From: Photorhabdus luminescens subsp. luminescens
Lineage (GTDB): Bacteria > Pseudomonadota > Gammaproteobacteria > Enterobacterales > Enterobacteriaceae
Reading direction: 5' to 3'
DNA length: 64,000 bases
Assembly (NCBI RefSeq): GCF_001083805.1
Contig: NZ_JXSK01000001.1
Span: forward strand, 620,001 to 684,000
A program made the translations under genes and the position numbers. The notes below the pieces were generated by a model. It saw only the letters and a list, made by a program, of their open reading frames with translations. It was not told the origin of the DNA and searched no databases. This document shows positions 1 to 64,000 of the stretch, piece after piece (the stretch's first letter is position 1; every line of letters starts with the position of its first letter).

Positions 1-278
1 ATTTGCAATTTAAATCAATGGCTGACTTTACCCCAGAGAATTTGGCGAAGCAGATAGAACCGCTGCGCAATTTATTGGAAGTACGCAGCAAACTCAGTGA
101 TCTGAAAGGCCGTGCATTGAGCAATGAAAAATTGCGTGACCGTCTGGCGGAAATTCTGGCTGAACATGCGGATAAATTACCGCCGATAAATGAAGAAGCA
201 GAAACCACCACAGAAAATACAGCGGATGACGTCACTCCGGAAAATAACAATACCCCGGAAAATAACAATGCACAGTGA
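1..278 (+). CDS. tssB: T6SS contractile sheath small subunit TssB (3' end only)
   Basis: The reading frame is open from the window edge, so only the C-terminal 92 or so residues are present. TssB pairs with TssC to form the contractile sheath around the Hcp tube in the cytoplasm. The visible part carries the conserved C-terminal pattern FKSMxDFxPE, then [16 protein letters not shown], typical of TssB/VipA. An acidic, Asn/Pro-rich tail follows, with a short duplication of PENNN. It stops 7 bases before the tssC start, as usual for these co-translated partners. The true start lies outside the window. Confidence 0.9.
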
Positions 279-285
279 GGACAGC

Positions 286-1767
286 ATGGAACAAAGCGTT
301 GTTGAACAACAAGAATTGAAAACGACGGAAACAAGTGGTGATTTTCTTGATCAGATTATTGATAACACGCAAGCCATTCGTCGGGAAGCAGATCGTGATC
401 GGGTAAAAAGCCAGCTTGACCAGTTTCTGGCCGAAGTCACTTCCGGTTCATTGGTGGTTTCCGGCGATTTGGTAAACAGCATTGAGGAACGTATCGCAGC
501 AATTGATGCGCTGATGTCCGCTCAACTGAGTCTGGTATTGCATCACCCGGAATTTCAACGTCTGGAATCTTCTTGGGTAGGGCTCAAAGGATTACTTGAC
601 CAAAGCGAAACGGATAATACTCAGATCCGCATGTTGAACGCGACAAAAACCGATTTGATTAAAGATTTTAAATCGGCATCGGATTTCGATCAGTCAATGC
701 TGTTTAAGAATGTGTATGAATATGAATACGGTACGTTTGGTGGCGAACCTTATTCAGCGTTTGTCGGTGATTTCGACTTTGATAACAGCCCAGAAGATCT
801 CTACTTACTGGAACAGATTTCTCATGTAGCAGCGGCAGCTCATGCGCCGTTTATCAGTTCAGTCAACGCGGGCATGTTGGGGCTGAATGATTTTGGCGAG
901 CTACCACGTCCGCGTGATTTGTCCAAACTACTTGACACATCCGATTATCTGCGCTGGAAACGCTTCCGGGAATCTGATGACTCCCGTTATGTCGGCCTGA
1001 CTTTGCCGCGAGTGATTGGCCGTTTGCCTTATGGGGCAAAAACTATCCCGGTCGAACAATTCTGCTTCGAAGAGCAGGTAAAGGAAGGGGATAGCGGTAG
1101 TTATCTGTGGATTAACGCCGCCTATGCACTGGCAGGCCGTATGGTGGCTGCATTTGAACAGTATGGTTGGTGCGCGGCGATCCGCGGTGTGGAAGGCGGA
1201 GGATTGGTCGAAGCATTACCAACCCATCATTACTCTTCGGTGTCTGGTGAAAAGATGCTGCAATGCCCGACCGAGGTTGCCATCTCTGATCGCCGTGAAA
1301 AAGAGTTGGCAGAATTAGGGTTTATTCCTCTGGTTTATTATAAAGGGACTGACTATGCCGCATTTTTCTCGGTGCAGTCACCGAATAAGCCAAGAAAATA
1401 TAATTCTGACTTGGCAAATGCCAATGCAAAGTTATCAACCCAATTGCAATATATTATGACAACTTCTCGTTTCGCCCATTATTTGAAGATGATTGTACGT
1501 GACAAAGTGGGCAGTTTTATGTCCCGCGGAGAATGTCAATCTTATCTGCAAAATTGGATCAACCAATATATTGTTGGCTCGGATACCGTTGGCGCAGAAA
1601 TAAAAGCGAGTCACCCATTACGGGAGGCAAGAGTTGATGTTGTTGAAGTTCCTGGATCACCCGGAACATATCGGGCTGTAGCCTATTTAAGGCCGCATTT
1701 CCAATTAGAAGGGTTAAGTATGTCTTTACGGTTGGTGGCTGATTTACCACCGTCATCGGCGGCCTGA
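286..1767 (+). CDS. tssC: T6SS contractile sheath large subunit TssC
   Basis: This 493-residue protein is the large sheath subunit (VipB/TssC) that co-polymerises with TssB and is recycled by ClpV. Family signatures include FDFDNSPEDLYLLEQI, the RVIGRLPYG motif, GVEGGG and the C-terminal LEGLSMSLRLVADLP. Length is normal for the family. An in-frame upstream ATG at 268 overlaps the end of tssB. The ATG at 286 is preferred because GAGG at 277-280 lies at good spacing before it. It is the second gene of the operon. Confidence 0.96.
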   Translation: MEQSVVEQQELKTTETSGDFLDQIIDNTQAIRREADRDRVKSQLDQFLAEVTSGSLVVSGDLVNSIEERIAAIDALMSAQLSLVLHHPEFQRLESSWVGLKGLLDQSETDNTQIRMLNATKTDLIKDFKSASDFDQSMLFKNVYEYEYGTFGGEPYSAFVGDFDFDNSPEDLYLLEQISHVAAAAHAPFISSVNAGMLGLNDFGELPRPRDLSKLLDTSDYLRWKRFRESDDSRYVGLTLPRVIGRLPYGAKTIPVEQFCFEEQVKEGDSGSYLWINAAYALAGRMVAAFEQYGWCAAIRGVEGGGLVEALPTHHYSSVSGEKMLQCPTEVAISDRREKELAELGFIPLVYYKGTDYAAFFSVQSPNKPRKYNSDLANANAKLSTQLQYIMTTSRFAHYLKMIVRDKVGSFMSRGECQSYLQNWINQYIVGSDTVGAEIKASHPLREARVDVVEVPGSPGTYRAVAYLRPHFQLEGLSMSLRLVADLPPSSAA

Positions 1768-1823
1768 TTTTTCTATTTATTAATATTTATCCTATTTATT
1801 ACAACTAACTGGAGTAGTTAATT

Positions 1824-2318
1824 ATGAGTTCTTCAATTTTTTTACAAATTGATGGTATTAAAGGTGAGAGTACCGACAGCAAACATAAAGAGTGGATTGA
1901 GCTGGAACATGTCAATTTTGGTGCATTTAACCATGCTCGTATTGCAGACAGCGGTAAACGCAAAATTACCTCTGGCGCAGCGGATTTCCGTACCATTGAC
2001 TGTGTGAAAGTGATGGATACCAGTTCTATTGGCTTACTGTCCGCCGTGGCGCAAGGTACCTCGATTAAGAAAGTGAAATTGGAAATCTGTACAATTTTTA
2101 AAGGGGAAATGCACCCTTACGCAGAAGTTGAAATGGACGAATGTATTATCTCTGACGTTCATGAAACCTGTACACGTGGCGGTGAATTCCCACAAGAACA
2201 GATTTCTATCACCTATTCCAAAATTAAATGGACATTCACACCACTCAACCCAGATGGTACTAAAGGCAACAAAGCCGGTCCAGAAGGTTGGGATCTTATC
2301 GAGAATAAGAAACAGTAA
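1824..2318 (+). CDS. hcp: T6SS tube protein Hcp
   Basis: Hcp (TssD) forms hexameric rings that stack into the inner tube propelled by sheath contraction; it is secreted and can carry effectors in its lumen. The 164 residues start SSSIFLQIDGIKGES and show the typical Hcp core with DxSSIGLLSAVAQG and YxKIKWTFTPLNPDG. No extra effector domain is fused. A 56-bp AT-rich gap separates it from tssC, with CTGGAG before the ATG, so it may also have its own promoter. A strong hairpin lies just downstream. Confidence 0.96.
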   Translation: MSSSIFLQIDGIKGESTDSKHKEWIELEHVNFGAFNHARIADSGKRKITSGAADFRTIDCVKVMDTSSIGLLSAVAQGTSIKKVKLEICTIFKGEMHPYAEVEMDECIISDVHETCTRGGEFPQEQISITYSKIKWTFTPLNPDGTKGNKAGPEGWDLIENKKQ

Positions 2319-2330
2319 TTTTGATTATTT

Positions 2331-2353
2331 ACTGCCGGCCTTTGGCCGGCAGT
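2331..2353 (+). terminator. Intra-operon hairpin after hcp
   Basis: A perfect 10-bp stem (ACTGCCGGCC / GGCCGGCAGT) with a 3-base loop lies 12 bases after the hcp stop and 20 before the tssE start. No long T run follows, so it is better read as an mRNA stabiliser or partial attenuator that raises hcp relative to downstream genes than as a full terminator. That role is inferred. Confidence 0.6.
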
Positions 2354-2372
2354 TTCTACCCGGAAAAATATA

Positions 2373-2813
2373 ATGATTCAGCCTTCATTACTCCATCGCC
2401 TGAAAGATGATTATCCACAAGATGAAAAACGGGGTGTTACTCTAGCCTGGTCACGTCAGGAAGTGGTACAAAGCCTGATTTCCGATTTAAGTATGTTATT
2501 TTCATCAAGACCGATTTCTGAAATTTCCCCTTTATTTGGTGAGTTACCGAAATCCGTTTTAAATTACGGCGTTTCTGATGTCATTAATGTGGATATTTCC
2601 GATGATGAACGTATTGATGCACTTAGCAATAATATTTACCAAGCTATTTCCTGGTTCGAACCTCGTTTGCAAAATGTCGTGATTACATTACAAAAAAATA
2701 CGCCAGAAAATATCATTTTCTGGGTGAGTGGAATTTTCCTCGACGAACAAGTGGTGTTTTCTATCTCATGGAACAGTACCGCATATACTTATTCAATTTC
2801 ATGGGATAAATAA
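2373..2813 (+). CDS. tssE: T6SS baseplate protein TssE (gp25-like)
   Basis: A 146-residue baseplate protein related to phage T4 gp25, which links the wedge proteins TssF/TssG to the sheath. Recognisable features are the N-terminal LLHRLKDD region, the SVLNYGVSDV segment and a C-terminal LQNVVITL...ISWNS hot region. Length fits the family. It follows the hcp hairpin and sits 4 bases before tssF, in the usual E-F-G order. Confidence 0.88.
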   Translation: MIQPSLLHRLKDDYPQDEKRGVTLAWSRQEVVQSLISDLSMLFSSRPISEISPLFGELPKSVLNYGVSDVINVDISDDERIDALSNNIYQAISWFEPRLQNVVITLQKNTPENIIFWVSGIFLDEQVVFSISWNSTAYTYSISWDK

Positions 2814-2817
2814 CAAG

Positions 2818-4629
2818 ATGATGTTATTACCACAAAAAATACTGACTTATTACAACCGGGAATTGAGTTATTTAAGACAATATGGCGCGGCTTTCTCTCA
2901 GCATTTTCCCAAAATTGCTAAACGTCTTGGGTTCGCGGAAGGTGTTTCAGAAGATCCGCATGTAGAACGTCTGGTGGAATCTTTTGCTTTTTTGACAGCA
3001 AAAATCCACCAGCGGATTGATGAAGATATGCCGGAACTCAGTAATGCTATGTTGGAAGTCCTGGCGCCACAGTTTTTACGTCAGGTACCGTCGGTATCGT
3101 TGGTACAGTTTCAACAGGACCCATTAGCATCCGGCGTGACAGGCATGACGACGGTGGCGCGGCATACTCCGTTGATTTCTCAACCGGTAGGTGATGTAAC
3201 CTGTCGTTTCCGCACCGTATATCCGCTAGAGATGTTGCCATTGGATTTGACGCACGCAGAACTGACACCAAACCCTTACGATCGGGACTTTATCTTAACG
3301 CTGAGTTTTACCCTATGGCCGGGCGCCAGCTTTCAGACACAACATATCCGGTTATACTTACATGGCGCACCGGTGCTGACTCATAGTTTGTATGAATTGT
3401 TGTCGGCGCAAGTTAAGCAACTGGAATGTCAGTTAGGCGAACGTACATTCAACCTGAATAGTCGGGGTGTTCAGGTGGTGGGCTTTGATCCGCAAGATAA
3501 CTTATGCACTGATGATCCATTGATAAATCCGGTTCATCACTTATTTCGTGATTATTTCAGTTTCCCAGAAAAGTTCCTATTCCTGGATATTCCGTTACCA
3601 GATGCCGGTTTGATCACCAGTTCATTAGGTGAGCTGCAATACCGTTTCCGGCTTAAGGATTGTGTCGCATTGCGCCGCATTGAACGTATGAGCGATAAAG
3701 TCAGCAACGAAACCTTCCGGCTAAATTGCGTGCCGATCATTAACCTGTTTCCTCATCAGGCGGAACCCATTATTCCACTGGAAACAGAGCATGAATATCT
3801 GGTTCAACCGGATGCTCGTCGCCCCCAAAGTATGGAAGTTTATACCATCAATCAAGTCGAGATTGTCAGCCGTCAACAGGAACAATTAAGTTCCAAACCA
3901 GTGCCATCATTATTTGGTATTGAACATACACAGTCTGACGAACAGTTCCCGTTATTTTGGCAGGCAACGCCGCGCCCCTCACTCAGGCATAACGATCTGG
4001 GGATGAATATGTTTATCGGTTTTTCTGATAGCAACGGCGAACATCTGAAACCTGAAACCGATGTGGTGGTCCTGAACCTGACCTGTACCAACCGTGATAT
4101 ACCGCGGCAGTTGAGCAACGGTCATCCTGATGGCGATTTCGAATCAGAAAGCGCATTGCCAGGGGTAAAAATTCTGGGATTGATCCGTCCTCGATTGCCG
4201 GTACGTCCACAACCCAATAGTGCATTGAACTGGCGGTTGGTATCGCAACTCAATTTGAACCAAATGCTACTGAATGGTCCGCAGGGTGTTCAGTGCTTAA
4301 AAGAGACGCTGGAACTCTACAACCTGCTTGACGATCCAGCTATATCGCGGTTGATTGCACAATTACAACAGGTTGCTATTGCGCCAGTGAGTGCACGCCT
4401 GAATCCCGCCGACCCTTATTCTCTGGCGCGTGGGCTGGAGGTGGCCCTGACATTTCAGGCACAAGCAGGGGAATTTGTGGATTTTTATCTGTTTTGCAGC
4501 CTGTTAGAACGCTTTATCGCGATGTATGCGCCGATTAACAGCTTCACGCAGACTGTAACACAGCTAGAGACGGTTAATAACAGTACTCACCGTTGGCCTC
4601 GTCGCTGTGGGAGACTGACATGGCTGTAG
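2818..4629 (+). CDS. tssF: T6SS baseplate wedge protein TssF
   Basis: TssF forms the baseplate wedge with TssE, TssG and TssK. The 603-residue product starts MMLLPQKILTYYNRELSYLRQYG and contains the family block FPKIAKRLGF, then DPHVERLVESFAFLTAKI and MLEVLAPQFLRQVPS. The frame is open further upstream into tssE, but the ATG at 2818 right after the tssE stop matches the family N-terminus; the ATG at 2821 is an alternative. The end overlaps tssG by 10 bases. Confidence 0.94.
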   Translation: MMLLPQKILTYYNRELSYLRQYGAAFSQHFPKIAKRLGFAEGVSEDPHVERLVESFAFLTAKIHQRIDEDMPELSNAMLEVLAPQFLRQVPSVSLVQFQQDPLASGVTGMTTVARHTPLISQPVGDVTCRFRTVYPLEMLPLDLTHAELTPNPYDRDFILTLSFTLWPGASFQTQHIRLYLHGAPVLTHSLYELLSAQVKQLECQLGERTFNLNSRGVQVVGFDPQDNLCTDDPLINPVHHLFRDYFSFPEKFLFLDIPLPDAGLITSSLGELQYRFRLKDCVALRRIERMSDKVSNETFRLNCVPIINLFPHQAEPIIPLETEHEYLVQPDARRPQSMEVYTINQVEIVSRQQEQLSSKPVPSLFGIEHTQSDEQFPLFWQATPRPSLRHNDLGMNMFIGFSDSNGEHLKPETDVVVLNLTCTNRDIPRQLSNGHPDGDFESESALPGVKILGLIRPRLPVRPQPNSALNWRLVSQLNLNQMLLNGPQGVQCLKETLELYNLLDDPAISRLIAQLQQVAIAPVSARLNPADPYSLARGLEVALTFQAQAGEFVDFYLFCSLLERFIAMYAPINSFTQTVTQLETVNNSTHRWPRRCGRLTWL

Positions 4630-5576
4630 AAAACAAGATACGTTTAGCTGGCGGCCGTTTTTATCAAAATGTACGTCGCCTGCTCAAACGTGGTCGCCAA
4701 CGCGAAGAAGCGATAATCACCCCCGATGATATGGTGCAATTCAGCTCTGTACTGACATTAGATGCGCCAGAAAGGGAAGTCGAGTCGCTATTACCGCCAC
4801 AAGAGGGATATGAGCAGTATCGCATGGCGGTACATCACTTTGGTTTATTAGGAACCCTTGGCGCATTACCGTTGCGTTATACGGAATGGCTAATTGACAG
4901 GCGTTACCGCTATGGCGACGAATCAGCTCAGGCATTTATTGATATTTTTACTCATCGTCTGCTTAGCCTGCGTTTTCAGGCATGGCAGAAATACCGGTTA
5001 TATATTAACGCCGAATTACAAAACCATCAGGCTTTACCGGCAGTCATTTCAGCCGTTGCCGGCCAATTGATGGAGAGCAAGATACAGCGCCCTCATCCAG
5101 CTTGTGTTGGATTATTGGCAACACCGGTCCGCTCAATGGTGAATTTACAACATCTGTTGCAACGAGAATTGAGTATGGCGGTCAACATCCAACCCTTTAA
5201 AGGACGCTGGCAATATGCTGAACAGGCGCACTGTTGCTGTTTAGGTCGCAGTTTGTTAGGCGATAACCCGATGTTAGGTAGCGCTTATTGGGATATTCAA
5301 TCAGGATTTCATATTCAGTTAGGGCCGTTCGCCGCTCAGCAACGAGCCGCCTTTATGCCGGGAAATGAACAATATCGCAAACTGACACAATGGGTGTGGC
5401 AATTTGCCGGACCATTGCTCTCCTTTTCACTGGAATTGTTGGTACAACATAGTGGACAAGGCAACGTATTAAACGGCAGCCATCAATTGGGGTGGGATGG
5501 TTGTTTGGGCGATACCGGCGAAAGCAATATTCAGCGTATTTATTTGGACGAATGTACAGGTCCTTACGCAAGTTAA
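4620..5576 (+). CDS. tssG: T6SS baseplate wedge protein TssG
   Basis: A 318-residue TssG protein, partner of TssF in the wedge. Typical features are the early RFYQNVRRLL helix, HHFGLLGTLGALPLRYTEWL, and the later ARPLLGDNPMLG-like segment RSLLGDNPMLGSAYWD. The ATG at 4620 overlaps the tssF stop by 10 bases, which suggests translational coupling; an upstream in-frame start at 4593 lies deep in tssF and is less likely. Confidence 0.93.
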   Translation: MAVENKIRLAGGRFYQNVRRLLKRGRQREEAIITPDDMVQFSSVLTLDAPEREVESLLPPQEGYEQYRMAVHHFGLLGTLGALPLRYTEWLIDRRYRYGDESAQAFIDIFTHRLLSLRFQAWQKYRLYINAELQNHQALPAVISAVAGQLMESKIQRPHPACVGLLATPVRSMVNLQHLLQRELSMAVNIQPFKGRWQYAEQAHCCCLGRSLLGDNPMLGSAYWDIQSGFHIQLGPFAAQQRAAFMPGNEQYRKLTQWVWQFAGPLLSFSLELLVQHSGQGNVLNGSHQLGWDGCLGDTGESNIQRIYLDECTGPYAS

Positions 5577-5600
5577 ACAAAAAATTCAGGTAATAAAAAG

Positions 5601-7607
5601 ATGCTGTTAGGGCAAAAGAATCGTTTTTTACAGGTTATCGGTAGCCTGTCAGATATTGTGGCACTGAACAAAATAGAAGGTGAAGAGCATCTATCGCGGC
5701 CTTATTCATTTTCTGCTCAGCTCTATTCCAACGCAGACTGGGATACGCTGGAGTCTCATATTGGTAAACCTTTGGCATTTCGTATCGGTGATGCACCGAA
5801 CCACCGCATTGTTCATGGCATATTGACTGAATTACAGCAGCAAGGTTTTAGCGACGGCCAGTTTTGTTATCAGGCACGAATTGAGCCCTGGCTGAAAATG
5901 CTGACATTAACCCACAATCTGCGCGTCTATCAGCGCATCAGCGTGCCGGATATGGTATGTGATATCTTCCGCAAACGTGGGTTTAACGACGTTGAACTGG
6001 CGCTAAAAAGTCGTTATCCGAAGCTTGAATATTGTATGCAATACAAGGAATCAGATTTTGACTTTGTGACGCGTCAACTGGAGCAAGCGGGGATTTTCTA
6101 TTTCTTTCGCCATGAAGAAGGGCGTCATGTGCTGGTATTGGCGGATCACCCTTCAACGTTTATTAACGCGCCCTTAGCAGTATTGCCATACCAATCAAAG
6201 ATAGGTGATCAACAGGGCTATGGGCTACGCGCCTGGCATATTCATCGCACCATGATTCCAGGTACGACGGAAATGAATGGTTATAACGCTAAAAGCGCAA
6301 CGGCAATCAGCGCCAGCGCCAAAGCGAACAGCGGCTATTCTACCAATCCTAAGCTTTCTATCTATGATGACCGGCGTCAGGAGGAGCGTAATCAACTGGA
6401 AGCACAGGCAACGTTGTGCATGGAGCAATGGGAATCACAGTCCTATTACGCACGTGCCGTTAACAGTTATCCCGGTTTACAAGTGGGGCATCAGTTCACC
6501 CTGAAAGGGCACGCCAGCGCCGATGGCCGCTATGCAGTGGGCCGCCAGCGATTAAAAGCGGAGAACAACCTGGAAGAAGGCGAATTACTGTTTTTGTCTC
6601 AAGTGACCTTACTCCCGGCGAATAAAGCATTTCGCCCGCGTCCTTCTGTTACGCGGCCTTACATTTCCGGTGTATTGTCCGCGCTGGTGGTAGGGCCGAC
6701 GTCAGAAGAGATCCATACTGATGAGCAAGGGCGAATCAAAATCCAGTTTCACTGGGATAAAGAACATAAAAAAAATGATGACAGCTCCTGTTGGATACGG
6801 GTCAGTCAGTTCTGGAATGGCGCAAAGTTTGGCGCACAATTTGTGCCACGCGTGGGTAGTGAAGTATTGGTGAGTTTCATCGATGGCGATCCAGATAGCC
6901 CGCTGGTGACCGGAACGGTTTATAACGGGGTAAAAATGCCGCCATTCGCGCTACCGGGACAGAAAACCCAAAGTGGTATTGCTACGCGCAGTAGTGCAAA
7001 AGGCACAGTGGAACAAGGACATCAGCTTTGCTTCGAAGATAAAAAAGGTGAAGAGTTTATTTTGCTTCACTCACAAAAAGATATGCGTCTGAAAGTGAAA
7101 AATGATTTTTCGGCGCAGATCGATCGCAACGTGTTATGGGAAATCCAAGAAAAACGCGACACCCAAATTAAAAAGGGTAATGACACGTTAATTTTGACCG
7201 AAGGCAATGCCGTAACCGAAGTAAAAAAAGGCGACAAGAAACAAACGTTGGATCGCGGTAATTTCACCACCACCGTCAGCGCAGGCAGTTATGAGCTGGA
7301 AGTATCCAGAGGTAACGCCAAAATCAATGTAGGTCAACAATGCACAATTACGGCAAATCAGGGTATTGAACTGAAAGTCGGCGCCAGCAAATTATCGATT
7401 ACCCCATCCGGGATCACCATCAAAGCGCCATCCGTCACCGTAGAAGGATCAGGAAAACTGGCGTTAAAGAGCGGTGGCATGGCGGAGCTAACCGGCACCA
7501 CAGTAAAAGTAGAAGGCAGTGCAATGGCACAATTAAAAGGCGGCATTGTTCAGGTGGATGCAACCGGCATTGCTATGGTGAAAGGAACTTTGACCAAGAT
7601 TGGTTAA
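5601..7607 (+). CDS. vgrG: T6SS spike protein VgrG (TssI)
   Basis: The 668-residue trimeric spike protein sits on the Hcp tube and receives the PAAR tip. The gp27-like part covers roughly residues 1-370, followed by the gp5 OB-fold region with HTDEQGRIKIQFHWD and PRVGSEVLVSFIDGDPDSP near residues 375-440, and a C-terminal beta-prism made of short repeats (KVKNDFS, IKKGNDTL, VKKGDKKQT). The protein ends with the prism, so it has no evolved effector domain. Cargo must ride on Hcp, PAAR or adaptors encoded elsewhere. It has its own RBS 24 bases after tssG. Confidence 0.96.
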   Translation: MLLGQKNRFLQVIGSLSDIVALNKIEGEEHLSRPYSFSAQLYSNADWDTLESHIGKPLAFRIGDAPNHRIVHGILTELQQQGFSDGQFCYQARIEPWLKMLTLTHNLRVYQRISVPDMVCDIFRKRGFNDVELALKSRYPKLEYCMQYKESDFDFVTRQLEQAGIFYFFRHEEGRHVLVLADHPSTFINAPLAVLPYQSKIGDQQGYGLRAWHIHRTMIPGTTEMNGYNAKSATAISASAKANSGYSTNPKLSIYDDRRQEERNQLEAQATLCMEQWESQSYYARAVNSYPGLQVGHQFTLKGHASADGRYAVGRQRLKAENNLEEGELLFLSQVTLLPANKAFRPRPSVTRPYISGVLSALVVGPTSEEIHTDEQGRIKIQFHWDKEHKKNDDSSCWIRVSQFWNGAKFGAQFVPRVGSEVLVSFIDGDPDSPLVTGTVYNGVKMPPFALPGQKTQSGIATRSSAKGTVEQGHQLCFEDKKGEEFILLHSQKDMRLKVKNDFSAQIDRNVLWEIQEKRDTQIKKGNDTLILTEGNAVTEVKKGDKKQTLDRGNFTTTVSAGSYELEVSRGNAKINVGQQCTITANQGIELKVGASKLSITPSGITIKAPSVTVEGSGKLALKSGGMAELTGTTVKVEGSAMAQLKGGIVQVDATGIAMVKGTLTKIG

Positions 7608-7641
7608 TAGCAGGATCAACGAATAATAAGAGTTTGCAGTC

Positions 7642-8238
7642 ATGGTCAAATTACGACATTGCCCGCTTTCGCCACAGGCGGAATCGGCGCTACAACAACA
7701 CGCAGCACATGAACAGAATCTATCAGCGCTTAACAAGGAAATGTTGTGGCAAGACGCGGTGTACTACACCATTTTTATGTTGCCTTACCCCCAGGCTCTG
7801 GAGCTGGTACTGACATTTATCTCCTGCATTTACGAACGCGATCTCATGCAAGGACAACGGTCGTTATTGCAACAGGTGCGACGCTGGCGGGTTGATGGCG
7901 GTGATCCTTTGCGTCATGAACTGTTCGAACAGGCACAAACAGTTGGGTTCGATAACCCAATTTCATGTCTGGCGCTTTCTGTTTTTTGGAGTGAAGGCAG
8001 CATGACCACTGCGGATCTGGAAGCAGTCTATCCACAACCGTGGCTGTCACCGACGGCATTAGCCGATACGTTGTGCCTAATATTGCACCTTTACGGCGAG
8101 CAACCGGAACAACAAATGCAGTACGTTGAGCAATTTTTTCAACTGGCATACAGCCAACTAAGGCAATTGCCGCCGTCACAAGATCAGGGGCGCAAAAATT
8201 ATCTGTACCATGAAGCCACATTATCAGGAGAGCAATGA
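7642..8238 (+). CDS. T6SS-associated accessory protein between VgrG and PAAR (possibly DUF6931-like)
   Basis: A 198-residue soluble, mostly helical protein with no signal peptide or catalytic motif that I recognise. The centre (LWQDAVYYTIFMLPYPQALELVL, then an aromatic FWSEGSMT segment) recalls small proteins of the DUF6931 type that commonly lie between vgrG and PAAR genes; this match is from memory and uncertain. Its stop overlaps the PAAR start (ATGATG), implying coupled translation. A role as tip adaptor or chaperone for loading PAAR is plausible from position only. Confidence 0.6.
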   Translation: MVKLRHCPLSPQAESALQQHAAHEQNLSALNKEMLWQDAVYYTIFMLPYPQALELVLTFISCIYERDLMQGQRSLLQQVRRWRVDGGDPLRHELFEQAQTVGFDNPISCLALSVFWSEGSMTTADLEAVYPQPWLSPTALADTLCLILHLYGEQPEQQMQYVEQFFQLAYSQLRQLPPSQDQGRKNYLYHEATLSGEQ

Positions 8239-8537
8239 TGCCAATGCCAGCAGCCCGTGTGGGTGATATGCATATTTGTCCAATGGTATCGCCTGCGATA
8301 CCGCCGGTGCCACATGTAGGCGGGCCGATTATGCCGCCAGGTGTGCCGACAGTGCTAATTGGTGGATTACCCGCGGCAACAATGGGCTCAATGCTGGTGT
8401 GCGTCGGTCCACCGGATACGATAGTCATGGGCAGCCCAACGGTATTGATTGGCGGACGGCCTGCGGCCAGACTCGGCGATTTGTGCGCACATGGCGGCAC
8501 AATTACTACCGGTTACCCATTGGTGATTATTGCTTGA
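8235..8537 (+). CDS. PAAR-domain spike tip protein
   Basis: A 100-residue stand-alone PAAR protein that sharpens the VgrG spike and can attach effectors. It has repeated PAAR motifs, MPAARVGD near the N-terminus and GGRPAARLGDLCAHGG near the C-terminus, and three further Gly/Pro-rich VLIGG-type turns. Candidate Zn-binding residues are the His/Cys near HICPM and CAHGG. There is no C-terminal toxin extension. ATGs at 8235 and 8238 are both possible starts; the first overlaps the preceding stop. Confidence 0.94.
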   Translation: MMPMPAARVGDMHICPMVSPAIPPVPHVGGPIMPPGVPTVLIGGLPAATMGSMLVCVGPPDTIVMGSPTVLIGGRPAARLGDLCAHGGTITTGYPLVIIA

Positions 8538-8538
8538 A

Positions 8539-9633
8539 ATGGAAGTCACCGTGAACTTAGCCCAGACAGATATCGCGCGTTTTTTACAACCCATTACGGT
8601 TGACAAACCAGCCGGGTGCGATATCGAATACGAACCTATTTTTGAACAGATAAACGCAGCACGCGAAACCGACGATAATTTACTCCAAGACGACACATGG
8701 GGGTATGAAACCCGTCAGGCTGATTGGATGAAGGTTTCAGCGTTGTGCCAGGAAGTGCTGGAAAAACAGAGTAAAGACTTGCAAATAGCCTGTTGGTTAA
8801 CCCAAGCACAAGGGGAACTGTATGGTTTGGCCGGGATTAGCGGCGGTATCACATTACTTGCCCATCTAGTGGAAACTTTTTGGCCGGTACTTTATCCGCC
8901 GCTGGATGATACAGAGACAAACAGCGCGGATGCCCGTCTTGGTCGGTTGAGCTGGTTAGATAAACAATTGGCGAAACAATTGGACAATCTGACACTAACC
9001 GATGATGGCAAATTGAGCCTAAACATTTGGCAACGGGTGCAATATTTTGAACAACGCGTTGCCGTTAATAGTGAATTACGCAGTGCCTTGATCAGTGACG
9101 GTTATTTCGGTATCGCTGAATGTGACGGCAGTATTCGCACTACGCCAGCCGAACGATTTAACCAACTGCTGGTACAAACTGGACAGGTCAGTAAAGCATT
9201 GGCAGAACTGCAACACATCATGGCGAGCCTGTTGCCAGATGCCGGTAACAGCATGAGCGCCAGTACCCAGCGATTGCAAGATCTGGTGGCCTTAATCGAA
9301 CGATTTCGTGAAATGGCGGCGCCGGAATTAATTCAGGAATATAGCAATGCAGCAATAGCGGCAGGGGGAGATGCGCCAAACGGCATGAATACAACTTTTT
9401 TAACAGAAGATCGGGCGCACCATGAAATGCGCACTATCGCCATAGGACAAATGATCAATATCGCCAATTACTTTCGTCAAAATGAACCTACCAGTCCGGT
9501 ACCCTATTTAATTGAACGTGCAGCACGTTGGGCCAATATGGGCATGGCCGAATGGCTGGAAGAAATGATGTCAGAAAATACCTCCGCGCTACAGGAAATT
9601 ATGCGCGTGATAAAAGGACCAGAAGATAAATAG
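8539..9633 (+). CDS. tssA: T6SS assembly protein TssA (ImpA/VasJ type)
   Basis: TssA primes or caps sheath polymerisation and contacts the baseplate. The N-terminal ImpA_N domain is clear (FLQPITVDKPAGCDIEYEPIF, then LTQAQGELYGLAGISGGITLLAHLVETFWPVLYP). The C-terminal AIGQMINIANYFRQNEPTSPVPYLIERA region is typical of the shorter TssA class. Three starts are possible: TTG 8530, ATG 8539 and GTG 8551. The GTG has the best RBS (GGAAG at 8541-8545); ATG 8539 is given here as the conservative call. Confidence 0.93.
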   Translation: MEVTVNLAQTDIARFLQPITVDKPAGCDIEYEPIFEQINAARETDDNLLQDDTWGYETRQADWMKVSALCQEVLEKQSKDLQIACWLTQAQGELYGLAGISGGITLLAHLVETFWPVLYPPLDDTETNSADARLGRLSWLDKQLAKQLDNLTLTDDGKLSLNIWQRVQYFEQRVAVNSELRSALISDGYFGIAECDGSIRTTPAERFNQLLVQTGQVSKALAELQHIMASLLPDAGNSMSASTQRLQDLVALIERFREMAAPELIQEYSNAAIAAGGDAPNGMNTTFLTEDRAHHEMRTIAIGQMINIANYFRQNEPTSPVPYLIERAARWANMGMAEWLEEMMSENTSALQEIMRVIKGPEDK

Positions 9634-9641
9634 AGAGCAAA

Positions 9642-10319
9642 ATGAATAACATGAATTTTTATAATATCATTAAACGCCGTTTTTTAATATTGACGGCAAT
9701 TCTTTTAATAAATGGTTGTAGTCATTCTATTTCCAACGATGAAAAACGCTTACAAGCAATTGAACAAGCCAAACCGGTTTATGCCAGCAATGCCATTCGT
9801 TTAAAAATAACTGCGGTTCCACAACTGAATGTTTTTAATAATATGTCGAACAGTTGCACAATATTAATTGTTCAAGCGGAGAAACGTGAACAATTAGATA
9901 AATTACTGGCTAATTCCGCGTTATTACGCAATTTATTTGCCGGCACTGGGACAACAGAGCAAATATTACAGTTGGATAATTACGTGATGATGCCGGGGCA
10001 ATCCGTATCTTTACACATCGATAGAGCAGAACAGGCGCGTTATATCGCACTAATTGCCGGTTACTACCCGGCGCCAGATAGTACTCATACGCGAGTATTA
10101 TCATTGCCGCTGCGCCTTGAGCAACACGGTTGGTGGAATAGCTCCTGGAACGCTGAATTTATTCCCATGAGCATTAATCTGACGCTAGGACGTTACGCCA
10201 TTACCCGCAGTGATTTCTCAGCAGGTAACACGGGAGATGAGGTGGTTTTCCCAGGACAAATAGTTTTCCCCGGACAAACGGCAGAATCCGGCAGTGACGA
10301 GAGTTTGTTGAGGAAGTAA
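9642..10319 (+). CDS. tssJ: T6SS outer-membrane lipoprotein TssJ
   Basis: TssJ anchors the TssJLM membrane complex in the outer membrane. It has a lipoprotein signal with lipobox INGC and modified Cys26 after a hydrophobic stretch. The mature part keeps the TssJ beta-sandwich pattern (AIRLKITAVPQLNVFNN, CTILIVQAEKREQL, MMPGQSVSLHIDRA...ARYIALIAGYY). At 225 residues it is longer than many TssJ proteins because of a C-terminal tail in which a VVFPGQ/IVFPGQ motif is duplicated by an 18-bp imperfect tandem repeat (about 10242-10277). Confidence 0.92.
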   Translation: MNNMNFYNIIKRRFLILTAILLINGCSHSISNDEKRLQAIEQAKPVYASNAIRLKITAVPQLNVFNNMSNSCTILIVQAEKREQLDKLLANSALLRNLFAGTGTTEQILQLDNYVMMPGQSVSLHIDRAEQARYIALIAGYYPAPDSTHTRVLSLPLRLEQHGWWNSSWNAEFIPMSINLTLGRYAITRSDFSAGNTGDEVVFPGQIVFPGQTAESGSDESLLRK

Positions 10320-10322
10320 CCT

Positions 10323-11720
10323 ATGTTTGAACATAAACCGATGTATTGGTATTCAGGCTTATATTTACAGCCGCAACACTTTCAGGCCCATGAATTGCAA
10401 CAACAATACTGGCAAGGGCGCTATCAGTTACTGACACAGCCTTATGCTTTTGGTGTGGTGAAACTTGCATTCAATCTGGCCGCACTCAGTGACGAATTGC
10501 TGAGCGTCCATCACGCCGCGTTCATTTTTCCCGATGGCTGTTACGTAGATTGTGATGTCAATGGCGTACTGAGTGCCCGATCATTACGGGATGGCTGGCC
10601 GATACGCGACAAACCGCAGCGTATTTATGTCGGTTTGCGTATGTTCAGCCACAATCAGAGTAACGTCACCGGTATCACGGATGCCAACAGTGTCGGTCAT
10701 ATCACCAGCCGTTGGGTAACATGGCCGCAAGAACAGCGTATGCGAGATGCTTTTGGCGAGGGGCCGGAAGCGGAAGTGCAACAACTGACCTATAACTTAC
10801 GTTTTTTCTTGCATGATGAGATTGCTCAGGCAACGGGTTATACATTATTACCGATTGGTCAACTGCACTGCACCAGTGACGGTATTACGCTGGATAACCG
10901 CTATCTACCACCCTGTTTGACGCTCTATGCTGTGCCACAACTGGGCCAACGCATTGATCAACTGTGTCAGGAGTTAACCGGGCGAGTCCATCAATTGGAA
11001 GAGTTAAAACGCCCGCAAACGCTAGAAGGGGAAATTTATACCCAGGAAAAAAGCACATTATTGCTGACACTACGGACTCTGGCGCGTTATGTCGTACAGT
11101 TGCACCATTTTCAGGAGGCGAGAGATATTCACCCCTTACAGATTTTTGGGTTATTACGCCAACTGATCAGCGAGCTTTCCTGTTTTACCGACCGTTGCTC
11201 CTTTTTAGGCGAATGGAACGGGCAGGAAGAAGTACTGGAAAAATATCAGCATTCGGATCTGGCGCTAACCCTTGATAGTTGTGAACGGACAATTACTGAT
11301 TTGCTTAATGCACTGGTGCTGGAACCGAACACCGTGATCCCTCTGCAACAAGAAAGCCACGGCTATTATCATGCGGCCTTCAATGGAACAGGCGTCAATG
11401 AACAACAACGGCTCTATTTGGTGCTGCGCTCTGACAGCTTTACCCATCGTGAGCGTGAAATTCCTGACGATCGCCTGATTAAACTGGCTGCGGCGGAACA
11501 GATCGACAACATTATTAACCGTGCTTTGCCCGGTGTACGTCTGTACTACCAAGAAATTGCGCCACATGGTTTGCCCAACCGGACAAACACCCGCTATTTC
11601 CGGGTAGAAAACCGCGGTACGTTGTGGCGTCAGGTAGAAGATAGTAAACGTGTAGCGGTGCATTGGGCAGATGCGCCAGACGATTTACAAACAGAAATCG
11701 TTATAGTGAGAGCATCATGA
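10323..11720 (+). CDS. tssK: T6SS baseplate protein TssK
   Basis: TssK links the baseplate to the membrane complex and resembles phage receptor-binding proteins. The 465 residues include the family N-terminus with GLYLQPQHFQAHELQ and a C-terminal shoulder/head ending in LPGVRLYYQEIAPHGLPNRTNTRYFRVE. Length is normal. It begins 3 bases after tssJ and its TGA overlaps the tssL start (ATGA). Confidence 0.95.
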   Translation: MFEHKPMYWYSGLYLQPQHFQAHELQQQYWQGRYQLLTQPYAFGVVKLAFNLAALSDELLSVHHAAFIFPDGCYVDCDVNGVLSARSLRDGWPIRDKPQRIYVGLRMFSHNQSNVTGITDANSVGHITSRWVTWPQEQRMRDAFGEGPEAEVQQLTYNLRFFLHDEIAQATGYTLLPIGQLHCTSDGITLDNRYLPPCLTLYAVPQLGQRIDQLCQELTGRVHQLEELKRPQTLEGEIYTQEKSTLLLTLRTLARYVVQLHHFQEARDIHPLQIFGLLRQLISELSCFTDRCSFLGEWNGQEEVLEKYQHSDLALTLDSCERTITDLLNALVLEPNTVIPLQQESHGYYHAAFNGTGVNEQQRLYLVLRSDSFTHREREIPDDRLIKLAAAEQIDNIINRALPGVRLYYQEIAPHGLPNRTNTRYFRVENRGTLWRQVEDSKRVAVHWADAPDDLQTEIVIVRAS

Positions 11721-12340
11721 TGCAATTGTTGGATTGTTATATTCCAGTATTCACTTGCGTATTGCGCATGATCCAGCAGCAGGTGAATCAAGCGGAAACA
11801 CTGCGGCAAGCCGTATTAGCTGAATTGACACAAGCACAGAATAGGGCGCGTTTGCAGGGTTATGGGGCGCAAGATATCGAAGAAGCAAATTTCGCCGTGG
11901 TGGTTTGGGCAGACGAAGCCATTCTGTGCGCAGGTCAGAAAGAATTGAATATTTGGCGCCAATCGTCGTTACAAGCAGAGCTTTATGATGCCGAACTGGG
12001 TGGGAATACATTTTTTGATCGCCTTGTCGCATTAGTACCGGATAATTATCAGGTCCGATTAGTCTATGTTTTTTGTCTGCTTGCTGGATTTTATGGTCGT
12101 TACGGCAAACGCGATAATTTGGAATTACACAATATTATCCAGCAAGAATTAGATAATCTTCCTGATACTTTGCGTGATTATCTCTCTTTAGAAAATCACC
12201 GATTAATGAATAGATACGATAATAAGTTGGAAAATAAGCGTGCCAATAATAAATGGCGCAGAAAATTAATATTATTCATGTCATCTCTTACATTAATTTA
12301 TATTTTTCTTACCGTCTATTTATTAAGTATTGGCCGGTAA
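11717..12340 (+). CDS. tssL: T6SS inner-membrane protein TssL (DotU/IcmH)
   Basis: A 207-residue TssL with a cytoplasmic hook domain and one C-terminal transmembrane helix (about residues 182-204, RKLILFMSSLTLIYIFLTV). Family features are the NFAVVVWADEAILC and GGNTFFDRLV segments and FCLLAGFYGRYG. It lacks a periplasmic OmpA-like peptidoglycan-binding extension, so cell-wall anchoring must come from elsewhere. The start at 11717 overlaps the tssK stop; 11720 is an alternative Met. Confidence 0.93.
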   Translation: MMQLLDCYIPVFTCVLRMIQQQVNQAETLRQAVLAELTQAQNRARLQGYGAQDIEEANFAVVVWADEAILCAGQKELNIWRQSSLQAELYDAELGGNTFFDRLVALVPDNYQVRLVYVFCLLAGFYGRYGKRDNLELHNIIQQELDNLPDTLRDYLSLENHRLMNRYDNKLENKRANNKWRRKLILFMSSLTLIYIFLTVYLLSIGR

Positions 12341-12355
12341 ACTCGGAAATTAAAC

Positions 12356-15300
12356 ATGAAAAAATTACTTTATGCCATTGGCTGGCTTAGCGTGATGGTT
12401 ATCCTTTTATTACTCAGTTTAACCATCGCTGTGGCATTCTCATGGCCGACAATAGGTGGCTTGTTATTATTTCTTTGCCTACTCCTGCTGTTATTATTGC
12501 TGCGTGTAGCAATTACACTCATGCCGCAAATAATGAATAAACTTAGCTGGATAAATAAATTATGGCGGAAAGGAGATAACCGTCTGGAATATTTACTGTA
12601 CCAGCACTGGCGGCAGGGAGGATATTTACAAAGCTGGCGTCGCTTCCGTTCACTGTTACACCGTAACGATCCCGTTCCACCGTGGTTTCTGGTGGTAGGG
12701 GAACGGGGCAATGGTAAACAGAAGCTGTTAACACGCTGCAATGTGGCGCCTATGACGGGGAAAAATCTGCCATCACTGACAGAAAACACCTTCACGTGCC
12801 GCTGGTGGTTCTTCCGCCGGGCAATGTACATGGTCGTTTCCGGCCGCTATACCGAAGGTCAATCCCTGTACCGGCAAGCTTGGTTGCGTCTAATACGCTG
12901 GATCGCGCAGGTGCGTAAACCTGCTGGCGTACTCGTTTGCTTGTCAGTGGAGCAGTTGTTAAACAGCGACAATAGAGCGCTCTATATCGCCGCACGTCAG
13001 GTACGTGCGCAATTGGAACCATTACAGATACGTCTGGAACGCCGCTTGCCAATCTGGTTGATCCTTACTCATAGTGAAACATTGCCGGGATTTGACCATT
13101 GGTGCGCCCAATTGTCAGTAGAACAACGTGCCGAATTGCTAGGCGATTTTATCGGGCATCACACGGTGAGTCATGTCGCCGACATGCTGGATCAGAGCAT
13201 GAACACCATCGTTAACACGTTGAAAATGATGCGTCTTAAGTTGCTCAATCAGCAACGGCAGCAACCCAATGCGGAAGTCTTAGCATTACCAGAAACCGTA
13301 GCCCAACTGCAACCAGCACTGGCTTGCTACCTGAATGCACTGTTCGACCAAGACCATTATCTGGAGCATGGCCTGCTACGTGGCATGTTTTTTACCGCCG
13401 AACATCAAACCGATGGCGTTTTCAGTCACCGTTTGTTGGGAGAATCTCTGCCTGATCAAGTTCAACATAGTCAAGATCAACGTAGTGATAACGTATTACT
13501 GACCGGCTGGCGGACGTTAACCAAACGCGTATTGGTTAGCCTATTAATCTTGATACTGGTGTGCGGCGCGGGCAACGCACTGATGACGACTTGGCGGGGT
13601 GTTACACAACTTGAAAATATCCATGAGGTAAACCCACTTGAGCGGAGTTATTTGCGTTACCAACAAGTTGAGTACTGGTCACAGGAAACTCTGTCACCTC
13701 TGCTTTTTTATCCAGTCAGCCATACGCTGGAACAACGGATAGCGCGGCAGTATCAACAACAAGCACCTGTTGACGCATTCAACCCGGAATCGGTAGCGAC
13801 ACATTTGCTAGCACGTTTCCGTCGTGCTGGGGCACTGCAAAAACAACAGTTGGCTTTACACTGGGCACGCTTTATTAACACTGAACAAGCAATGGCGCAT
13901 GGCGCTACGCTGGAAACTTTACAGCATATGCCTGCTTATTCAGCGTCACTGTTAAGTGGTAAAAACGATCCTTTATCAGCAGAACAACGCGTCGCACTCC
14001 GTCTGGCGCAATATCGCCAAGGCAATGCACAGCAAGAATTTGATCAGTGGCGAAATGTATTGCAGACACTCTTGGAAGATAGCCATAACTGGCAGTGGCT
14101 GTTAGCTGACGAACAACCAGCAGGAACACGTTCGCTGACACTGGCTGATTTCTGGCCGCTCGCCAACGATGATGCTGCCGCAATTAACACGCGTATTCGT
14201 GGTGTTTATACCCAAACCGGCGAGCAAGATATTCAGGCAACCTTGGGGGAACTGGCACAAGCTCTTAACAGACCAGCATTTTTTGCTCCTTTACAGCGCT
14301 CATTCTATCAACAGTATCAAAATCAGCGCCAATCAGAGTGGTTAGCATTTGCTCAGGCTATGCCTCAAGGAGAAACATTAGTACGAGGCAAGAAAAACTG
14401 GCAAGCGCTGGCATTAGCCGCAGGTCAATATGGCAGTCCCTATATCGCCTTTCTGACCCAGTTAGAACATGATTTATCCACGGTAGAAAAGGCGGATCAG
14501 CAGTCCTGGTTGCAGGCACAGCAGCGCTTATGGCAACTGCATGGTTATGTGCAAAAAAGTAGTGTGATGCAACGAGTCTCGCTAGGGAACCTCTCTTTAC
14601 GCCAACGCATCATGTCATGGCTTGGTATTTCACCGCAGATCTCGGTACGACTGGATGACACTGCGCTGACGCGCTATCGCGCCTACCGGCAAGCAGTGCA
14701 GTTAAATAGCCAACGCGAGTTGCTTAGTGATATGGAAACCGAGGTATTGGTTAAAAATGCGCTAAGTAATGAGAAAGGAGAGTTGAATGATAACGGTTTA
14801 CGCGCATTGTTTAACCGTTTCACCCTGTGGCGCCATGAGACCGAAAGCAAGCAAGACGCAGGAGTAAATGAAACCTTATGGCGGCTCTATCAGGGTGATG
14901 CACATCTGGTACTACGTTACGCCTTCTTAAGTGCCGCCAGCCGCTTGCAAACCCAGTGGGAAAGCAAAGTGATTTGGCCGATGGAAAAATTGAGCAGACA
15001 AGAACTGTTTGATGGCCGGGAATTGAACGCGCGTTTGTATGAATACAGTAACTCATTTGTACGGGATACCGCAGAGTATGCGTTGGATATTCGTCCAGAA
15101 GGGATTAAGCCTCAGGAAATAGAAGATGTGCTCTTTCCGTTTAGCGACGATTTCACTTTCTACATCAATAACCTTATCCAGCCGAATGACCTACTTTCAG
15201 CGACATCGGATATTCGCCGTCGCCTGCAAGAGAAACTCGCCTTACTGGAAAGCGAGCAGCAACTGGCAACGGCACAACAGGAACCGGAGCAAGAACAGAA

Positions 15301-15865
15301 GCCATCGGCGGAAGTCACGATTGTCAGTCAACCGGCGACGGCTAACCAAGGGGCAAAGGTGTTGCCAGTGGGCAGTTCAGTGACGTTGAGTTGTGATGAT
15401 GGCGTACAGCAGCTTAAGAGTATGAATTTCAATGACAGCATGACGCTGCATTGGAGCCCAGGAACATGCGGTAAAGTACAAATTGATGTCTATTTTCCTC
15501 GCTTTACATTAAGCAAAAGTTACGTTGGCCCCGATGGTTTGCTGAAATTTATGCACGCTTTTTCCCGTGGCGAATTGACACTGGCAGCACAAGCGTTCCC
15601 ACAGCGGCGCGATGAATTAAGCGCACTGGGTATCAATAACATCACCGTGCGCTATCAGGTCAGCGGAAGCAAAACTGTTTCAAAACTCTATCAGCAGTGG
15701 CAACAACGTCAGCAACAACAAACAGCGTTGTTGGAACAGCGCAACCGACTGGATAGCCAGTTGTTAAATCTAAGTGAACCAACAGTGGCAAAAGGAACCC
15801 TCTCTACTTTGCCATCACAGATCACCACCCATTGGAACGAATTAAGGAAACCTAAAAGTGAGTAA
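12356..15865 (+). CDS. tssM: T6SS inner-membrane protein TssM (IcmF)
   Basis: The 1169-residue core of the membrane complex spans the periplasm to TssJ. Two N-terminal membrane helices lie near residues 5-30 and 33-58, a third near 393-415, and the large periplasmic part follows. The cytoplasmic domain has GERGNGKQ at 115-122, a P-loop-like sequence with Gln where Walker A needs Ser/Thr, so nucleotide binding is doubtful. A Gln-rich coiled stretch near the C-terminus precedes the stop. Its end overlaps the clpV start by 8 bases. Confidence 0.95.
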   Translation: MKKLLYAIGWLSVMVILLLLSLTIAVAFSWPTIGGLLLFLCLLLLLLLLRVAITLMPQIMNKLSWINKLWRKGDNRLEYLLYQHWRQGGYLQSWRRFRSLLHRNDPVPPWFLVVGERGNGKQKLLTRCNVAPMTGKNLPSLTENTFTCRWWFFRRAMYMVVSGRYTEGQSLYRQAWLRLIRWIAQVRKPAGVLVCLSVEQLLNSDNRALYIAARQVRAQLEPLQIRLERRLPIWLILTHSETLPGFDHWCAQLSVEQRAELLGDFIGHHTVSHVADMLDQSMNTIVNTLKMMRLKLLNQQRQQPNAEVLALPETVAQLQPALACYLNALFDQDHYLEHGLLRGMFFTAEHQTDGVFSHRLLGESLPDQVQHSQDQRSDNVLLTGWRTLTKRVLVSLLILILVCGAGNALMTTWRGVTQLENIHEVNPLERSYLRYQQVEYWSQETLSPLLFYPVSHTLEQRIARQYQQQAPVDAFNPESVATHLLARFRRAGALQKQQLALHWARFINTEQAMAHGATLETLQHMPAYSASLLSGKNDPLSAEQRVALRLAQYRQGNAQQEFDQWRNVLQTLLEDSHNWQWLLADEQPAGTRSLTLADFWPLANDDAAAINTRIRGVYTQTGEQDIQATLGELAQALNRPAFFAPLQRSFYQQYQNQRQSEWLAFAQAMPQGETLVRGKKNWQALALAAGQYGSPYIAFLTQLEHDLSTVEKADQQSWLQAQQRLWQLHGYVQKSSVMQRVSLGNLSLRQRIMSWLGISPQISVRLDDTALTRYRAYRQAVQLNSQRELLSDMETEVLVKNALSNEKGELNDNGLRALFNRFTLWRHETESKQDAGVNETLWRLYQGDAHLVLRYAFLSAASRLQTQWESKVIWPMEKLSRQELFDGRELNARLYEYSNSFVRDTAEYALDIRPEGIKPQEIEDVLFPFSDDFTFYINNLIQPNDLLSATSDIRRRLQEKLALLESEQQLATAQQEPEQEQKPSAEVTIVSQPATANQGAKVLPVGSSVTLSCDDGVQQLKSMNFNDSMTLHWSPGTCGKVQIDVYFPRFTLSKSYVGPDGLLKFMHAFSRGELTLAAQAFPQRRDELSALGINNITVRYQVSGSKTVSKLYQQWQQRQQQQTALLEQRNRLDSQLLNLSEPTVAKGTLSTLPSQITTHWNELRKPKSE

Positions 15866-18401
15866 TTATCTTAAACAGATCGTTAGTAAATTAACGGTAG
15901 AAGCGCGTCAGTGCCTTGATGAAGCCGCTAATCTGGCGGTACGGCGCACCCATCATGAAGTGGAAATTGAACATCTGCTATTGGCTTTGTTTGAAAAACA
16001 GCTTCCGACGATGCAACAAGTGTGTCACCACGGTAGTATTGATGCCATGACGTTGCTGAATGCCTGTCAACGATCACTGGCATTATTACGCAGTGGTAAC
16101 CATCGTCCGCCGGTACTGGCTACCAGCCTGACTGAATGGATGGAACAAACCTGGATGTACGCTAGTACTCACTGGGGAGCATCACAGATTACCGTTCAGG
16201 CATTGATTGTGGCGCTGATCATGAATCCGTCACTGCACCATTCACTTACCTCGGAGTTACAGCAAGCGTTACAGGGTAACACCGACGAAATAGAGCAATG
16301 GTTGCGTACACAGACACATACGGAACCGCAACACATTACGACGCCTGTCGGGGATAACACTCAATCCGCACTGGCACAATACACACATCACCTGACACAA
16401 GCAGCGCGTGACAACAAACTAGACCCGGTTTTGGGACGTGAGCGGGAGATTCGTCAATTAATTGATGTGCTATTACGCCGTCGCCAAAACAATCCATTGT
16501 TAACTGGTGAAGCAGGTGTCGGCAAAACTGCGCTGATCGAGGGGCTTGCTCAACGGATCGTTGAAGGCCGTGTCCCGAAAGTTTTGGCACAGGCTGAATT
16601 ATTTACGCTGGATATGGGACTGTTACAAGCAGGCGCCAGCGTAAAAGGCGAGTTTGAAAGCCGCTTGCAGAAATTGTTGGATGAAGTGAAGGGTTATCCT
16701 ACACCAGTGATTCTATTTATTGATGAAGCGCATACACTGATTGGCGCAGGCAGCCAAGCCGGACAAAACGATGCAGCCAATCTGTTGAAACCTGCGCTGG
16801 CACGTGGCGAATTACGGGCGATTGCGGCAACCACCTGGTCTGAATATAAGAAGTACTTTGAAAAAGACGCCGCGTTAGCCCGCCGTTTTCAGGTGATCAA
16901 AGTTGAAGAACCTTCGCTAGAGCTGGCAATCGCCATGTTGCGCGCCATGACACCGGCAATGGAAAAACATCATGGCGTCAAGATACTTGCAGAAGCGGTC
17001 ACAGAAGCAGTTACGTTAGCCAACCGTTATATCACTGGACGTCAGTTGCCGGATAAATCGGTTAGCCTGTTAGATAGCGCCTGTGCCCGCGTTGCAGTTT
17101 CACAAACGGATGAACCAGCGCCGATTGAAGATCTGCGTGCTATGCTGGCAAACATTGTTACCGAACAAGAAGCATTATTGCGTGAAGGTGGTCATGAAAC
17201 CCAGTTACAGAAATTGGCGCAGCGTCAGGCTGAATTGCAAACATCACTGGCAGAAATTTTGCCGGAATATCATGCTCAACGTCAGTTGGTGAGTGACATC
17301 CTCACCTGTGAAGAACACGACGAACGGCTACCTGTGTTACGTGCAGAACTGCATCAGCGCCATCATCAGCATGCTTATGTGTTTGACTGTGTTGATGCCG
17401 CCTGTGTCGCAGACATCGTTGCCGGTTGGACCGGAATCCCCCTTGGCCGGATGGTAGAAAATGAGCGTGATGTGTTGCGTCAGTTAGAGACCCGCCTCGG
17501 CCAACGGGTCATGGGGCAAGATCATGCGCTCAACCAGATAGCGCGTCAAATTCGGATTGCTAAAGCGCAACTGGCCGATCCGGTCAAACCTACCGGAGTA
17601 TTTATGCTCGCAGGGCCTTCTGGTGTAGGAAAAACCGAGACTGCCTTAGCATTGGCTCATGAGTTGTATGGCGGTGAGCATCATCTGATCACAATTAACA
17701 TGTCGGAATATCAGGAAGCCCATTCGGTTTCCGGCCTGAAAGGTTCTCCCCCAGGCTACGTCGGCTATGGACAAGGTGGTGTATTGACCGAAGCGGTTCG
17801 ACGTCAACCTTACAGTGTAGTGTTACTTGATGAAGTGGAAAAAGCGCACCCCGATGTACTGGAACTGTTCTTTCAGGTATTCGATAAAGGCATGATGGAA
17901 GATGCTGAAGGGCAACAGATTAACTTTCGCAATACACTGATTATCCTGACCACGAATGCAGCATCAGATTTGGTGATGCGGGCGGCAATGCACGGAGTAA
18001 AAGAGCAGGGAGAAAATCGCCCGGCAACTCTCGAAGATATTCAAGAGATTATCCGGCCAGAGCTGCAACGTATTTTTACACCGGCATTTTTAGGCCGTTT
18101 GCAGGTCATTCCTTATCTGCCGGTACATGGCGAAGTTCTGCATGCCATTGTGCGTCATAAACTGAACAACGTTGTCGCACGATATCGTCAATCAACCCAA
18201 TGCGAATTGCACTACAACGACACGCTGGTGGATTTTATCGCGGAAAGATGCCAGATCGCGGAAAGCGGCGCCCGTGAAATTGATAACCTGTTGACACAGT
18301 TTGTCCTGCCGCTGTTATCAGATCAATTGCTGCTAGGGGATACGCCAGTTAATCAGGATGTTTGGATGGACGTTATAGACGGTCAAGTGCAGTTACGATA
18401 A
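15858..18401 (+). CDS. clpV: T6SS sheath-recycling AAA+ ATPase ClpV (TssH)
   Basis: ClpV disassembles contracted TssBC sheath. The 847 residues show an N-domain (1-150), a first AAA module with Walker A GEAGVGKT at 217-224 and Walker B FIDEAHTL, a middle coiled coil, and a second AAA module with GPSGVGKT at 586-593 and LLDEVEKAH. The start is a GTG at 15858 inside the end of tssM; the encoded [11 protein letters not shown] matches the family N-terminus. It is the last T6SS structural gene here. Confidence 0.96.
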
Positions 18402-18483
18402 GACAAAAAGAAACTATCACTATCTAATATTATCAACTAAGGGTAGCAAACGCTTATCTCTGCTATTATTATCTTACATAAAT

Positions 18484-18499
18484 GTAACATCAGTGTTAC
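18484..18499. promoter_or_regulatory. Inverted repeat before the sensor operon
   Basis: A perfect 6-4-6 palindrome, GTAACA-TCAG-TGTTAC, lies in the 111-bp gap between clpV and the MASE1 gene, 13 bases before its ATG. It could be an operator for the three-gene signalling unit. No terminator-like hairpin with a T run is visible after clpV, so readthrough from the T6SS operon is possible. Confidence 0.35.
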
Positions 18500-18512
18500 G
18501 GAATAGATCCCG

Positions 18513-19781
18513 ATGAAAATGAAAAAGATAGTGATCTTCTGGTTTATTTTTACATTGGTCAATTTCGCACTGGCACTGTTAAGCCTACAGGTACGGGATG
18601 TGTGGAGTCTGTCATCACTGGTGTGGTTTCCGGCAGGCTTGTTACAAGGCATATTTTGCGCCAGGGCGCCACGGTACTGGCCTGTCTGGTTAATAACGGG
18701 CGCCTTGATTTCTCTGACTGCCAGTCAGTGGTATGGAAGACCGGTAAACGTATCGCTGATCTTTTCCTGCATCAATGTGATGATGCTGGTGGTAACCGCG
18801 CTGATCTGGCAGTTTTTTTACGGTGTTATGCGTGCCCCAAAGCGGGCAAGGGACATCATTAGCCTGACCATACTCTGTTCGTTAAGTGGCATCATTGAGC
18901 GATTTATCGCAAAGTGGATACTTCATCTCTTTGGCTATCCTACCGACATATCGGTTTCATTACCGATTGTCGTAGGCTCAGTGTTGAGTTATCTGCCATT
19001 TACGCTGTTTGTTATCTCCTGTATCACCTATGAGAAAAGTAGGGTTGAGAACTGGAAAGTCTACGGTTTATGGCTGGTGGCTCTATTTGCCATGACAGCA
19101 TTGTTCATTAGTCCGCCCCCGGAAGCCGGGAAAATACACTGGCAAGGGATCGCACTGCTGTTTTCCTTTAGTTTGCCGATGTTGCTGGCACTTAGCGGTA
19201 ATCTGCTGATATTAAGCAGCTTTTTATCCCTGTGTACGGTGGGGATCGTAAGTGCCACCATTTTTGGTCTTGGGCCATTCTCATCCCCGTTAACCAATCT
19301 CCAACAAAATGTGCAGATAGCGGCTTGGTACAGTACAGCGTTGACCTTGCCCGCGTTATTATGCTGTAGCTGTTTATCTAACATAATCAATGCATTACAT
19401 CGCCGCAAAGCGCATCTTCTGTTAATGAGAGCCATGCTGGATGAAGAACAGGTGAATTGCTTTCGGTTAAGCGCCAAAGGACATCTGTACTGGCATCATA
19501 ATGGTTCTGCTTGGATGCGGTACGGAAAAGCGCCTGCCTCCTGGTCGCAATTGATGGCTTGGGTACATCAGGAAGATCGGCATAAAATCGAACAACTTAA
19601 AAATTCAGTCTCGCAAATACCGCAGACACTAAAAGTTCGGATTGCCGATGGCAAAGGCGAATTTAACCTGATCATTATCGCTTTAATCGTCCATGTGGGA
19701 GAAGATGCCGGTTTTATTGAAGGAACGATACGTGAAATAGCACATAAAAAAAGTAAAGTAGAAAATAATCTGGAGAAATAA
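18513..19781 (+). CDS. MASE1-type membrane sensor protein without output domain
   Basis: A 422-residue protein with about eight transmembrane helices in the first 295 residues that fit the MASE1 sensory domain (SLSSLVWFPAGLLQGIF, then RYWPVWLITGALISL). A roughly 110-residue soluble tail follows, PAS-like in outline (HLYWHHNGSAWMRYG...SWSQLMAWVHQEDRHKIEQL...KVRIADGKGEFN). No GGDEF, EAL or kinase domain is present, although MASE1 normally carries one. It lies 3 bases before the response regulator, so it is probably an accessory sensor of that pathway. The MASE1 call is by pattern, not by search. Confidence 0.75.
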   Translation: MKMKKIVIFWFIFTLVNFALALLSLQVRDVWSLSSLVWFPAGLLQGIFCARAPRYWPVWLITGALISLTASQWYGRPVNVSLIFSCINVMMLVVTALIWQFFYGVMRAPKRARDIISLTILCSLSGIIERFIAKWILHLFGYPTDISVSLPIVVGSVLSYLPFTLFVISCITYEKSRVENWKVYGLWLVALFAMTALFISPPPEAGKIHWQGIALLFSFSLPMLLALSGNLLILSSFLSLCTVGIVSATIFGLGPFSSPLTNLQQNVQIAAWYSTALTLPALLCCSCLSNIINALHRRKAHLLLMRAMLDEEQVNCFRLSAKGHLYWHHNGSAWMRYGKAPASWSQLMAWVHQEDRHKIEQLKNSVSQIPQTLKVRIADGKGEFNLIIIALIVHVGEDAGFIEGTIREIAHKKSKVENNLEK

Positions 19782-19784
19782 CTT

Positions 19785-20411
19785 ATGCCCAGACGAGTCA
19801 TTATTGCTGACGATCATCCGGTATTTTTATTAGGACTACGCACGATACTGTCAACATTGCCGGAAAATTACCAGATTGTGGGGGAAGCTCATGATGTCGC
19901 CACGCTTTTCTCTCTACTGGAAGAAAAAGAAACGGATATGCTGATTACAGATTTCATTATGCCGGGTAATAACCAGAGCGACGGTCTGAGGATGATTAGC
20001 CGAATACGGGAACAATATCCAAACTTGCCTATTGTGGTCATTACCATGATCAGTGACCGAAAAATCATTGCTTCATTGATTGACTACAGAGTGAAAGCAA
20101 TTCTGAACAAAAACAGCTTATCCCATGAGCTGGTCAAAGGGTTGTACAGCACAACCGGGCGTTATGAACCGTATTTAAGTGAACAATTTCTCGAATCGCC
20201 GTGCGAGGAAGTGGTAAAAACACTCACCAGCAAAGAGTTGGAAGTAATTAAATTGTTGGGCCAAGGGTTGAGTGTGAATGATATTGCTGCGCGTTTATAC
20301 CGTACCAAACAGACGATCAGCGCACAAAAAATCAGCGCAATGAAAAAGCTCGGGTTAGATAATGAAGCCGAACTTTATAATTATTTGCATCAGATTGGAC
20401 TGGGGCTATAA
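19785..20411 (+). CDS. Response regulator, NarL/RcsB-like
   Basis: A 208-residue transcription factor with a receiver domain (acidic pocket D9/D10, phospho-acceptor D56 in LITDFIMPG, Lys in ILNKNS) and a C-terminal LuxR-type helix-turn-helix (LTSKELEVIKLLGQGLSVNDIA, RTKQTISAQKISAMKKLG). The layout and several stretches look closest to RcsB. It sits between the MASE1 gene and the hybrid kinase with 3-base gaps, so the kinase is its likely phosphodonor. DNA target is unknown; the adjacent T6SS operon is the obvious candidate. Confidence 0.9.
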   Translation: MPRRVIIADDHPVFLLGLRTILSTLPENYQIVGEAHDVATLFSLLEEKETDMLITDFIMPGNNQSDGLRMISRIREQYPNLPIVVITMISDRKIIASLIDYRVKAILNKNSLSHELVKGLYSTTGRYEPYLSEQFLESPCEEVVKTLTSKELEVIKLLGQGLSVNDIAARLYRTKQTISAQKISAMKKLGLDNEAELYNYLHQIGLGL

Positions 20412-20414
20412 GCC

Positions 20415-23400
20415 ATGAAGCACTGGCGTAAAGAATGGCGATGGCTTGTCCTATTGGTATTGCTGTTACCGCTATCTGGCTGGAGTCTCAACCTGTTTGA
20501 ATACCGCAATGCGCAAAAGCTGCCTGCAAATGGACTACCGGTGGAGTTTTATTCAAACATCACGCAAGAATCGCAGGAATTTTTGCCTTTTCCCATCAAA
20601 GAACAAACTGTTCTTCCCTTACGATTTCCGACATTAAAAGTCGGCATTCTCTGTTGTATCGGCGCGCCATTGGTGATCCATCGTTGGGACGGCAAGTTAG
20701 AAGGGATTTATGCGGATTATCTGCGCTTAATTGAAACCGTACTAAAAAGGCCAGTGGAGGTACGGCTATTTGGCAACTGGGAATCCGGTTATAAAGCGTT
20801 GCAACGTGGAGATATCCAACTGTTATCGAATTCCGCCTCATCACAATCAGGAAATGGAGCAAATGACACTTACCCGATTCTGGTGCAACCACTTGCCCTG
20901 ATTATGCGCAAAGAACAAGTGAATATGCCATTTGCCAAAATGAATATTATGGCGGCGCCAGGCAGTGATCCAGATGTCATTAAGCAATTACGTAAACATT
21001 ACCGCACTATTTCAGTGGCGAAAAATCAGCAGGAAGGGATACAGGCCGTTGTGGATGGTGAAACGGATGCCTATCTGGATGGACAAAGCCAGATTGCCTA
21101 TTTACTGGCTTTTCGTCCGTTTACCGGATTGACTTACCGCCGGGATATTTCATTCGGGGAACGATATGATTTTCTTGGTCATAGCGGCGATGGCATGGTT
21201 GAAGCAGTAAATCTGATTCTGACATCCATTCCCCATGCCATCAGAAATAAAGTTTATGAACGTTGGATTTCTGGACTGGCGTTGGGTAACAATAATGACG
21301 CCGCAATCTTTTCAGCTCAGGAAAAAGCCTGGATTAAAAAAAATCCTGTCGTTAATGTGGCACTGAATCGCAATGCGCCACCTTATTCCTTTCTGGATAA
21401 AAACGATCAAATCACCGGACTGGATGTGGACATTTTACGTTTACTGGGAGAAAAAAGCGGCATCACCTTTAATTTTATCCCAACAGATGGCGCAGTAGGC
21501 ATTAAAAAGCTGCTAGAAAATGGCGAAGCACAAATGTCTTCCATGCTCAACACGCCCGAACGTAGCCGTTGGCTCTCTTTCAGTCATCCCTATGGTACCG
21601 TGGAATGGGTGATGATCACGCGCAATGAGCGCAATGCGCCTTATGAGTTTGAACAACTTAAACACCATCGGGTGGCGATTCAGCGCGGCAACGCACTTTT
21701 ATCACTATTAAAACCGTATCCAGATATTTTTATCATCGAAGTTGACAGCGTGACGCAAGGTATTGATATGGTGCTGGCCGGAGCGGCAGATGCCACTTTC
21801 GATAGCCTGATCAGTGCTGATTACCTACAAGCAAGCCGCTACGGCGCCAATATTTCTGTTCAATTCTTTAAAGGCTCGTTGCAACCGGAACAATACGCCG
21901 TCATACCGGCTTATCCTCAATTGGTGGACATCTTAAATAAAAGCATTGATGCACTGCCGCCAAATGAACTGCGAGTATTACGGTTGAAGTGGTTATCTAT
22001 GGCGAATGTCACACCTTATAACGACAATAAAATCTCTCCTTGGGTGAAACTGTGGGGAGGAGCGTTACTTGTGATTGCGTTAAGTTCAATTTTTTGGGGC
22101 AGTTACCTCGCACATCAAATCAGAAGACGTAAGACTGCGGAAAGCAACTTACAGGATTTACTGGCTTATTGGGAAACGCTGTTTAATAACATGCCTACGC
22201 CGATGTTTGTCTGCGATCCCACCATGTGCATCACGGCGGCTAACCTCTATTTCCGACATGAAATGAGCACTATCGGATCTGAAGTGATTGGCCGTAGTCT
22301 TTTTTCCCTATGCTTTTTAAAGCCGACCGATGAGCAAGAGATCAGCCTAATTTTTCTACGCTGTTTGGAAGGCGCTCCTGTACATTTTTCCGATCGCAAC
22401 ATTGTTATTCAGGGGCAGGATAAAGATGTCTATTTATGGCTTGAAAGTTATCGCAATACCGAAGGCGTTGTTCAGGGAATCATTGGCGGCTGGTTTGATG
22501 TGACCGAACGTAAATTGCTGGCGCAAGAACTACGCCAGGAACGTGATAAGGCGGAACTCGCCAGCTTGGAGAAATCAGATTTTCTGGCCCACATGAGCCA
22601 TGAGATCCGCACCCCGCTGCAAGCCATTATCGGTATTCTTGATCTGGAGGTAAAACAGCAAACTCAGCCATCCACGCCATTACATATCGCCTGGCAGGCA
22701 GCAATATCTTTGCAAGGAATCATCGGTGATGTGCTGGATTTCTCCAAGATAGAATCTGGGCGGATGGTGCTGAATCTCAAACCGGAATCATTGCAGGCGA
22801 TTCTGGAAAAGTGTGTGGCGACTTTTAGCCATCGAGCAAAGGAAAAAGAATTACTTTTCACCTATCAATTTGATTTACCGTCTGAATATTATCATCTACT
22901 GGACGCGACACGCGTAACCCAAGTCATCAATAACTTGTTGGGTAATGCCATTAAATTTACCGAACAGGGTAGTGTACAGATCAGCGCCAGTTATCAGCCT
23001 ATTCCAGAGAGTCAGCAAGATGAAATTACGCTGGTGGTTGCTGATACTGGTTGTGGCATCCCGGAAACCATGTATGAAGCGGTTTTGCTGCCCTATGTAC
23101 AGGTAACGCAAAATAATGGCGGTAAAACCGGGACGGGGTTGGGATTACCTATTTCTGTACAGTTAGTTGAATTAATGGGCGGTAGTTTGAAAATCACTGG
23201 CGCACCTAGTGGCGGCGCACAGGTTACCGTGGTGCTACCGCTTACGCGCACTATTATTGAAAAGCAGGCGATAAGTGAAAAAACCGAAAGCATTGAGACG
23301 CAAATTCATGAATCATTGAATATCTTAGTGGTTGATGATCTACCTGCCAATTTACAGGTATTGTCATTACAATTAGCGCCATCGGGCCATCGTATTGAGC

Positions 23401-24026
23401 TAGCTGAGAGCGGCGAACAGGCCATGAATCTGGTGGAAGAGGGCTATTTCGATATCGTGCTGACAGATTGCCAGATGCCGGTAATGAACGGTTACGAACT
23501 GGCTCAGTTACTGAGAAAACATGAGCAATTACGGCAACTACCGCCATTTATTATTCTGGGATGTACCGCGAATGCGTTTTCTACCGAACAGACTCGTTGT
23601 TTGGAAGCCGGAATGAATGGGGTATTAACCAAACCATTGGTGCAAAGCAAATTGCTGGCAGAAATTACCCGTTATTACCGGCAAGTCAATGACAAAACAA
23701 CGTTAAAATTCGATGAAATTCAAGCGCTGGCTCAACAAGATGTAGCGGTAGAGCGCCAGTTACTCAGCGCAATACAGCAAGGGATGTCCGAAGACATTGC
23801 AGAATTGCAACAGCAGGAAAACCAACAATGCCATGAAAAAGTTGTGCATCACGCTCACCGTATGAAAGGCGCTTTTGCGCTGATGCAATATCAGCAAGGA
23901 ATACGTGTCTGCCTGCGAATTGAAAAAAGTGAACATTGTGATGTGAAAACAATAGCCGTCTTATTAACTCGTGCGGAATATTTCCAACAGCAAATTAAGC
24001 AGAAATTGAGGGAATTGCATAGTTAG
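20415..24026 (+). CDS. Hybrid sensor histidine kinase, EvgS/BvgS type
   Basis: A 1203-residue unorthodox kinase. Order: signal/membrane segment, two periplasmic substrate-binding (Venus flytrap) domains (about 70-290 and 300-530), a transmembrane helix near 545-565, a PAS domain (about 580-695), HisKA with SHEIRTP and His729, HATPase with NNLLGNAIKF and DTGCGIP, a receiver with Asp1018 in LTDCQMP, and a C-terminal HPt with His1148 in HRMKGAF. Phosphate should pass His-Asp-His to the adjacent RcsB-like regulator. All phosphotransfer residues are present. The ligand is unknown. Confidence 0.93.
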   Translation: MKHWRKEWRWLVLLVLLLPLSGWSLNLFEYRNAQKLPANGLPVEFYSNITQESQEFLPFPIKEQTVLPLRFPTLKVGILCCIGAPLVIHRWDGKLEGIYADYLRLIETVLKRPVEVRLFGNWESGYKALQRGDIQLLSNSASSQSGNGANDTYPILVQPLALIMRKEQVNMPFAKMNIMAAPGSDPDVIKQLRKHYRTISVAKNQQEGIQAVVDGETDAYLDGQSQIAYLLAFRPFTGLTYRRDISFGERYDFLGHSGDGMVEAVNLILTSIPHAIRNKVYERWISGLALGNNNDAAIFSAQEKAWIKKNPVVNVALNRNAPPYSFLDKNDQITGLDVDILRLLGEKSGITFNFIPTDGAVGIKKLLENGEAQMSSMLNTPERSRWLSFSHPYGTVEWVMITRNERNAPYEFEQLKHHRVAIQRGNALLSLLKPYPDIFIIEVDSVTQGIDMVLAGAADATFDSLISADYLQASRYGANISVQFFKGSLQPEQYAVIPAYPQLVDILNKSIDALPPNELRVLRLKWLSMANVTPYNDNKISPWVKLWGGALLVIALSSIFWGSYLAHQIRRRKTAESNLQDLLAYWETLFNNMPTPMFVCDPTMCITAANLYFRHEMSTIGSEVIGRSLFSLCFLKPTDEQEISLIFLRCLEGAPVHFSDRNIVIQGQDKDVYLWLESYRNTEGVVQGIIGGWFDVTERKLLAQELRQERDKAELASLEKSDFLAHMSHEIRTPLQAIIGILDLEVKQQTQPSTPLHIAWQAAISLQGIIGDVLDFSKIESGRMVLNLKPESLQAILEKCVATFSHRAKEKELLFTYQFDLPSEYYHLLDATRVTQVINNLLGNAIKFTEQGSVQISASYQPIPESQQDEITLVVADTGCGIPETMYEAVLLPYVQVTQNNGGKTGTGLGLPISVQLVELMGGSLKITGAPSGGAQVTVVLPLTRTIIEKQAISEKTESIETQIHESLNILVVDDLPANLQVLSLQLAPSGHRIELAESGEQAMNLVEEGYFDIVLTDCQMPVMNGYELAQLLRKHEQLRQLPPFIILGCTANAFSTEQTRCLEAGMNGVLTKPLVQSKLLAEITRYYRQVNDKTTLKFDEIQALAQQDVAVERQLLSAIQQGMSEDIAELQQQENQQCHEKVVHHAHRMKGAFALMQYQQGIRVCLRIEKSEHCDVKTIAVLLTRAEYFQQQIKQKLRELHS

Positions 24027-24157
24027 AAATCAAATGAAACGACACAGAAAAACCTTAGCTTGAAAATATAAATGCAATTTTTGTCATCGTAAAAATTGGA
24101 AAATACACCATTTTGACGTACATTGTTCTCACATTACACCTAAGGAAGGTATTTTCT

Positions 24158-24268
24158 ATGAATACAGCTACAGTTAGTAACTTTATCCTGACCAGTACAT
24201 TGGTTCGCTTCAATAAAAAGCTGGCAGATGCCTTCGAAGAACATAATCAACACATGATCAATAAATGA
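24158..24268 (+). CDS. Predicted 36-residue small protein
   Basis: A short ORF (MNTATVSNFILTS at the start, ending QHMINK) lies 131 bases after the kinase gene. It has an unusually strong ribosome binding site, AAGGAAGG, 8 bases before the ATG. The sequence looks like a short amphipathic helix (LVRFNKKLADAFEEHN). I do not recognise it. The strong RBS argues that it is translated; absence of any homology evidence keeps confidence modest. Confidence 0.45.
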   Translation: MNTATVSNFILTSTLVRFNKKLADAFEEHNQHMINK

Positions 24269-24318
24269 CCGATAATTATTTAAATCTATTATTAGGACAA
24301 AATCATTGAGGATTTTTT

Positions 24319-24732
24319 ATGCGTGCTTTATATTTTTTCCCTATTTTCTTATTTTTATCTTCTTGTTCAATAAATCTCCCACCTTATGAACGGGAAGCCC
24401 GACATTATGTTTATCGCTCTAATGATGATTTTGACCCTAATTTTGAAACACATGTAAATAATTCTATTAAGCTTATGACGCCATTCTTTGAACAATTTTA
24501 TCGAGAAGGAGTTAAGGATAGAATGAATAACATCAGTTCACATGAATTTGAGCAAAAAATTAATTATTTTAAGAGTGATAATTTAATTCAAGAAATCGGC
24601 ATGTCCGAAATATTCATTTCACCAAAAGTACACACAAAAGAAATCAACAATAGTCAGATTTCAAATAAGAAGAAAAAAGCATTAATTAACGGAATCATCA
24701 ATTCTTACGAGGCAGGTTACTATGGCAAGTAA
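24319..24732 (+). CDS. Small lipoprotein, possibly Exc2-like
   Basis: A 137-residue lipoprotein with signal sequence and lipobox LSSC (Cys16). The mature part is charged, ending in a short Lys-rich stretch and a SYEAGYYGK tail. This architecture and tail recall the Exc2 family, first known from plasmid entry exclusion, but the match is from memory only. The gene follows GAGG and is closed by a hairpin at 24749. Codon use is AT-richer than in the T6SS region. Confidence 0.7.
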   Translation: MRALYFFPIFLFLSSCSINLPPYEREARHYVYRSNDDFDPNFETHVNNSIKLMTPFFEQFYREGVKDRMNNISSHEFEQKINYFKSDNLIQEIGMSEIFISPKVHTKEINNSQISNKKKKALINGIINSYEAGYYGK

Positions 24733-24748
24733 GAAAATTAACTCATGT

Positions 24749-24773
24749 AGGACTTCACAATCGAAGTCCTTTA
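24749..24773 (+). terminator. Terminator-like hairpin after the lipoprotein gene
   Basis: A perfect 8-bp stem AGGACTTC / GAAGTCCT with a 6-base loop, followed by a short TTTAG, 17 bases past the stop codon. Confidence 0.65.
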
Positions 24774-25077
24774 GTTGCTATTTAAAGATATGGGTAAGCA
24801 AAATTTCTAGTATTGCGATAAACAACATACTGCATCTCAGAACACCCTATGCTATTCTTTCATGTGAAATCATAACGTCCCCAAAATGACACATTAAAAC
24901 TATTATTAGCTATAATGGATAATTATTAGAACATTATCAACTGAGTTGCTAATTCACTTAATAGACATAGATTTATATACAATTTATATTATATCTTTCC
25001 ATCCGTATTTAGGCTAAAACAAGACTGTCATTTAAACCTTCGTTTAACTGACACATCAAAAGTGAGAAAAAAGGTTT
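24774..25077. other. AT-rich gap without a recognisable gene
   Basis: About 300 bases of AT-rich DNA before the KilA-N fragment. I see no coding frame of substance, no RNA gene and no repeat. It presumably contains the KilA-N promoter. Confidence 0.4.
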
Positions 25078-25356
25078 ATGGCGCAAAAAATTGATGTCCG
25101 GGGTATAAAAGTCTCTGTTTTTTCCGACAAACAAGATGACTATATATCGCTATCTGACATCGCTAAGTACAAAGATGGCGACCGCAGTGATTACATTCTG
25201 CAAAACTGGATGAGAAACCGCAGTACCATTGAGTTTATCGGTTTGTGGGAACAGCTACATAATCCCGATTTTAATTCCATCGAATTCGATGGAATTAAGC
25301 AAGAGGATATGAAGACGGACGTTCTTTTAAACTCACAAAATCTCAGATTCGCCTAG
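25078..25356 (+). pseudogene. KilA-N domain protein, truncated
   Basis: The first 80 or so residues match the start of phage-derived KilA-N proteins (DDYISLSDIAKYKDGDRSDY, then NRSTIEFIGLWEQLHNPDF and FDGIK). Full-length members run to roughly 250-280 residues; here the homology stops near residue 80 and an unrelated tail leads to a stop at 92. At the same point another frame turns into serine-recombinase sequence, so this is a deletion junction, not a shorter natural protein. A truncated DNA-binding product might still be made. Confidence 0.75.
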
Positions 25357-25382
25357 CACACGCTTCCATGAAAAGTAGAAAT
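25311..25382 (+). pseudogene. Remnant of a serine recombinase (DNA invertase type)
   Basis: In the +1 frame relative to KilA-N the peptide DGRSFKLTKSQIRLAHASMK is encoded. This fits the linker between the catalytic and helix-turn-helix parts of Hin/Pin-type recombinases, commonly GRPFKLTxxKLRLAxAAM. Nothing of the catalytic domain remains upstream. It marks a past deletion that fused two phage- or island-derived genes. Match made by memory of the family pattern. Confidence 0.5.
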
Positions 25383-25401
25383 TGTAGCGGAATCAATACA
25401 T

Positions 25402-25776
25402 CTAATCCAAAGGACATACCCGAATAATATGACCATCGGGATCTTCAACGAGGAAAGTACGACCAAAGATTTCAGTGTGGGGTTCCTTCACAATCTTGAT
25501 ATCGGGTTTCTTCTGCCATTCTTCAAATAAGCGATCTACATCCTCACCAGATGGCAACATAATACCGATCTCAGAGAACCGAGGAATAGAGGCATCTGGC
25601 GTTGTTCCGCCTGACCAAATAGCGAATAGTGCTTCACCGCCGGCGGCAAATGCTACATAACGAGGACTCGAAAATACTGGTTCAGAATTCAAAAGTGTCT
25701 TGTAAAAGGCTGTCGAACGTTCAATATCAGATACGTAAACAAGTTGAAGGTTAGGTTTAGGGGATAATGTCATCAT
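25402..25776 (-). CDS. VOC-family (glyoxalase/bleomycin-resistance-like) protein
   Basis: A 124-residue VOC-fold protein (LQLVYVSDIERSTAFYKTLL at the N-terminus, FLVEDPDGHIIRVCP at the C-terminus). The fold serves metal-dependent isomerases, dioxygenases and drug-binding resistance proteins; the substrate cannot be told here. The two tandem start codons lie inside the end of an octamer repeat tract (25767-25845) that forms the whole immediate leader, so no normal RBS is visible. Confidence 0.85.
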   Translation of the reverse strand: MMTLSPKPNLQLVYVSDIERSTAFYKTLLNSEPVFSSPRYVAFAAGGEALFAIWSGGTTPDASIPRFSEIGIMLPSGEDVDRLFEEWQKKPDIKIVKEPHTEIFGRTFLVEDPDGHIIRVCPLD

Positions 25777-25845
25777 GTCATCATGTCATCATGTCATCAT
25801 GTCATCATGTCATCATGTCATCATGTCATCATGTCATCATGTCAT
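25767..25845. repeat. Octamer tandem repeat (ATGTCATC)9-10 at the VOC gene start
   Basis: Nine complete copies of the 8-bp unit ATGTCATC plus a partial tenth run without interruption. On the - strand the unit reads GATGACAT and supplies the start codons of the VOC gene. Each period contains ATG and TGA in several frames, so upstream reading frames always hit a stop inside the tract. Copy-number change would alter leader length and spacing rather than join frames. Such tracts often vary by slipped-strand mispairing. Confidence 0.95.
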
Positions 25846-26141
25846 TCTCATCTAAGTTAGATTCAATAAGAGAGTAAAAGCAAATCGTTATATAAATCAA
25901 TAGGTAAAATTTGTTACCGGATTACGCTTATCATTATAATATGATGTTAACCACCTGTATATACATACATATGTAAAGTGATATGAAAATTCTGGACGAT
26001 AAAGATGTGCCTAAGATCGGATCTTGTGGAGATAATTTGTATTAGATGGAATTGTTATCATGAAATATGAAAGTTACCTCTTATGTTTTGGTATTTAAGG
26101 ATTCGACATCCATATCAAAACCGGTGACTCTCAACCTTTTA
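25846..26141. other. Non-coding AT-rich segment
   Basis: No supportable gene on either strand. The proximal part should hold the VOC promoter (leftward). The distal part, 3' of the DUF5397-like remnant, probably contains the decayed rest of that gene. Confidence 0.35.
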
Positions 26142-26243
26142 CTAAAAAGATCTTCCATTCGTACATTTTCCTACTTCATATTTTGGCCCAAACACACCAA
26201 AGCTTTTTATCGTGCCAACAGGTACAAATGGTGTCGTTATCAT
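26142..26243 (-). pseudogene. Remnant of a DUF5397-like protein
   Basis: A 33-residue frame contains PVGTIKSFGVFGPKYEVG, the characteristic start of small (about 60-80 residue) DUF5397 proteins. The frame then breaks (CTNGRSF, stop), and the expected second half with a DW and EYR motif is not readable in frame. It therefore looks like a decayed gene. The family assignment is from memory. Confidence 0.45.
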
Positions 26244-26435
26244 GACCGTTCCTCATTATTGAAATTCATTGATAGTGTAGTATTTTGAGAATATTGTTTC
26301 AAGAACGACTTTCGGGAATGCTAACCCCTTGATATTGTGTACTGTAAATTGGCCGTATAGTGCTTTCTCATAATTAAGTACTATTTTCGCTAATTTATCT
26401 GTTACCAATACGAGACCTGTTAGCCAACAATTAAT

Positions 26436-27755
26436 TTAACCATAAATATAGCGATTAATAAGATTTTCGAGTAATTCCTGTTGTCCACTTCGATGCTTAG
26501 GTTCTTGAACCAATGTTTCTGCATAGTGTGCTACTTCATCAAGTGTCATTTTTCCTTCAAGAATATTTCTACCTAATTCACTATTCCAACCAGAATAACG
26601 TTGAGCGACATATTCATCTAATTTTCCGTCTACTAATATTTTCACCGCACTTTTTAATGATAAAGCCATAGTATCAATGGCGCCGATATGTCCATAAAAT
26701 AGATCATCAATATCAATACTTTGACGGCGAACTTTCGCGTCGAAATTTAAACCACCCGTCGTAAAACCACCGGCTTTTAAGATTTCGTACATTACCAGCG
26801 AATTTTCCTCGACACTATTTGGAAATTGATCGGTATCCCAACCCAATTGAGCATCCCCACGATTCGCATCAATAGAACCAAATATCCCCAATGCAATCGC
26901 CGTGGCAACTTCATGTTGAAATGAGTGTCCAGCTAATGTGGCATGGTTAGCTTCAATATTCACCTTAATTTCATTTTCTAAACCAAACTGCTTTAGGAAA
27001 CCATAAACGGTAGCCACATCATAATCATATTGGTGTTTGGTCGGTTCCTGAGGTTTAGGTTCAACTAATAATGTTCCCTGAAAACCAATTTTGTATTTAT
27101 AATCCACAACCATTTGCATAAAACGGCCGATTTGTTCTCTTTCCTGACGTAAATCTGTATTGAGCAAACTTTCATAGCCTTCACGTCCGCCCCACAGTAC
27201 ATAGTTTTCACCACCCAGTTTTTTAGTCATTTGCATCACCTGACATACCTGTGTTGATGCATAAACGAAAATATTAAGATCTGGATTAGTTGCCGCACCG
27301 GCAGCATAACGCGGATGTGTAAAACAGTTTGCCGTTCCCCATAACAATTTAACGCCAGTCTCTGCTTGTTTATCTGCAAGAATATCGGACATGACGTCCA
27401 AATTATAAATATATTCTTTTAAACAACAACCTTCAGGGGCAACATCAATATCATGGAAACAATAAAAAGGAATATTGAGCTTGTAGAAAAATTCAAAAGC
27501 GACATCAGCTTTAAGCTTAGCCAGTTCTAAAGCGTCACTTCCTGTTTGCCAAAAACGCTCAAATGCCCCAGAGCCAAACATATCCGTACCATTCCAACAG
27601 AAACTGTGCCAATAGCAGACGGCAAAACGCAGATGATCTTTCATTTTTTTGCCTAAAATAATCTCTTCTGGGTTGTAATGACGGAAAGCCAATGGGTTAT
27701 TACTTTGCCGACCTTCGTAACTAATTCTATTTATTCCCTCAAAATATTGCTGCAT
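26436..27755 (-). CDS. xylA: Xylose isomerase
   Basis: Converts D-xylose to D-xylulose in the cytoplasm. The 439-residue length matches the enterobacterial enzyme. Catalytic and metal motifs are present: [12 protein letters not shown] (His/Asp pair), [18 protein letters not shown] and the [14 protein letters not shown] segment. It is divergent from xylR and preceded by a CRP-like site. Unusually, no xylulokinase gene follows; downstream lies decayed DNA. Confidence 0.97.
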
Positions 27756-27860
27756 ATCTGCCTCTATCTAATAGGTATATGTGTATATAAAATTTTGTTC
27801 ATCAATGTCGCTATTTTCAATTGCGTTATTTTATTTCTTCATTAAGATTATTGTTAATTG

Positions 27861-27876
27861 TGTGATTTATCTCATA
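27861..27876 (-). promoter_or_regulatory. Putative CRP site upstream of xylA
   Basis: TGTGA-TTTATC-TCATA matches the TGTGA-N6-TCACA consensus at 9 of 10 core positions, about 105 bases before the xylA start. It fits catabolite control known for xyl operons. A XylR site should lie nearby but I could not assign it. Confidence 0.5.
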
Positions 27877-27930
27877 ATTTATCATTAATTTAACCCTGAA
27901 AATAGAAAAATAATTATAATTAAGATTGTA

Positions 27931-28057
27931 TATACCTAATAGATTTCGAGTTGCAGCGCGGCGGCAAGTGAATGAATCCCCAGGAACATAGATAACTATG
28001 TGACTGGGGTGAGTGAAAGCAGCCAACAAAGCAGCAGCTTGAAAGATGAAGGGTATA
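27931..28057. repeat. ERIC element
   Basis: A 127-bp element bounded by TATACCT and GGGTATA. The core GAATCCCCAGGAACATAG...CTATGTGACTGGGGTGAGTG is the palindromic centre used by standard ERIC primers. Length equals the canonical 127 bp. It lies between xylA and xylR and ends 17 bases before the xylR ATG, so it will form part of the xylR leader RNA. Confidence 0.9.
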
Positions 28058-28074
28058 AATCAATAAGGAAATAA

Positions 28075-29259
28075 ATGATGAATAGACGATACCATATAAC
28101 ACTATTATTTAACGCTAATAAAGCCTATGATCGTCAGGTGATAGAAGGAATAGGTGAATATTTACAGGCATTTAAATGTAATTGGGATATCTTCATTGAA
28201 GAAGATTTCACCGCGAAATTAAATAGTCTAGAAACCTTGCAGAGTGACGGAATTATTGCTGATTTTGATGATATAGAAATTCAACGTTTTTTTAGCCAGT
28301 TAGATATTCCTGTTATTGGTGTCGGCGGCTCTTATCACCTGGAAAGTCATTATCCTGCGGCTCATTATATTGCAACAAATAACTTCGCTTTAATAGAAAG
28401 TGCATTTAATCATTTAAAAGATAAAGGTATTAAACGTTTCGCATTTTATGGCCTACCACAGACAAGTGGTAAACGATGGGCAATAGAGCGTGAATATGCT
28501 TTCCGACAATTAGTTGAAAAAGAAAAATATCAGGGTGTCGTTTATCAAGGAATGGAGACAACACCAGAAAATTGGTTTTATGCACAAGATAGATTAAAAG
28601 ACTGGCTCCAAACTTTATCCCCAAATACCGGAATTATTGCGGTAACGGATGCCAGAGCTCGACATATTTTGGCCGCGTGTGAACACCTCAATATTCCTAT
28701 TCCTGATAAAATCTGTGTTATCGGTATAGATAATGAAGAAATAGCTCGTTTTCTTTCACGTACCGCGCTCTCTTCCGTCGTGCAAGGTACACAACAAATG
28801 GGCTACCAAGCAGCAAAATTGCTTCATAAACTCCTTAAAGGCCACGCTCCTAAGAAATACCACCGCCAATTAATTCCACCTTTAAAGGTTATTGCAAGGC
28901 AATCGACAGATTTTCGGGCATTAAGCGATCCCGCGGTTATTCAAGCAATGCATTATATTCGTCATCACGCTTGTAAAGGGATAAGGGTTGAACAAGTTAT
29001 TGATGCTGTTGGTATGTCACGCTCTAATCTTGAAAACCGTTTTAAAAATGAATTTGGACAAACAATGCATACCATCATTCATAATGAAAAGTTAGATAAA
29101 GTAAAAAACCTTTTAATACATAGCTCTATTTCAATCAGTGAAATTGTTACCGTTTGCGGCTATTCTTCTTTACATTATTTTTACTCCATGTTCAAACGAA
29201 ACTATAATATGACTCCTAAAGAGTATCGAGATAAATATAAAATCACCAAAGAGAATTAA
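28075..29259 (+). CDS. xylR: Xylose operon activator XylR
   Basis: A 394-residue regulator: N-terminal periplasmic-binding-like sensor domain (RRYHITLLFNANKAYDRQVI...; FYGLPQTSGKRWAIERE; VIGIDNEEIARFLS) and C-terminal AraC helix-turn-helix pair (VDAVGMSRSNLENRF; ISEIVTVCGYSSLHYF). Length and domain order match XylR of enterobacteria. It faces away from xylA. Whether it also controls the neighbouring GH1/GH30 genes is unknown. ATG 28075 or 28078 is the start. Confidence 0.94.
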   Translation: MMNRRYHITLLFNANKAYDRQVIEGIGEYLQAFKCNWDIFIEEDFTAKLNSLETLQSDGIIADFDDIEIQRFFSQLDIPVIGVGGSYHLESHYPAAHYIATNNFALIESAFNHLKDKGIKRFAFYGLPQTSGKRWAIEREYAFRQLVEKEKYQGVVYQGMETTPENWFYAQDRLKDWLQTLSPNTGIIAVTDARARHILAACEHLNIPIPDKICVIGIDNEEIARFLSRTALSSVVQGTQQMGYQAAKLLHKLLKGHAPKKYHRQLIPPLKVIARQSTDFRALSDPAVIQAMHYIRHHACKGIRVEQVIDAVGMSRSNLENRFKNEFGQTMHTIIHNEKLDKVKNLLIHSSISISEIVTVCGYSSLHYFYSMFKRNYNMTPKEYRDKYKITKEN

Positions 29260-29311
29260 ATATTTCAAATCAATAAGCCATCCCAAACCAACAGGATAGC
29301 TTTTAATTTAA

Positions 29312-30787
<1,476 letters not shown>

Positions 30788-30795
30788 CTACTTTC

Positions 30796-32109
30796 TTAGT
30801 TAAAGATAATAGAATTAATCGAGTTAGATTCCAAATAAACAGACCAAATCTCATTATTATAACTAATATTTATTTTTTGCTTTTCTTTATAAGAGTTATT
30901 TATATTCACCACAAGGGAACCCGTTTTATTCTCGAAAGCAACGGCATTTCCTGACATATTACCTTCTAATTCAATATGTTGTGCGTCAGGTAAAATTAAA
31001 CCCGAAAAATGGCGCATGACATAATACTCTGGATTATATATTACTTTATTTATTCCTTTTGGAATACTTATCATGCTATTCTGTTTCCAACCCCAACTAC
31101 TTTCTCCCTCCGAATGCAGCGCCATATTCCAGTAAAAATAACCATTAGCGCCATTGGTTAAATAATGCCTGAAAAGGGTAAATACATAATGAGCATATTC
31201 CCAACTATTATGACCATCACCACATTCATTTTCAGTTTGATAATATTTTAATTCTGGATAGCTTTGTACCGTTCTTTGAATAGCATTTTTCCCTTGCCAT
31301 TGATAACCAACGCCTTTTATATATTTATAGGCCCCCACATCACGTAATACACAGTTTGCATAATCATCATAATCCTGTCCAATTTCTTTAGAGAATTCAG
31401 GGGCATTAATAGTACCTAGCCAAATCTCAGCTTTTACATTATTTTGTTCGAATTTAGGTCCGAGATATTTTTTTATAAAATATCTTAATTGCTCACCGCT
31501 CCACACACAAGAAGGGAATTTTTGATCCGCAGCAACTTCATTCTGGATATGAATTTGATTAATTAAAATACCTTCTTTCTGATACTCTTCGATAAATTTT
31601 GCAAAATATAAAGCATAGGCATCCTGACTTTGAGCATCACTCTTTAATCTGCCAAAATTATAGACCTGATGAGTCTTAAGCCATACCGGAGGGCTCCACG
31701 GTGAAGCAGATATTTTTAAATTTGGTTGTCTTTTTAAAGCTTCCTTTATATAAGGAATTAATAAATTTTTGTCTCTTTGAATTGAAAAATGATCCATATT
31801 ATAATCATCTTCAATATCGTTTAAACTATACCAAGAAACAGCATAATCGCTGGCGCCTATTGGCATTCTAGCTAATGTTAATTTACATTCTCCATCCGGC
31901 GAAAATAGTTTATCTAAAACGGTTTTTCTATTCTCTTTATCCAGATCTAATAAAGCTTTCATCCCAAGTTCATTAAAACAACCGCCAAAGCCATCTAGTT
32001 TTCTACCTCGTTTATTGGTGATAATTAAATTAGCTTTTTCATCTGTTTTTTTAATCGATAATCCTTCTTTCCATTGTTCTTTATTATTTGTATAGATAAG
32101 TTTGATCAT
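30796..32109 (-). CDS. GH30-family glycosidase
   Basis: A 437-residue protein with the GH30 TIM barrel plus beta-domain layout: RKLDGFGGCFNELG, ISASPWSPPVWLK, the acid/base Glu in IHIQNEV and the nucleophile in YYQTENECG, and SWGWKQNSMI. The family includes glucosylceramidases, beta-glucosidases, beta-xylosidases and beta-1,6-glucanases; the specificity cannot be told. There is no signal peptide, so it acts in the cytoplasm. It is first in a two-gene unit with the GH1 gene. Confidence 0.88.
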   Translation of the reverse strand: MIKLIYTNNKEQWKEGLSIKKTDEKANLIITNKRGRKLDGFGGCFNELGMKALLDLDKENRKTVLDKLFSPDGECKLTLARMPIGASDYAVSWYSLNDIEDDYNMDHFSIQRDKNLLIPYIKEALKRQPNLKISASPWSPPVWLKTHQVYNFGRLKSDAQSQDAYALYFAKFIEEYQKEGILINQIHIQNEVAADQKFPSCVWSGEQLRYFIKKYLGPKFEQNNVKAEIWLGTINAPEFSKEIGQDYDDYANCVLRDVGAYKYIKGVGYQWQGKNAIQRTVQSYPELKYYQTENECGDGHNSWEYAHYVFTLFRHYLTNGANGYFYWNMALHSEGESSWGWKQNSMISIPKGINKVIYNPEYYVMRHFSGLILPDAQHIELEGNMSGNAVAFENKTGSLVVNINNSYKEKQKINISYNNEIWSVYLESNSINSIIFN

Positions 32110-32216
32110 GGTTTATTGTTTCCCATAAAAGTATTAATTCATTGCAACCAATTAAACATAATTATTTTAATATTAGTATTATGTTATTTCATAAAGGATT
32201 TAATTTAATTGTTTTC

Positions 32217-32232
32217 TTTGAGTTTCATCACA
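32217..32232 (-). promoter_or_regulatory. Putative CRP site upstream of the GH30-GH1 unit
   Basis: On the - strand TGTGA-TGAAAC-TCAAA matches the CRP consensus at 9 of 10 core positions, about 108 bases before the GH30 start. It would give catabolite control of the glycosidase pair. Confidence 0.4.
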
Positions 32233-32337
32233 TATATTTTACCGAAATTATTCTTTTATTATAAACCACCGTGTTAAACGGTATATTCCCTGATACACCT
32301 CTAAACTGCTTTCTGCCACTAAAAATAAGGAAATTTC

Positions 32338-33216
32338 ATGTCTCTCGTACCATTTAAACAGGTTGATGTATTCACTCACCGGCCTTTTAAAGGAAATCCC
32401 GTCGCCGTTGTTATGGATGCTCAAGCACTTTCACCGATACAGATGCAAGGCATTGCCAACTGGACCAATCTTTCTGAAACCACTTTTATTCTGCCGGCAG
32501 AAAATCCATTGGCAGATTATCGTGTACGGATTTTCACACCCAGTAGTGAACTTCCTTTTGCCGGTCATCCCACGATTGGTACCGCACATGCTCTTCTTGA
32601 AGCCGGATTAATTCAGGCGAGAGAAGGGCGTATTGTGCAAGAATGTGGGGCAGGACTGATTACACTAAATGTTACCGAAATAGAATCTGGTCAACAATCA
32701 ATCACCTTCGAACTGCCAGAACCCACCATCACATTGCTTAATACTGAACAGACCGATCGCCTCGAAAATATTCTGGGCTGCCGGTTAGATCGCGCGTTAA
32801 CACCCGCGCTTATTGACGTAGGAGCTAGCTGGATTGTCGCTCATACTGCGGGAGCAGAAGCCGTGCTGGCAACAGAACCTGATTATGCCAAGTTGTATGA
32901 ACACGACACGCAAATGAACATCACCGGAGTTTGCCTGTATGGTAACTACCGTGAAGGAGCAGAAGCTGATATTGAAGTACGCTCTTTCGCCCCATCATGC
33001 GGCGTCAACGAAGATCCTGTTTGCGGTAGTGGAAACGGCAGTGTTGCCGCATTTATGCGCCACCACAAAGTAACAATGATTGACGATAAAGTCGTTCATT
33101 CATCACAGGGCAAAAAACTTGGCCGTCAAGGAAGCGTATGGCTCAGTCATTCTGATGGTAAGATTTTTGTCGGCGGCAGTGCTGTAACCTGTATCAATGG
33201 CGCCATCACGATCTAA
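32338..33216 (+). CDS. PhzF-family isomerase/epimerase
   Basis: A 292-residue PhzF fold protein with two similar halves. Signatures: FKQVDVFTHRPFKGNPVAVV, the catalytic Glu in NLSETTFIL, FAGHPTIGTAHALLE in the first half, and SCGVNEDPVCGSGNGSVAAF in the second. PhzF itself isomerises a phenazine precursor, but most stand-alone homologues have unknown substrates and no other phenazine genes are nearby. GC is higher than in the flanking glycosidase genes. Confidence 0.92.
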   Translation: MSLVPFKQVDVFTHRPFKGNPVAVVMDAQALSPIQMQGIANWTNLSETTFILPAENPLADYRVRIFTPSSELPFAGHPTIGTAHALLEAGLIQAREGRIVQECGAGLITLNVTEIESGQQSITFELPEPTITLLNTEQTDRLENILGCRLDRALTPALIDVGASWIVAHTAGAEAVLATEPDYAKLYEHDTQMNITGVCLYGNYREGAEADIEVRSFAPSCGVNEDPVCGSGNGSVAAFMRHHKVTMIDDKVVHSSQGKKLGRQGSVWLSHSDGKIFVGGSAVTCINGAITI

Positions 33217-33302
33217 AGAAAGCTATAAACCCTAATATGCATAATACTGCTTGAGGTTTTAGGTAAAATTTCTAATTAGATAACTCAAAAATAGCGCTTG
33301 CT

Positions 33303-33330
33303 TTGTCGGAAAACAAATGTTTTCCGACAA
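33303..33330. terminator. Perfect inverted repeat after phzF-like gene
   Basis: A 12-bp perfect stem TTGTCGGAAAAC / GTTTTCCGACAA with loop AAAT lies 86 bases after the stop. There is no T run, so it is a weak terminator or a remnant of a mobile element. Confidence 0.4.
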
Positions 33331-33492
33331 TATCATATTATGAATCTATATCCTTCTAGTGGCTTAATTGTCATAGATAAGCCCTGCAATCAATAATTAC
33401 TTTGAACCCACAAAATAATTCTATCCGAACCTCAAGCCAAGATTAAATGATAATGAATCCACGTTATTTGATAATGAAAATGCTCTTTTTTG

Positions 33493-33588
33493 ATGGATAT
33501 ACTGACGATTACCATAGAACAGATTTATGAATTAATGGTGATATCGAAATCAACACTCTATAAATATATCGATGCAGCAAAACTCTGA
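33493..33588 (+). pseudogene. Helix-turn-helix remnant of a serine recombinase
   Basis: A 31-residue frame encodes ITIEQIYELMVISKSTLYKY followed by IDAAKL and stop. This is the usual C-terminal DNA-binding end of resolvase/invertase-type recombinases. No catalytic domain is found upstream in the 270 bases checked. It is a second, separate recombinase scar, distinct from the one at 25311. Confidence 0.5.
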
Positions 33589-33601
33589 AAGCTCTGCTTA
33601 T

Positions 33602-33727
33602 ATGTTATGGGCGATTCAAGATTATAAGTAACGGATTGAATTAATCACTACTGAATTAATTCCTATTGAAATTCTCAATGAAACATAGGAACAAATCCAC
33701 CACCATTTAAAACTATCTAGTTATTAA
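33602..33727 (+). pseudogene. Degenerate coding remnant with two internal stops
   Basis: One frame reads MLWAIQDYK, stop, RIELITTELIPIEILNET, stop, then EQIHHHLKLSSY and stop. The protein-like composition across two stop codons (33629, 33686) suggests a dead gene. I do not recognise it. Confidence 0.25.
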
Positions 33728-33746
33728 CTAAACTTAAGGAGTATAT

Positions 33747-34790
33747 ATGAATAATAAATTTCTTTCTTTATTGCCAGTCACACTATTTTTTTTCTCCTCG
33801 TTTTCCATAGGAGCAATTCAAGAAACGAGAATGATTAACTTTGAAAATAAAATTTCATTACCAAAAAGTACAGAAGAGCAACTATATAAACTTGGGAACG
33901 AGCTGTATAGCGCATCTGTTGACAAGTTGTATTCTGCAAAATATTGGGGCAAGTATGGTACTTTTTCAAAGGTTGGCATAGAGGTTCAGGGAAGTTTAGC
34001 TTATGGAATGGCTCTGGCTGGTCCATCGGATCTTGACATTGCATTTGTTTATAAATACAACAATGGCGACTCTATGGACAAACTTAGTCCGGTTAAACTA
34101 AAGGATGATGCTGTCAATGTATTCAAAGAAGTTTTTGGTAATAAGTATAATTATACTATCAAGATTCCAGTAGTAAATTTAAGTAACAGTACAGAAGATA
34201 TCGATATTGCATTTTTCAATGTTCTGAACAAATCAGTACCTTTATGCTCTATCGATAAAAGGTGTTCTGAATTGAACTATGGAAAAGATGCCGACACATC
34301 AGAATGGTATCGTTCAGAACGTCTGAGTTTGTACTCCGAACTTGATAATATTTTCAGTAAAAGTACACCCAAAAGAGAGATAATTAATCGCTCAGGAAAA
34401 ATATTAAAAGTATGGCGGGAGAAAATTTTTTCCGATCAAGAGGTGAAAATACCCTCAATTGCCTTAGTTACTATGATTTACGATTTCAGTAAGGATAAGG
34501 GCGCTACATATAATTATAATAAATCCACAGATACTCTTCGTGATGTCACCAGCTATAGTATTATTAAGTATTTTAAGAATGATAAATGTGAAGGTGCTCC
34601 AAATGCAAAGATTGACTTGCCTGTATATCAGAAAGATCAAAACCTCTTAAGTAAATTAAATTTATCACAACGTATTAATACCTGCCTGAAATTAGTTGAA
34701 TTTAATAAAGCACTTATAAGGGCAACATCAGCTCAGGTAAGCGAAGCTGAGTCGGTTAAAATTCTTGAGCCTTTTATTGGTCGGTTCTGA
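33747..34790 (+). CDS. Exported nucleotidyltransferase-fold protein
   Basis: A 347-residue protein with a typical Sec signal (residues 1-23, cleavage likely after SIGA). The mature part carries a polymerase-beta-type nucleotidyltransferase active site: GS at 82-83 in VQGSLAYGMALAG, SDLD at 94-97 and a third acidic strand EDIDIAFF near 150-156. Cys pairs (C167/C173 and two later) would suit an oxidising compartment. The order GS, DxD, later D recalls the CD-NTase/OAS/PAP class. Export of such an enzyme is unusual because ATP is scarce outside; a toxin acting after delivery is one explanation. No partner gene is adjacent. Confidence 0.75.
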   Translation: MNNKFLSLLPVTLFFFSSFSIGAIQETRMINFENKISLPKSTEEQLYKLGNELYSASVDKLYSAKYWGKYGTFSKVGIEVQGSLAYGMALAGPSDLDIAFVYKYNNGDSMDKLSPVKLKDDAVNVFKEVFGNKYNYTIKIPVVNLSNSTEDIDIAFFNVLNKSVPLCSIDKRCSELNYGKDADTSEWYRSERLSLYSELDNIFSKSTPKREIINRSGKILKVWREKIFSDQEVKIPSIALVTMIYDFSKDKGATYNYNKSTDTLRDVTSYSIIKYFKNDKCEGAPNAKIDLPVYQKDQNLLSKLNLSQRINTCLKLVEFNKALIRATSAQVSEAESVKILEPFIGRF

Positions 34791-34860
34791 GCTTTAAAGA
34801 AGGCACCCAAAGATATTTATGCAGGTGTGAGATTAGTATAGCAAATAAAACCTCATCTCC

Positions 34861-34880
34861 AGCTTTGTTGAATAAATCAG
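34861..34880. mobile_element. Solo IS903-like terminal inverted repeat
   Basis: AGCTTTGTTGAATAAATCAG matches the terminal repeat of IS903-group IS5-family elements as I recall it, apart from the first base. No transposase follows. Probably a scar of a lost element. Confidence 0.4.
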
Positions 34881-34928
34881 TCCAGGGAAACAATTCTTCC
34901 TGGACTACATACGCTAGTATGTCCGGTT

Positions 34929-35012
34929 AATTTCAATGCAAAATTTGCTGGTTCGTACGGTGGTACGCCGTTGGAAGTGGTTAAACAATATATTCAGCAT
35001 CAGCGTGGCTGA
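34929..35012 (+). pseudogene. C-terminal remnant of an IS200/IS605 TnpA transposase
   Basis: The frame encodes FAGSYGGTPLEVVKQYIQHQ before its stop, which fits the C-terminus of Y1 (HUH) transposases of IS200/IS605 (commonly GGxPLxVIKQYIEQQ). The catalytic HUH and Tyr regions are gone. Two hairpins follow, as expected for an IS right end. Confidence 0.55.
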
Positions 35013-35020
35013 TTATTCTT

Positions 35021-35071
35021 CGGGCTTTTCAAGCCCGTCCCAATTTCCCTCCCGCCTTATGTCGGCGGGAG
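35021..35071. mobile_element. Candidate IS200/IS605 right-end hairpins
   Basis: Two perfect stems lie just after the TnpA remnant: CGGGCTT/AAGCCCG with a 3-base loop (35021-35037) and CTCCCGCC/GGCGGGAG with a 7-base loop (35049-35071). They are probably the subterminal hairpins of the lost element. They now lie in the leader of the LysR gene, 19 bases before its ATG, and could influence its expression. Confidence 0.45.
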
Positions 35072-35089
35072 TACCCTTTGGAGGAAAAG

Positions 35090-35998
35090 ATGGAATTGAA
35101 CAGAATCGGCGATATTGCGGCTTTTGTGGCCGCGGTACGGGCCGGAAGTTATACACAAGCGGCGGGTTCTTTGGGGCTTACTCGCTCCGCCATTGGTAAA
35201 AGCATTGTGCGCCTGGAGACCCGCTTAGGCGTAAGATTACTGAACCGAACCACTCGGCGGCTTAGCCTGACAGATGAAGGGCGCATTATGTTCGAACGCT
35301 GTCGTCAGATTCTTGAAGACCTCGAAGAAGTGGATAACACGATGGCGATGCGCAGGGTAAACCCGACCGGGACGCTGAAATTAACCGCGCCGATCTCCTT
35401 AGGGAAACGCCATATTCTTTCCTTGCTGGAAACTTTCCTGAAACGCTGGCCTGAACTACAGGCGGATATTGCCTTTACTGATCGTTATGTTGACTTGATC
35501 GAGGAAGGGTTCGATATTGCCATCCGCATTGGTGAACCAAAAGATGATTCTCGTATTCTTACACGTACCATCGCTACTCAGCGGATGATTACCTGTGCAT
35601 CACCGGATTATTTGGCCCGGCGAGGTGTACCTGAAACGCCGCAGGCGTTGCATGCACATGACACTATTTTCTTCCTGAGTGCGGATAAACGCCGTTCCTG
35701 GCGTTTTGAAACTGCGGAAGGAACCTACATTTTTGAAGGTCCAGGACGGCTAAATATCGATAGCGCGGAAGCTATGCTCGAATCGGCGCTGGCAGGGTTC
35801 GGTCTCATTCATCTACCTAGCTATGTTGTTGGCAAAGATCTTAGTAACGGTAAACTTGTTCCTGTGTTGGAAAATTACCATGTTGAGCCCGAACCTATCC
35901 GAATCATTTATCCAAGTAAAAAGCATCTTTCCCCTCGCATTCGGGGATTTATCGACCTCTTGGTAGAGAACTGGGAAAATGGCGTACCTTGGGAGTAG
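35090..35998 (+). CDS. LysR-family transcriptional regulator
   Basis: A 302-residue LysR protein: N-terminal winged helix (IGDIAAFVAAVRAGSYTQAA, LTRSAIGKSIVRLETRLGVRL, NRTTRRLSLTDEG) and a periplasmic-binding-like effector domain. It resembles the large group of small-molecule-responsive LysR proteins paired with oxidoreductases. The ATG at 35090 follows GGAGG at 35080-35084; a TTG start at 35078 is less likely. It converges with the flavin oxidoreductase gene downstream. Confidence 0.93.
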   Translation: MELNRIGDIAAFVAAVRAGSYTQAAGSLGLTRSAIGKSIVRLETRLGVRLLNRTTRRLSLTDEGRIMFERCRQILEDLEEVDNTMAMRRVNPTGTLKLTAPISLGKRHILSLLETFLKRWPELQADIAFTDRYVDLIEEGFDIAIRIGEPKDDSRILTRTIATQRMITCASPDYLARRGVPETPQALHAHDTIFFLSADKRRSWRFETAEGTYIFEGPGRLNIDSAEAMLESALAGFGLIHLPSYVVGKDLSNGKLVPVLENYHVEPEPIRIIYPSKKHLSPRIRGFIDLLVENWENGVPWE

Positions 35999-36007
35999 AA
36001 AGTGAAA

Positions 36008-36046
36008 GCGCTTTAATGGCGGTAATTATCACCGTCATTAAAGCGC
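36008..36046. terminator. Bidirectional terminator between LysR and OYE genes
   Basis: A 16-bp stem with one mismatch (GCGCTTTAATGGCGGT / ACCGTCATTAAAGCGC) and a 7-base loop lies midway between two convergent stop codons. Confidence 0.7.
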
Positions 36047-36055
36047 ACAGTACAA

Positions 36056-37168
36056 TTATGCGCTTAATTGCTCTAAAGTAGGATAATCGGTGTATCCTTC
36101 AGGGCCATTAGCATAGAAGAATTCTGGACGTTGCTCGTTCAGGGGGGCGCCAATCCGCAGTCGCTCAACTAAGTCAGGATTAGCAATAAAGTTTCGCCCG
36201 AATGCCACTGCATCAATTAATCCTTTTGCAATCAGTTCCTCCGCTTTCTCGGCAGTATAAGCGCCTGCCGCAACAATCACACCAGGATAAGCCTCGCGGA
36301 TAGTTTGACGAAATGCTTCACTGAAAGGTTCTCCTCCAGCCCAATCAGGTTCGGAAATGTGTAGATAAGCCAGATTACGTTTTGCCAACTCGCGGATCAG
36401 GTAAAGCGCGGCTTGCTCCTCATCTTCATAACGACTTAGACCATTATATGGCCCTAACGGATAGATACGGATGCCAATCCGATCAGAACTCCAACTTTCA
36501 GTGGCAGCATCCACCACTTCCAGAGCAAATCGCGCACGGTTCTCAATATTGCCGCCATATTCATCATCACGTTGATTGGCTGCGGGCGACAAGAACTGAT
36601 GAATAAGATAACCATGCGCGGCATGGATTTCCATCATGTCGAAGTCAGCTTCTTGCGCATTGATGGCTGCCTGACGGTAATCGCTGACAATCTGATGAAT
36701 TTCATCTTTCTTCAAAGCTCGCGGCTTGGACGTGTCGATTCGAATCACATTGCCTTGAGCGTCTCGCACCGAGGTCCGCGTGTTAGCAAATATCGCAGAA
36801 GGCGCCACTGGAGCTTGCTGTCCGGGTTGAAGAGATGAGTGAGATATTCGCCCCGTATGCCATAATTGCACATCGCTAAGGCCACCCGCTTGATGAATTC
36901 CTTCATTAATTTTTTTCCAGGCGCTTATCTGTTCAGACGTATGCAAACCGGGCGCGCCTGAATAACCTTTCGCCTGAAATGAAACCTGTGTAGCCTCAGT
37001 GATGATCAATCCGGCGCCAGCACGTTGACGATAATATTCAGCCATCATTGATGTGGGAATATCGCCGGGTTCAATACTTCGCAAGCGGGTAAGAGGCGCC
37101 ATAAAAATACGATTAGGCGTAGTAATAGCACCTATTTTTAATGGATTAAACAGATGGGGAAATTTCAT
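36056..37168 (-). CDS. Old Yellow Enzyme-family flavin oxidoreductase (NemA-like)
   Basis: A 370-residue FMN enzyme that reduces activated alkenes, nitrate esters or N-ethylmaleimide with NAD(P)H. Motifs: [53 protein letters not shown] and [16 protein letters not shown]. The ATG at 37168 is chosen because AGGAGG (as CCTCCT on the + strand, 37173-37178) precedes it; a longer frame to 37207 adds 13 residues without support. The in vivo substrate is unknown. Confidence 0.94.
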
Positions 37169-37621
37169 AAATCCTCCTTTATATGAGATCGCGAAATACT
37201 CAGACAAGAAAACGTATTTGTATTATTTTGTTGATGAGGGAAGGGTAATTGGTAAGAAAATCATGTTCAACAGTTTTAACTTGATGCATAAATCCAGTGA
37301 ATTTATAATTCATTGTTTTAATTGATTTTAATTTCAATTAGGGAGAGTATGTACCTTAATATGGGAGCGATATTCCCCAAGTTGCTAATAATCAAACTTC
37401 AGAAGGAAAGGGGAATTAAGAGTAGATATATTGAGATGAAATCAAAGACTGTTTAGTTAAAATTTATAGCAATTAATGCTATTTCCATATTATGAAGAAT
37501 CTAATTTGCTAATATTTTCGAAATGACATTAATCAAATCCCCGGAAGAGAAAGCAGTCATAGTTCATATTGAAAGGAACAACTACCAGCGCCCGTACCCT
37601 GATGATTCCAGAACATCATTG
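37169..37621. other. Gap without a recognisable gene
   Basis: About 450 AT-rich bases hold the leftward promoter of the Old Yellow Enzyme gene. Apart from that I see no coding frame, RNA or repeat that I can support. Confidence 0.4.
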
Positions 37622-37646
37622 AGGCCAATTTTTATCAAATTGGCCT
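37622..37646. terminator. Hairpin after the esterase gene
   Basis: A perfect 10-bp stem AGGCCAATTT / AAATTGGCCT with a 5-base loop, 13 bases past the stop codon of the leftward esterase gene. Confidence 0.65.
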
Positions 37647-37658
37647 GATAGATACTTT

Positions 37659-38579
37659 TCAACAAAAGCGGGGCTTTTTGTAAAATACTTCAACAAATGG
37701 CGTCATCGCAGTCATATGCATCGCACCATGTATCATTCCCTCAATAGTTTCAATCTGTACAGACACACCGGCATCCCTTAATTGCTGTGCATAAGATTCT
37801 CCTTCACTTCTTAGCGGGTCATATTCGCAAAGCAAAATAGTTGCATCTGGCAATCCTTCAAAATGCGTTAAATTAGCAGGCGAGATAAGTGGATTTGTTC
37901 TGTCGTTGTGCTCACTGATGTATGCCTGCCAAAAGAATGTCATCATCTGCTTTGTCAATACATAGCCTTCACCATATTTATCGTATGAATCCGTTTCCAT
38001 TGATGCATCTAACGCTGGATAGAATAGCAATTGATGGCAAATAGCAGGTCCTTTTTGGTTTCGCGACATCAAACAAGCCGCAACGGCAAGATTACCCCCT
38101 GCGCTATCACCGCCGACCGCGATTTGTTGCGTATTGATGCCAAATTTTTCCGCATTATCCGTGATATAGCATAGAGCTGCATAGAAATCCGTTAGTGGTA
38201 CCGGAAAAGGGTTTTCGGGGGCAAGCCGATAATCTACCGAGAAGATAACGCAACCCGTTGATTCCGCCAGCTTGCGGCAAGGACGATCCCAGGCATCAAG
38301 ACTGCCTACGCACCACCCACCGCCATGAGCATAAACCAGCGCAGGTTTATCACTCATCTTTTCTTTTCCATAAGGTACATACACGCGAACAGGAATGGGG
38401 AAACCATCCTCTGCGGGGACAGTAAAGCTGCTATTATATGTCGCATCGTTCCATTCGCCCTGTTGTTGGATAAGAGTATCCTCAATAGAGATTCGAAGTT
38501 GTTCCAAGGGGGAATTTGCTGTTATTTCAATTTCAGGCATGGAAGCAAGCCATTTTTCAACATTTTTATCAAGCGGCAT
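37659..38579 (-). CDS. Alpha/beta-hydrolase, hormone-sensitive-lipase type esterase
   Basis: A 306-residue serine esterase. The oxyanion-hole motif HGGGWCVGS and nucleophile GDSAGGN are typical of the HSL (family IV) group; the catalytic Asp lies in the CEYDPLRSEGESYA region and the His in EGMIHGAMH. The tail after the His is short and ends in YKKPRFC, where homologues usually have a longer amphipathic helix, so the C-terminus may have been altered. Substrate unknown. Confidence 0.88.
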   Translation of the reverse strand: MPLDKNVEKWLASMPEIEITANSPLEQLRISIEDTLIQQQGEWNDATYNSSFTVPAEDGFPIPVRVYVPYGKEKMSDKPALVYAHGGGWCVGSLDAWDRPCRKLAESTGCVIFSVDYRLAPENPFPVPLTDFYAALCYITDNAEKFGINTQQIAVGGDSAGGNLAVAACLMSRNQKGPAICHQLLFYPALDASMETDSYDKYGEGYVLTKQMMTFFWQAYISEHNDRTNPLISPANLTHFEGLPDATILLCEYDPLRSEGESYAQQLRDAGVSVQIETIEGMIHGAMHMTAMTPFVEVFYKKPRFC

Positions 38580-38744
38580 AATGATGATTCCTCTGTAAAA
38601 AGGTGATTACCAGATGGCAAAATTTCTCGTGTCGCGTACTGAGCGCCAATAATAGCTAAAACCAGCATAGATAATTGTGTACGAGCTGGGCAAATCACCG
38701 AAAAAATACGCTGATAGTAATTGAGAATAAAAAAACACCGGAGA

Positions 38745-38770
38745 AGAAGACCTTTTAAGTGGTCTTTTTT
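38745..38770 (+). terminator. Terminator-like hairpin
   Basis: AAGACC-TTTTAAGT-GGTCTT followed by a run of T. It lies between the esterase start and the toxin-antitoxin pair; no rightward gene precedes it, so it may attenuate the antitoxin transcript or insulate it. Confidence 0.5.
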
Positions 38771-38800
38771 GTTTCTCTTCTGAACAAAGAAAGCTACTAT

Positions 38801-38820
38801 AAGACTTACTAACAAGTCTT
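38801..38820. promoter_or_regulatory. Palindrome before the antitoxin gene (candidate operator)
   Basis: A perfect 7-6-7 inverted repeat (AAGACTT-ACTAAC-AAGTCTT) ends 13 bases before the antitoxin ATG. Its position fits autorepression by the antitoxin-toxin complex, as is common for RelB/Phd-type modules. Confidence 0.5.
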
Positions 38821-38833
38821 TTGGAGTATTTCT

Positions 38834-39085
38834 ATGGCTAATATAATTCTGTCTGAGATTAGCGCAAGCGTTAGTGAGCTTAAAAAGAACCCTATGGCGA
38901 CCGTTAATGCTGGGGCTGGATACCCTGTTGCGATCCTAAATCGTAACCAACCTGTGTTTTATTGTATTCCTGCGGAACTCTACGAACAGATACTTGATAC
39001 TTTGGACGATCAAGAGCTTATTCGACTAGTAAATGAGCGTAGAGGACAGGCATTGGTTGATGTAGATCTGGATAATTATCTATGA
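38834..39085 (+). CDS. Antitoxin of a type II TA pair (StbD/RelB-like, Phd/YefM fold)
   Basis: An 83-residue antitoxin resembling StbD: ISASVSELKKNPMATVNAGAGYPVAILN is the Phd/YefM DNA-binding start, followed by QPVFYCIPAELYEQI and a charged C-terminal toxin-wrapping tail. It overlaps the toxin gene by 4 bases (ATGA). Confidence 0.9.
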   Translation: MANIILSEISASVSELKKNPMATVNAGAGYPVAILNRNQPVFYCIPAELYEQILDTLDDQELIRLVNERRGQALVDVDLDNYL

Positions 39086-39369
39086 CCTATAGCGTGAAAT
39101 TCAGGGAAGATGCTCTCAAGGAGTGGGAGAGGCTTGATAAATCAGTCCAACAACAATTTGCTAAGAAGCTGAAAAAGTGTTGTGTTGAACCTCATATTCC
39201 ATCAGCTAAACTTCGAGGCATGCCGAATTATTACAAAATAAAATTACGCGCTTCTGGTTTTCGCTTGGTTTATGAAGTCATGGATAATGTGTTGATCATC
39301 GCCGTGGTAGCAGTTGGTAAGCGCGAGCGGAATGAAGCGTATGAGCTGGCAAGTAAGAGACTAAGATAG
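39082..39369 (+). CDS. RelE/StbE-like mRNA interferase toxin
   Basis: A 95-residue RelE-fold toxin that would cleave mRNA on the ribosome. Features: YSVKFREDALKEWERLDKSVQQQF, AKLRGMPNYYKIKLRASGFRLVYEV and the terminal VGKRERNEAYELA. The basic/aromatic surface residues expected for catalysis (Lys/Arg, RLVYEV) are present, so it looks intact. Confidence 0.9.
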   Translation: MTYSVKFREDALKEWERLDKSVQQQFAKKLKKCCVEPHIPSAKLRGMPNYYKIKLRASGFRLVYEVMDNVLIIAVVAVGKRERNEAYELASKRLR

Positions 39370-39762
39370 ATAAGGGAATAATATTGCCAAGAAATTAAAA
39401 AGGGAGTTAATTTTAATATTACTGAAAATTAAATTTCGACACCTATCATCAAAGCAGAAGAGGGGATAAATGAAGAAGTTATCTATGTCCCGGATACAGC
39501 AAAAACAACGCAAGTAAGTAACATTAGTATGAATTAGTTCAATATATGAAGTCACGTATAGAAAATTCAAAAACCTTCTATACGTGAAATTGTTCATTTA
39601 GTTTTCTATTACAATGAAATTTACGAGAAAAATATAAAAATGATCAGTCATTACGTTGTTAATCCTTTAGTTAATTAAGAAGGAGCCAGTAATACGTACT
39701 GGCATCAACCCTGCGCAACAACCGTGAAGCAAACATTTTGTGAAGTTATATGAGGTTATCTT
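39370..39762. other. Gap with a perfect inverted repeat
   Basis: About 390 bases without a supportable gene. A perfect 12-bp inverted repeat, TCACGTATAGAA / TTCTATACGTGA (39552-39563 and 39576-39587), has no T run after it; it may be a terminator for the TA operon or an operator. GAGG at about 39750 leads into the next gene. Confidence 0.5.
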
Positions 39763-42700
39763 ATGAAGAGCGAGTTTAAAGAAGGATACTGTACCCTCTG
39801 TAGATCGAGATGTGGCACTGTCAACGAAGTTCGTAACGATACATTGATAAAAATCAAGCAGAACCCAAATCACCCCACCGGCAATGCCATGTGTATGAAG
39901 GGGAAAGCTGCACCAGAATTAGCTCATAGTCCTAACCGGATTCTTTATCCTCTCCGTAGGACAAATCCCAAAGGTGATGCAGATCCAGGTTGGGAAAAAA
40001 TCACCTGGGATGAAGCTTTGAAATATGTTGCTGAGAAACTGGCTTTCTATAAGGCTGAGTCTGGTTCAGAATCGATTGCTTTCTCAATCACCTCACCGAG
40101 TGGAACACCTCTTAGTGATAGTTTTGAATGGATAGAACGCTTCACGCGACATTTCGGCAGCCCTAACGTCTGCTGTAGTACAGAAGTGTGTAACTGGCAT
40201 AAAGACGAGGCACATAAGTTTACTTTTGGATGCAGTATTCCTGTGGCTGATTACAGAAATGCCGAGTTGATCATTTTATGGGGACACAATCCAACAAATA
40301 CCTGGCTTGCGCAAGCTGAAGCTATTGGAACAGGCAGAAATGCCGGCGCCAAACTTATCGTTGTCGATCCTAAACATACGGCTCTTGCTAGAGAAGCGGA
40401 TAATTGGCTCAACATCAATCCTGGGACGGATGCCGCGTTAGCCCTTGGGCTAATAAATATCATCATAAACCGAAGAGGATATGATCAGACATTTGTAGCA
40501 CGGTGGACGAACGCCTCATTGTTGGTCCGAAATGATAATGGTCTTTTCTTGCGAGAAAAAGATATAAACATTTCAGCTCAGAAAAACAGATATGTTGTCT
40601 GGAATAATATAACTCAGTCTCCGCTAACGTATGATATTCACGAAAATGTGTCATGTGATGAAAATGATAATTATGCTTTATTCGGCGAATTTTCGGTTAA
40701 CTCTGCGAAAGATGTGAATAAAAAAATACAATGTAAATCTGCATTCCAACTACTTATAGATGAGTGTCAACAATACACCCCTGAATATGTAGAGAAAATC
40801 ACAGGCATAACCAAAGAAAAACTCCTATATGCAGCAGATTTAATCATGTCTTCCAAGCGAATTGCTTATCATTCTTGGACTGGTGTGGCTCAGCATACCA
40901 ATGCAACCCAGACTGAACGAGCAATTGCCGTGTTGTACGCATTAACGGGATGCTTTGACACTCAGGGAAGCAACAGGGTGTACAATAAACATCCCGTTAA
41001 TCCAGTGAATGACCGCAAACTTATGCCAAAAGAACAGCAAGAAAAAGCACTTGGCTTTAAGGAAAGACCGTTGGGGCCACCGCTAGATGGCTGGGTAACA
41101 TCACAGGATTTGTATCAAGCAATCTTGCGCAAACGACCTTACCCTATTAGAGCTATGATGGCATTTGGTACGAATATGTTGTCATCTCATGCTGACACAA
41201 AGATTGGGATAGATGCGCTAAAACAGCTTGAGTTTCATGTTCATTGTGATCTCTTTGAAACGCCTACCGCACATTATGCTGACATCTTACTACCCGTGAA
41301 TACGCCTTGGGAGAGAGAAGGGCTACGTGTAGGATTTGAGATTTCAGGTGAGGCAGAAGAGCTAGTTCAGTTAAGACAAAGAATGATTTCGCCTCGGGGA
41401 GAAAGCCGGTCAGATAATGAAATTGTCTTCGACTTGGCCTGTCGCTTAGGCATGAATGATATATTCTTTAATGGCAGCGTTGAAGCGGGATGGAATTATA
41501 TTCTTGAGCCCATTGGCTTGACCGTAGAGGCGTTAAGAGAAAAGCCGGAAGGAATTTCAATTCCATTAATTCAGAGTGATAGGAAATACGCGGGAATCGA
41601 TCCAGTTAAGAACACAGTTAAAGGTTTTGATACCGAAACAGGAATGGTTGAAATCTATTCTGAGAAATTGTGGCGGCATGGTTATCCACCACTCCCGATA
41701 TATGATGAACCAAAAGAGAATTTAAATTCTGAGTCACATTTCCCTTATCGACTGACCTCGGTAAAAAATGGCTTCTATTGTCATAGCCAACAGAGAAGTT
41801 TAGCCAGCCTGCGTAAAAAATCACCTTATCCTAAACTTGATATAAACAGTAAATTGGCTGAAAAGAAAGGTATTAAAAATGAAGATTGGGTAGAAGTCAT
41901 CACCCGCAATGGCAAAGCACTCTTTAAAGCCTCGTTAGATGATAATATTGCTTACGATACGATAATTGCTGAGTTTGGTTGGTGGCAAGCGTGCCCCGAT
42001 TATGGGAAAGAGGATTTTCCCGTCATAGGAAAAAACAACAGTAACTATAATGCGCTCATTTCTGACGACTCTTGCGATCCTATTAGCGGCGCTTCTCCGC
42101 TCCGTTCATTCCGCTGTGATATTAAACTCGCAGAAGATGTCAACCCGGAAAGAAGGCCGTGGCAAGGCCGTAAGGCATTTCGGGTTGTAGGTACAAAACT
42201 CGAAGCCAAGGGTGTCAAAACCGTTGTTTTTGAGTCAAAAGATGGAGGAATGTTGCCTGATTATGAACCTGGTCAGCATATTACGGTACAAGTTTCCATA
42301 CCTGGGCAGGATACCCCTGTCATTAGGGCCTATTCTTTAACAGGAACGGCAACACAGGAAGATAGAAAGACTTACAGTATCTCCGTACGGCATCAAAAAA
42401 GCATAACTTCTAACGGAGAAATTTTTGAAGGCGTCATGTCTTCATATATTAATAGGGCACTGGTAGCAGGAGCCGAAGTGGATCTGACGCCTCCGGGAGG
42501 AAACTTTATTATTCCGCTTAATGCTAAGCAACCTGTTGTTATGTTGGCAGGAGGAATTGGTATTACTCCATTCATAAGTTATCTTGAATCTCTTCCAGCT
42601 AACGGTGAAAATCCTGAACTCTTATTGCTGTATGCTAATCAAAACAGCAATACACATGCTTTTTCCAAAAGGCTAAAAGAACTTGAGTCAAAAATTAAGC

Positions 42701-43209
42701 AGTTGAAAATAATCAACTATTACAGCAATCCGCTGCCCGTGGATATTGAGGGTATTAATTACCAGCATCACGGATATATTACCGCCGATGCCGTTCCTGA
42801 ATCGCTAATTAAACAGCAAGCTCGTTTTTATATGTGTGGCCCGGCTCCTATGATGAAAACTTTCGAAGAAGGTTTACTCACTCGGGGAGTTCCGCCTTTT
42901 GATATCTATAAAGAGGTGTTCCGATCGTTAACTCCGGTAAAAATTAAAGGCGGAAAAAGTTTCACAGTTAAATTTGAAAAATCTGGCGTTTTTCTTAAAT
43001 GGTCTCCTGACAAAGGGACACTCCTTAATTTTAGCGAAAAAAGTGGTATTAAGATGGCAAGTGGATGCCGGGTTGGACAATGTGAAAGTTGTGCTGTGAA
43101 ATTAAAAAGCGGCGAAGTGCAACATTTAAATGATGTAGAACCTTCAGAGCAAGGGATGTGCCTGACTTGTCAATGTATACCTCTCTCTGATATTTCCATT
43201 GATGCCTAA
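39763..43209 (+). CDS. Molybdopterin oxidoreductase fused to flavin reductase and 2Fe-2S ferredoxin
   Basis: A 1148-residue three-part enzyme. Residues 1 to about 790 are a DMSO-reductase-family molybdoenzyme with a 4Fe-4S motif (C10, C13, C17, C44), a likely Mo-ligand Cys in STEVCNWH, and a C-terminal dinucleotide-binding domain. Residues about 800-1045 form a ferredoxin-NAD(P) reductase with the flavin motif RAYSL near 856, GGIGITPF near 930 and YMCGPAPM near 1023. Residues about 1050-1148 are a plant-type ferredoxin (C1102, C1107, C1110, C1136). All centres are intact, so NAD(P)H could drive, or accept electrons from, the Mo site in one chain. The substrate is unknown. Confidence 0.9.
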   Translation: MKSEFKEGYCTLCRSRCGTVNEVRNDTLIKIKQNPNHPTGNAMCMKGKAAPELAHSPNRILYPLRRTNPKGDADPGWEKITWDEALKYVAEKLAFYKAESGSESIAFSITSPSGTPLSDSFEWIERFTRHFGSPNVCCSTEVCNWHKDEAHKFTFGCSIPVADYRNAELIILWGHNPTNTWLAQAEAIGTGRNAGAKLIVVDPKHTALAREADNWLNINPGTDAALALGLINIIINRRGYDQTFVARWTNASLLVRNDNGLFLREKDINISAQKNRYVVWNNITQSPLTYDIHENVSCDENDNYALFGEFSVNSAKDVNKKIQCKSAFQLLIDECQQYTPEYVEKITGITKEKLLYAADLIMSSKRIAYHSWTGVAQHTNATQTERAIAVLYALTGCFDTQGSNRVYNKHPVNPVNDRKLMPKEQQEKALGFKERPLGPPLDGWVTSQDLYQAILRKRPYPIRAMMAFGTNMLSSHADTKIGIDALKQLEFHVHCDLFETPTAHYADILLPVNTPWEREGLRVGFEISGEAEELVQLRQRMISPRGESRSDNEIVFDLACRLGMNDIFFNGSVEAGWNYILEPIGLTVEALREKPEGISIPLIQSDRKYAGIDPVKNTVKGFDTETGMVEIYSEKLWRHGYPPLPIYDEPKENLNSESHFPYRLTSVKNGFYCHSQQRSLASLRKKSPYPKLDINSKLAEKKGIKNEDWVEVITRNGKALFKASLDDNIAYDTIIAEFGWWQACPDYGKEDFPVIGKNNSNYNALISDDSCDPISGASPLRSFRCDIKLAEDVNPERRPWQGRKAFRVVGTKLEAKGVKTVVFESKDGGMLPDYEPGQHITVQVSIPGQDTPVIRAYSLTGTATQEDRKTYSISVRHQKSITSNGEIFEGVMSSYINRALVAGAEVDLTPPGGNFIIPLNAKQPVVMLAGGIGITPFISYLESLPANGENPELLLLYANQNSNTHAFSKRLKELESKIKQLKIINYYSNPLPVDIEGINYQHHGYITADAVPESLIKQQARFYMCGPAPMMKTFEEGLLTRGVPPFDIYKEVFRSLTPVKIKGGKSFTVKFEKSGVFLKWSPDKGTLLNFSEKSGIKMASGCRVGQCESCAVKLKSGEVQHLNDVEPSEQGMCLTCQCIPLSDISIDA

Positions 43210-43241
43210 AAGAATACTAAGGTAACTTGCAGAGACGTTCA

Positions 43242-43272
43242 GGGAGAAATGTATGTTGATGACATTTCTCCC
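43242..43272 (+). terminator. Hairpin after the molybdoenzyme gene
   Basis: A perfect 11-bp stem GGGAGAAATGT / ACATTTCTCCC with a 9-base loop, 32 bases past the stop. It lacks a long T run. Confidence 0.6.
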
Positions 43273-43383
43273 TCGCTCATTGTCGAGGTCACTGATGCCG
43301 TCATAAGGCTAGTTATTTATTGTTGGCGAAAACCGGAGGATTGAACTAAACTCAAATTTTACTTTTATGAGAGGAATTTAGCT

Positions 43384-44715
43384 ATGTCCGAAACCCATTT
43401 TTCTGAATCGTTAAACCTAAAATCTCACTGGATGCCATTCACTGCCAACCGTAGTTTCCAGCGCGATCCACGCCTCATCGTTGCTGCCGAAGGACATTGG
43501 CTAAAAGACGATAAAGGACGCCGGATTTACGACAGTCTGTCCGGTCTTTGGACCTGTGGAGCAGGGCATACCCGGACAGAAATTCAACAAGCTGTCGCTA
43601 ACCAATTGAGCACCCTCGACTACTCGCCAGGCTTTCAGTTCGGTCATCCCTTGTCGTTTCAACTAGCAGAAAAAATTGCCAATTTAACACCAGGTGATCT
43701 CAATCACGTCTTTTTCACCAGTTCAGGTTCTGAGACTTTAGACACCTCAGTCAAAATGGCGCAAGCCTACTGGCGTGTGAAAGGCCAGCCCGAGAAAACC
43801 AAACTGATTGGCCGCGCACGTGGTTATCATGGCGTCAATATTGCAGGTACTAGTTTGGGGGGAATTGGTGGCAATCGCAAAATGTTCGGACAGTTGATGG
43901 ACGTAGATCACTTATCCCATACGCTACAGGCCAATATGGCATTTACGCCAGGTATGGCAGAAACTGGCGGCGTGGAATTGGCTAACGAGATGCTCAAGTT
44001 GATCGAACTGCACGATGCCTCCAATATCGCGGCGGTCATTATTGAGCCTGTGGCCGGTTCCGCTGGTGCGATTATTCCGCCCAAAGGGTATCTACAGCGT
44101 CTGCGTGAAATTTGCGATCAACATGATATTTTGTTGATTTTTGACGAAGTTATTACCGGCTTTGGTCGTATGGGATGTTGGACCGCTGCTGAGTATTTTG
44201 ATGTGACGCCAGATATTCTTAATTTTGCCAAACAAATCACCAATGGCGCCATTCCTCTGGGAGGCGTAGTGGCAAGCAGTGAAATTTATGAAGCCTTTAT
44301 GTCTCAGCCGCTACCAGAACACCTTGTAGAGTTTAGTCATGGTTATACCTATTCGGCACATCCGGTAGCCTGTGCCGCCGGGTTGGCAACCTTGGATCTG
44401 CTGCACAAAGACCATCTTATCCAACGCTCTGCTGAACTTGCTCCTCATTTCGAAATGGCCCTTCATTCTCTCGGAAACTGTCCAAACGTGACTGACGTCC
44501 GCAACTGTGGCTTGGTAGGGGCAATTGAGTTGGCTGCCCGTGACGGTGATGCCGCTATACGTCCTTTTGATGCCAGCATGATGCTTTGGAAAGCCGGTTT
44601 TTACGTACGCTTTAGCGGCGATACGCTGCAATTCGGGCCGATGTTCAATGCTGAACGAGCCGATTTGGATCGTCTTTTTGACGCCGTTGGGGAAGTATTG
44701 CATTACATTGACTAA
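43384..44715 (+). CDS. Class III omega-aminotransferase (beta-alanine:pyruvate type)
   Basis: A 443-residue PLP enzyme close in pattern to omega-amino acid:pyruvate transaminases: HWMPFTANRSFQRDPR, SGLWTCGAGHTR, TSSGSETLDTSVKMAQAYWR, ARGYHGVNIAGTSLGG, FDEVITGFGRMG and the PLP lysine in FAKQITNGAIPLGGV. Such enzymes use beta-alanine, taurine or amines with pyruvate. It lies downstream of the molybdoenzyme fusion with a hairpin between, so it may be a separate transcript of a related pathway. Confidence 0.92.
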   Translation: MSETHFSESLNLKSHWMPFTANRSFQRDPRLIVAAEGHWLKDDKGRRIYDSLSGLWTCGAGHTRTEIQQAVANQLSTLDYSPGFQFGHPLSFQLAEKIANLTPGDLNHVFFTSSGSETLDTSVKMAQAYWRVKGQPEKTKLIGRARGYHGVNIAGTSLGGIGGNRKMFGQLMDVDHLSHTLQANMAFTPGMAETGGVELANEMLKLIELHDASNIAAVIIEPVAGSAGAIIPPKGYLQRLREICDQHDILLIFDEVITGFGRMGCWTAAEYFDVTPDILNFAKQITNGAIPLGGVVASSEIYEAFMSQPLPEHLVEFSHGYTYSAHPVACAAGLATLDLLHKDHLIQRSAELAPHFEMALHSLGNCPNVTDVRNCGLVGAIELAARDGDAAIRPFDASMMLWKAGFYVRFSGDTLQFGPMFNAERADLDRLFDAVGEVLHYID

Positions 44716-44824
44716 GGGAAGGGATGGAACATAGAAGGGTATCAATGTACCGTTATAGAAAGTCTATGTGATGAATAAGGATATTACAGACGGAAGACGT
44801 GACTTTATAACTGACACAATATTC

Positions 44825-44849
44825 AACGCTCACCTATTAAGTGAGCGTT
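44825..44849 (+). terminator. Terminator-like hairpin after the aminotransferase gene
   Basis: A perfect 9-bp stem AACGCTCAC / GTGAGCGTT with a 7-base loop. A GTG at 44841 inside this stem begins a longer frame of the next gene, which makes that start unlikely. Confidence 0.65.
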
Positions 44850-44915
44850 ACTATATTCATAAATACTATGATCATGGTATTTATGATTTCTATATTAATA
44901 ATGCGAGAAATAATA

Positions 44916-45365
44916 ATGATTCCGAACAACGAAAACGTCGTTCTTGAAGAACAAGATGTTTCCCTAATTGAAGCTGCAAAAGCTGCGATCATATCTCGAT
45001 ATAAACCGGATTGGCATGTTGTGGGTGCCGCCCTACGCCTGCGCTCTGGCGAAATTGTAACGGGCGTTCATCTTGAAGCAAATGTCGGTCGTATCGCAGT
45101 TTGCGCAGAAGCCATTGCGCTTGGGCGTGCTGTGACGGAGTACGGTTCTGCCGATATCGACACGATAGTAGCTGTTTATCATTCTCGTGACGGAGAAGTT
45201 AGTATCGTGTCCCCATGTGGTATGTGCCGAGAACTGATTTCTGACTATGCGCCACAGGCGATGGCGCTGATCCAAGACGAGAAACACAACTACGTGAAGT
45301 GTCCAATCATGAGTTTACTTCCTGCTAAGTATCAGCGAGATATAACAAATGAGCCGAAAACCTGA
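44916..45365 (+). CDS. Cytidine/blasticidin-S deaminase-family protein
   Basis: A 149-residue zinc deaminase. The CAE motif (VCAEAIALG) supplies a Zn Cys and catalytic Glu; SPCGMCRE supplies the other two Cys. The C-terminal half (ISDYAPQAMALI...MSLLPAKYQ) resembles blasticidin-S deaminase more than housekeeping Cdd, so a nucleoside-antibiotic substrate is possible. The ATG at 44916 is chosen; upstream in-frame starts lie in a terminator hairpin. It converges with an AAC(3)-type gene 20 bases away. Confidence 0.82.
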   Translation: MIPNNENVVLEEQDVSLIEAAKAAIISRYKPDWHVVGAALRLRSGEIVTGVHLEANVGRIAVCAEAIALGRAVTEYGSADIDTIVAVYHSRDGEVSIVSPCGMCRELISDYAPQAMALIQDEKHNYVKCPIMSLLPAKYQRDITNEPKT

Positions 45366-45385
45366 ATAATGGGCCAACGGTGGTA

Positions 45386-46216
45386 TTAACTATATGACCC
45401 TGAATATGACTCAATCCAATGTACAGCAAAAGGCAGAATTTCAGCCGCTGGTACAAGCAAAGTTTTTGCATTTCCGACAACAGATAGGCCGATAATTTCT
45501 GGGTAAGCTGAAATAAAATCAGTAACAATCGTTGCAAAATACCCTTCCGGTAAATTTTGCGAAACAGGTGCGACAGTATCAAACTCTTCAATCATCTCCC
45601 AAATTACCGAACCGTCTTTTAAGAAAGGTACAGGCATATAACGGATCTTCTTATTCGGTATATTGGCTAAATGTTCAGCATGATGTAATAAGCTCATGGT
45701 GTCGTAAGGAGCGCCAAGCATTAATATTTTGCCTTTTTGTTCCACTAATTTGGCGAAAGGAGAGTTATCGCCATAACCGTACTGCAAGGAATGATTATCC
45801 GTATACCATTTAGCTCTTTTGCCAATAGCTGAAACAGATGCGCCGGGATTACTGCTTCTCAATGAACCCGGAAACGTGCGGATAAATTCCGCTAATATCC
45901 CGTGGTCTGAGCTGGCTCGGCTAAATTTAGCATCAAAAGGGGTAATATCGACTTTGATTTTTTCAGATAAATATCCATTTTCATCTACAGCATCTTCATA
46001 ATTCTGATTCCAATTAACATAGGACAGTAATGTTCCGCTTGAACCAATGGTTTCTAATATGGCAGCAATGACATCATCGGGGCCGTTTATACAAGTACCT
46101 AGATTACGTATACTCGCATGTACCATAACATCATCATTCTTATGTAATCCTAAATTGGATAGTTGTTGCTTCAATAGGTTTTTTGTCCAAAATCTATCAT
46201 TGCCAATTGTTAACAT
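45386..46216 (-). CDS. AAC(3)-family aminoglycoside N-acetyltransferase
   Basis: A 276-residue antibiotic acetyltransferase-fold protein with the family hallmarks VMVHASIRNLG, the NPGASVSAIGKRA segment, GYGDNSPFAKL and MLGAPYDTMSLLHHAEHLA (His region of the active site). The family acetylates the 3-amino group of 2-deoxystreptamine with acetyl-CoA, but some members act on other amines. Whether this one confers resistance is not known. Confidence 0.85.
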   Translation of the reverse strand: MLTIGNDRFWTKNLLKQQLSNLGLHKNDDVMVHASIRNLGTCINGPDDVIAAILETIGSSGTLLSYVNWNQNYEDAVDENGYLSEKIKVDITPFDAKFSRASSDHGILAEFIRTFPGSLRSSNPGASVSAIGKRAKWYTDNHSLQYGYGDNSPFAKLVEQKGKILMLGAPYDTMSLLHHAEHLANIPNKKIRYMPVPFLKDGSVIWEMIEEFDTVAPVSQNLPEGYFATIVTDFISAYPEIIGLSVVGNAKTLLVPAAEILPFAVHWIESYSGSYS

Positions 46217-46713
46217 GTATACACCTATAATATATATTCCGCATTTTTAATATGGGGAATTGAGCTCTTTCTTAATAATAAACCGTCAGTATTTTGGCAT
46301 ATTAACGGTTTTGTAAAATTTATCAAAGTTCCATTTCCAACATAATCTTGATATCTGTCGGATGCCCCTTTGCGGCTCGTTTCGTAAATTTGAACGTAAC
46401 TGCTTCTGGGTGAATAACTCTTTCACGTAAATAACCATGTTATCGATACCATTTTTTGAACAGATATTAGATCAAAAATTGTTGCATTTATGTGATTGCT
46501 CATAATTTTAGTACTAAATTGTCAAAACTATTGGTATTGATCACGCAGGAGGCTTACCATATTGGGAGTGAAACGCTAATGTTTAATTCCCACGAACCCA
46601 GAGAAAATGAATTGCGCATCATTGACAAGTTGATAGGTACAATGTGGATGCCATCGTTTTATTTATAGGGTTATTAATTTAGTGCTAAATTTATAGAGAG
46701 TGGTTAATACCAT
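46217..46713. other. Gap without a supportable gene
   Basis: About 500 bases. A short leftward frame ending near 46325 (HPEAVTFKFTKRAAKGHPT) looks protein-like but has no start and may be a gene remnant. A 29-residue frame at 46579-46668 has no good RBS. The divergent promoters of the AAC(3) and peptidase genes should lie here. Confidence 0.35.
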
Positions 46714-47895
46714 ATGAAAATATTAAATATTATAATTTTATCTATATCGACAGTCATGGCTTCTAATTCTTTAGCCAATGAGATTAGAGCAAGGGATTTA
46801 GGCATTCCTTTCTCTGGAGTCACCGGGAAATATAATGCGATTACAGATGTTAGTGGTGTAGAAGTTGGCTATTCAACCATAATAGAAGGCGATGGAAAGC
46901 TAGAGGTCGGAAAAGGCCCAATCAGAACAGGCGTGACAGCTATATTGCCAAGAGGGAAGAAATTTAGCCCGGTATTTTCTAGTACATTCTCTTTAAATGG
47001 AAATGGAGATATGACCGGCAATCAATGGGTCAAAGAAAGCGGTTTCCTGGAAACGCCAATATTAATAACCAATACTCACAGTGTTGGTGTTGTTAGAGAC
47101 TCAACAATTAGCTGGATGATTGATAATAATCTAACATCACCACTAAAAGATGATTTATTTTGGTTATTACCTGTGGTTGCAGAAACGTGGGATGGAATAT
47201 TGAATGATATAAACGGTATGCATGTAAAAAAAGAACATGTATATCATGCGCTGAATAGCGCTAAATCAGGAGCGATAGAAGAGGGTAATGTCGGCGGCGG
47301 AACGGGAATGAACCTTTTTAAGTTTAAAGGAGGCACAGGTACTTCATCAAGAATTCTAGATAAGAAAGATGGAGGATATACTGTTGGCGTTCTTGTTCAA
47401 GGCAACTTTGGCGATCGGGATGACTTGATTATTTCTGGGATTCCGGTTGGTAAGGAAATAAAGGATCTCAACCCGATATATCATGGAGATAAGAAAAAGA
47501 TAAAGGATGCCGGCTCTATAATAGCAGTGGTAGCCACTGATGCGCCATTAGCGCCTCACCAATTAGAAAAAATAGCTAAAAGAGTATCTCTGGGGCTGGC
47601 AAAAGTAGGTGGGGTAGCCAGGAATACGAGCGGTGAGATATTTATTGCATTTTCGACCGCAAATAGTGATGCTTTCTCTAGAAAGGATATAAGAACAATA
47701 AAAATGCTAGCAAATGACAAACTAGATCCTCTGTATGAAGCAACAATAAATGCAACAGAAGAAGCAATAATTAATGCTATGATCGCCGCCAAAAAAATGG
47801 TTGGGAGAAATGGTAATACTTCGTTTTCTATTCCTAAAGATAGAGTTAAAGAGATATTAAGAAAACATAATGTCTTAGTATCACCTGAAATGTAA
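46714..47895 (+). CDS. Exported P1-family (DmpA-like) aminopeptidase/D-esterase
   Basis: A 393-residue member of the DmpA/BapA self-cleaving Ntn-type hydrolases. Signal peptide residues 1-21 (cleavage near SLA). Family blocks: RARDLGIPFSGVTGKYNAITDV, EVGYSTI, EGNVGGGTGMNLFKFKGGTG and TSSR, where the Ser after GT is the likely nucleophile released by autoprocessing. These enzymes act on N-terminal residues, D-amino-acid or beta-peptides. Export to the periplasm is uncommon but seen in proteobacterial members. Confidence 0.87.
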   Translation: MKILNIIILSISTVMASNSLANEIRARDLGIPFSGVTGKYNAITDVSGVEVGYSTIIEGDGKLEVGKGPIRTGVTAILPRGKKFSPVFSSTFSLNGNGDMTGNQWVKESGFLETPILITNTHSVGVVRDSTISWMIDNNLTSPLKDDLFWLLPVVAETWDGILNDINGMHVKKEHVYHALNSAKSGAIEEGNVGGGTGMNLFKFKGGTGTSSRILDKKDGGYTVGVLVQGNFGDRDDLIISGIPVGKEIKDLNPIYHGDKKKIKDAGSIIAVVATDAPLAPHQLEKIAKRVSLGLAKVGGVARNTSGEIFIAFSTANSDAFSRKDIRTIKMLANDKLDPLYEATINATEEAIINAMIAAKKMVGRNGNTSFSIPKDRVKEILRKHNVLVSPEM

Positions 47896-47937
47896 TAGCT
47901 CAGACCCAATCTGACGCTTAGATTTAAAAACAAACGA

Positions 47938-47986
47938 GTTACCGACTTTGATGAAAGGTTCTAAATCTGAAATCGAAGTCGGTAAC
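47938..47986. terminator. Long-loop inverted repeat after the peptidase gene
   Basis: GTTACCGACTT at 47938-47948 pairs perfectly with AAGTCGGTAAC at 47976-47986. The 27-base loop makes it weak as a terminator; it could be an operator for the following gene. Confidence 0.4.
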
Positions 47987-48017
47987 TACTTTAACATTTA
48001 TTTCAGGATTTTTCGTA

Positions 48018-48779
48018 ATGCCGTGGACATTTTCACATCCAGCAGCCGTTTTTCCTTTGAAAAATCTTCCGGGGGGAAGGTTATTGAATTTGCCTGCGCT
48101 AATTATGGGTAGCTTATCTCCTGATTTCTTTTACTCTGTTGGGTTATATGATGTTGCAACCACTGCGCATCACTTACCCGGATGGTTTTATACCGCATTT
48201 CCTTTATGCCTATTGATATTTTTGATCGTACACCTATTGTCGTATCCTTTATCCATCCTTTTCCCAATATCCTTTGCTCGTTATGAAAAACAGGGCTATA
48301 AGGACAGAATTGTTTTTGTACTATCGTTGTTTATCGGAGCGGTAACCCATATTGTCTGGGATGCATTCACACACGATAATGGTTTTTTTGTCGAACTAAT
48401 TCCTCTATTACAGTTCCGCGTTTTTCATTCCATTACCAACGAGCAGGGGATAAGTATATATAAAATTCTACAGCATCTCAGTTCATTGTTAGGATTATTG
48501 TACCTGACCATAAAGTACTGGCGATATCAGAAAAAATTGACTCCTATTATTCAAAAAAAGAACAAAAGAAAACTTTACCATCTGATTATTATTGGATTTA
48601 TCTCAGGTTTTTTAACATGCCCTGTAGCACTGTTTTTATCCTGGGAGGTATCTGGGATAAATATAAGCAAGTTTATTTTTAAGGAACTTACTCTATCTGT
48701 ATCAGTCTTTTTTATTATTCTGGTATTTATTGCGTTATGGATAAGGCATCCTTCTTCGAAGGATAAATCTATTCAATAA
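48018..48779 (+). CDS. DUF4184 membrane protein
   Basis: A 253-residue protein with the DUF4184 start (MPWTFSHPAAVFPLKNL, then MGSLSPDFFY) and about five to six membrane segments. Conserved His/Asp residues (HP, PDF, TAHHLPG, HIVWDAFTHD) suggest a metal-dependent membrane hydrolase, but the family function is not established. Confidence 0.85.
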   Translation: MPWTFSHPAAVFPLKNLPGGRLLNLPALIMGSLSPDFFYSVGLYDVATTAHHLPGWFYTAFPLCLLIFLIVHLLSYPLSILFPISFARYEKQGYKDRIVFVLSLFIGAVTHIVWDAFTHDNGFFVELIPLLQFRVFHSITNEQGISIYKILQHLSSLLGLLYLTIKYWRYQKKLTPIIQKKNKRKLYHLIIIGFISGFLTCPVALFLSWEVSGINISKFIFKELTLSVSVFFIILVFIALWIRHPSSKDKSIQ

Positions 48780-48850
48780 GAATCTATTGGTATTTAGATA
48801 GATTGATTCAAACAACGTAGTCAATAAAGTAAAAAACATAATAAAAGCAA

Positions 48851-48876
48851 AAACCCCGTTATTTTCAACGGGGTTT
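48851..48876 (-). terminator. Strong terminator
   Basis: A perfect 10-bp stem AAACCCCGTT / AACGGGGTTT with a 6-base loop. On the - strand a longer T-rich run follows, so it mainly serves the leftward small secreted gene; it also stops rightward transcription from the DUF4184 gene. Confidence 0.85.
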
Positions 48877-48922
48877 ATCAGTATTCTAAAAATCCTATAA
48901 TAAGCAGATTTTCTGTGGAATT

Positions 48923-49189
48923 TTATATTTTTCTACCTTCATAGAGCGCAACATATCGCCCATTACCACAAGATTTAGAAGCTTTAAAATACCATTTATA
49001 CCCACCTTCTTTAATTACATTAGAAAAAACGTTACTAGAATTAACAATAGATTTAACTCTTACCCCCTTTCCACTATCGTATCCTTCCGAAGCTCTACAG
49101 TATTCATATCCATCGAATGCCGATGCAGTCCCAATGCCTCCGATTAATGCTGTTGCTAATGCCCCAACTGTTAATAATTTCTTGAACAT
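48923..49189 (-). CDS. Small secreted protein (unrecognised)
   Basis: An 88-residue precursor with a clear Sec signal (cleavage after TASA, residue 24) and a 64-residue basic mature part with two Cys (31 and 74) that could form one disulphide. Segments such as YKWYFKASKSCGNGRYVALYEG suggest a compact beta fold. I do not recognise a family. A good RBS region and a strong terminator support it as a real monocistronic gene. Confidence 0.75.
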   Translation of the reverse strand: MFKKLLTVGALATALIGGIGTASAFDGYEYCRASEGYDSGKGVRVKSIVNSSNVFSNVIKEGGYKWYFKASKSCGNGRYVALYEGRKI

Positions 49190-49953
49190 AAAACTCTCCT
49201 TAAATAGTTTCAGAATTTACATATTTTAAACGTATTATTTACCAAAATCATATGTGATAATGCATGCAAAATCTAAATCACCACATCGATGATATTACAA
49301 TTTTAAAATTCAAAAACTGCTTATATTTTTAATCCTAAGTTGGATTAGATTGGAAACCTAACTTCCATTTATCATCATAGTACCAGAAATCAAAAATGGC
49401 AAATCTAATATATAATGACAATTTGTTTTTCTATAGTTTTCCATGAAACTATCTTGAATATCAGTATATTTAACTTCTTTGGAATTTATGATTTACCTCA
49501 CATATTAATAGGGGTTGAAATCTATAAATGTAGCAATATAGGGGTATCTTGAATAATGGAAAGTGGGCACTGATAATTGAGACAAAAAGAAATGCGTTTA
49601 TATTTTACTCACTCACGCTGGATGAATTTCCTGATAATAATGTCAACTATCCTGACTCTGGGTGCTCTTAATGTGATTAACAGAAAACATTTTCCCTCAT
49701 TATTCTTTCGGAATAATTATGATAAAAAATTCTTTTTATAATTATTGCCTTCAAATGCTATATATATTAATTATAATATTCATGAACAAGTAATCTCATC
49801 GTAATTATGTGACTACCCAATAAAAACATTCATGATTCCCCAAAAACATCATTTTTATTTTTATAATAAATTCACTCTTTATATTTTCATATAAAAAATA
49901 AATTTACTTTAAAGGTTAATCATCAAACATAAGCCTCAAAAAAATACCCATCT
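49190..49953. other. Long AT-rich gap
   Basis: About 760 bases, strongly AT-rich, between a secreted-protein gene and mtlR. Apart from a possible 49-residue ORF (49592-49741) I see nothing supportable. It may be decayed foreign DNA. Confidence 0.4.
49592..49741 (+). CDS. Possible 49-residue membrane peptide
   Basis: A small ORF with one hydrophobic helix (MNFLIIMSTILTLGALNVI) followed by a basic/aromatic tail. The RBS is weak (AAAAAGA). It could be a chance frame in AT-rich DNA. Confidence 0.2.
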   Translation: MRLYFTHSRWMNFLIIMSTILTLGALNVINRKHFPSLFFRNNYDKKFFL

Positions 49954-50496
49954 TCAGACTCCTATTCCAATCTCCCCCGTATCCAAAATTTCGGCAACTA
50001 ATGCTGTAACTGCCAGCACCAAAGAAGAACGCACCATTTGTTTATATCGGTACTTTTGTAAATCAATTAATTGCTGATCAATCACATCCTCTGGCTGGTC
50101 AAATCGCATCATTTCAGGTAAAACCCCCATGCAGTGCAGCATCCTGACTGGACCGAGGATTTCATCATCTGTAAATTCATAGCGCTGCTGTTCTTGTTGT
50201 AACGTTGCATTTAAAGCCAGAAAAAGTTCGATGTCTTCATAGATTTCACGGGAAATAGCGCCAAGCGCATAAACCAATTTAAGTCTGACTGCCAGTTCGC
50301 CCAGCGGGCCATCTCCCTGGAGGAGCGGTTCAACAGCATATTTCACGGCATAATCATCTTTACGGAAAACTTTTAGCATCAATTGGTCAATAGCTCCCGT
50401 TATCAGGTGGATCACTTCCTGAATAAATGGCTTAACCTCGGTTCGCTTGTTGAGCCGCTCGAGGAGCTGGTTTTCTGTTTTTTGTCTATTTTCCAT
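49954..50496 (-). CDS. mtlR: Mannitol operon repressor MtlR
   Basis: A 180-residue regulator of mannitol uptake, last gene of mtlADR. Family segments: FIQEVIHLITGAIDQL, GDGPLGELAVRLKLVYALGAIS and LGPVRMLHCMGVLP. Length matches enterobacterial MtlR. It starts 90 bases after mtlD. Confidence 0.95.
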   Translation of the reverse strand: MENRQKTENQLLERLNKRTEVKPFIQEVIHLITGAIDQLMLKVFRKDDYAVKYAVEPLLQGDGPLGELAVRLKLVYALGAISREIYEDIELFLALNATLQQEQQRYEFTDDEILGPVRMLHCMGVLPEMMRFDQPEDVIDQQLIDLQKYRYKQMVRSSLVLAVTALVAEILDTGEIGIGV

Positions 50497-50585
50497 GATG
50501 ATTCTTCACTTCACAGCGACATTGTTCTCTGTAGCCATGAAGTGAGTTTTAACAGTTCATTAAGTGTAGAAATTGATTACCGTGT

Positions 50586-51746
50586 TCACCGAATAAGTGC
50601 CCCTAAGCGCTGATATTCACTGCATATACGCTCAATAATAGGAAACTGGACATCCAGTCGGCAAATACGGAGAACTGCCTGTCTTATACCTTCCTCGTTA
50701 ATTATCCTTCTCATTTCTACCGCCTGCGGATCAGAATCACTCCTGAAATGCAAAGCCGCAGCAATGCCGGTAATCAGGTTGTCGTTCGCCGAATAATACG
50801 CCATAGTCCCTGATAACGGCTTAATTAACCTGTCCTCTGGGCTGAGTTTACGCATTGGCTGACGCCCGACGCGTTCTACATCATCCTGTAAATAAGGGTT
50901 AGCAAAGCGATTCAGTATCTTTTCTATATATTGCGCATGGTTATCAGGGGAAAAACTGTAACGCCTTATTAACACTCGTCCGCTTTCTTCCATTGCTCCT
51001 TTAACAATGGTACGAATCTGAGGATCATTAATTGCTGCGCAAATCGTCTTATGACCGAAGAGTTGTCCCAAATAAGCCGTGATAGCATGACCAGTATTGA
51101 GGGTAAACAGTTTACGCTCCACGAATGCCATCAAGTTATCGGTCAGTTCCATGCCGTTGATAGCCGGGATTTCTCCTTTAAATTGTGTCCGGTCAACAAT
51201 CCACTCACTGAATGTTTCAACGGTGACATCCAAAGACTCATCGTTAGCAGCATCTGTCGGCGGCACAATTCTGTCTACGGCTGAATCCACAAAACCGATA
51301 TGCAGTTGTACCCATTTATGATCTGCCTGTGGAATAACTGCCAGCACATGCTGTTTCAACAGGCTGGTTCCGCGAACCATATTTTCACAGGCAATAATGT
51401 TCAGAGGTCGGTCATTACCTGTTTCTTTGCGCAACATGATGCCTTTTGCCAATGTTGTGGCGATCTTCTCCAATACCTGCGGGCCGACGGCGGTTGTCAC
51501 CATGTCAGCCCGTGCAATGTATTCCACGGTTTTCGGATCAGTGCTATTGATGGCATTAACTTGTCGCACGCTTTCAACGCGATGTTCTTTGCCCACAATA
51601 TGAACCTGATAGCACTGCTTATGTGCCAACTGGTCAACCAGCGGCTGGTCGATATCAGCAAATGTCATATCTGAATTAGCATCAGCCAAGAGTTTACCGA
51701 TAAAACCTCGACCAATATTACCGGCGCCAAAATGAATCACTTTCAT
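50586..51746 (-). CDS. mtlD: Mannitol-1-phosphate 5-dehydrogenase
   Basis: Oxidises mannitol-1-phosphate to fructose-6-phosphate with NAD. The 386 residues start with the Rossmann motif [28 protein letters not shown] and the catalytic Lys region [20 protein letters not shown] are present. It begins 2 bases after the mtlA stop. Confidence 0.97.
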
Positions 51747-51748
51747 GA

Positions 51749-53713
51749 TTAACCTCTCTGCTTAAACTGCACTTTCCCTGATAAGATTTCCAGCGCTTCC
51801 TGAACACTTTGCGTTTTGCTCAGGCGCTCAATCACACCGTCTTCGTCGAGCGTGCGGGTAATGTGGGCAATGACTTCAATATGCTCATTGCTACGAGCAG
51901 CAATACCTATCACCAGACAGGCGATTTCGTCAGGTTCTTCGCCAAATTGAACACCGGCCGGATACTGACAAATTACGATACCTGTTTTAAGCACCTGATC
52001 TTTCGCGTCAATCGTGCCGTGAGGAACGGCGATAGATTCCCCCAGATAGGTAGACGTTAGCTTTTCTCTTGCCAGCATCGCATCCACATAGTCCGGTTCG
52101 ACATAACCGCCTTCCACCATCTTGTTGCCAGCAAAACGGATCGCTTCTTCTTTGGTCTGTGCAGTCAGGTTGAGGTAAATATGATTCTCATTCAGTGTAA
52201 ATAGCGGCTCCTCCTGATTTTCGGGGTCATAATATTCATCGTTGGCAGCAGCGATTGTTTGGACCATCCGGCCATCGTTTGCCGCATTCGGGTGCTTTTC
52301 TGCCATCAGGCGGGTAACAAGGTCGCTGTAGACCTGACTGTTCAGAAAATGGGCCAGTGAGATATGAATGGCGCCCGGCGCAAAGATTTTCGCCCTGTCG
52401 GTCAAATCCCGGTGCGTTACCACGATATCCACATCATCTTTCAGATCGTTTATCGCCATGTTGGTAACAAAAACGTCAGCCAACCCCACATCATGTACTT
52501 TTTTCGCTAGTAAGCCCGCACCCATAGCGCTTGACCCCATACCTGCGTCACAGGCAACCACAATTTTTTTCACGTGGGATAAATTTTTATTATGGTTGTC
52601 TGCCAGAACGGCTTCCCTCTGTTTATTCGCCAAGTTGGGCGCTTTCATCCCACGTACTCGCTGAGTCGTATGGCTCAAAGCGTCTTCATCACCGATGCGG
52701 GTTCTCTTCAACAAAATGGCTGACACCAGAAATGAGACCAATGTTGCACTACACACTGAAAGAACCACGCCAATAAGAGAAGATTTCGGCGTCATCAGCA
52801 GTACAGCAAAGATGGAGCCAGGAGATGTCGGAGCAATCAGTCCAGCATGGAATACCCCCATGACGAAAACTCCTGTCATGCCACCAAGGATCAATGCAAT
52901 CAGCAAACGAGGATTCATTAATACATACGGGAAATAGATTTCATGAATACCGCCAAGGAAATGAATGATGGCCGCCCCGGAAGCAGTGTGTTGGGCATTC
53001 CCTCGACCAAAGAACATGTAAGCCAGCAAAACACCTAACCCCGGCCCTGGATTTGCTTCAATAAAGAAGAAGATAGAAGCTCCCGTTTCAGTTGCCTGAT
53101 GAATCCCCAAGGGAGAGAAAATACCGTGGTTGATTGCATTGTTGAGGAACAGGATTTTTGCTGGTTCGACAACGATAGACGTCAGCGGCAGCAGATTATA
53201 TGTGACTATCACATTCACACCGGCAGCCAGAACTTTTGATATCTCAGCGATCAGAGGACCGATTGCCAGATAGGCAAGTATTGCAAGGAGGCCCCCGATA
53301 ATGCCTGATGAAAAGTTATTCAGCAGCATTTCAAAACCGCTTTTGACTTTACCTTCCACCCGGCGGTCAAAATGACGGATGGCAAAACCCCCTAATGGGC
53401 CAGCGATCATAGCGCCCATAAACATAGGGATATCTGCGCCGGCAATGACCCCAATGGTTGTGATAGCGCCAACGGTACCACCGCGCTCGCCACCGACCAG
53501 TCGGCCTCCTGTATAGCCGATTAGCAAGGGGAGTAGATAAGTGATCATAGGGCTGACAAGTCGCGCCAGCGTTTCATTTGGGTACCAGCCAGTCGGGATG
53601 AATAGGGCAGAGAGAAGCCCCCACGCAATAAAAGCACTTAGATTGGGCATAACCATATTACTGAGAAAGCGCCCAAAATTCTGTACCTTTAATTTGATAT
53701 TTGATGTTACCAT
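51749..53713 (-). CDS. mtlA: Mannitol-specific PTS enzyme IICBA
   Basis: A 654-residue transporter that phosphorylates mannitol on entry. The membrane IIC domain covers about 1-340 ([15 protein letters not shown], the EANPGPG motif), IIB has the phosphorylated Cys388 in [10 protein letters not shown], and IIA has His565 in IAVPHGT. All three domains are intact. First gene of mtlADR, under a likely CRP site. Confidence 0.97.
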
Positions 53714-53836
53714 GACAAAACCTCGTGGTACGAGAAAGATAAGGTTTGGTAGACGTTATCGCCAAATAACGCCTGTTGATTGTTGAACACCTTCACTTTA
53801 TCACGCCTTTTTTCGGATGCGTACCACGGGTTTTTT

Positions 53837-53852
53837 TGTGATTAATATCACC
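53837..53852 (-). promoter_or_regulatory. Putative CRP site upstream of mtlA
   Basis: TGTGA-TTAATA-TCACC matches the CRP consensus at 9 of 10 core positions, about 125 bases before mtlA. Further TCACA half-sites occur at roughly 53890 and 54005. Multiple CRP sites before mtlA are known in E. coli. Confidence 0.6.
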
Positions 53853-54137
53853 AACTATCTCTTCTTCATCCCTTATTTATATCGCTCAGATCACATTTTA
53901 CTCATTCAGAAAAATTAATCCGATCAAATATTAATCTATAAATAAAAATAACGTGAACTAAATCACTTTTTATTTAGTGGGCATTTTTCTTAAATAGAGA
54001 ATTAGATCACAAAATATCTTTATCCAAAATCAGAAGGGTAGCGATGACCCTGTGGGATCACCTCTTTCGTTCCAGCCAGTAGCAATTAGAGCAGTCGTGA
54101 CGGTAACAAAGCGTGGTGTATTAGGAGGATCATTTTA
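53853..54137. other. Promoter region between mtlA and the ATPase unit
   Basis: Non-coding, with CRP half-sites on the mtl side. No gene seen until the small ORF at 54138. Confidence 0.4.
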
Positions 54138-54236
54138 ATGATAATGTATTCCACAAAGGAAAAATTTTTAGAGGAAGAACTGGACGCAAACCTGGCAATC
54201 AAGATAATACTTAACCTATTATTTACCCTAACATAG
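54138..54236 (+). CDS. Predicted 32-residue small protein before the ATPase gene
   Basis: A short ORF (MIMYSTKEKFLEEELDANLA, then a hydrophobic end IKIILNLLFTLT) has a near-perfect RBS, AGGAGG, 9 bases before its ATG and ends 38 bases before the ATPase gene. It may be a leader peptide, a small immunity-like partner, or the 5' end of a deleted gene. I do not recognise it. Confidence 0.35.
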   Translation: MIMYSTKEKFLEEELDANLAIKIILNLLFTLT

Positions 54237-54274
54237 GGCATATTTGAGCCGCATAATGCTGAAAAGGCAAAATT

Positions 54275-55363
54275 ATGAAACCAGTAACCAACAATAATTT
54301 CTTAAGAAAAATTAATATAAAAGGCTACAAATCTATCTTAGAATGTGATTTACAAATGGGATGTCTAAATGTACTCATTGGTGCCAATGGTGCTGGGAAA
54401 TCCAATTTCATCAGTTTTTTTCGCCTAATCGCCGTTGTACTTGATCATCGTTTACAATCTCTTGTTGGCAAAATGGGCGGCCCCGACACATTATTGCATT
54501 TTGGTCGTAAAAAAACTGAGTCTATAAGCGCTGAGCTTTATTTTGGTCACAATGGTTATAAGTTTGAACTGGAACCCACAAATGATAACCGTATGATGTT
54601 CCAACATGAATCACTCTTTTTGGACACCAAAGGGGATTATAATATTGGTGCTGGACACTTTGAATCTCAGATCGTTCAGCATCATAACATTGAGGATTAC
54701 GCATTACTTACTATGCTCCGATGGAGGGTTTACCATTTCCATGATACGAGTGATAATGCCAGAGTTAAACAAACTCATCGTATTAATGATAATGACTATT
54801 TACGGGAAGATGGCGCTAATTTAGCGGCATTCTTATATCGTCTGCAAAAAAATCATATTCTGCACTACAAACGCATTGTCAAAACCGTTCAAATGGTTGC
54901 ACCATTTTTTGGTGATTTTTACTTGCGGCCCACCCCGGATAATACTGATTACATTCAACTCGAATGGACAGAGAAAGAGCAGGATATTCCCTTTAAAGCG
55001 AGTGAATTGTCCGATGGTACTTTACGATTTATTTTATTGACTACCGTGTTACTGCAACCCGAAGACTATATGCCAAGTTCAATTATTATTGATGAACCAG
55101 AGCTTGGACTCCACCCCTATGCTATTAATGTACTGGCTGGTTTGATCAAAAACGCCAGCAGTAAGCACCAACTGATTATTTCTACCCAGTCAGTCGAACT
55201 GGTTAATCAATTTGATGCTGATGATTTGATTATCGTTGACAAACAACAAGGGGCATCTACCTTTAAGCGTCTGAATAGTGACTTTCTTTCTGAATGGCTT
55301 GAAGACTATAGCCTTGGTGAATTATGGAAGAAAAACTTACTCGGCGGGAGGCCACAGCGATGA
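54275..55363 (+). CDS. OLD/AbiEii-like AAA (ABC-type) ATPase
   Basis: A 362-residue ATPase of the AAA_15/AAA_21 group. Walker A is in IGANGAGKSNFI, the ABC-type signature in ELSDGTLRFILLTTVLL, Walker B in IIIDEPELGLHPYAI, and the switch in IISTQSVELVNQF. This class drives many phage-defence pairs with TOPRIM nucleases. It overlaps the next gene by ATGA. It lacks a C-terminal nuclease domain itself, which the partner would provide. Confidence 0.88.
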   Translation: MKPVTNNNFLRKINIKGYKSILECDLQMGCLNVLIGANGAGKSNFISFFRLIAVVLDHRLQSLVGKMGGPDTLLHFGRKKTESISAELYFGHNGYKFELEPTNDNRMMFQHESLFLDTKGDYNIGAGHFESQIVQHHNIEDYALLTMLRWRVYHFHDTSDNARVKQTHRINDNDYLREDGANLAAFLYRLQKNHILHYKRIVKTVQMVAPFFGDFYLRPTPDNTDYIQLEWTEKEQDIPFKASELSDGTLRFILLTTVLLQPEDYMPSSIIIDEPELGLHPYAINVLAGLIKNASSKHQLIISTQSVELVNQFDADDLIIVDKQQGASTFKRLNSDFLSEWLEDYSLGELWKKNLLGGRPQR

Positions 55364-55821
55364 TCCGTATCAATGTTTTTGTAGAAGGGCAAACGGAGGA
55401 AACTTTTGTGCGGGATGTGTTAGCTCCCTATTTTGTAGCACAGCAAATCTATCTGACGCCAATATTAGCTCAGACGAGTACCAGTCAGAAAGGCGGTATT
55501 ACAAGTTACGGTAAGGTAAAATATCAAATTACTCGCTTATGTCGACAAGATCCCAGTGCATTCGTCACAACATTAATTGACTACTATGGCTTGCCTACTA
55601 ATTTCCCTGATTATAATGAACAACAGGATAATGCAGCTAACGAACGGGTAGTTAAGCTAGAGCAAGCTTTCGCTAATGATATTGGGCAAACTAATTTTAT
55701 TCCCAACCTGTTATTACATGAATTTGAAGCACTGTTGTTTTGCCAACCTGAAAAATTTGCGGATTGGCTTGATGACAACGCCCCCATTTCAGCATTACAA
55801 ACCATCAAAGCTCAAACTTAA
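55360..55821 (+). CDS. DUF4276 protein, probably C-terminally truncated
   Basis: A 153-residue protein with the DUF4276 start INVFVEGQTEETFVRDVLAP; EGxTE is the pattern of the first acidic motif in TOPRIM folds. Later blocks SYGKVKYQITRLCRQD, TTLIDYYGLPTNFP and NFIPNLLLHEFEALLF fit the family. Members I know continue to about 210-230 residues with TAPSKR and CPHF blocks; these are missing here, and no other frame restores them. It may be inactive or a short variant. Confidence 0.75.
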   Translation: MIRINVFVEGQTEETFVRDVLAPYFVAQQIYLTPILAQTSTSQKGGITSYGKVKYQITRLCRQDPSAFVTTLIDYYGLPTNFPDYNEQQDNAANERVVKLEQAFANDIGQTNFIPNLLLHEFEALLFCQPEKFADWLDDNAPISALQTIKAQT

Positions 55822-56022
55822 AAGCTGCGCCAAAATTGAGACATGGGGGGAGGGAGCCTCACACAGATTTCCGATACCCAAACAATATTTAACATAATAT
55901 ACATTAGGCGAACTATGATTGTAGCACCAATTGTTGGTGACTATGTCAGAGATTCAAATTCAGATAAAGAATCAAATCGATTGCGGTGTGCTACATAGCT
56001 TGCCCCCTCATTAACCGACGGA

Positions 56023-58434
56023 TTAGAGGTGTTGTAATAGATGCTTAGCACCAATCTGAATACCAAACAGCGTAAGTACGTCGTAGCATTGTTCGGTGGT
56101 TAATCGACGCTCCTGACAGTATTGCTGACACTGAACAATATCCAGAGAAGACGAGGGTTGCAACGGCGAGAAAACAATACTCCCGGCAGTAAAATAACCT
56201 GAATACCGACTATCTGCTTCTTCACTCTTTTCTGTGCCTAAAGTAACATCAAAACTAAAAAACTGTCCTTTTTCAGACCAAGGCTCTGGTTTAATATTCA
56301 CCGTCAGAGTCAATGCCTGTTCTGTTTCTGCCATGATGATCGGCTTCGCCCAACCAATGTTGCGCAAACTCAGCTGATTTGTTGCAAATGGGATATCCGC
56401 GCTTTCTATCTTGTTTGACAGCAACAGTATGACTGCATATCGTACAAACTCAAGATGAACCACACCGGGAAGAACCGTTTGCCCATTGACTATATGCTCA
56501 CGTAAGTAGTGCTCAGTAGCGTTAACACGAAATTGATAGGATTTCTGTTCATCATTCAATTTAAATGGCGTAGTCAGCCCATCAGAGGAAGAGGAAAATG
56601 GCGGGCGATGGACAGCCCCTAAAAATGCACGAACTGGCAAACCTGACAGACGACGTGGATGCGTATTTCCCCATAAGAGTGACCAGTCAGGTTCTTCACC
56701 TTTTAACCAACGAAGCGCTAACTCAGCGAGCTCCCGATCTGTCAGGAATAGAGATATTGATTGTTGCGTCTGTAATACCGATCTTAACGTCTCTTCCTGC
56801 CGGGGTTCCTCTACATTCTGAATACAGATATCGCCATTAAGTACGCTATCTAGTTGTAATATCAGCTCAGGTAAATAAGATACGCCCAACATTACCCGAT
56901 ATTGTCGCGCTTCACGGGATTGCAACGTGAATGCTAAACGCGCTAAATCAACATCCTGTTTCTGTAAATACCGTTTTATCTGAACAACATAATCGTGTAA
57001 CGATGCCTCCGAGTGCGACGACAACGGTATTAATACTGGCATGGTTGTTCGCTTAGCGCCGGTATTTTTCTGCCCGATAAACTCCTTAACGACGACGTGT
57101 GTGTTATATCCCCCTCCGGCAAATGAATTGATACCGGCAATCCTGGGTAATGAATATCCTTCCCGTGTGGAAGATTCCCATTTTCTATTCTGACGATTCA
57201 GATATAGCCCGGAACCCTCTATCCCCAAACTGTCATCAATCTCGCTTAGTCCCTGAATCCCGATAATTGTCTGATGACGCAGTTGCAGCAAAACTTTCAC
57301 CAGCGCCACCAGCCCGGAAACAGCCTCCGTGTGCCCAATAGCGCCTTTTACGGTGGATAAATGGATATGTTGATCAGGCCGAAAAACTTTTTTTAAGGCG
57401 GTGATTTCAGTGAAATCGCCGGCTCTGACGCCGGATGCATTACACTCAATAACGGAGAAATCATCTGCCGATACCCCCGCATTTTGCCAGGCTTTAATGA
57501 GGGTTTTAGCCTGCTGTTCAACATTGGCGGAAATAAGTGAAAATGTTCTTCCGCTATTATTTGCCGCTCCACCGGCAATAATGGCATAGACATCATCGCC
57601 ATCTTGTTGCGCTTTTAACAGCGATTTAAGCACCACAGAGACCACCGCTTCTCCCCTGAGCTGTCCTTTGCTTCGCCGACTGAACAATTCAGGCGCTGCC
57701 GTCGGCGATAGAATTCCTTCTTCACGGGCAATAAAACCGTAAGGATGCAGGAAAAGACTGGTCGCACTGACAATAGCCTGATCCATCTGCCCTGAGCGAA
57801 TCAAATCATACGCTCCAAGCAATGCAGTGAGACCTCCCGTACATTCGGTATTAACAAATTGGGTGGGGCCCTGAATATCAAGAAATTGGGCTATCCGGCC
57901 TGATGACATCGCAGGTTCATTACCCGCCCAATAATAGAAGTTTTCCTCTACTTTATTGTCCCTCAACAGCTTTTCATAGTCACCAGACAAGGTTGAAACG
58001 AAAAGAGCTGTACGATCTCCACTCATATCTTGGTTTGTGTGACCACTGTCTTCAATGCTTTGAACAATGACTTCAAGCAGTAGGCGATGCTGAGGGTCCA
58101 TGTACTGTGCGACTGCGGGTGGAATCTGGAAATATTGTTCATCAAACCGGAAAATATCATTAATAAACCCGGCGAAACGAATTATCGTTCCCACAGACAA
58201 CCTTGGACGCTCCTCAGGAAATACAGAGAAACCCAGCTTTCCTGCAAGGAGGTTTTCCCAGAATTGAGCTACAGAATCAGCCTGCGGAAAGCGCCCCGCT
58301 ATCCCAACAACCGCAACTTGCTCATTCTGAACAGATCTTGCTGACGACTGGATCGTTACCTCTGAACTATTTTTCTGCCGGCGTGTTGTCTCTAATCGCG
58401 GTCTGTGCCCCGAAAAAGCTGTTTCAGACGCGTT
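56023..58434 (-). CDS. Polyketide synthase fragment: non-canonical KS and truncated DH
   Basis: The open frame runs from a TGA at 58435-58437 to a stop at 56023. No ATG, GTG or TTG occurs before the conserved KS start (QVAVVGIAGRFPQADSVAQF); the first TTG, at 58200, already lies inside the KS domain. The KS keeps the Cys (C120 counted from 58200, in NTECTGG) and the second His (H290, IGHTEA), but the first His is Asn (N254 in ECNASGV). A KS linker and the first hotdog of a dehydratase (REHIVNGQTVLPG) follow. The protein then ends before the DH catalytic Asp. It is likely a non-elongating KS0 and is probably read through from the SnoaL gene by frameshift. Confidence 0.8.
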   Translation of the reverse strand, partial: NASETAFSGHRPRLETTRRQKNSSEVTIQSSARSVQNEQVAVVGIAGRFPQADSVAQFWENLLAGKLGFSVFPEERPRLSVGTIIRFAGFINDIFRFDEQYFQIPPAVAQYMDPQHRLLLEVIVQSIEDSGHTNQDMSGDRTALFVSTLSGDYEKLLRDNKVEENFYYWAGNEPAMSSGRIAQFLDIQGPTQFVNTECTGGLTALLGAYDLIRSGQMDQAIVSATSLFLHPYGFIAREEGILSPTAAPELFSRRSKGQLRGEAVVSVVLKSLLKAQQDGDDVYAIIAGGAANNSGRTFSLISANVEQQAKTLIKAWQNAGVSADDFSVIECNASGVRAGDFTEITALKKVFRPDQHIHLSTVKGAIGHTEAVSGLVALVKVLLQLRHQTIIGIQGLSEIDDSLGIEGSGLYLNRQNRKWESSTREGYSLPRIAGINSFAGGGYNTHVVVKEFIGQKNTGAKRTTMPVLIPLSSHSEASLHDYVVQIKRYLQKQDVDLARLAFTLQSREARQYRVMLGVSYLPELILQLDSVLNGDICIQNVEEPRQEETLRSVLQTQQSISLFLTDRELAELALRWLKGEEPDWSLLWGNTHPRRLSGLPVRAFLGAVHRPPFSSSSDGLTTPFKLNDEQKSYQFRVNATEHYLREHIVNGQTVLPGVVHLEFVRYAVILLLSNKIESADIPFATNQLSLRNIGWAKPIIMAETEQALTLTVNIKPEPWSEKGQFFSFDVTLGTEKSEEADSRYSGYFTAGSIVFSPLQPSSSLDIVQCQQYCQERRLTTEQCYDVLTLFGIQIGAKHLLQHL

Positions 58435-59354
58435 TCATGTTGAGAAAAATCAAGTCCCAGGAAAAACAGATAGTTCTCAGGATAAGTTTGAATTTTCGTA
58501 ATATAACGATCGTCCATCTCCAGCTTCAATGTACATAACATGCCGTTCAAGCCGGATAAAACAAAGGGAGATGCCTGCGTTAACCCTATTCTGACAAATA
58601 AGGTTAGAGAATTCCTGTCGCGAATAAACAACTCATCAAATAGTGCTACCCCTCCCTCCCCGATCGCCGTCCGTAATGCATAAATAAAACTTTTCCACTC
58701 AGCAATTCCATATCCTTTTATATCGCCATTATGAAATATCAGCTCCGGGTGTAGCAGATTGTTAATTCGGCGTAACGCACCATGACCAAAGACACAATTA
58801 ACAAGCTGTTGAGCCCATTTACTCATCTGCACAGACTGTTCATCGCAGTTTGTATGCAAACGTTCATTTTCTTTAACCAGCAAACGGTGCTGCCAGGGAG
58901 GATAATCCAGACGCTCTTCAGAGAAAGGGCTACCAAGCAGAAAAAGAAAGTTCTGTGCTTGTTGCCATAGCTCAACGATTTTGCCGTCACGGATACGCAT
59001 TGCGACCTGACAAAAATTAGAGTATTCCCCACCAGAAATAACATCATCATGCCAGCAATCCGCTTTCCAACGGTGCAAGAGATGCAGGGTATCATCCTGA
59101 ACAATAACGCTTTCCGGGATCAGTTTTAAATTGGATATGTTTTGCCTTACAGAATGAATAAACTCCTGAAACGCCTGAGCGCTTTTCAACTCATTACCCT
59201 GCATATGACAAACACAGGTTTGAGCGAACAGATTATTAAAGACGTCAGAAGATAATTCATCTTCCCATGCCTCTTTCAACCCCAGAACAAACTCCATGTA
59301 CGGATGTTGCAGCAACCAAGTTGTTTTATCGATCATAGAAATGCCACCCATCAC
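58392..59354 (-). CDS. Tandem SnoaL-like (NTF2-fold) protein of the PKS cluster
   Basis: A 320-residue protein with two NTF2/SnoaL-like halves. The first (FNNLFAQTCVCHMQGNELKS...WKADCWHD...QVAMRIRDGKIVELWQQAQNF) and second (INNLLHPELIFHNGDIKGYG...LKLEMDDRYITKIQTYPENY) each show the beta-strand/helix pattern of cyclases, dehydratases and isomerases of polyketides. ATG 59336 has the better RBS (GGTGG); ATG 59354 is the longer option. Its 3' end overlaps the KS frame, offset by one base. Confidence 0.72.
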   Translation of the reverse strand: MMGGISMIDKTTWLLQHPYMEFVLGLKEAWEDELSSDVFNNLFAQTCVCHMQGNELKSAQAFQEFIHSVRQNISNLKLIPESVIVQDDTLHLLHRWKADCWHDDVISGGEYSNFCQVAMRIRDGKIVELWQQAQNFLFLLGSPFSEERLDYPPWQHRLLVKENERLHTNCDEQSVQMSKWAQQLVNCVFGHGALRRINNLLHPELIFHNGDIKGYGIAEWKSFIYALRTAIGEGGVALFDELFIRDRNSLTLFVRIGLTQASPFVLSGLNGMLCTLKLEMDDRYITKIQTYPENYLFFLGLDFSQHETRLKQLFRGTDRD

Positions 59355-59358
59355 ATAA

Positions 59359-61167
59359 TCATATGAATAATTGGGGTTTGTCTTGTCTTACTTTGCTATC
59401 TTTTAAGTAAGGCAGTCGTACCTGATGCCCCATTGACTTCAACTGCATGAGTTTCTGAAATATCAAATCGGTCTGTTGTTGACGATCTTCGGGGCGTGCA
59501 TGTGTTGCTATCTGTCTAAGAAAATCGAAGTACTCCTTGTCAATGGCGACATTCTCCTGCCAGAGTTCACGTGCAACCTTTCCGCTGGTTTGACCATCTA
59601 TCTCACCGAGCAAGAAGAAAGAACTGATTCGGTTTCTTGCCTGTTCAACAACGCCGCTTAGAAACTTAAGCGCATCCACTGCACCAATATTCGATTCCAT
59701 GAAGGTGTCATAAATAGTCTGTGTTTTCGCAAAACCACGGACATGGGTGGAGTAATATTCACCATAGATTCCCGGTGATTGAATGATTTTTGACGCAATA
59801 GAGGACATAAAGGTCGCGATACTTAAATTTGAGCCGGAAGTAAACCACGTACTGGTTCCACTCCCGCCGACCAGCGCCCAGTTTTCTCCGGTAAATCGTT
59901 CATACATGAAATGTTGTGTCGGGAGACTGACGATTTCCCGGCGACATGTGAAATGTTTTGAATAATCTAATCCCCGTCTCTTATAAGCTTTCGTCAGCAA
60001 AGCAATAATTTCTTCTGCCGTGCGATCACGAATATCTTCAGGCAACATACTGATGCCAACTGATATATAACTGCCCATCGGTATCAGCCAGGAAACCCCT
60101 TTTAACTGATCAAACTCTTCATCCGCACTCAGCAACGATGTCGCATGGACCCAAGGAAGTGCCTCTGAGTCACAAAGCTTGCTTCCCGCTTTTTGATAAT
60201 AGTGGGTAAAAATCACTTCCCGGAGATTATCAAGATCGATGTATGGGAGCCCGATTTTACGGCCTAATAAACGGATGTGGTTAGTACAATCCCATACATA
60301 AGCGGGTTGAATAATCTGTCCGTCTGACAATTGAAGTAATGAAATCCTGTCACTGTCCTCAGAATATTCAACATGTTCAACTAATGTTTCAATCCAGATA
60401 CATTCAGGAGCCGCAATAACTTCATCGTAAATAGCCTTATCAAATCCAAGCCTGTCAATATGAATAAAATGCTTCGGAATATCTTCTTCCATGAAAAGCG
60501 AAGCCAGCGATTCGAAAAAGTGGAATCGCAGCCCGGCGACTAATTCTCCCATAAAAAATGGCGTGAACTCTTTGGAATAAAAATAGCGGGACAGCTTTTT
60601 AAAACGCCGGGCAAATTCAATACTCACAACTTCAGTCATAGATTCACCGAGTTTTGGCGTATCACCGATTTCCGGCTTACCTACTACGATATGCGGGATC
60701 TTATCCTGAATAAGCTGATGGCTGATTAGCATACTTGCGATGCCGCCGCCAATAATGACAGGAAGATGTTGTTTGGTATCTCGACTCATTCCCTCCATAT
60801 AAGCGACATCTACCATATTTTTGAGGCAACAAGCACTTTGACCGGCGTTTTCATCCTCCTGAAAAACATTCTCTTTTTTCTCTATTAACGCGACCGAGGA
60901 TGAAGCAGTAAGAAATTGTTTAACTGCTGGCATCTGATAGGTAATGAGATAATCGGCAAATTTATCCAGCGTTGTGAACTCAAACAACACGCCGGGATGT
61001 ATCTCTTCATCCAGAATATAGGAAATCTTATCTGTAAAGGTGACCAGCAATTTAGAATCAAATCCCAGATCCTGAATATGTGCTTCAGCGCTAATATCAC
61101 CGTTACGCTGTAACACTTCTTTCACTATTGTTTTCAGTGATTCCAGTAACACATTCTTCTCATTCAT
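59359..61167 (-). CDS. ACP fused to a halogenase-like flavoprotein
   Basis: A 602-residue protein. Residues 1-80 are an acyl carrier protein with the phosphopantetheine Ser38 in DLGFDSKLL. From about 135 a flavin-dependent oxidoreductase follows: Rossmann start VIIGGGIASM, then PKLGESMTEVVSIEF (GES as in flavin halogenases), GVSWLIPMG (halogenases usually have WxWxIP) and VGGSGTSTWFTSGSNL. It probably halogenates or oxidises the chain tethered to its own ACP. The first W of WxWxIP is missing, so oxygenation is an alternative. It starts just after the PKS stop, with RBS AGGAG. Confidence 0.78.
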   Translation of the reverse strand: MNEKNVLLESLKTIVKEVLQRNGDISAEAHIQDLGFDSKLLVTFTDKISYILDEEIHPGVLFEFTTLDKFADYLITYQMPAVKQFLTASSSVALIEKKENVFQEDENAGQSACCLKNMVDVAYMEGMSRDTKQHLPVIIGGGIASMLISHQLIQDKIPHIVVGKPEIGDTPKLGESMTEVVSIEFARRFKKLSRYFYSKEFTPFFMGELVAGLRFHFFESLASLFMEEDIPKHFIHIDRLGFDKAIYDEVIAAPECIWIETLVEHVEYSEDSDRISLLQLSDGQIIQPAYVWDCTNHIRLLGRKIGLPYIDLDNLREVIFTHYYQKAGSKLCDSEALPWVHATSLLSADEEFDQLKGVSWLIPMGSYISVGISMLPEDIRDRTAEEIIALLTKAYKRRGLDYSKHFTCRREIVSLPTQHFMYERFTGENWALVGGSGTSTWFTSGSNLSIATFMSSIASKIIQSPGIYGEYYSTHVRGFAKTQTIYDTFMESNIGAVDALKFLSGVVEQARNRISSFFLLGEIDGQTSGKVARELWQENVAIDKEYFDFLRQIATHARPEDRQQQTDLIFQKLMQLKSMGHQVRLPYLKDSKVRQDKPQLFI

Positions 61168-61169
61168 CT

Positions 61170-64000
61170 CTATACTCCTTTTTCAATGCAATATTCTGCA
61201 AAAAACCAATATCTCTGTTCATCAAACGGGTAACCGGGAATATCAACGTATATCCCCTGACCATGAGCAAAAGCCCGCCAATCGATACAAGCGCCAGCAA
61301 TCCAATCGTCCGCCAGTTGTTTCAACACAGGTAATGCCGTGGAAAATTCAACCTGTTTTTTTGATGTACGGCTTTTTTGAGAAACCATTCCCATTGCAAC
61401 CATACCGTCTGTCGTGGCTTCATTTTTCTCTGCGATAACCCACTCCAGTACCGCGATGAGTTTTTCTAAATCGTTAACGATAATCGCCATGCGAAATGGC
61501 ATATCTGAGCGACCCGTCTGGGAGCTGTAAGCCAGGTTCCTTAACGTGAACGCGTTACCATTACGGGATGACTTTTCCTGGCGTACATAATCCCGCCACT
61601 GGCTCAGATATGTATTTAAGGTTTTACGGTTTTTTGCAGAGATGGTGATTAAAAAGTAATCTCCATTTTTTGGGGGAGCCGATTCTGCTGACCAATGAGG
61701 TTCTTCCAAAATGACATGTGCATTTACACCCGTGATCCCAATCGAGTTTAAACCGGCCCGCCTTGGTTGTGTTTTGTCTAAGCCGGTTCGCTGCCATGAA
61801 ACCGGTTCAAGAGGAAAGAACAAGGGAGTATTCTCAATAAAAATCGAGGGATGTAATTTAGAAAAAGAAGCAATGGGCGGGATTATTCTATGCTTCATTG
61901 ACAATATCACTTTAATCAGTGACGCCATACCAGAAGCCGCTTCTAAGTGACCAATGTTGCCTTTAACCGTGCTGACTACACAACGATATGAAGCACAATG
62001 ATGTAGAACTGAATGATGTAGAACTGAATGATATGGAGCTGGTTGATTTGCTGAGAAAATCTTTTTAAACGCAGCAACTTCGCTGGCATCATTAAATTGA
62101 GTCGCAGAGCCGTGGGCTTCAATATAGTCAACAGAACAGGGATCGATACCCGCTAAACGGTAGGTATTTCTAATATTCTCTTCTTGCTTCTCAATACTCG
62201 GCGCCATTGACGAAAATGCGCTCCGGCCATTATGAGAAACGCCTACACTTCTGATGACGGCCCGGACAGGATCACGTTCAAGGCGCGCCTGTTCCAAGGG
62301 CTTAATCATGACAGCACCTACTCCTTCGCCCCTGATATAGCCATCTGCCGTGTAGTCAAAAGGTGCCATTTTGCCTGACTGACTGAGAATTCCTCCCCGA
62401 TCTCGAATATAAAACTCCATAAAATCAAGGATGATGTTAACCCCCGCGACAATAGCCACATCACAATCACCTAGCAAAATAGCCTGCCGGGCTTTTTGCA
62501 GAGCGACAAACACACTGGCGCAGGCGTTATCCACCACTTCACTTGGGCCGGTAAAGTTGAAGAAATATGAGATCTGATTAACCATCATGCCCAAACTGAG
62601 GCCAGACTGTAATCCGCCATATTCTCCGGCGTTTTTGATCAGAGATTTGTATTCGGTGGAATCAACGGCAACAAATAATCCGACTCTACGCTGTGTGAGG
62701 TATTCCAGATCAGAACCGGCATGCTCAATACATCGCCAGATACACCGCATAAGCAAACGTTGCTGTGGGTCCATCTGTTTTGCCGTTTCTGCATCAATTC
62801 CCCAGAATTCAGCATCAAACTGATCGATATCTTGCAAAAAACCGGATGATTGCATGCGTTTTACCGCATCTTCTTTGTCAGGCGGTGTGATGATGTGGCG
62901 CTGTTGCCACTCTTCCTGAGTGATCCCCTGAATAGAAACCGTTTTTTGGACAATGTTCTTCCAATACGCTTCCGCATTCTTAGCGCCGGGAAACATACAG
63001 TCATATCCCACAATGGCAAAAGATGGCGCCGTGGCAGGTACAGGCATCGCCGGTGATGGTGATGATGTGTCAGCAGTGGTTAAATCAGCAGTGGTTAAAC
63101 GAGTTTGCTCTGACAAAAGCTGCGTCAGATGTTCTGCCACACGGCTTAGTGTGTTGAACTCTAAAAAAGTCGCCTGTGACAGTGTAACTTCAAAACAGGC
63201 ATTAATATACTCGGCCAATTCAATCAGCCCGACGGAATTCATTCCATAGTCACCAAATTGCCGATGGATATCGATTTCATCACTGCGCATACTTAAGAGT
63301 TCAGATAATTTACCGGCAACAATATCAACAATGGTTTCTACCGACGTCTGTACCAATAAAACGGAATTTATGTTCTGTTGGTCGCGGTTTAATGACTCGA
63401 TTCTCGCCTCATATTCTTCAGTCGGTGAAGTAGTTGAAACATCATGAGTTGCATCAGAGGTAGATGAAGAATCGGCAGAGAATCTCAAGTAATCCGCAAT
63501 CTTTTGACTGTCGCCCTTCATCACGCCAAACTGAGAGAAAGGTGAACGAAGGGCAATTTCCAGTGTTTCCAGCGCAGTTTTCGTGTCCAGGGGCACAATA
63601 CCAAAGGTATCAAACATTTGCTCTTTTACCCTCTGAGTCACGTTCATGCCACCCTCCAGCCAAAGAGGCCAGTTGATTGACAGACTTTTTCCGCTTCTTT
63701 TTTGCTGTCGAACTAAATCCTCACGATACGCCGCAAAATTATCCAGAAAGGCGTTGGCCGCCGCGTAATCTATCTGACCGATATTCCCCAGGGAAGCAAG
63801 TGAAGAGAACATGACAAAAAATGCCAGAGGCTCGTGTTGGGTAACTTCATCTATCAAACAGGCCGCCGATGCCTTCGTGGAGATCACACGGTCAATCTCC
63901 TCCTCGGTTTTATTGATAATCAGAGCATCATGGATCACTCCGGCACAATGGATAACACCGCGCAGAGAGCCAAAGCGCTGACGAATAAGCATCATGGTTT
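61170..64000 (-). CDS. Polyketide synthase, KR-ACP-KS module (5' part outside window)
   Basis: At least 941 residues, open to the window edge. Order: C-terminal part of a ketoreductase (GVIHCAGVIHDALI, catalytic Ser in MFSSLASLG and Tyr in DYAAANAF), an ACP (GDYGMNSVGLIEL, Ser attachment), and a full KS with Cys in DNACAS, His in EAHGSATQ and His in KGNIGHLEAASG. A post-KS linker ends in YPFDEQRYWF. No acyltransferase domain is present, so this looks like a trans-AT assembly line. It passes its product to the ACP-halogenase protein. Confidence 0.9.
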   Translation of the reverse strand, partial: TMMLIRQRFGSLRGVIHCAGVIHDALIINKTEEEIDRVISTKASAACLIDEVTQHEPLAFFVMFSSLASLGNIGQIDYAAANAFLDNFAAYREDLVRQQKRSGKSLSINWPLWLEGGMNVTQRVKEQMFDTFGIVPLDTKTALETLEIALRSPFSQFGVMKGDSQKIADYLRFSADSSSTSDATHDVSTTSPTEEYEARIESLNRDQQNINSVLLVQTSVETIVDIVAGKLSELLSMRSDEIDIHRQFGDYGMNSVGLIELAEYINACFEVTLSQATFLEFNTLSRVAEHLTQLLSEQTRLTTADLTTADTSSPSPAMPVPATAPSFAIVGYDCMFPGAKNAEAYWKNIVQKTVSIQGITQEEWQQRHIITPPDKEDAVKRMQSSGFLQDIDQFDAEFWGIDAETAKQMDPQQRLLMRCIWRCIEHAGSDLEYLTQRRVGLFVAVDSTEYKSLIKNAGEYGGLQSGLSLGMMVNQISYFFNFTGPSEVVDNACASVFVALQKARQAILLGDCDVAIVAGVNIILDFMEFYIRDRGGILSQSGKMAPFDYTADGYIRGEGVGAVMIKPLEQARLERDPVRAVIRSVGVSHNGRSAFSSMAPSIEKQEENIRNTYRLAGIDPCSVDYIEAHGSATQFNDASEVAAFKKIFSANQPAPYHSVLHHSVLHHCASYRCVVSTVKGNIGHLEAASGMASLIKVILSMKHRIIPPIASFSKLHPSIFIENTPLFFPLEPVSWQRTGLDKTQPRRAGLNSIGITGVNAHVILEEPHWSAESAPPKNGDYFLITISAKNRKTLNTYLSQWRDYVRQEKSSRNGNAFTLRNLAYSSQTGRSDMPFRMAIIVNDLEKLIAVLEWVIAEKNEATTDGMVAMGMVSQKSRTSKKQVEFSTALPVLKQLADDWIAGACIDWRAFAHGQGIYVDIPGYPFDEQRYWFFAEYCIEKGV

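What the first reader, a model, noticed from the sequence alone, without database searches (positions are those of the whole stretch)
59359..64000. Trans-AT PKS line that hands its chain to an ACP-fused halogenase-like enzyme
The KR-ACP-KS protein has no acyltransferase and ends after a KS and its linker. The next protein starts with an ACP (Ser38) fused directly to a flavin enzyme with halogenase features (GES motif, WLIP). A built-in carrier and tailoring enzyme on one chain would give on-line halogenation or oxidation of the tethered intermediate. Known PKS halogenases are mostly free-standing, so this layout may define a new type of tailoring step.
Basis: partly seen in the sequence, partly recalled or inferred. 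Interest (0 to 1): 0.8.

Follow-up and report, generated by a model that had tools for sequence, protein, structure and literature searches.

The report
Carrier-fused flavin enzyme in broken polyketide line
A bacterial polyketide assembly line carries a flavin enzyme fused to its own carrier domain that probably oxidises the growing chain on the spot; it resembles halogenases but lacks two of their motifs, and in this genome the pathway is partly broken while apparently intact copies exist in Xenorhabdus.

Summary
Window 59359-61167 (-) encodes an ACP (Ser38) fused to a FAD enzyme, directly after a trans-AT PKS protein ending KR-ACP-KS. A free-standing AT lies about 7 kb beyond the window edge, so trans-AT is supported. 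'Halogenase' is only partly supported. By profile score the FAD part is closest to variant-B (carrier-dependent) halogenase-like flavoenzymes and keeps GES and a possible catalytic lysine (K199). It lacks WxWxIP and F.[DE]P.[EFL], which 32 and 31 of 32 panel-B proteins have. The last KS looks elongating, the ACP is probably its split-off carrier, and the next protein's KS is a KS0 (His to Asn, 3 of 3 genomes). That junction resembles the mupirocin alpha-hydroxylation bimodule, but with another flavin fold, fused to the ACP. I favour on-line alpha-oxygenation of a beta-ketoacyl-ACP; halogenation and epoxidation-cyclisation remain possible. Orthologues (83-84% identity) exist in Xenorhabdus griffiniae and X. 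budapestensis, with open frames. In this genome the line is a remnant: three frame breaks and a truncation, with the NRPS-TE and exporter genes not found. The Xenorhabdus lines hold a second ACP-flavin-KS0 unit (ACP-nitroreductase). No function was tested; the AlphaFold model failed.

The parts
61170..64000 (-). C-terminal part of a trans-AT PKS protein: KR (partial, runs off the window), ACP, KS with intact Cys-His-His, post-KS linker; no AT
   Evidence: Pfam; active-site alignment; continues past the window edge
63126..63320 (-). ACP of the KR-ACP-KS protein
   Evidence: PF00550 residues 227-291
59359..61167 (-). ACP-FAD fusion protein, 602 aa, frame open
   Evidence: orthologues
60946..61140 (-). 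N-terminal ACP, phosphopantetheine Ser38
   Evidence: PF00550 E 1.6e-9
59728..60771 (-). FAD domain (about residues 133-480), divergent relative of variant-B halogenase-like flavoenzymes; GES 174-176, candidate Lys K199, V-S-W-L-I-P 358-363 in place of WxWxIP, no F.[DE]P.[EFL] or F..P..S.G
   Evidence: hhalign and motif counts
58392..59354 (-). SnoaL/NTF2-like domain with a weakly supported second half; in Xenorhabdus it is the N-terminus of a 2990-3006 aa PKS protein, here split off by a frame break
   Evidence: Pfam; halves compared (probability 35%); frames
56023..58200 (-). Remnant of the same PKS protein: KS0 (first active-site His replaced by Asn), linker, truncated DH
   Evidence: Pfam; active-site alignment; match ends at X. 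budapestensis residue 1113 of 2990

Best explanation
The ACP-FAD protein is the second half of a split trans-AT PKS module with an oxygenase built onto its carrier. The terminal KS of the preceding protein elongates the chain onto this ACP, which the free-standing AT loads with malonate (inferred from the order of domains). No KR or DH was found on this protein, so the ACP would carry a beta-ketoacyl chain. The fused FAD enzyme, with reduced flavin and O2, then oxygenates the activated alpha carbon (alpha-hydroxylation most likely). The next protein begins with a SnoaL-like domain and a non-elongating KS0, which accepts the oxidised chain and passes it to its DH-ACP. This works like the alpha-hydroxylation bimodule of mupirocin (MupA) and oocydin (OocM), but with a halogenase-like FAD fold fused to the ACP instead of a trans-acting luciferase-like enzyme. 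Shown: gene order, domains, active-site residues, conservation of the layout. Inferred: substrate, reaction, order of events. In the window organism the line is broken and probably makes no product; the working version would be that of X. budapestensis and X. griffiniae.
For: Domains and discrete AT. The last KS before the ACP-FAD protein has Cys-His-His; the KS of the following protein has His to Asn in 3 of 3 genomes. FAD part nearest to variant-B-like flavoenzymes by panel score: 109.2 panel B (32 proteins), 79.7 reductases (18), 64.6 tryptophan halogenases (17), 46.5 group-A monooxygenases (25); best of 20 shuffles 26.6, 17.7, 22.1 and 23.3. WxWxIP in 32 of 32 and F.[DE]P.[EFL] in 31 of 32 panel-B proteins, 0 of 3 orthologues for both. 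WxWxIP is proposed to shield the substrate and so prevent oxygenation (passages of PMC10696468, and PMC8407142), so its loss fits an oxygenase. A KS0 after the oxidised ACP, a beta-keto requirement and ACP dependence are described for MupA (passages of PMC10952193).
Against: No usable structure: the AlphaFold model has mean pLDDT 38.9. The profile of the FAD part found no PDB sequence up to E 10. Against single sequences the best score was with a tryptophan halogenase (L030, 56.4; then L029, 44.8), ahead of the best panel-B member (L083, 39.8). Possible retention of the catalytic lysine would favour a halogenase. MupA is luciferase-like, so the mechanism rests on analogy of junctions. A DH follows without a KR for this module, which simple alpha-hydroxylation does not explain. 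GGSG..STWFTSG stands where panel B has GD or GN..DPVFSSG, so flavin binding itself is unproven.
Confidence: 0.45

Rival explanations
1. It is a true on-line halogenase: the FAD enzyme makes HOX, K199 guides it, and the enolisable beta-ketoacyl chain on the fused ACP is chlorinated or brominated at the alpha carbon.
For: Closest panel is the variant-B-like group, closest single sequence a tryptophan halogenase; a bridging protein of panel B, L083, matches first 3nix (a flavoprotein/dehydrogenase) and then CndH, CmlS, ChlB4, PltA and other halogenases in the PDB; K199, invariant in 3 orthologues, aligns with the conserved Lys of panel B; variant-B enzymes act on carrier-bound substrates (PMC8407142, passages).
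Against: WxWxIP and F.[DE]P.[EFL] are absent in 3 of 3 orthologues; the glycine two residues after the panel Lys is Phe here; the lysine assignment depends on the alignment. That some real halogenases such as Bmp5 lack WxWxIP (PMC8407142, passages) weakens this objection.
Confidence: 0.2
2. Epoxidation and cyclisation: the FAD enzyme epoxidises an alkene set upstream on the tethered chain and the SnoaL-like domain of the next protein opens the epoxide to a cyclic ether, as Lsd18 and Lsd19 do in lasalocid.
For: A flavin enzyme is followed at once by a SnoaL/NTF2-like domain that may be tandem (the second half rests on a 35% hhalign probability and had no Pfam hit in the window or X. budapestensis); an upstream KS-DH-KR-ACP module can provide an alkene; Lsd18 is a flavin epoxidase working with the Lsd19 epoxide hydrolase, probably on a PKS-bound chain (passages of PMC12144862). 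That Lsd19 is a double NTF2-like protein is recalled.
Against: The only PDB sequence match of the SnoaL part up to E 10 has E 1.2 and is neither Lsd19 nor MonB; the FAD part scores lowest with group-A monooxygenases, the class to which the Lsd18 paper assigns Lsd18; no Lsd18 or MonCI sequence was compared directly.
Confidence: 0.17
3. The FAD part is a reductase or dehydrogenase related to geranylgeranyl reductases that saturates or desaturates the tethered chain, or has lost catalysis and only serves as a scaffold.
For: Second-best panel score is with geranylgeranyl reductases (79.7), and TIGR02032 gives E 0.0014; the nearest PDB relative of bridging protein L083 is annotated flavoprotein/dehydrogenase; altered GD segment.
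Against: Score lower than panel B; GES and the candidate Lys follow panel B rather than the reductases; the FAD part is well conserved between genera (87-91% identity against 52-61% in the linker), which does not suggest a dead scaffold.
Confidence: 0.13

Closest known systems
Variant-B flavin-dependent halogenases (CndH, CmlS, PltA, ChlB4 type)
   Same: Closest panel by profile; GES, possible Lys, second half of WxWxIP, S-V-G and S-G segments; works with a carrier protein
   Different: First Trp of WxWxIP and F.[DE]P.[EFL] missing; fused to its ACP; embedded in a trans-AT PKS junction; about 20% identity only
Alpha-hydroxylation bimodules of trans-AT PKSs (mupirocin MupA, oocydin OocM, calyculin CalD)
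   Same: Flavin enzyme at the junction between an elongating module's ACP and a following KS0; beta-ketoacyl-ACP as probable substrate
   Different: MupA is a separate luciferase-like enzyme, with CalD and OocM similar to it; here a halogenase-like FAD enzyme sits on the ACP protein; a SnoaL-like domain precedes the KS0
Lsd18/Lsd19 (lasalocid) epoxidase and epoxide hydrolase
   Same: Flavin enzyme plus SnoaL-like domain acting on a PKS-bound chain
   Different: Separate proteins; different flavin subfamily by score; no sequence match of the SnoaL part to Lsd19
Fused flavin halogenases KrmI (ThiF), AoiQ (O-methyltransferase), XanH (flavin reductase)
   Same: Halogenase-type flavin domain on one chain with another domain
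   Different: None of these three, the fusions found with the term 'fused' in PMC8407142 (passages), is with an ACP

Membership tests
Trans-AT polyketide synthase | Modules without embedded AT | tested here: met
   No AT hit in the PKS frames upstream or in the window pieces
Trans-AT polyketide synthase | Discrete AT gene in the cluster | tested here: met
   PF00698 E 3.2e-33 on a 291 aa protein, ORF at 71362-72237 in window-extended coordinates; 83-87% identical in both Xenorhabdus lines
Flavin-dependent halogenase (variant B) | GxGxxG dinucleotide motif | tested here: inconclusive
   GGGIAG in both Xenorhabdus, GGGIAS in the window copy
Flavin-dependent halogenase (variant B) | WxWxIP | tested here: not met
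   V-S-W-L-I-P in 3 of 3; 32 of 32 panel-B proteins have W.W.IP. Some real halogenases lack it (PMC8407142)
Flavin-dependent halogenase (variant B) | Tunnel motif, F..P..S.G or F.[DE]P.[EFL] | tested here: not met
   0 of 3 orthologues for both. F..P..S.G: 32 of 32 panel B but 0 of 17 tryptophan-halogenase-type proteins, so not general as I wrote it; F.[DE]P.[EFL]: 31 of 32 panel B, 17 of 17 tryptophan type, 1 of 18 reductases, 0 of 25 group-A
Flavin-dependent halogenase (variant B) | Catalytic lysine | tested here: inconclusive
   K199 aligned in hhalign with panel B and in three MAFFT modes with the five bridging proteins, though in those MAFFT alignments GES is not matched to GES; not when tryptophan halogenases are in the alignment, where residues near V180 fall there
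Flavin-dependent halogenase (variant B) | Halogenation of a carrier-bound substrate | not testable with these tools
   Needs assay
PF04820 Trp_halogenase | Score above the gathering cut-off | tested here: not met
   12.2 bits (13.1 for the FAD part alone) against 21
Geranylgeranyl reductase TIGR02032 | Score above the cut-off | tested here: not met
   18.3 bits against 158.8
Alpha-hydroxylation bimodule | Oxygenase at the junction before a KS0 | tested here: inconclusive
   A flavin enzyme lies before a KS0 (His to Asn) in 3 of 3 genomes; that it is an oxygenase is not shown
Alpha-hydroxylation bimodule | MupA/OocM-type luciferase-like oxygenase | tested here: not met
   The fused domain is a GxGxx(G/S) FAD enzyme; no MupA-like gene was looked for elsewhere in the genome
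Lsd18/Lsd19 pair | SnoaL part homologous to Lsd19 or MonB | tested here: inconclusive
   One PDB match up to E 10, at E 1.2, to another protein; fold not modelled

The most novel reading that the evidence does not exclude
The ACP-FAD protein founds a self-contained carrier-oxidase cassette for trans-AT PKSs: a variant-B halogenase scaffold that lost its substrate-shielding Trp and turned into an oxygenase fused to the carrier it serves. The same line repeats the plan with ACP-nitroreductase-KS0, so 'ACP-flavin enzyme then KS0' would be a general way to build oxidation steps into the line.
Probability: 0.3. Interest if true: 0.7.

Novelty: new variant of a known kind. Interest (0 to 1): 0.5.

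Why it matters
If confirmed, it would be a portable ACP-oxidase part for polyketide engineering and a natural test of whether losing the WxWxIP shield turns a halogenase fold into an oxygenase, which PMC10696468 (passages) names as worth exploring. It also points to a PKS-NRPS line in X. budapestensis and X. griffiniae that I did not find described in the listings or the passages; a transAT-PKS-like hybrid of other Xenorhabdus species mentioned in PMC10676414 was not compared.

Tried and rejected
Canonical halogenase: not the lead reading because two motifs are missing. Geranylgeranyl reductase and group-A hydroxylase: lower panel scores. Before panel B was split out, the mixed TIGR02032 panel, with five bridging halogenase-like proteins in it, scored 95.9, tryptophan halogenases 65.3 and group-A enzymes 41.2. 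Against single sequences the order was different: two tryptophan halogenases first (56.4, 44.8), then panel-B member L083 (39.8); I give the panels more weight because the panel-B alignment spans most of the domain (350 columns). The lysine: by eye I first set V210 against the tryptophan-halogenase Lys; MAFFT with those enzymes sets residues near V180 there; the closer panel B sets K199 there. This stays open. A relic under relaxed selection: lineage-specific codon changes in the ACP-FAD gene are similar in the three genomes (silent/replacing 59/27 window, 44/19 X. budapestensis, 51/27 X. griffiniae; 578 codons), so no accelerated decay of this gene is seen though its neighbours are broken. 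Homologues outside the three species: none in plasmids, phages or viral contigs; 1 of 12 same-genus genomes (the own one); 2 of 198 sampled family genomes (own and one at the X. griffiniae coordinates); 1 of 369 sampled class genomes (own, FAD part as query); 5 of 398 sampled phylum genomes with the profile, three of them weak matches (E 0.002-0.009) to proteins with tryptophan-halogenase motifs.

Panel selection: tryptophan-halogenase panel 17 of 26 loci; 7 had no ORF passing my filter, which required W.W.IP, and 2 were dropped by hand, so its 17 of 17 for W.W.IP is by construction. TIGR02032 panel: 25 of 30 loci gave a protein; 5 moved to panel B, 2 short ones dropped, 18 kept. Panel B: 35 loci, 32 unique; its five bridging members were picked for IGES. 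Group-A panel 25 of 25, several nearly identical. Panels differ in diversity (Neff 3.9-4.9), so scores are a ranking and not a proof.

Structure: one AlphaFold job gave a useless model; a second was not possible, so no fold search was run.

Full report
What is there. The window is a 64-kb stretch of a 1.2-Mb contig in a 5.46-Mb genome. ORF 59359-61167 (-) encodes 602 aa: an ACP (PF00550, residues 10-74, E 1.6e-9, Ser38), a variable linker and a flavin domain. It follows a PKS protein whose window part is KR-ACP-KS-linker without an AT hit. Reading past the window edge shows more PKS frames (KS-DH-KR-ACP-KS and KS-KR-ACP-KS), a cupin/JmjC-type protein, a Crp-type regulator and a discrete AT (PF00698, E 3.2e-33).

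Where it occurs. In a collection of one genome for each of 84,980 species, searched for close relatives only, 2 of 14 pattern matches encode a relative: Xenorhabdus griffiniae (83%) and X. budapestensis (84%). It is absent from the 11 other same-genus genomes held, found in 2 of 198 sampled family genomes (own, and one at the same coordinates as X. griffiniae), 1 of 369 sampled class genomes (own), and not in the plasmid, phage or viral collections. The X. griffiniae genome carries a different genus label (g13) from the window genome (g1); that the window genome is Photorhabdus is my inference from genome size and kinship and was not tested.

The line is open in Xenorhabdus and broken here. 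In X. budapestensis the order of ORFs is regulator, PKS (1721 aa), cupin, AT, PKS (3477 aa), ACP-FAD (617 aa), PKS-C protein (2990 aa: SnoaL-KS-DH-ACP-KS-C), hybrid (2379 aa: ACP-nitroreductase-KS-ACP-C-A-PCP-TE), then a DUF2306 protein, MMPL exporter, LolA-like protein, a protein without family and an AMP-binding enzyme (the first genes named by their window orthologues). X. griffiniae has the same order by BLAST from the first PKS on; its contig starts there, so a regulator could not be seen, and its proteins were not scanned with Pfam. In the window genome the genes present are 73-92% identical to these, but frames are split near 58.4 kb and, beyond the window, near 65.46 and 75.13 kb in window-extended coordinates. 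The match to the PKS-C protein stops at residue 1113 of 2990 (window 56041). The hybrid and exporter were not found: the 109 matches to the hybrid in the whole genome are 23-45% identical, the best-scoring ones 34-36% in C-A-PCP regions elsewhere, and the MMPL exporter has no match at E 1e-10 (which had no positive control). The frame breaks could be sequencing errors; the truncation can hardly be. The ACP-FAD gene itself is open, with GGGIAS in place of GGGIAG, and shows no excess of replacing changes.

What the flavin domain is. Pfam and NCBIfam give only sub-threshold hits to Trp_halogenase (12.2 of 21 bits) and the geranylgeranyl reductase family (18.3 of 158.8). A three-sequence profile finds no PDB sequence up to E 10 and, in 398 phylum genomes, besides two orthologues (own included) only three proteins at E 0.002-0.009, all with tryptophan-halogenase motifs (L030 confirmed by Pfam). 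I built panels of tryptophan halogenases (HAL, 17), reductases (GGR, 18), group-A monooxygenases (FPMO, 25) and variant-B-like enzymes (B, 32). Panel B came from a search with the CmlS model (NF033113) plus five IGES proteins of the TIGR02032 search. hhalign scores are B 109.2 (98.3%), GGR 79.7, HAL 64.6, FPMO 46.5; shuffled columns reach at most 26.6 in 20 trials per panel. Against single sequences the best were two tryptophan halogenases (56.4, 44.8) and then panel-B member L083 (39.8). L083 matches in the PDB first 3nix (flavoprotein/dehydrogenase) and then mostly halogenases: 5bul/5bva, CndH 3e1t, CmlS 3i3l, 5buk, ChlB4 7fco, PltA 5dbj. None of the 398 genomes holds a match over the CmlS cut-off, so panel B is 'halogenase-like' by family and not proven halogenases.

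Which features it keeps. It keeps GES (174-176), 'FTH' (320-322), S-W-L-I-P (359-363), S-V-G (369-371) and S-G (444-445). K199, invariant in three orthologues, aligns with the Lys of K-x-G-A-x-F in hhalign and in three MAFFT modes with the five bridging proteins; in those MAFFT alignments GES is shifted, and in alignments that include tryptophan halogenases residues near V180 fall at the Lys instead. It lacks WxWxIP (32 of 32 panel B) and F.[DE]P.[EFL] (31 of 32 panel B, 17 of 17 HAL, 1 of 18 GGR, 0 of 25 FPMO); both are 0 of 3 in the orthologues. The related form F..P..S.G is in 32 of 32 panel B but 0 of 17 HAL, so that form alone would not define halogenases here. [quoted passage not shown] Another review proposes WxWxIP as the feature that prevents hydroxylation (passages of PMC10696468). 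Ancestry is thus halogenase-like; strict membership fails two motif tests.

How it most likely works. All eight KS domains found in the X. budapestensis line were aligned. The KS just before the ACP-FAD protein has Cys-His-His; the KS just after it has Asn for the first His, also in X. griffiniae and in the window. A KS without an ACP behind it, followed by a protein starting with an ACP, reads as a split module. No KR was found on that module, so the ACP should carry a beta-ketoacyl chain. In mupirocin, MupA alpha-hydroxylates such a beta-ketoacyl-ACP at the junction to a KS0, needs the ACP, and presumably borrows a flavin reductase; OocM of oocydin is similar and needed the KS0 in its assay (passages of PMC10952193). 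I therefore favour alpha-oxygenation on the fused ACP. The enolisable alpha carbon would also suit halogenation (0.2), and the SnoaL-like domain suggests epoxide opening as another route (0.17). The DH after the KS0 without a KR for this module is not explained.

A repeat of the plan. The last X. budapestensis protein also starts with an ACP (residues 25-78, E 3.2e-8) fused to a flavin-type domain (nitroreductase, 167-341) and then a KS whose first His is Ala (the Ala also in X. griffiniae). Two ACP-flavin-KS0 units in one line suggest a recurrent design; with three related genomes this is still a single evolutionary case.

Verdict. It is a new variant of known on-line flavin tailoring, of moderate interest, present in the window as a remnant of a line whose apparently intact copies in Xenorhabdus can be tested. 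Literature was looked at through ten searches; I read passages only, of PMC8407142, PMC10696468, PMC10952193, PMC12144862, PMC11566119, PMC10676414, PMC9177418, PMC9113145 and PMC4979870. I saw no description of this line or of an ACP-fused flavin halogenase in them. [quoted passage not shown] none was compared in sequence.

Noticed in passing
window 54275-55821 (+): A two-gene pair scoring as HEC-01A (E 1.1e-156) and HEC-01B (E 2.4e-63), a candidate anti-phage system of PADLOC, sits right beside the truncated end of the PKS remnant; the second gene ends short of the models.
   Followed up: partly
L013:12153-19292 (X. budapestensis): ACP fused to a nitroreductase-family domain and a KS0 at the start of the terminal PKS-NRPS protein: a second ACP-flavin-KS0 unit in the same line.
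   Followed up: partly
L013:5154-12115 (X. budapestensis): MMPL exporter, LolA-like protein, DUF2306 protein and an AMP-binding enzyme next to the line; the MMPL/LolA pair recalls aryl-polyene export genes (recalled).
   Followed up: no
window 61170-64000 against X. budapestensis ORF 30119-40552: X. budapestensis carries two ACP motifs of the 'GDYGMDSV' kind before the terminal KS, while the window and X. griffiniae show one by the same pattern.
   Followed up: no
genome matches on contigs C1, C2, C5, C6, C7 and C8: The genome is rich in large NRPS and PKS frames, two of them over 10,000 residues.
   Followed up: no
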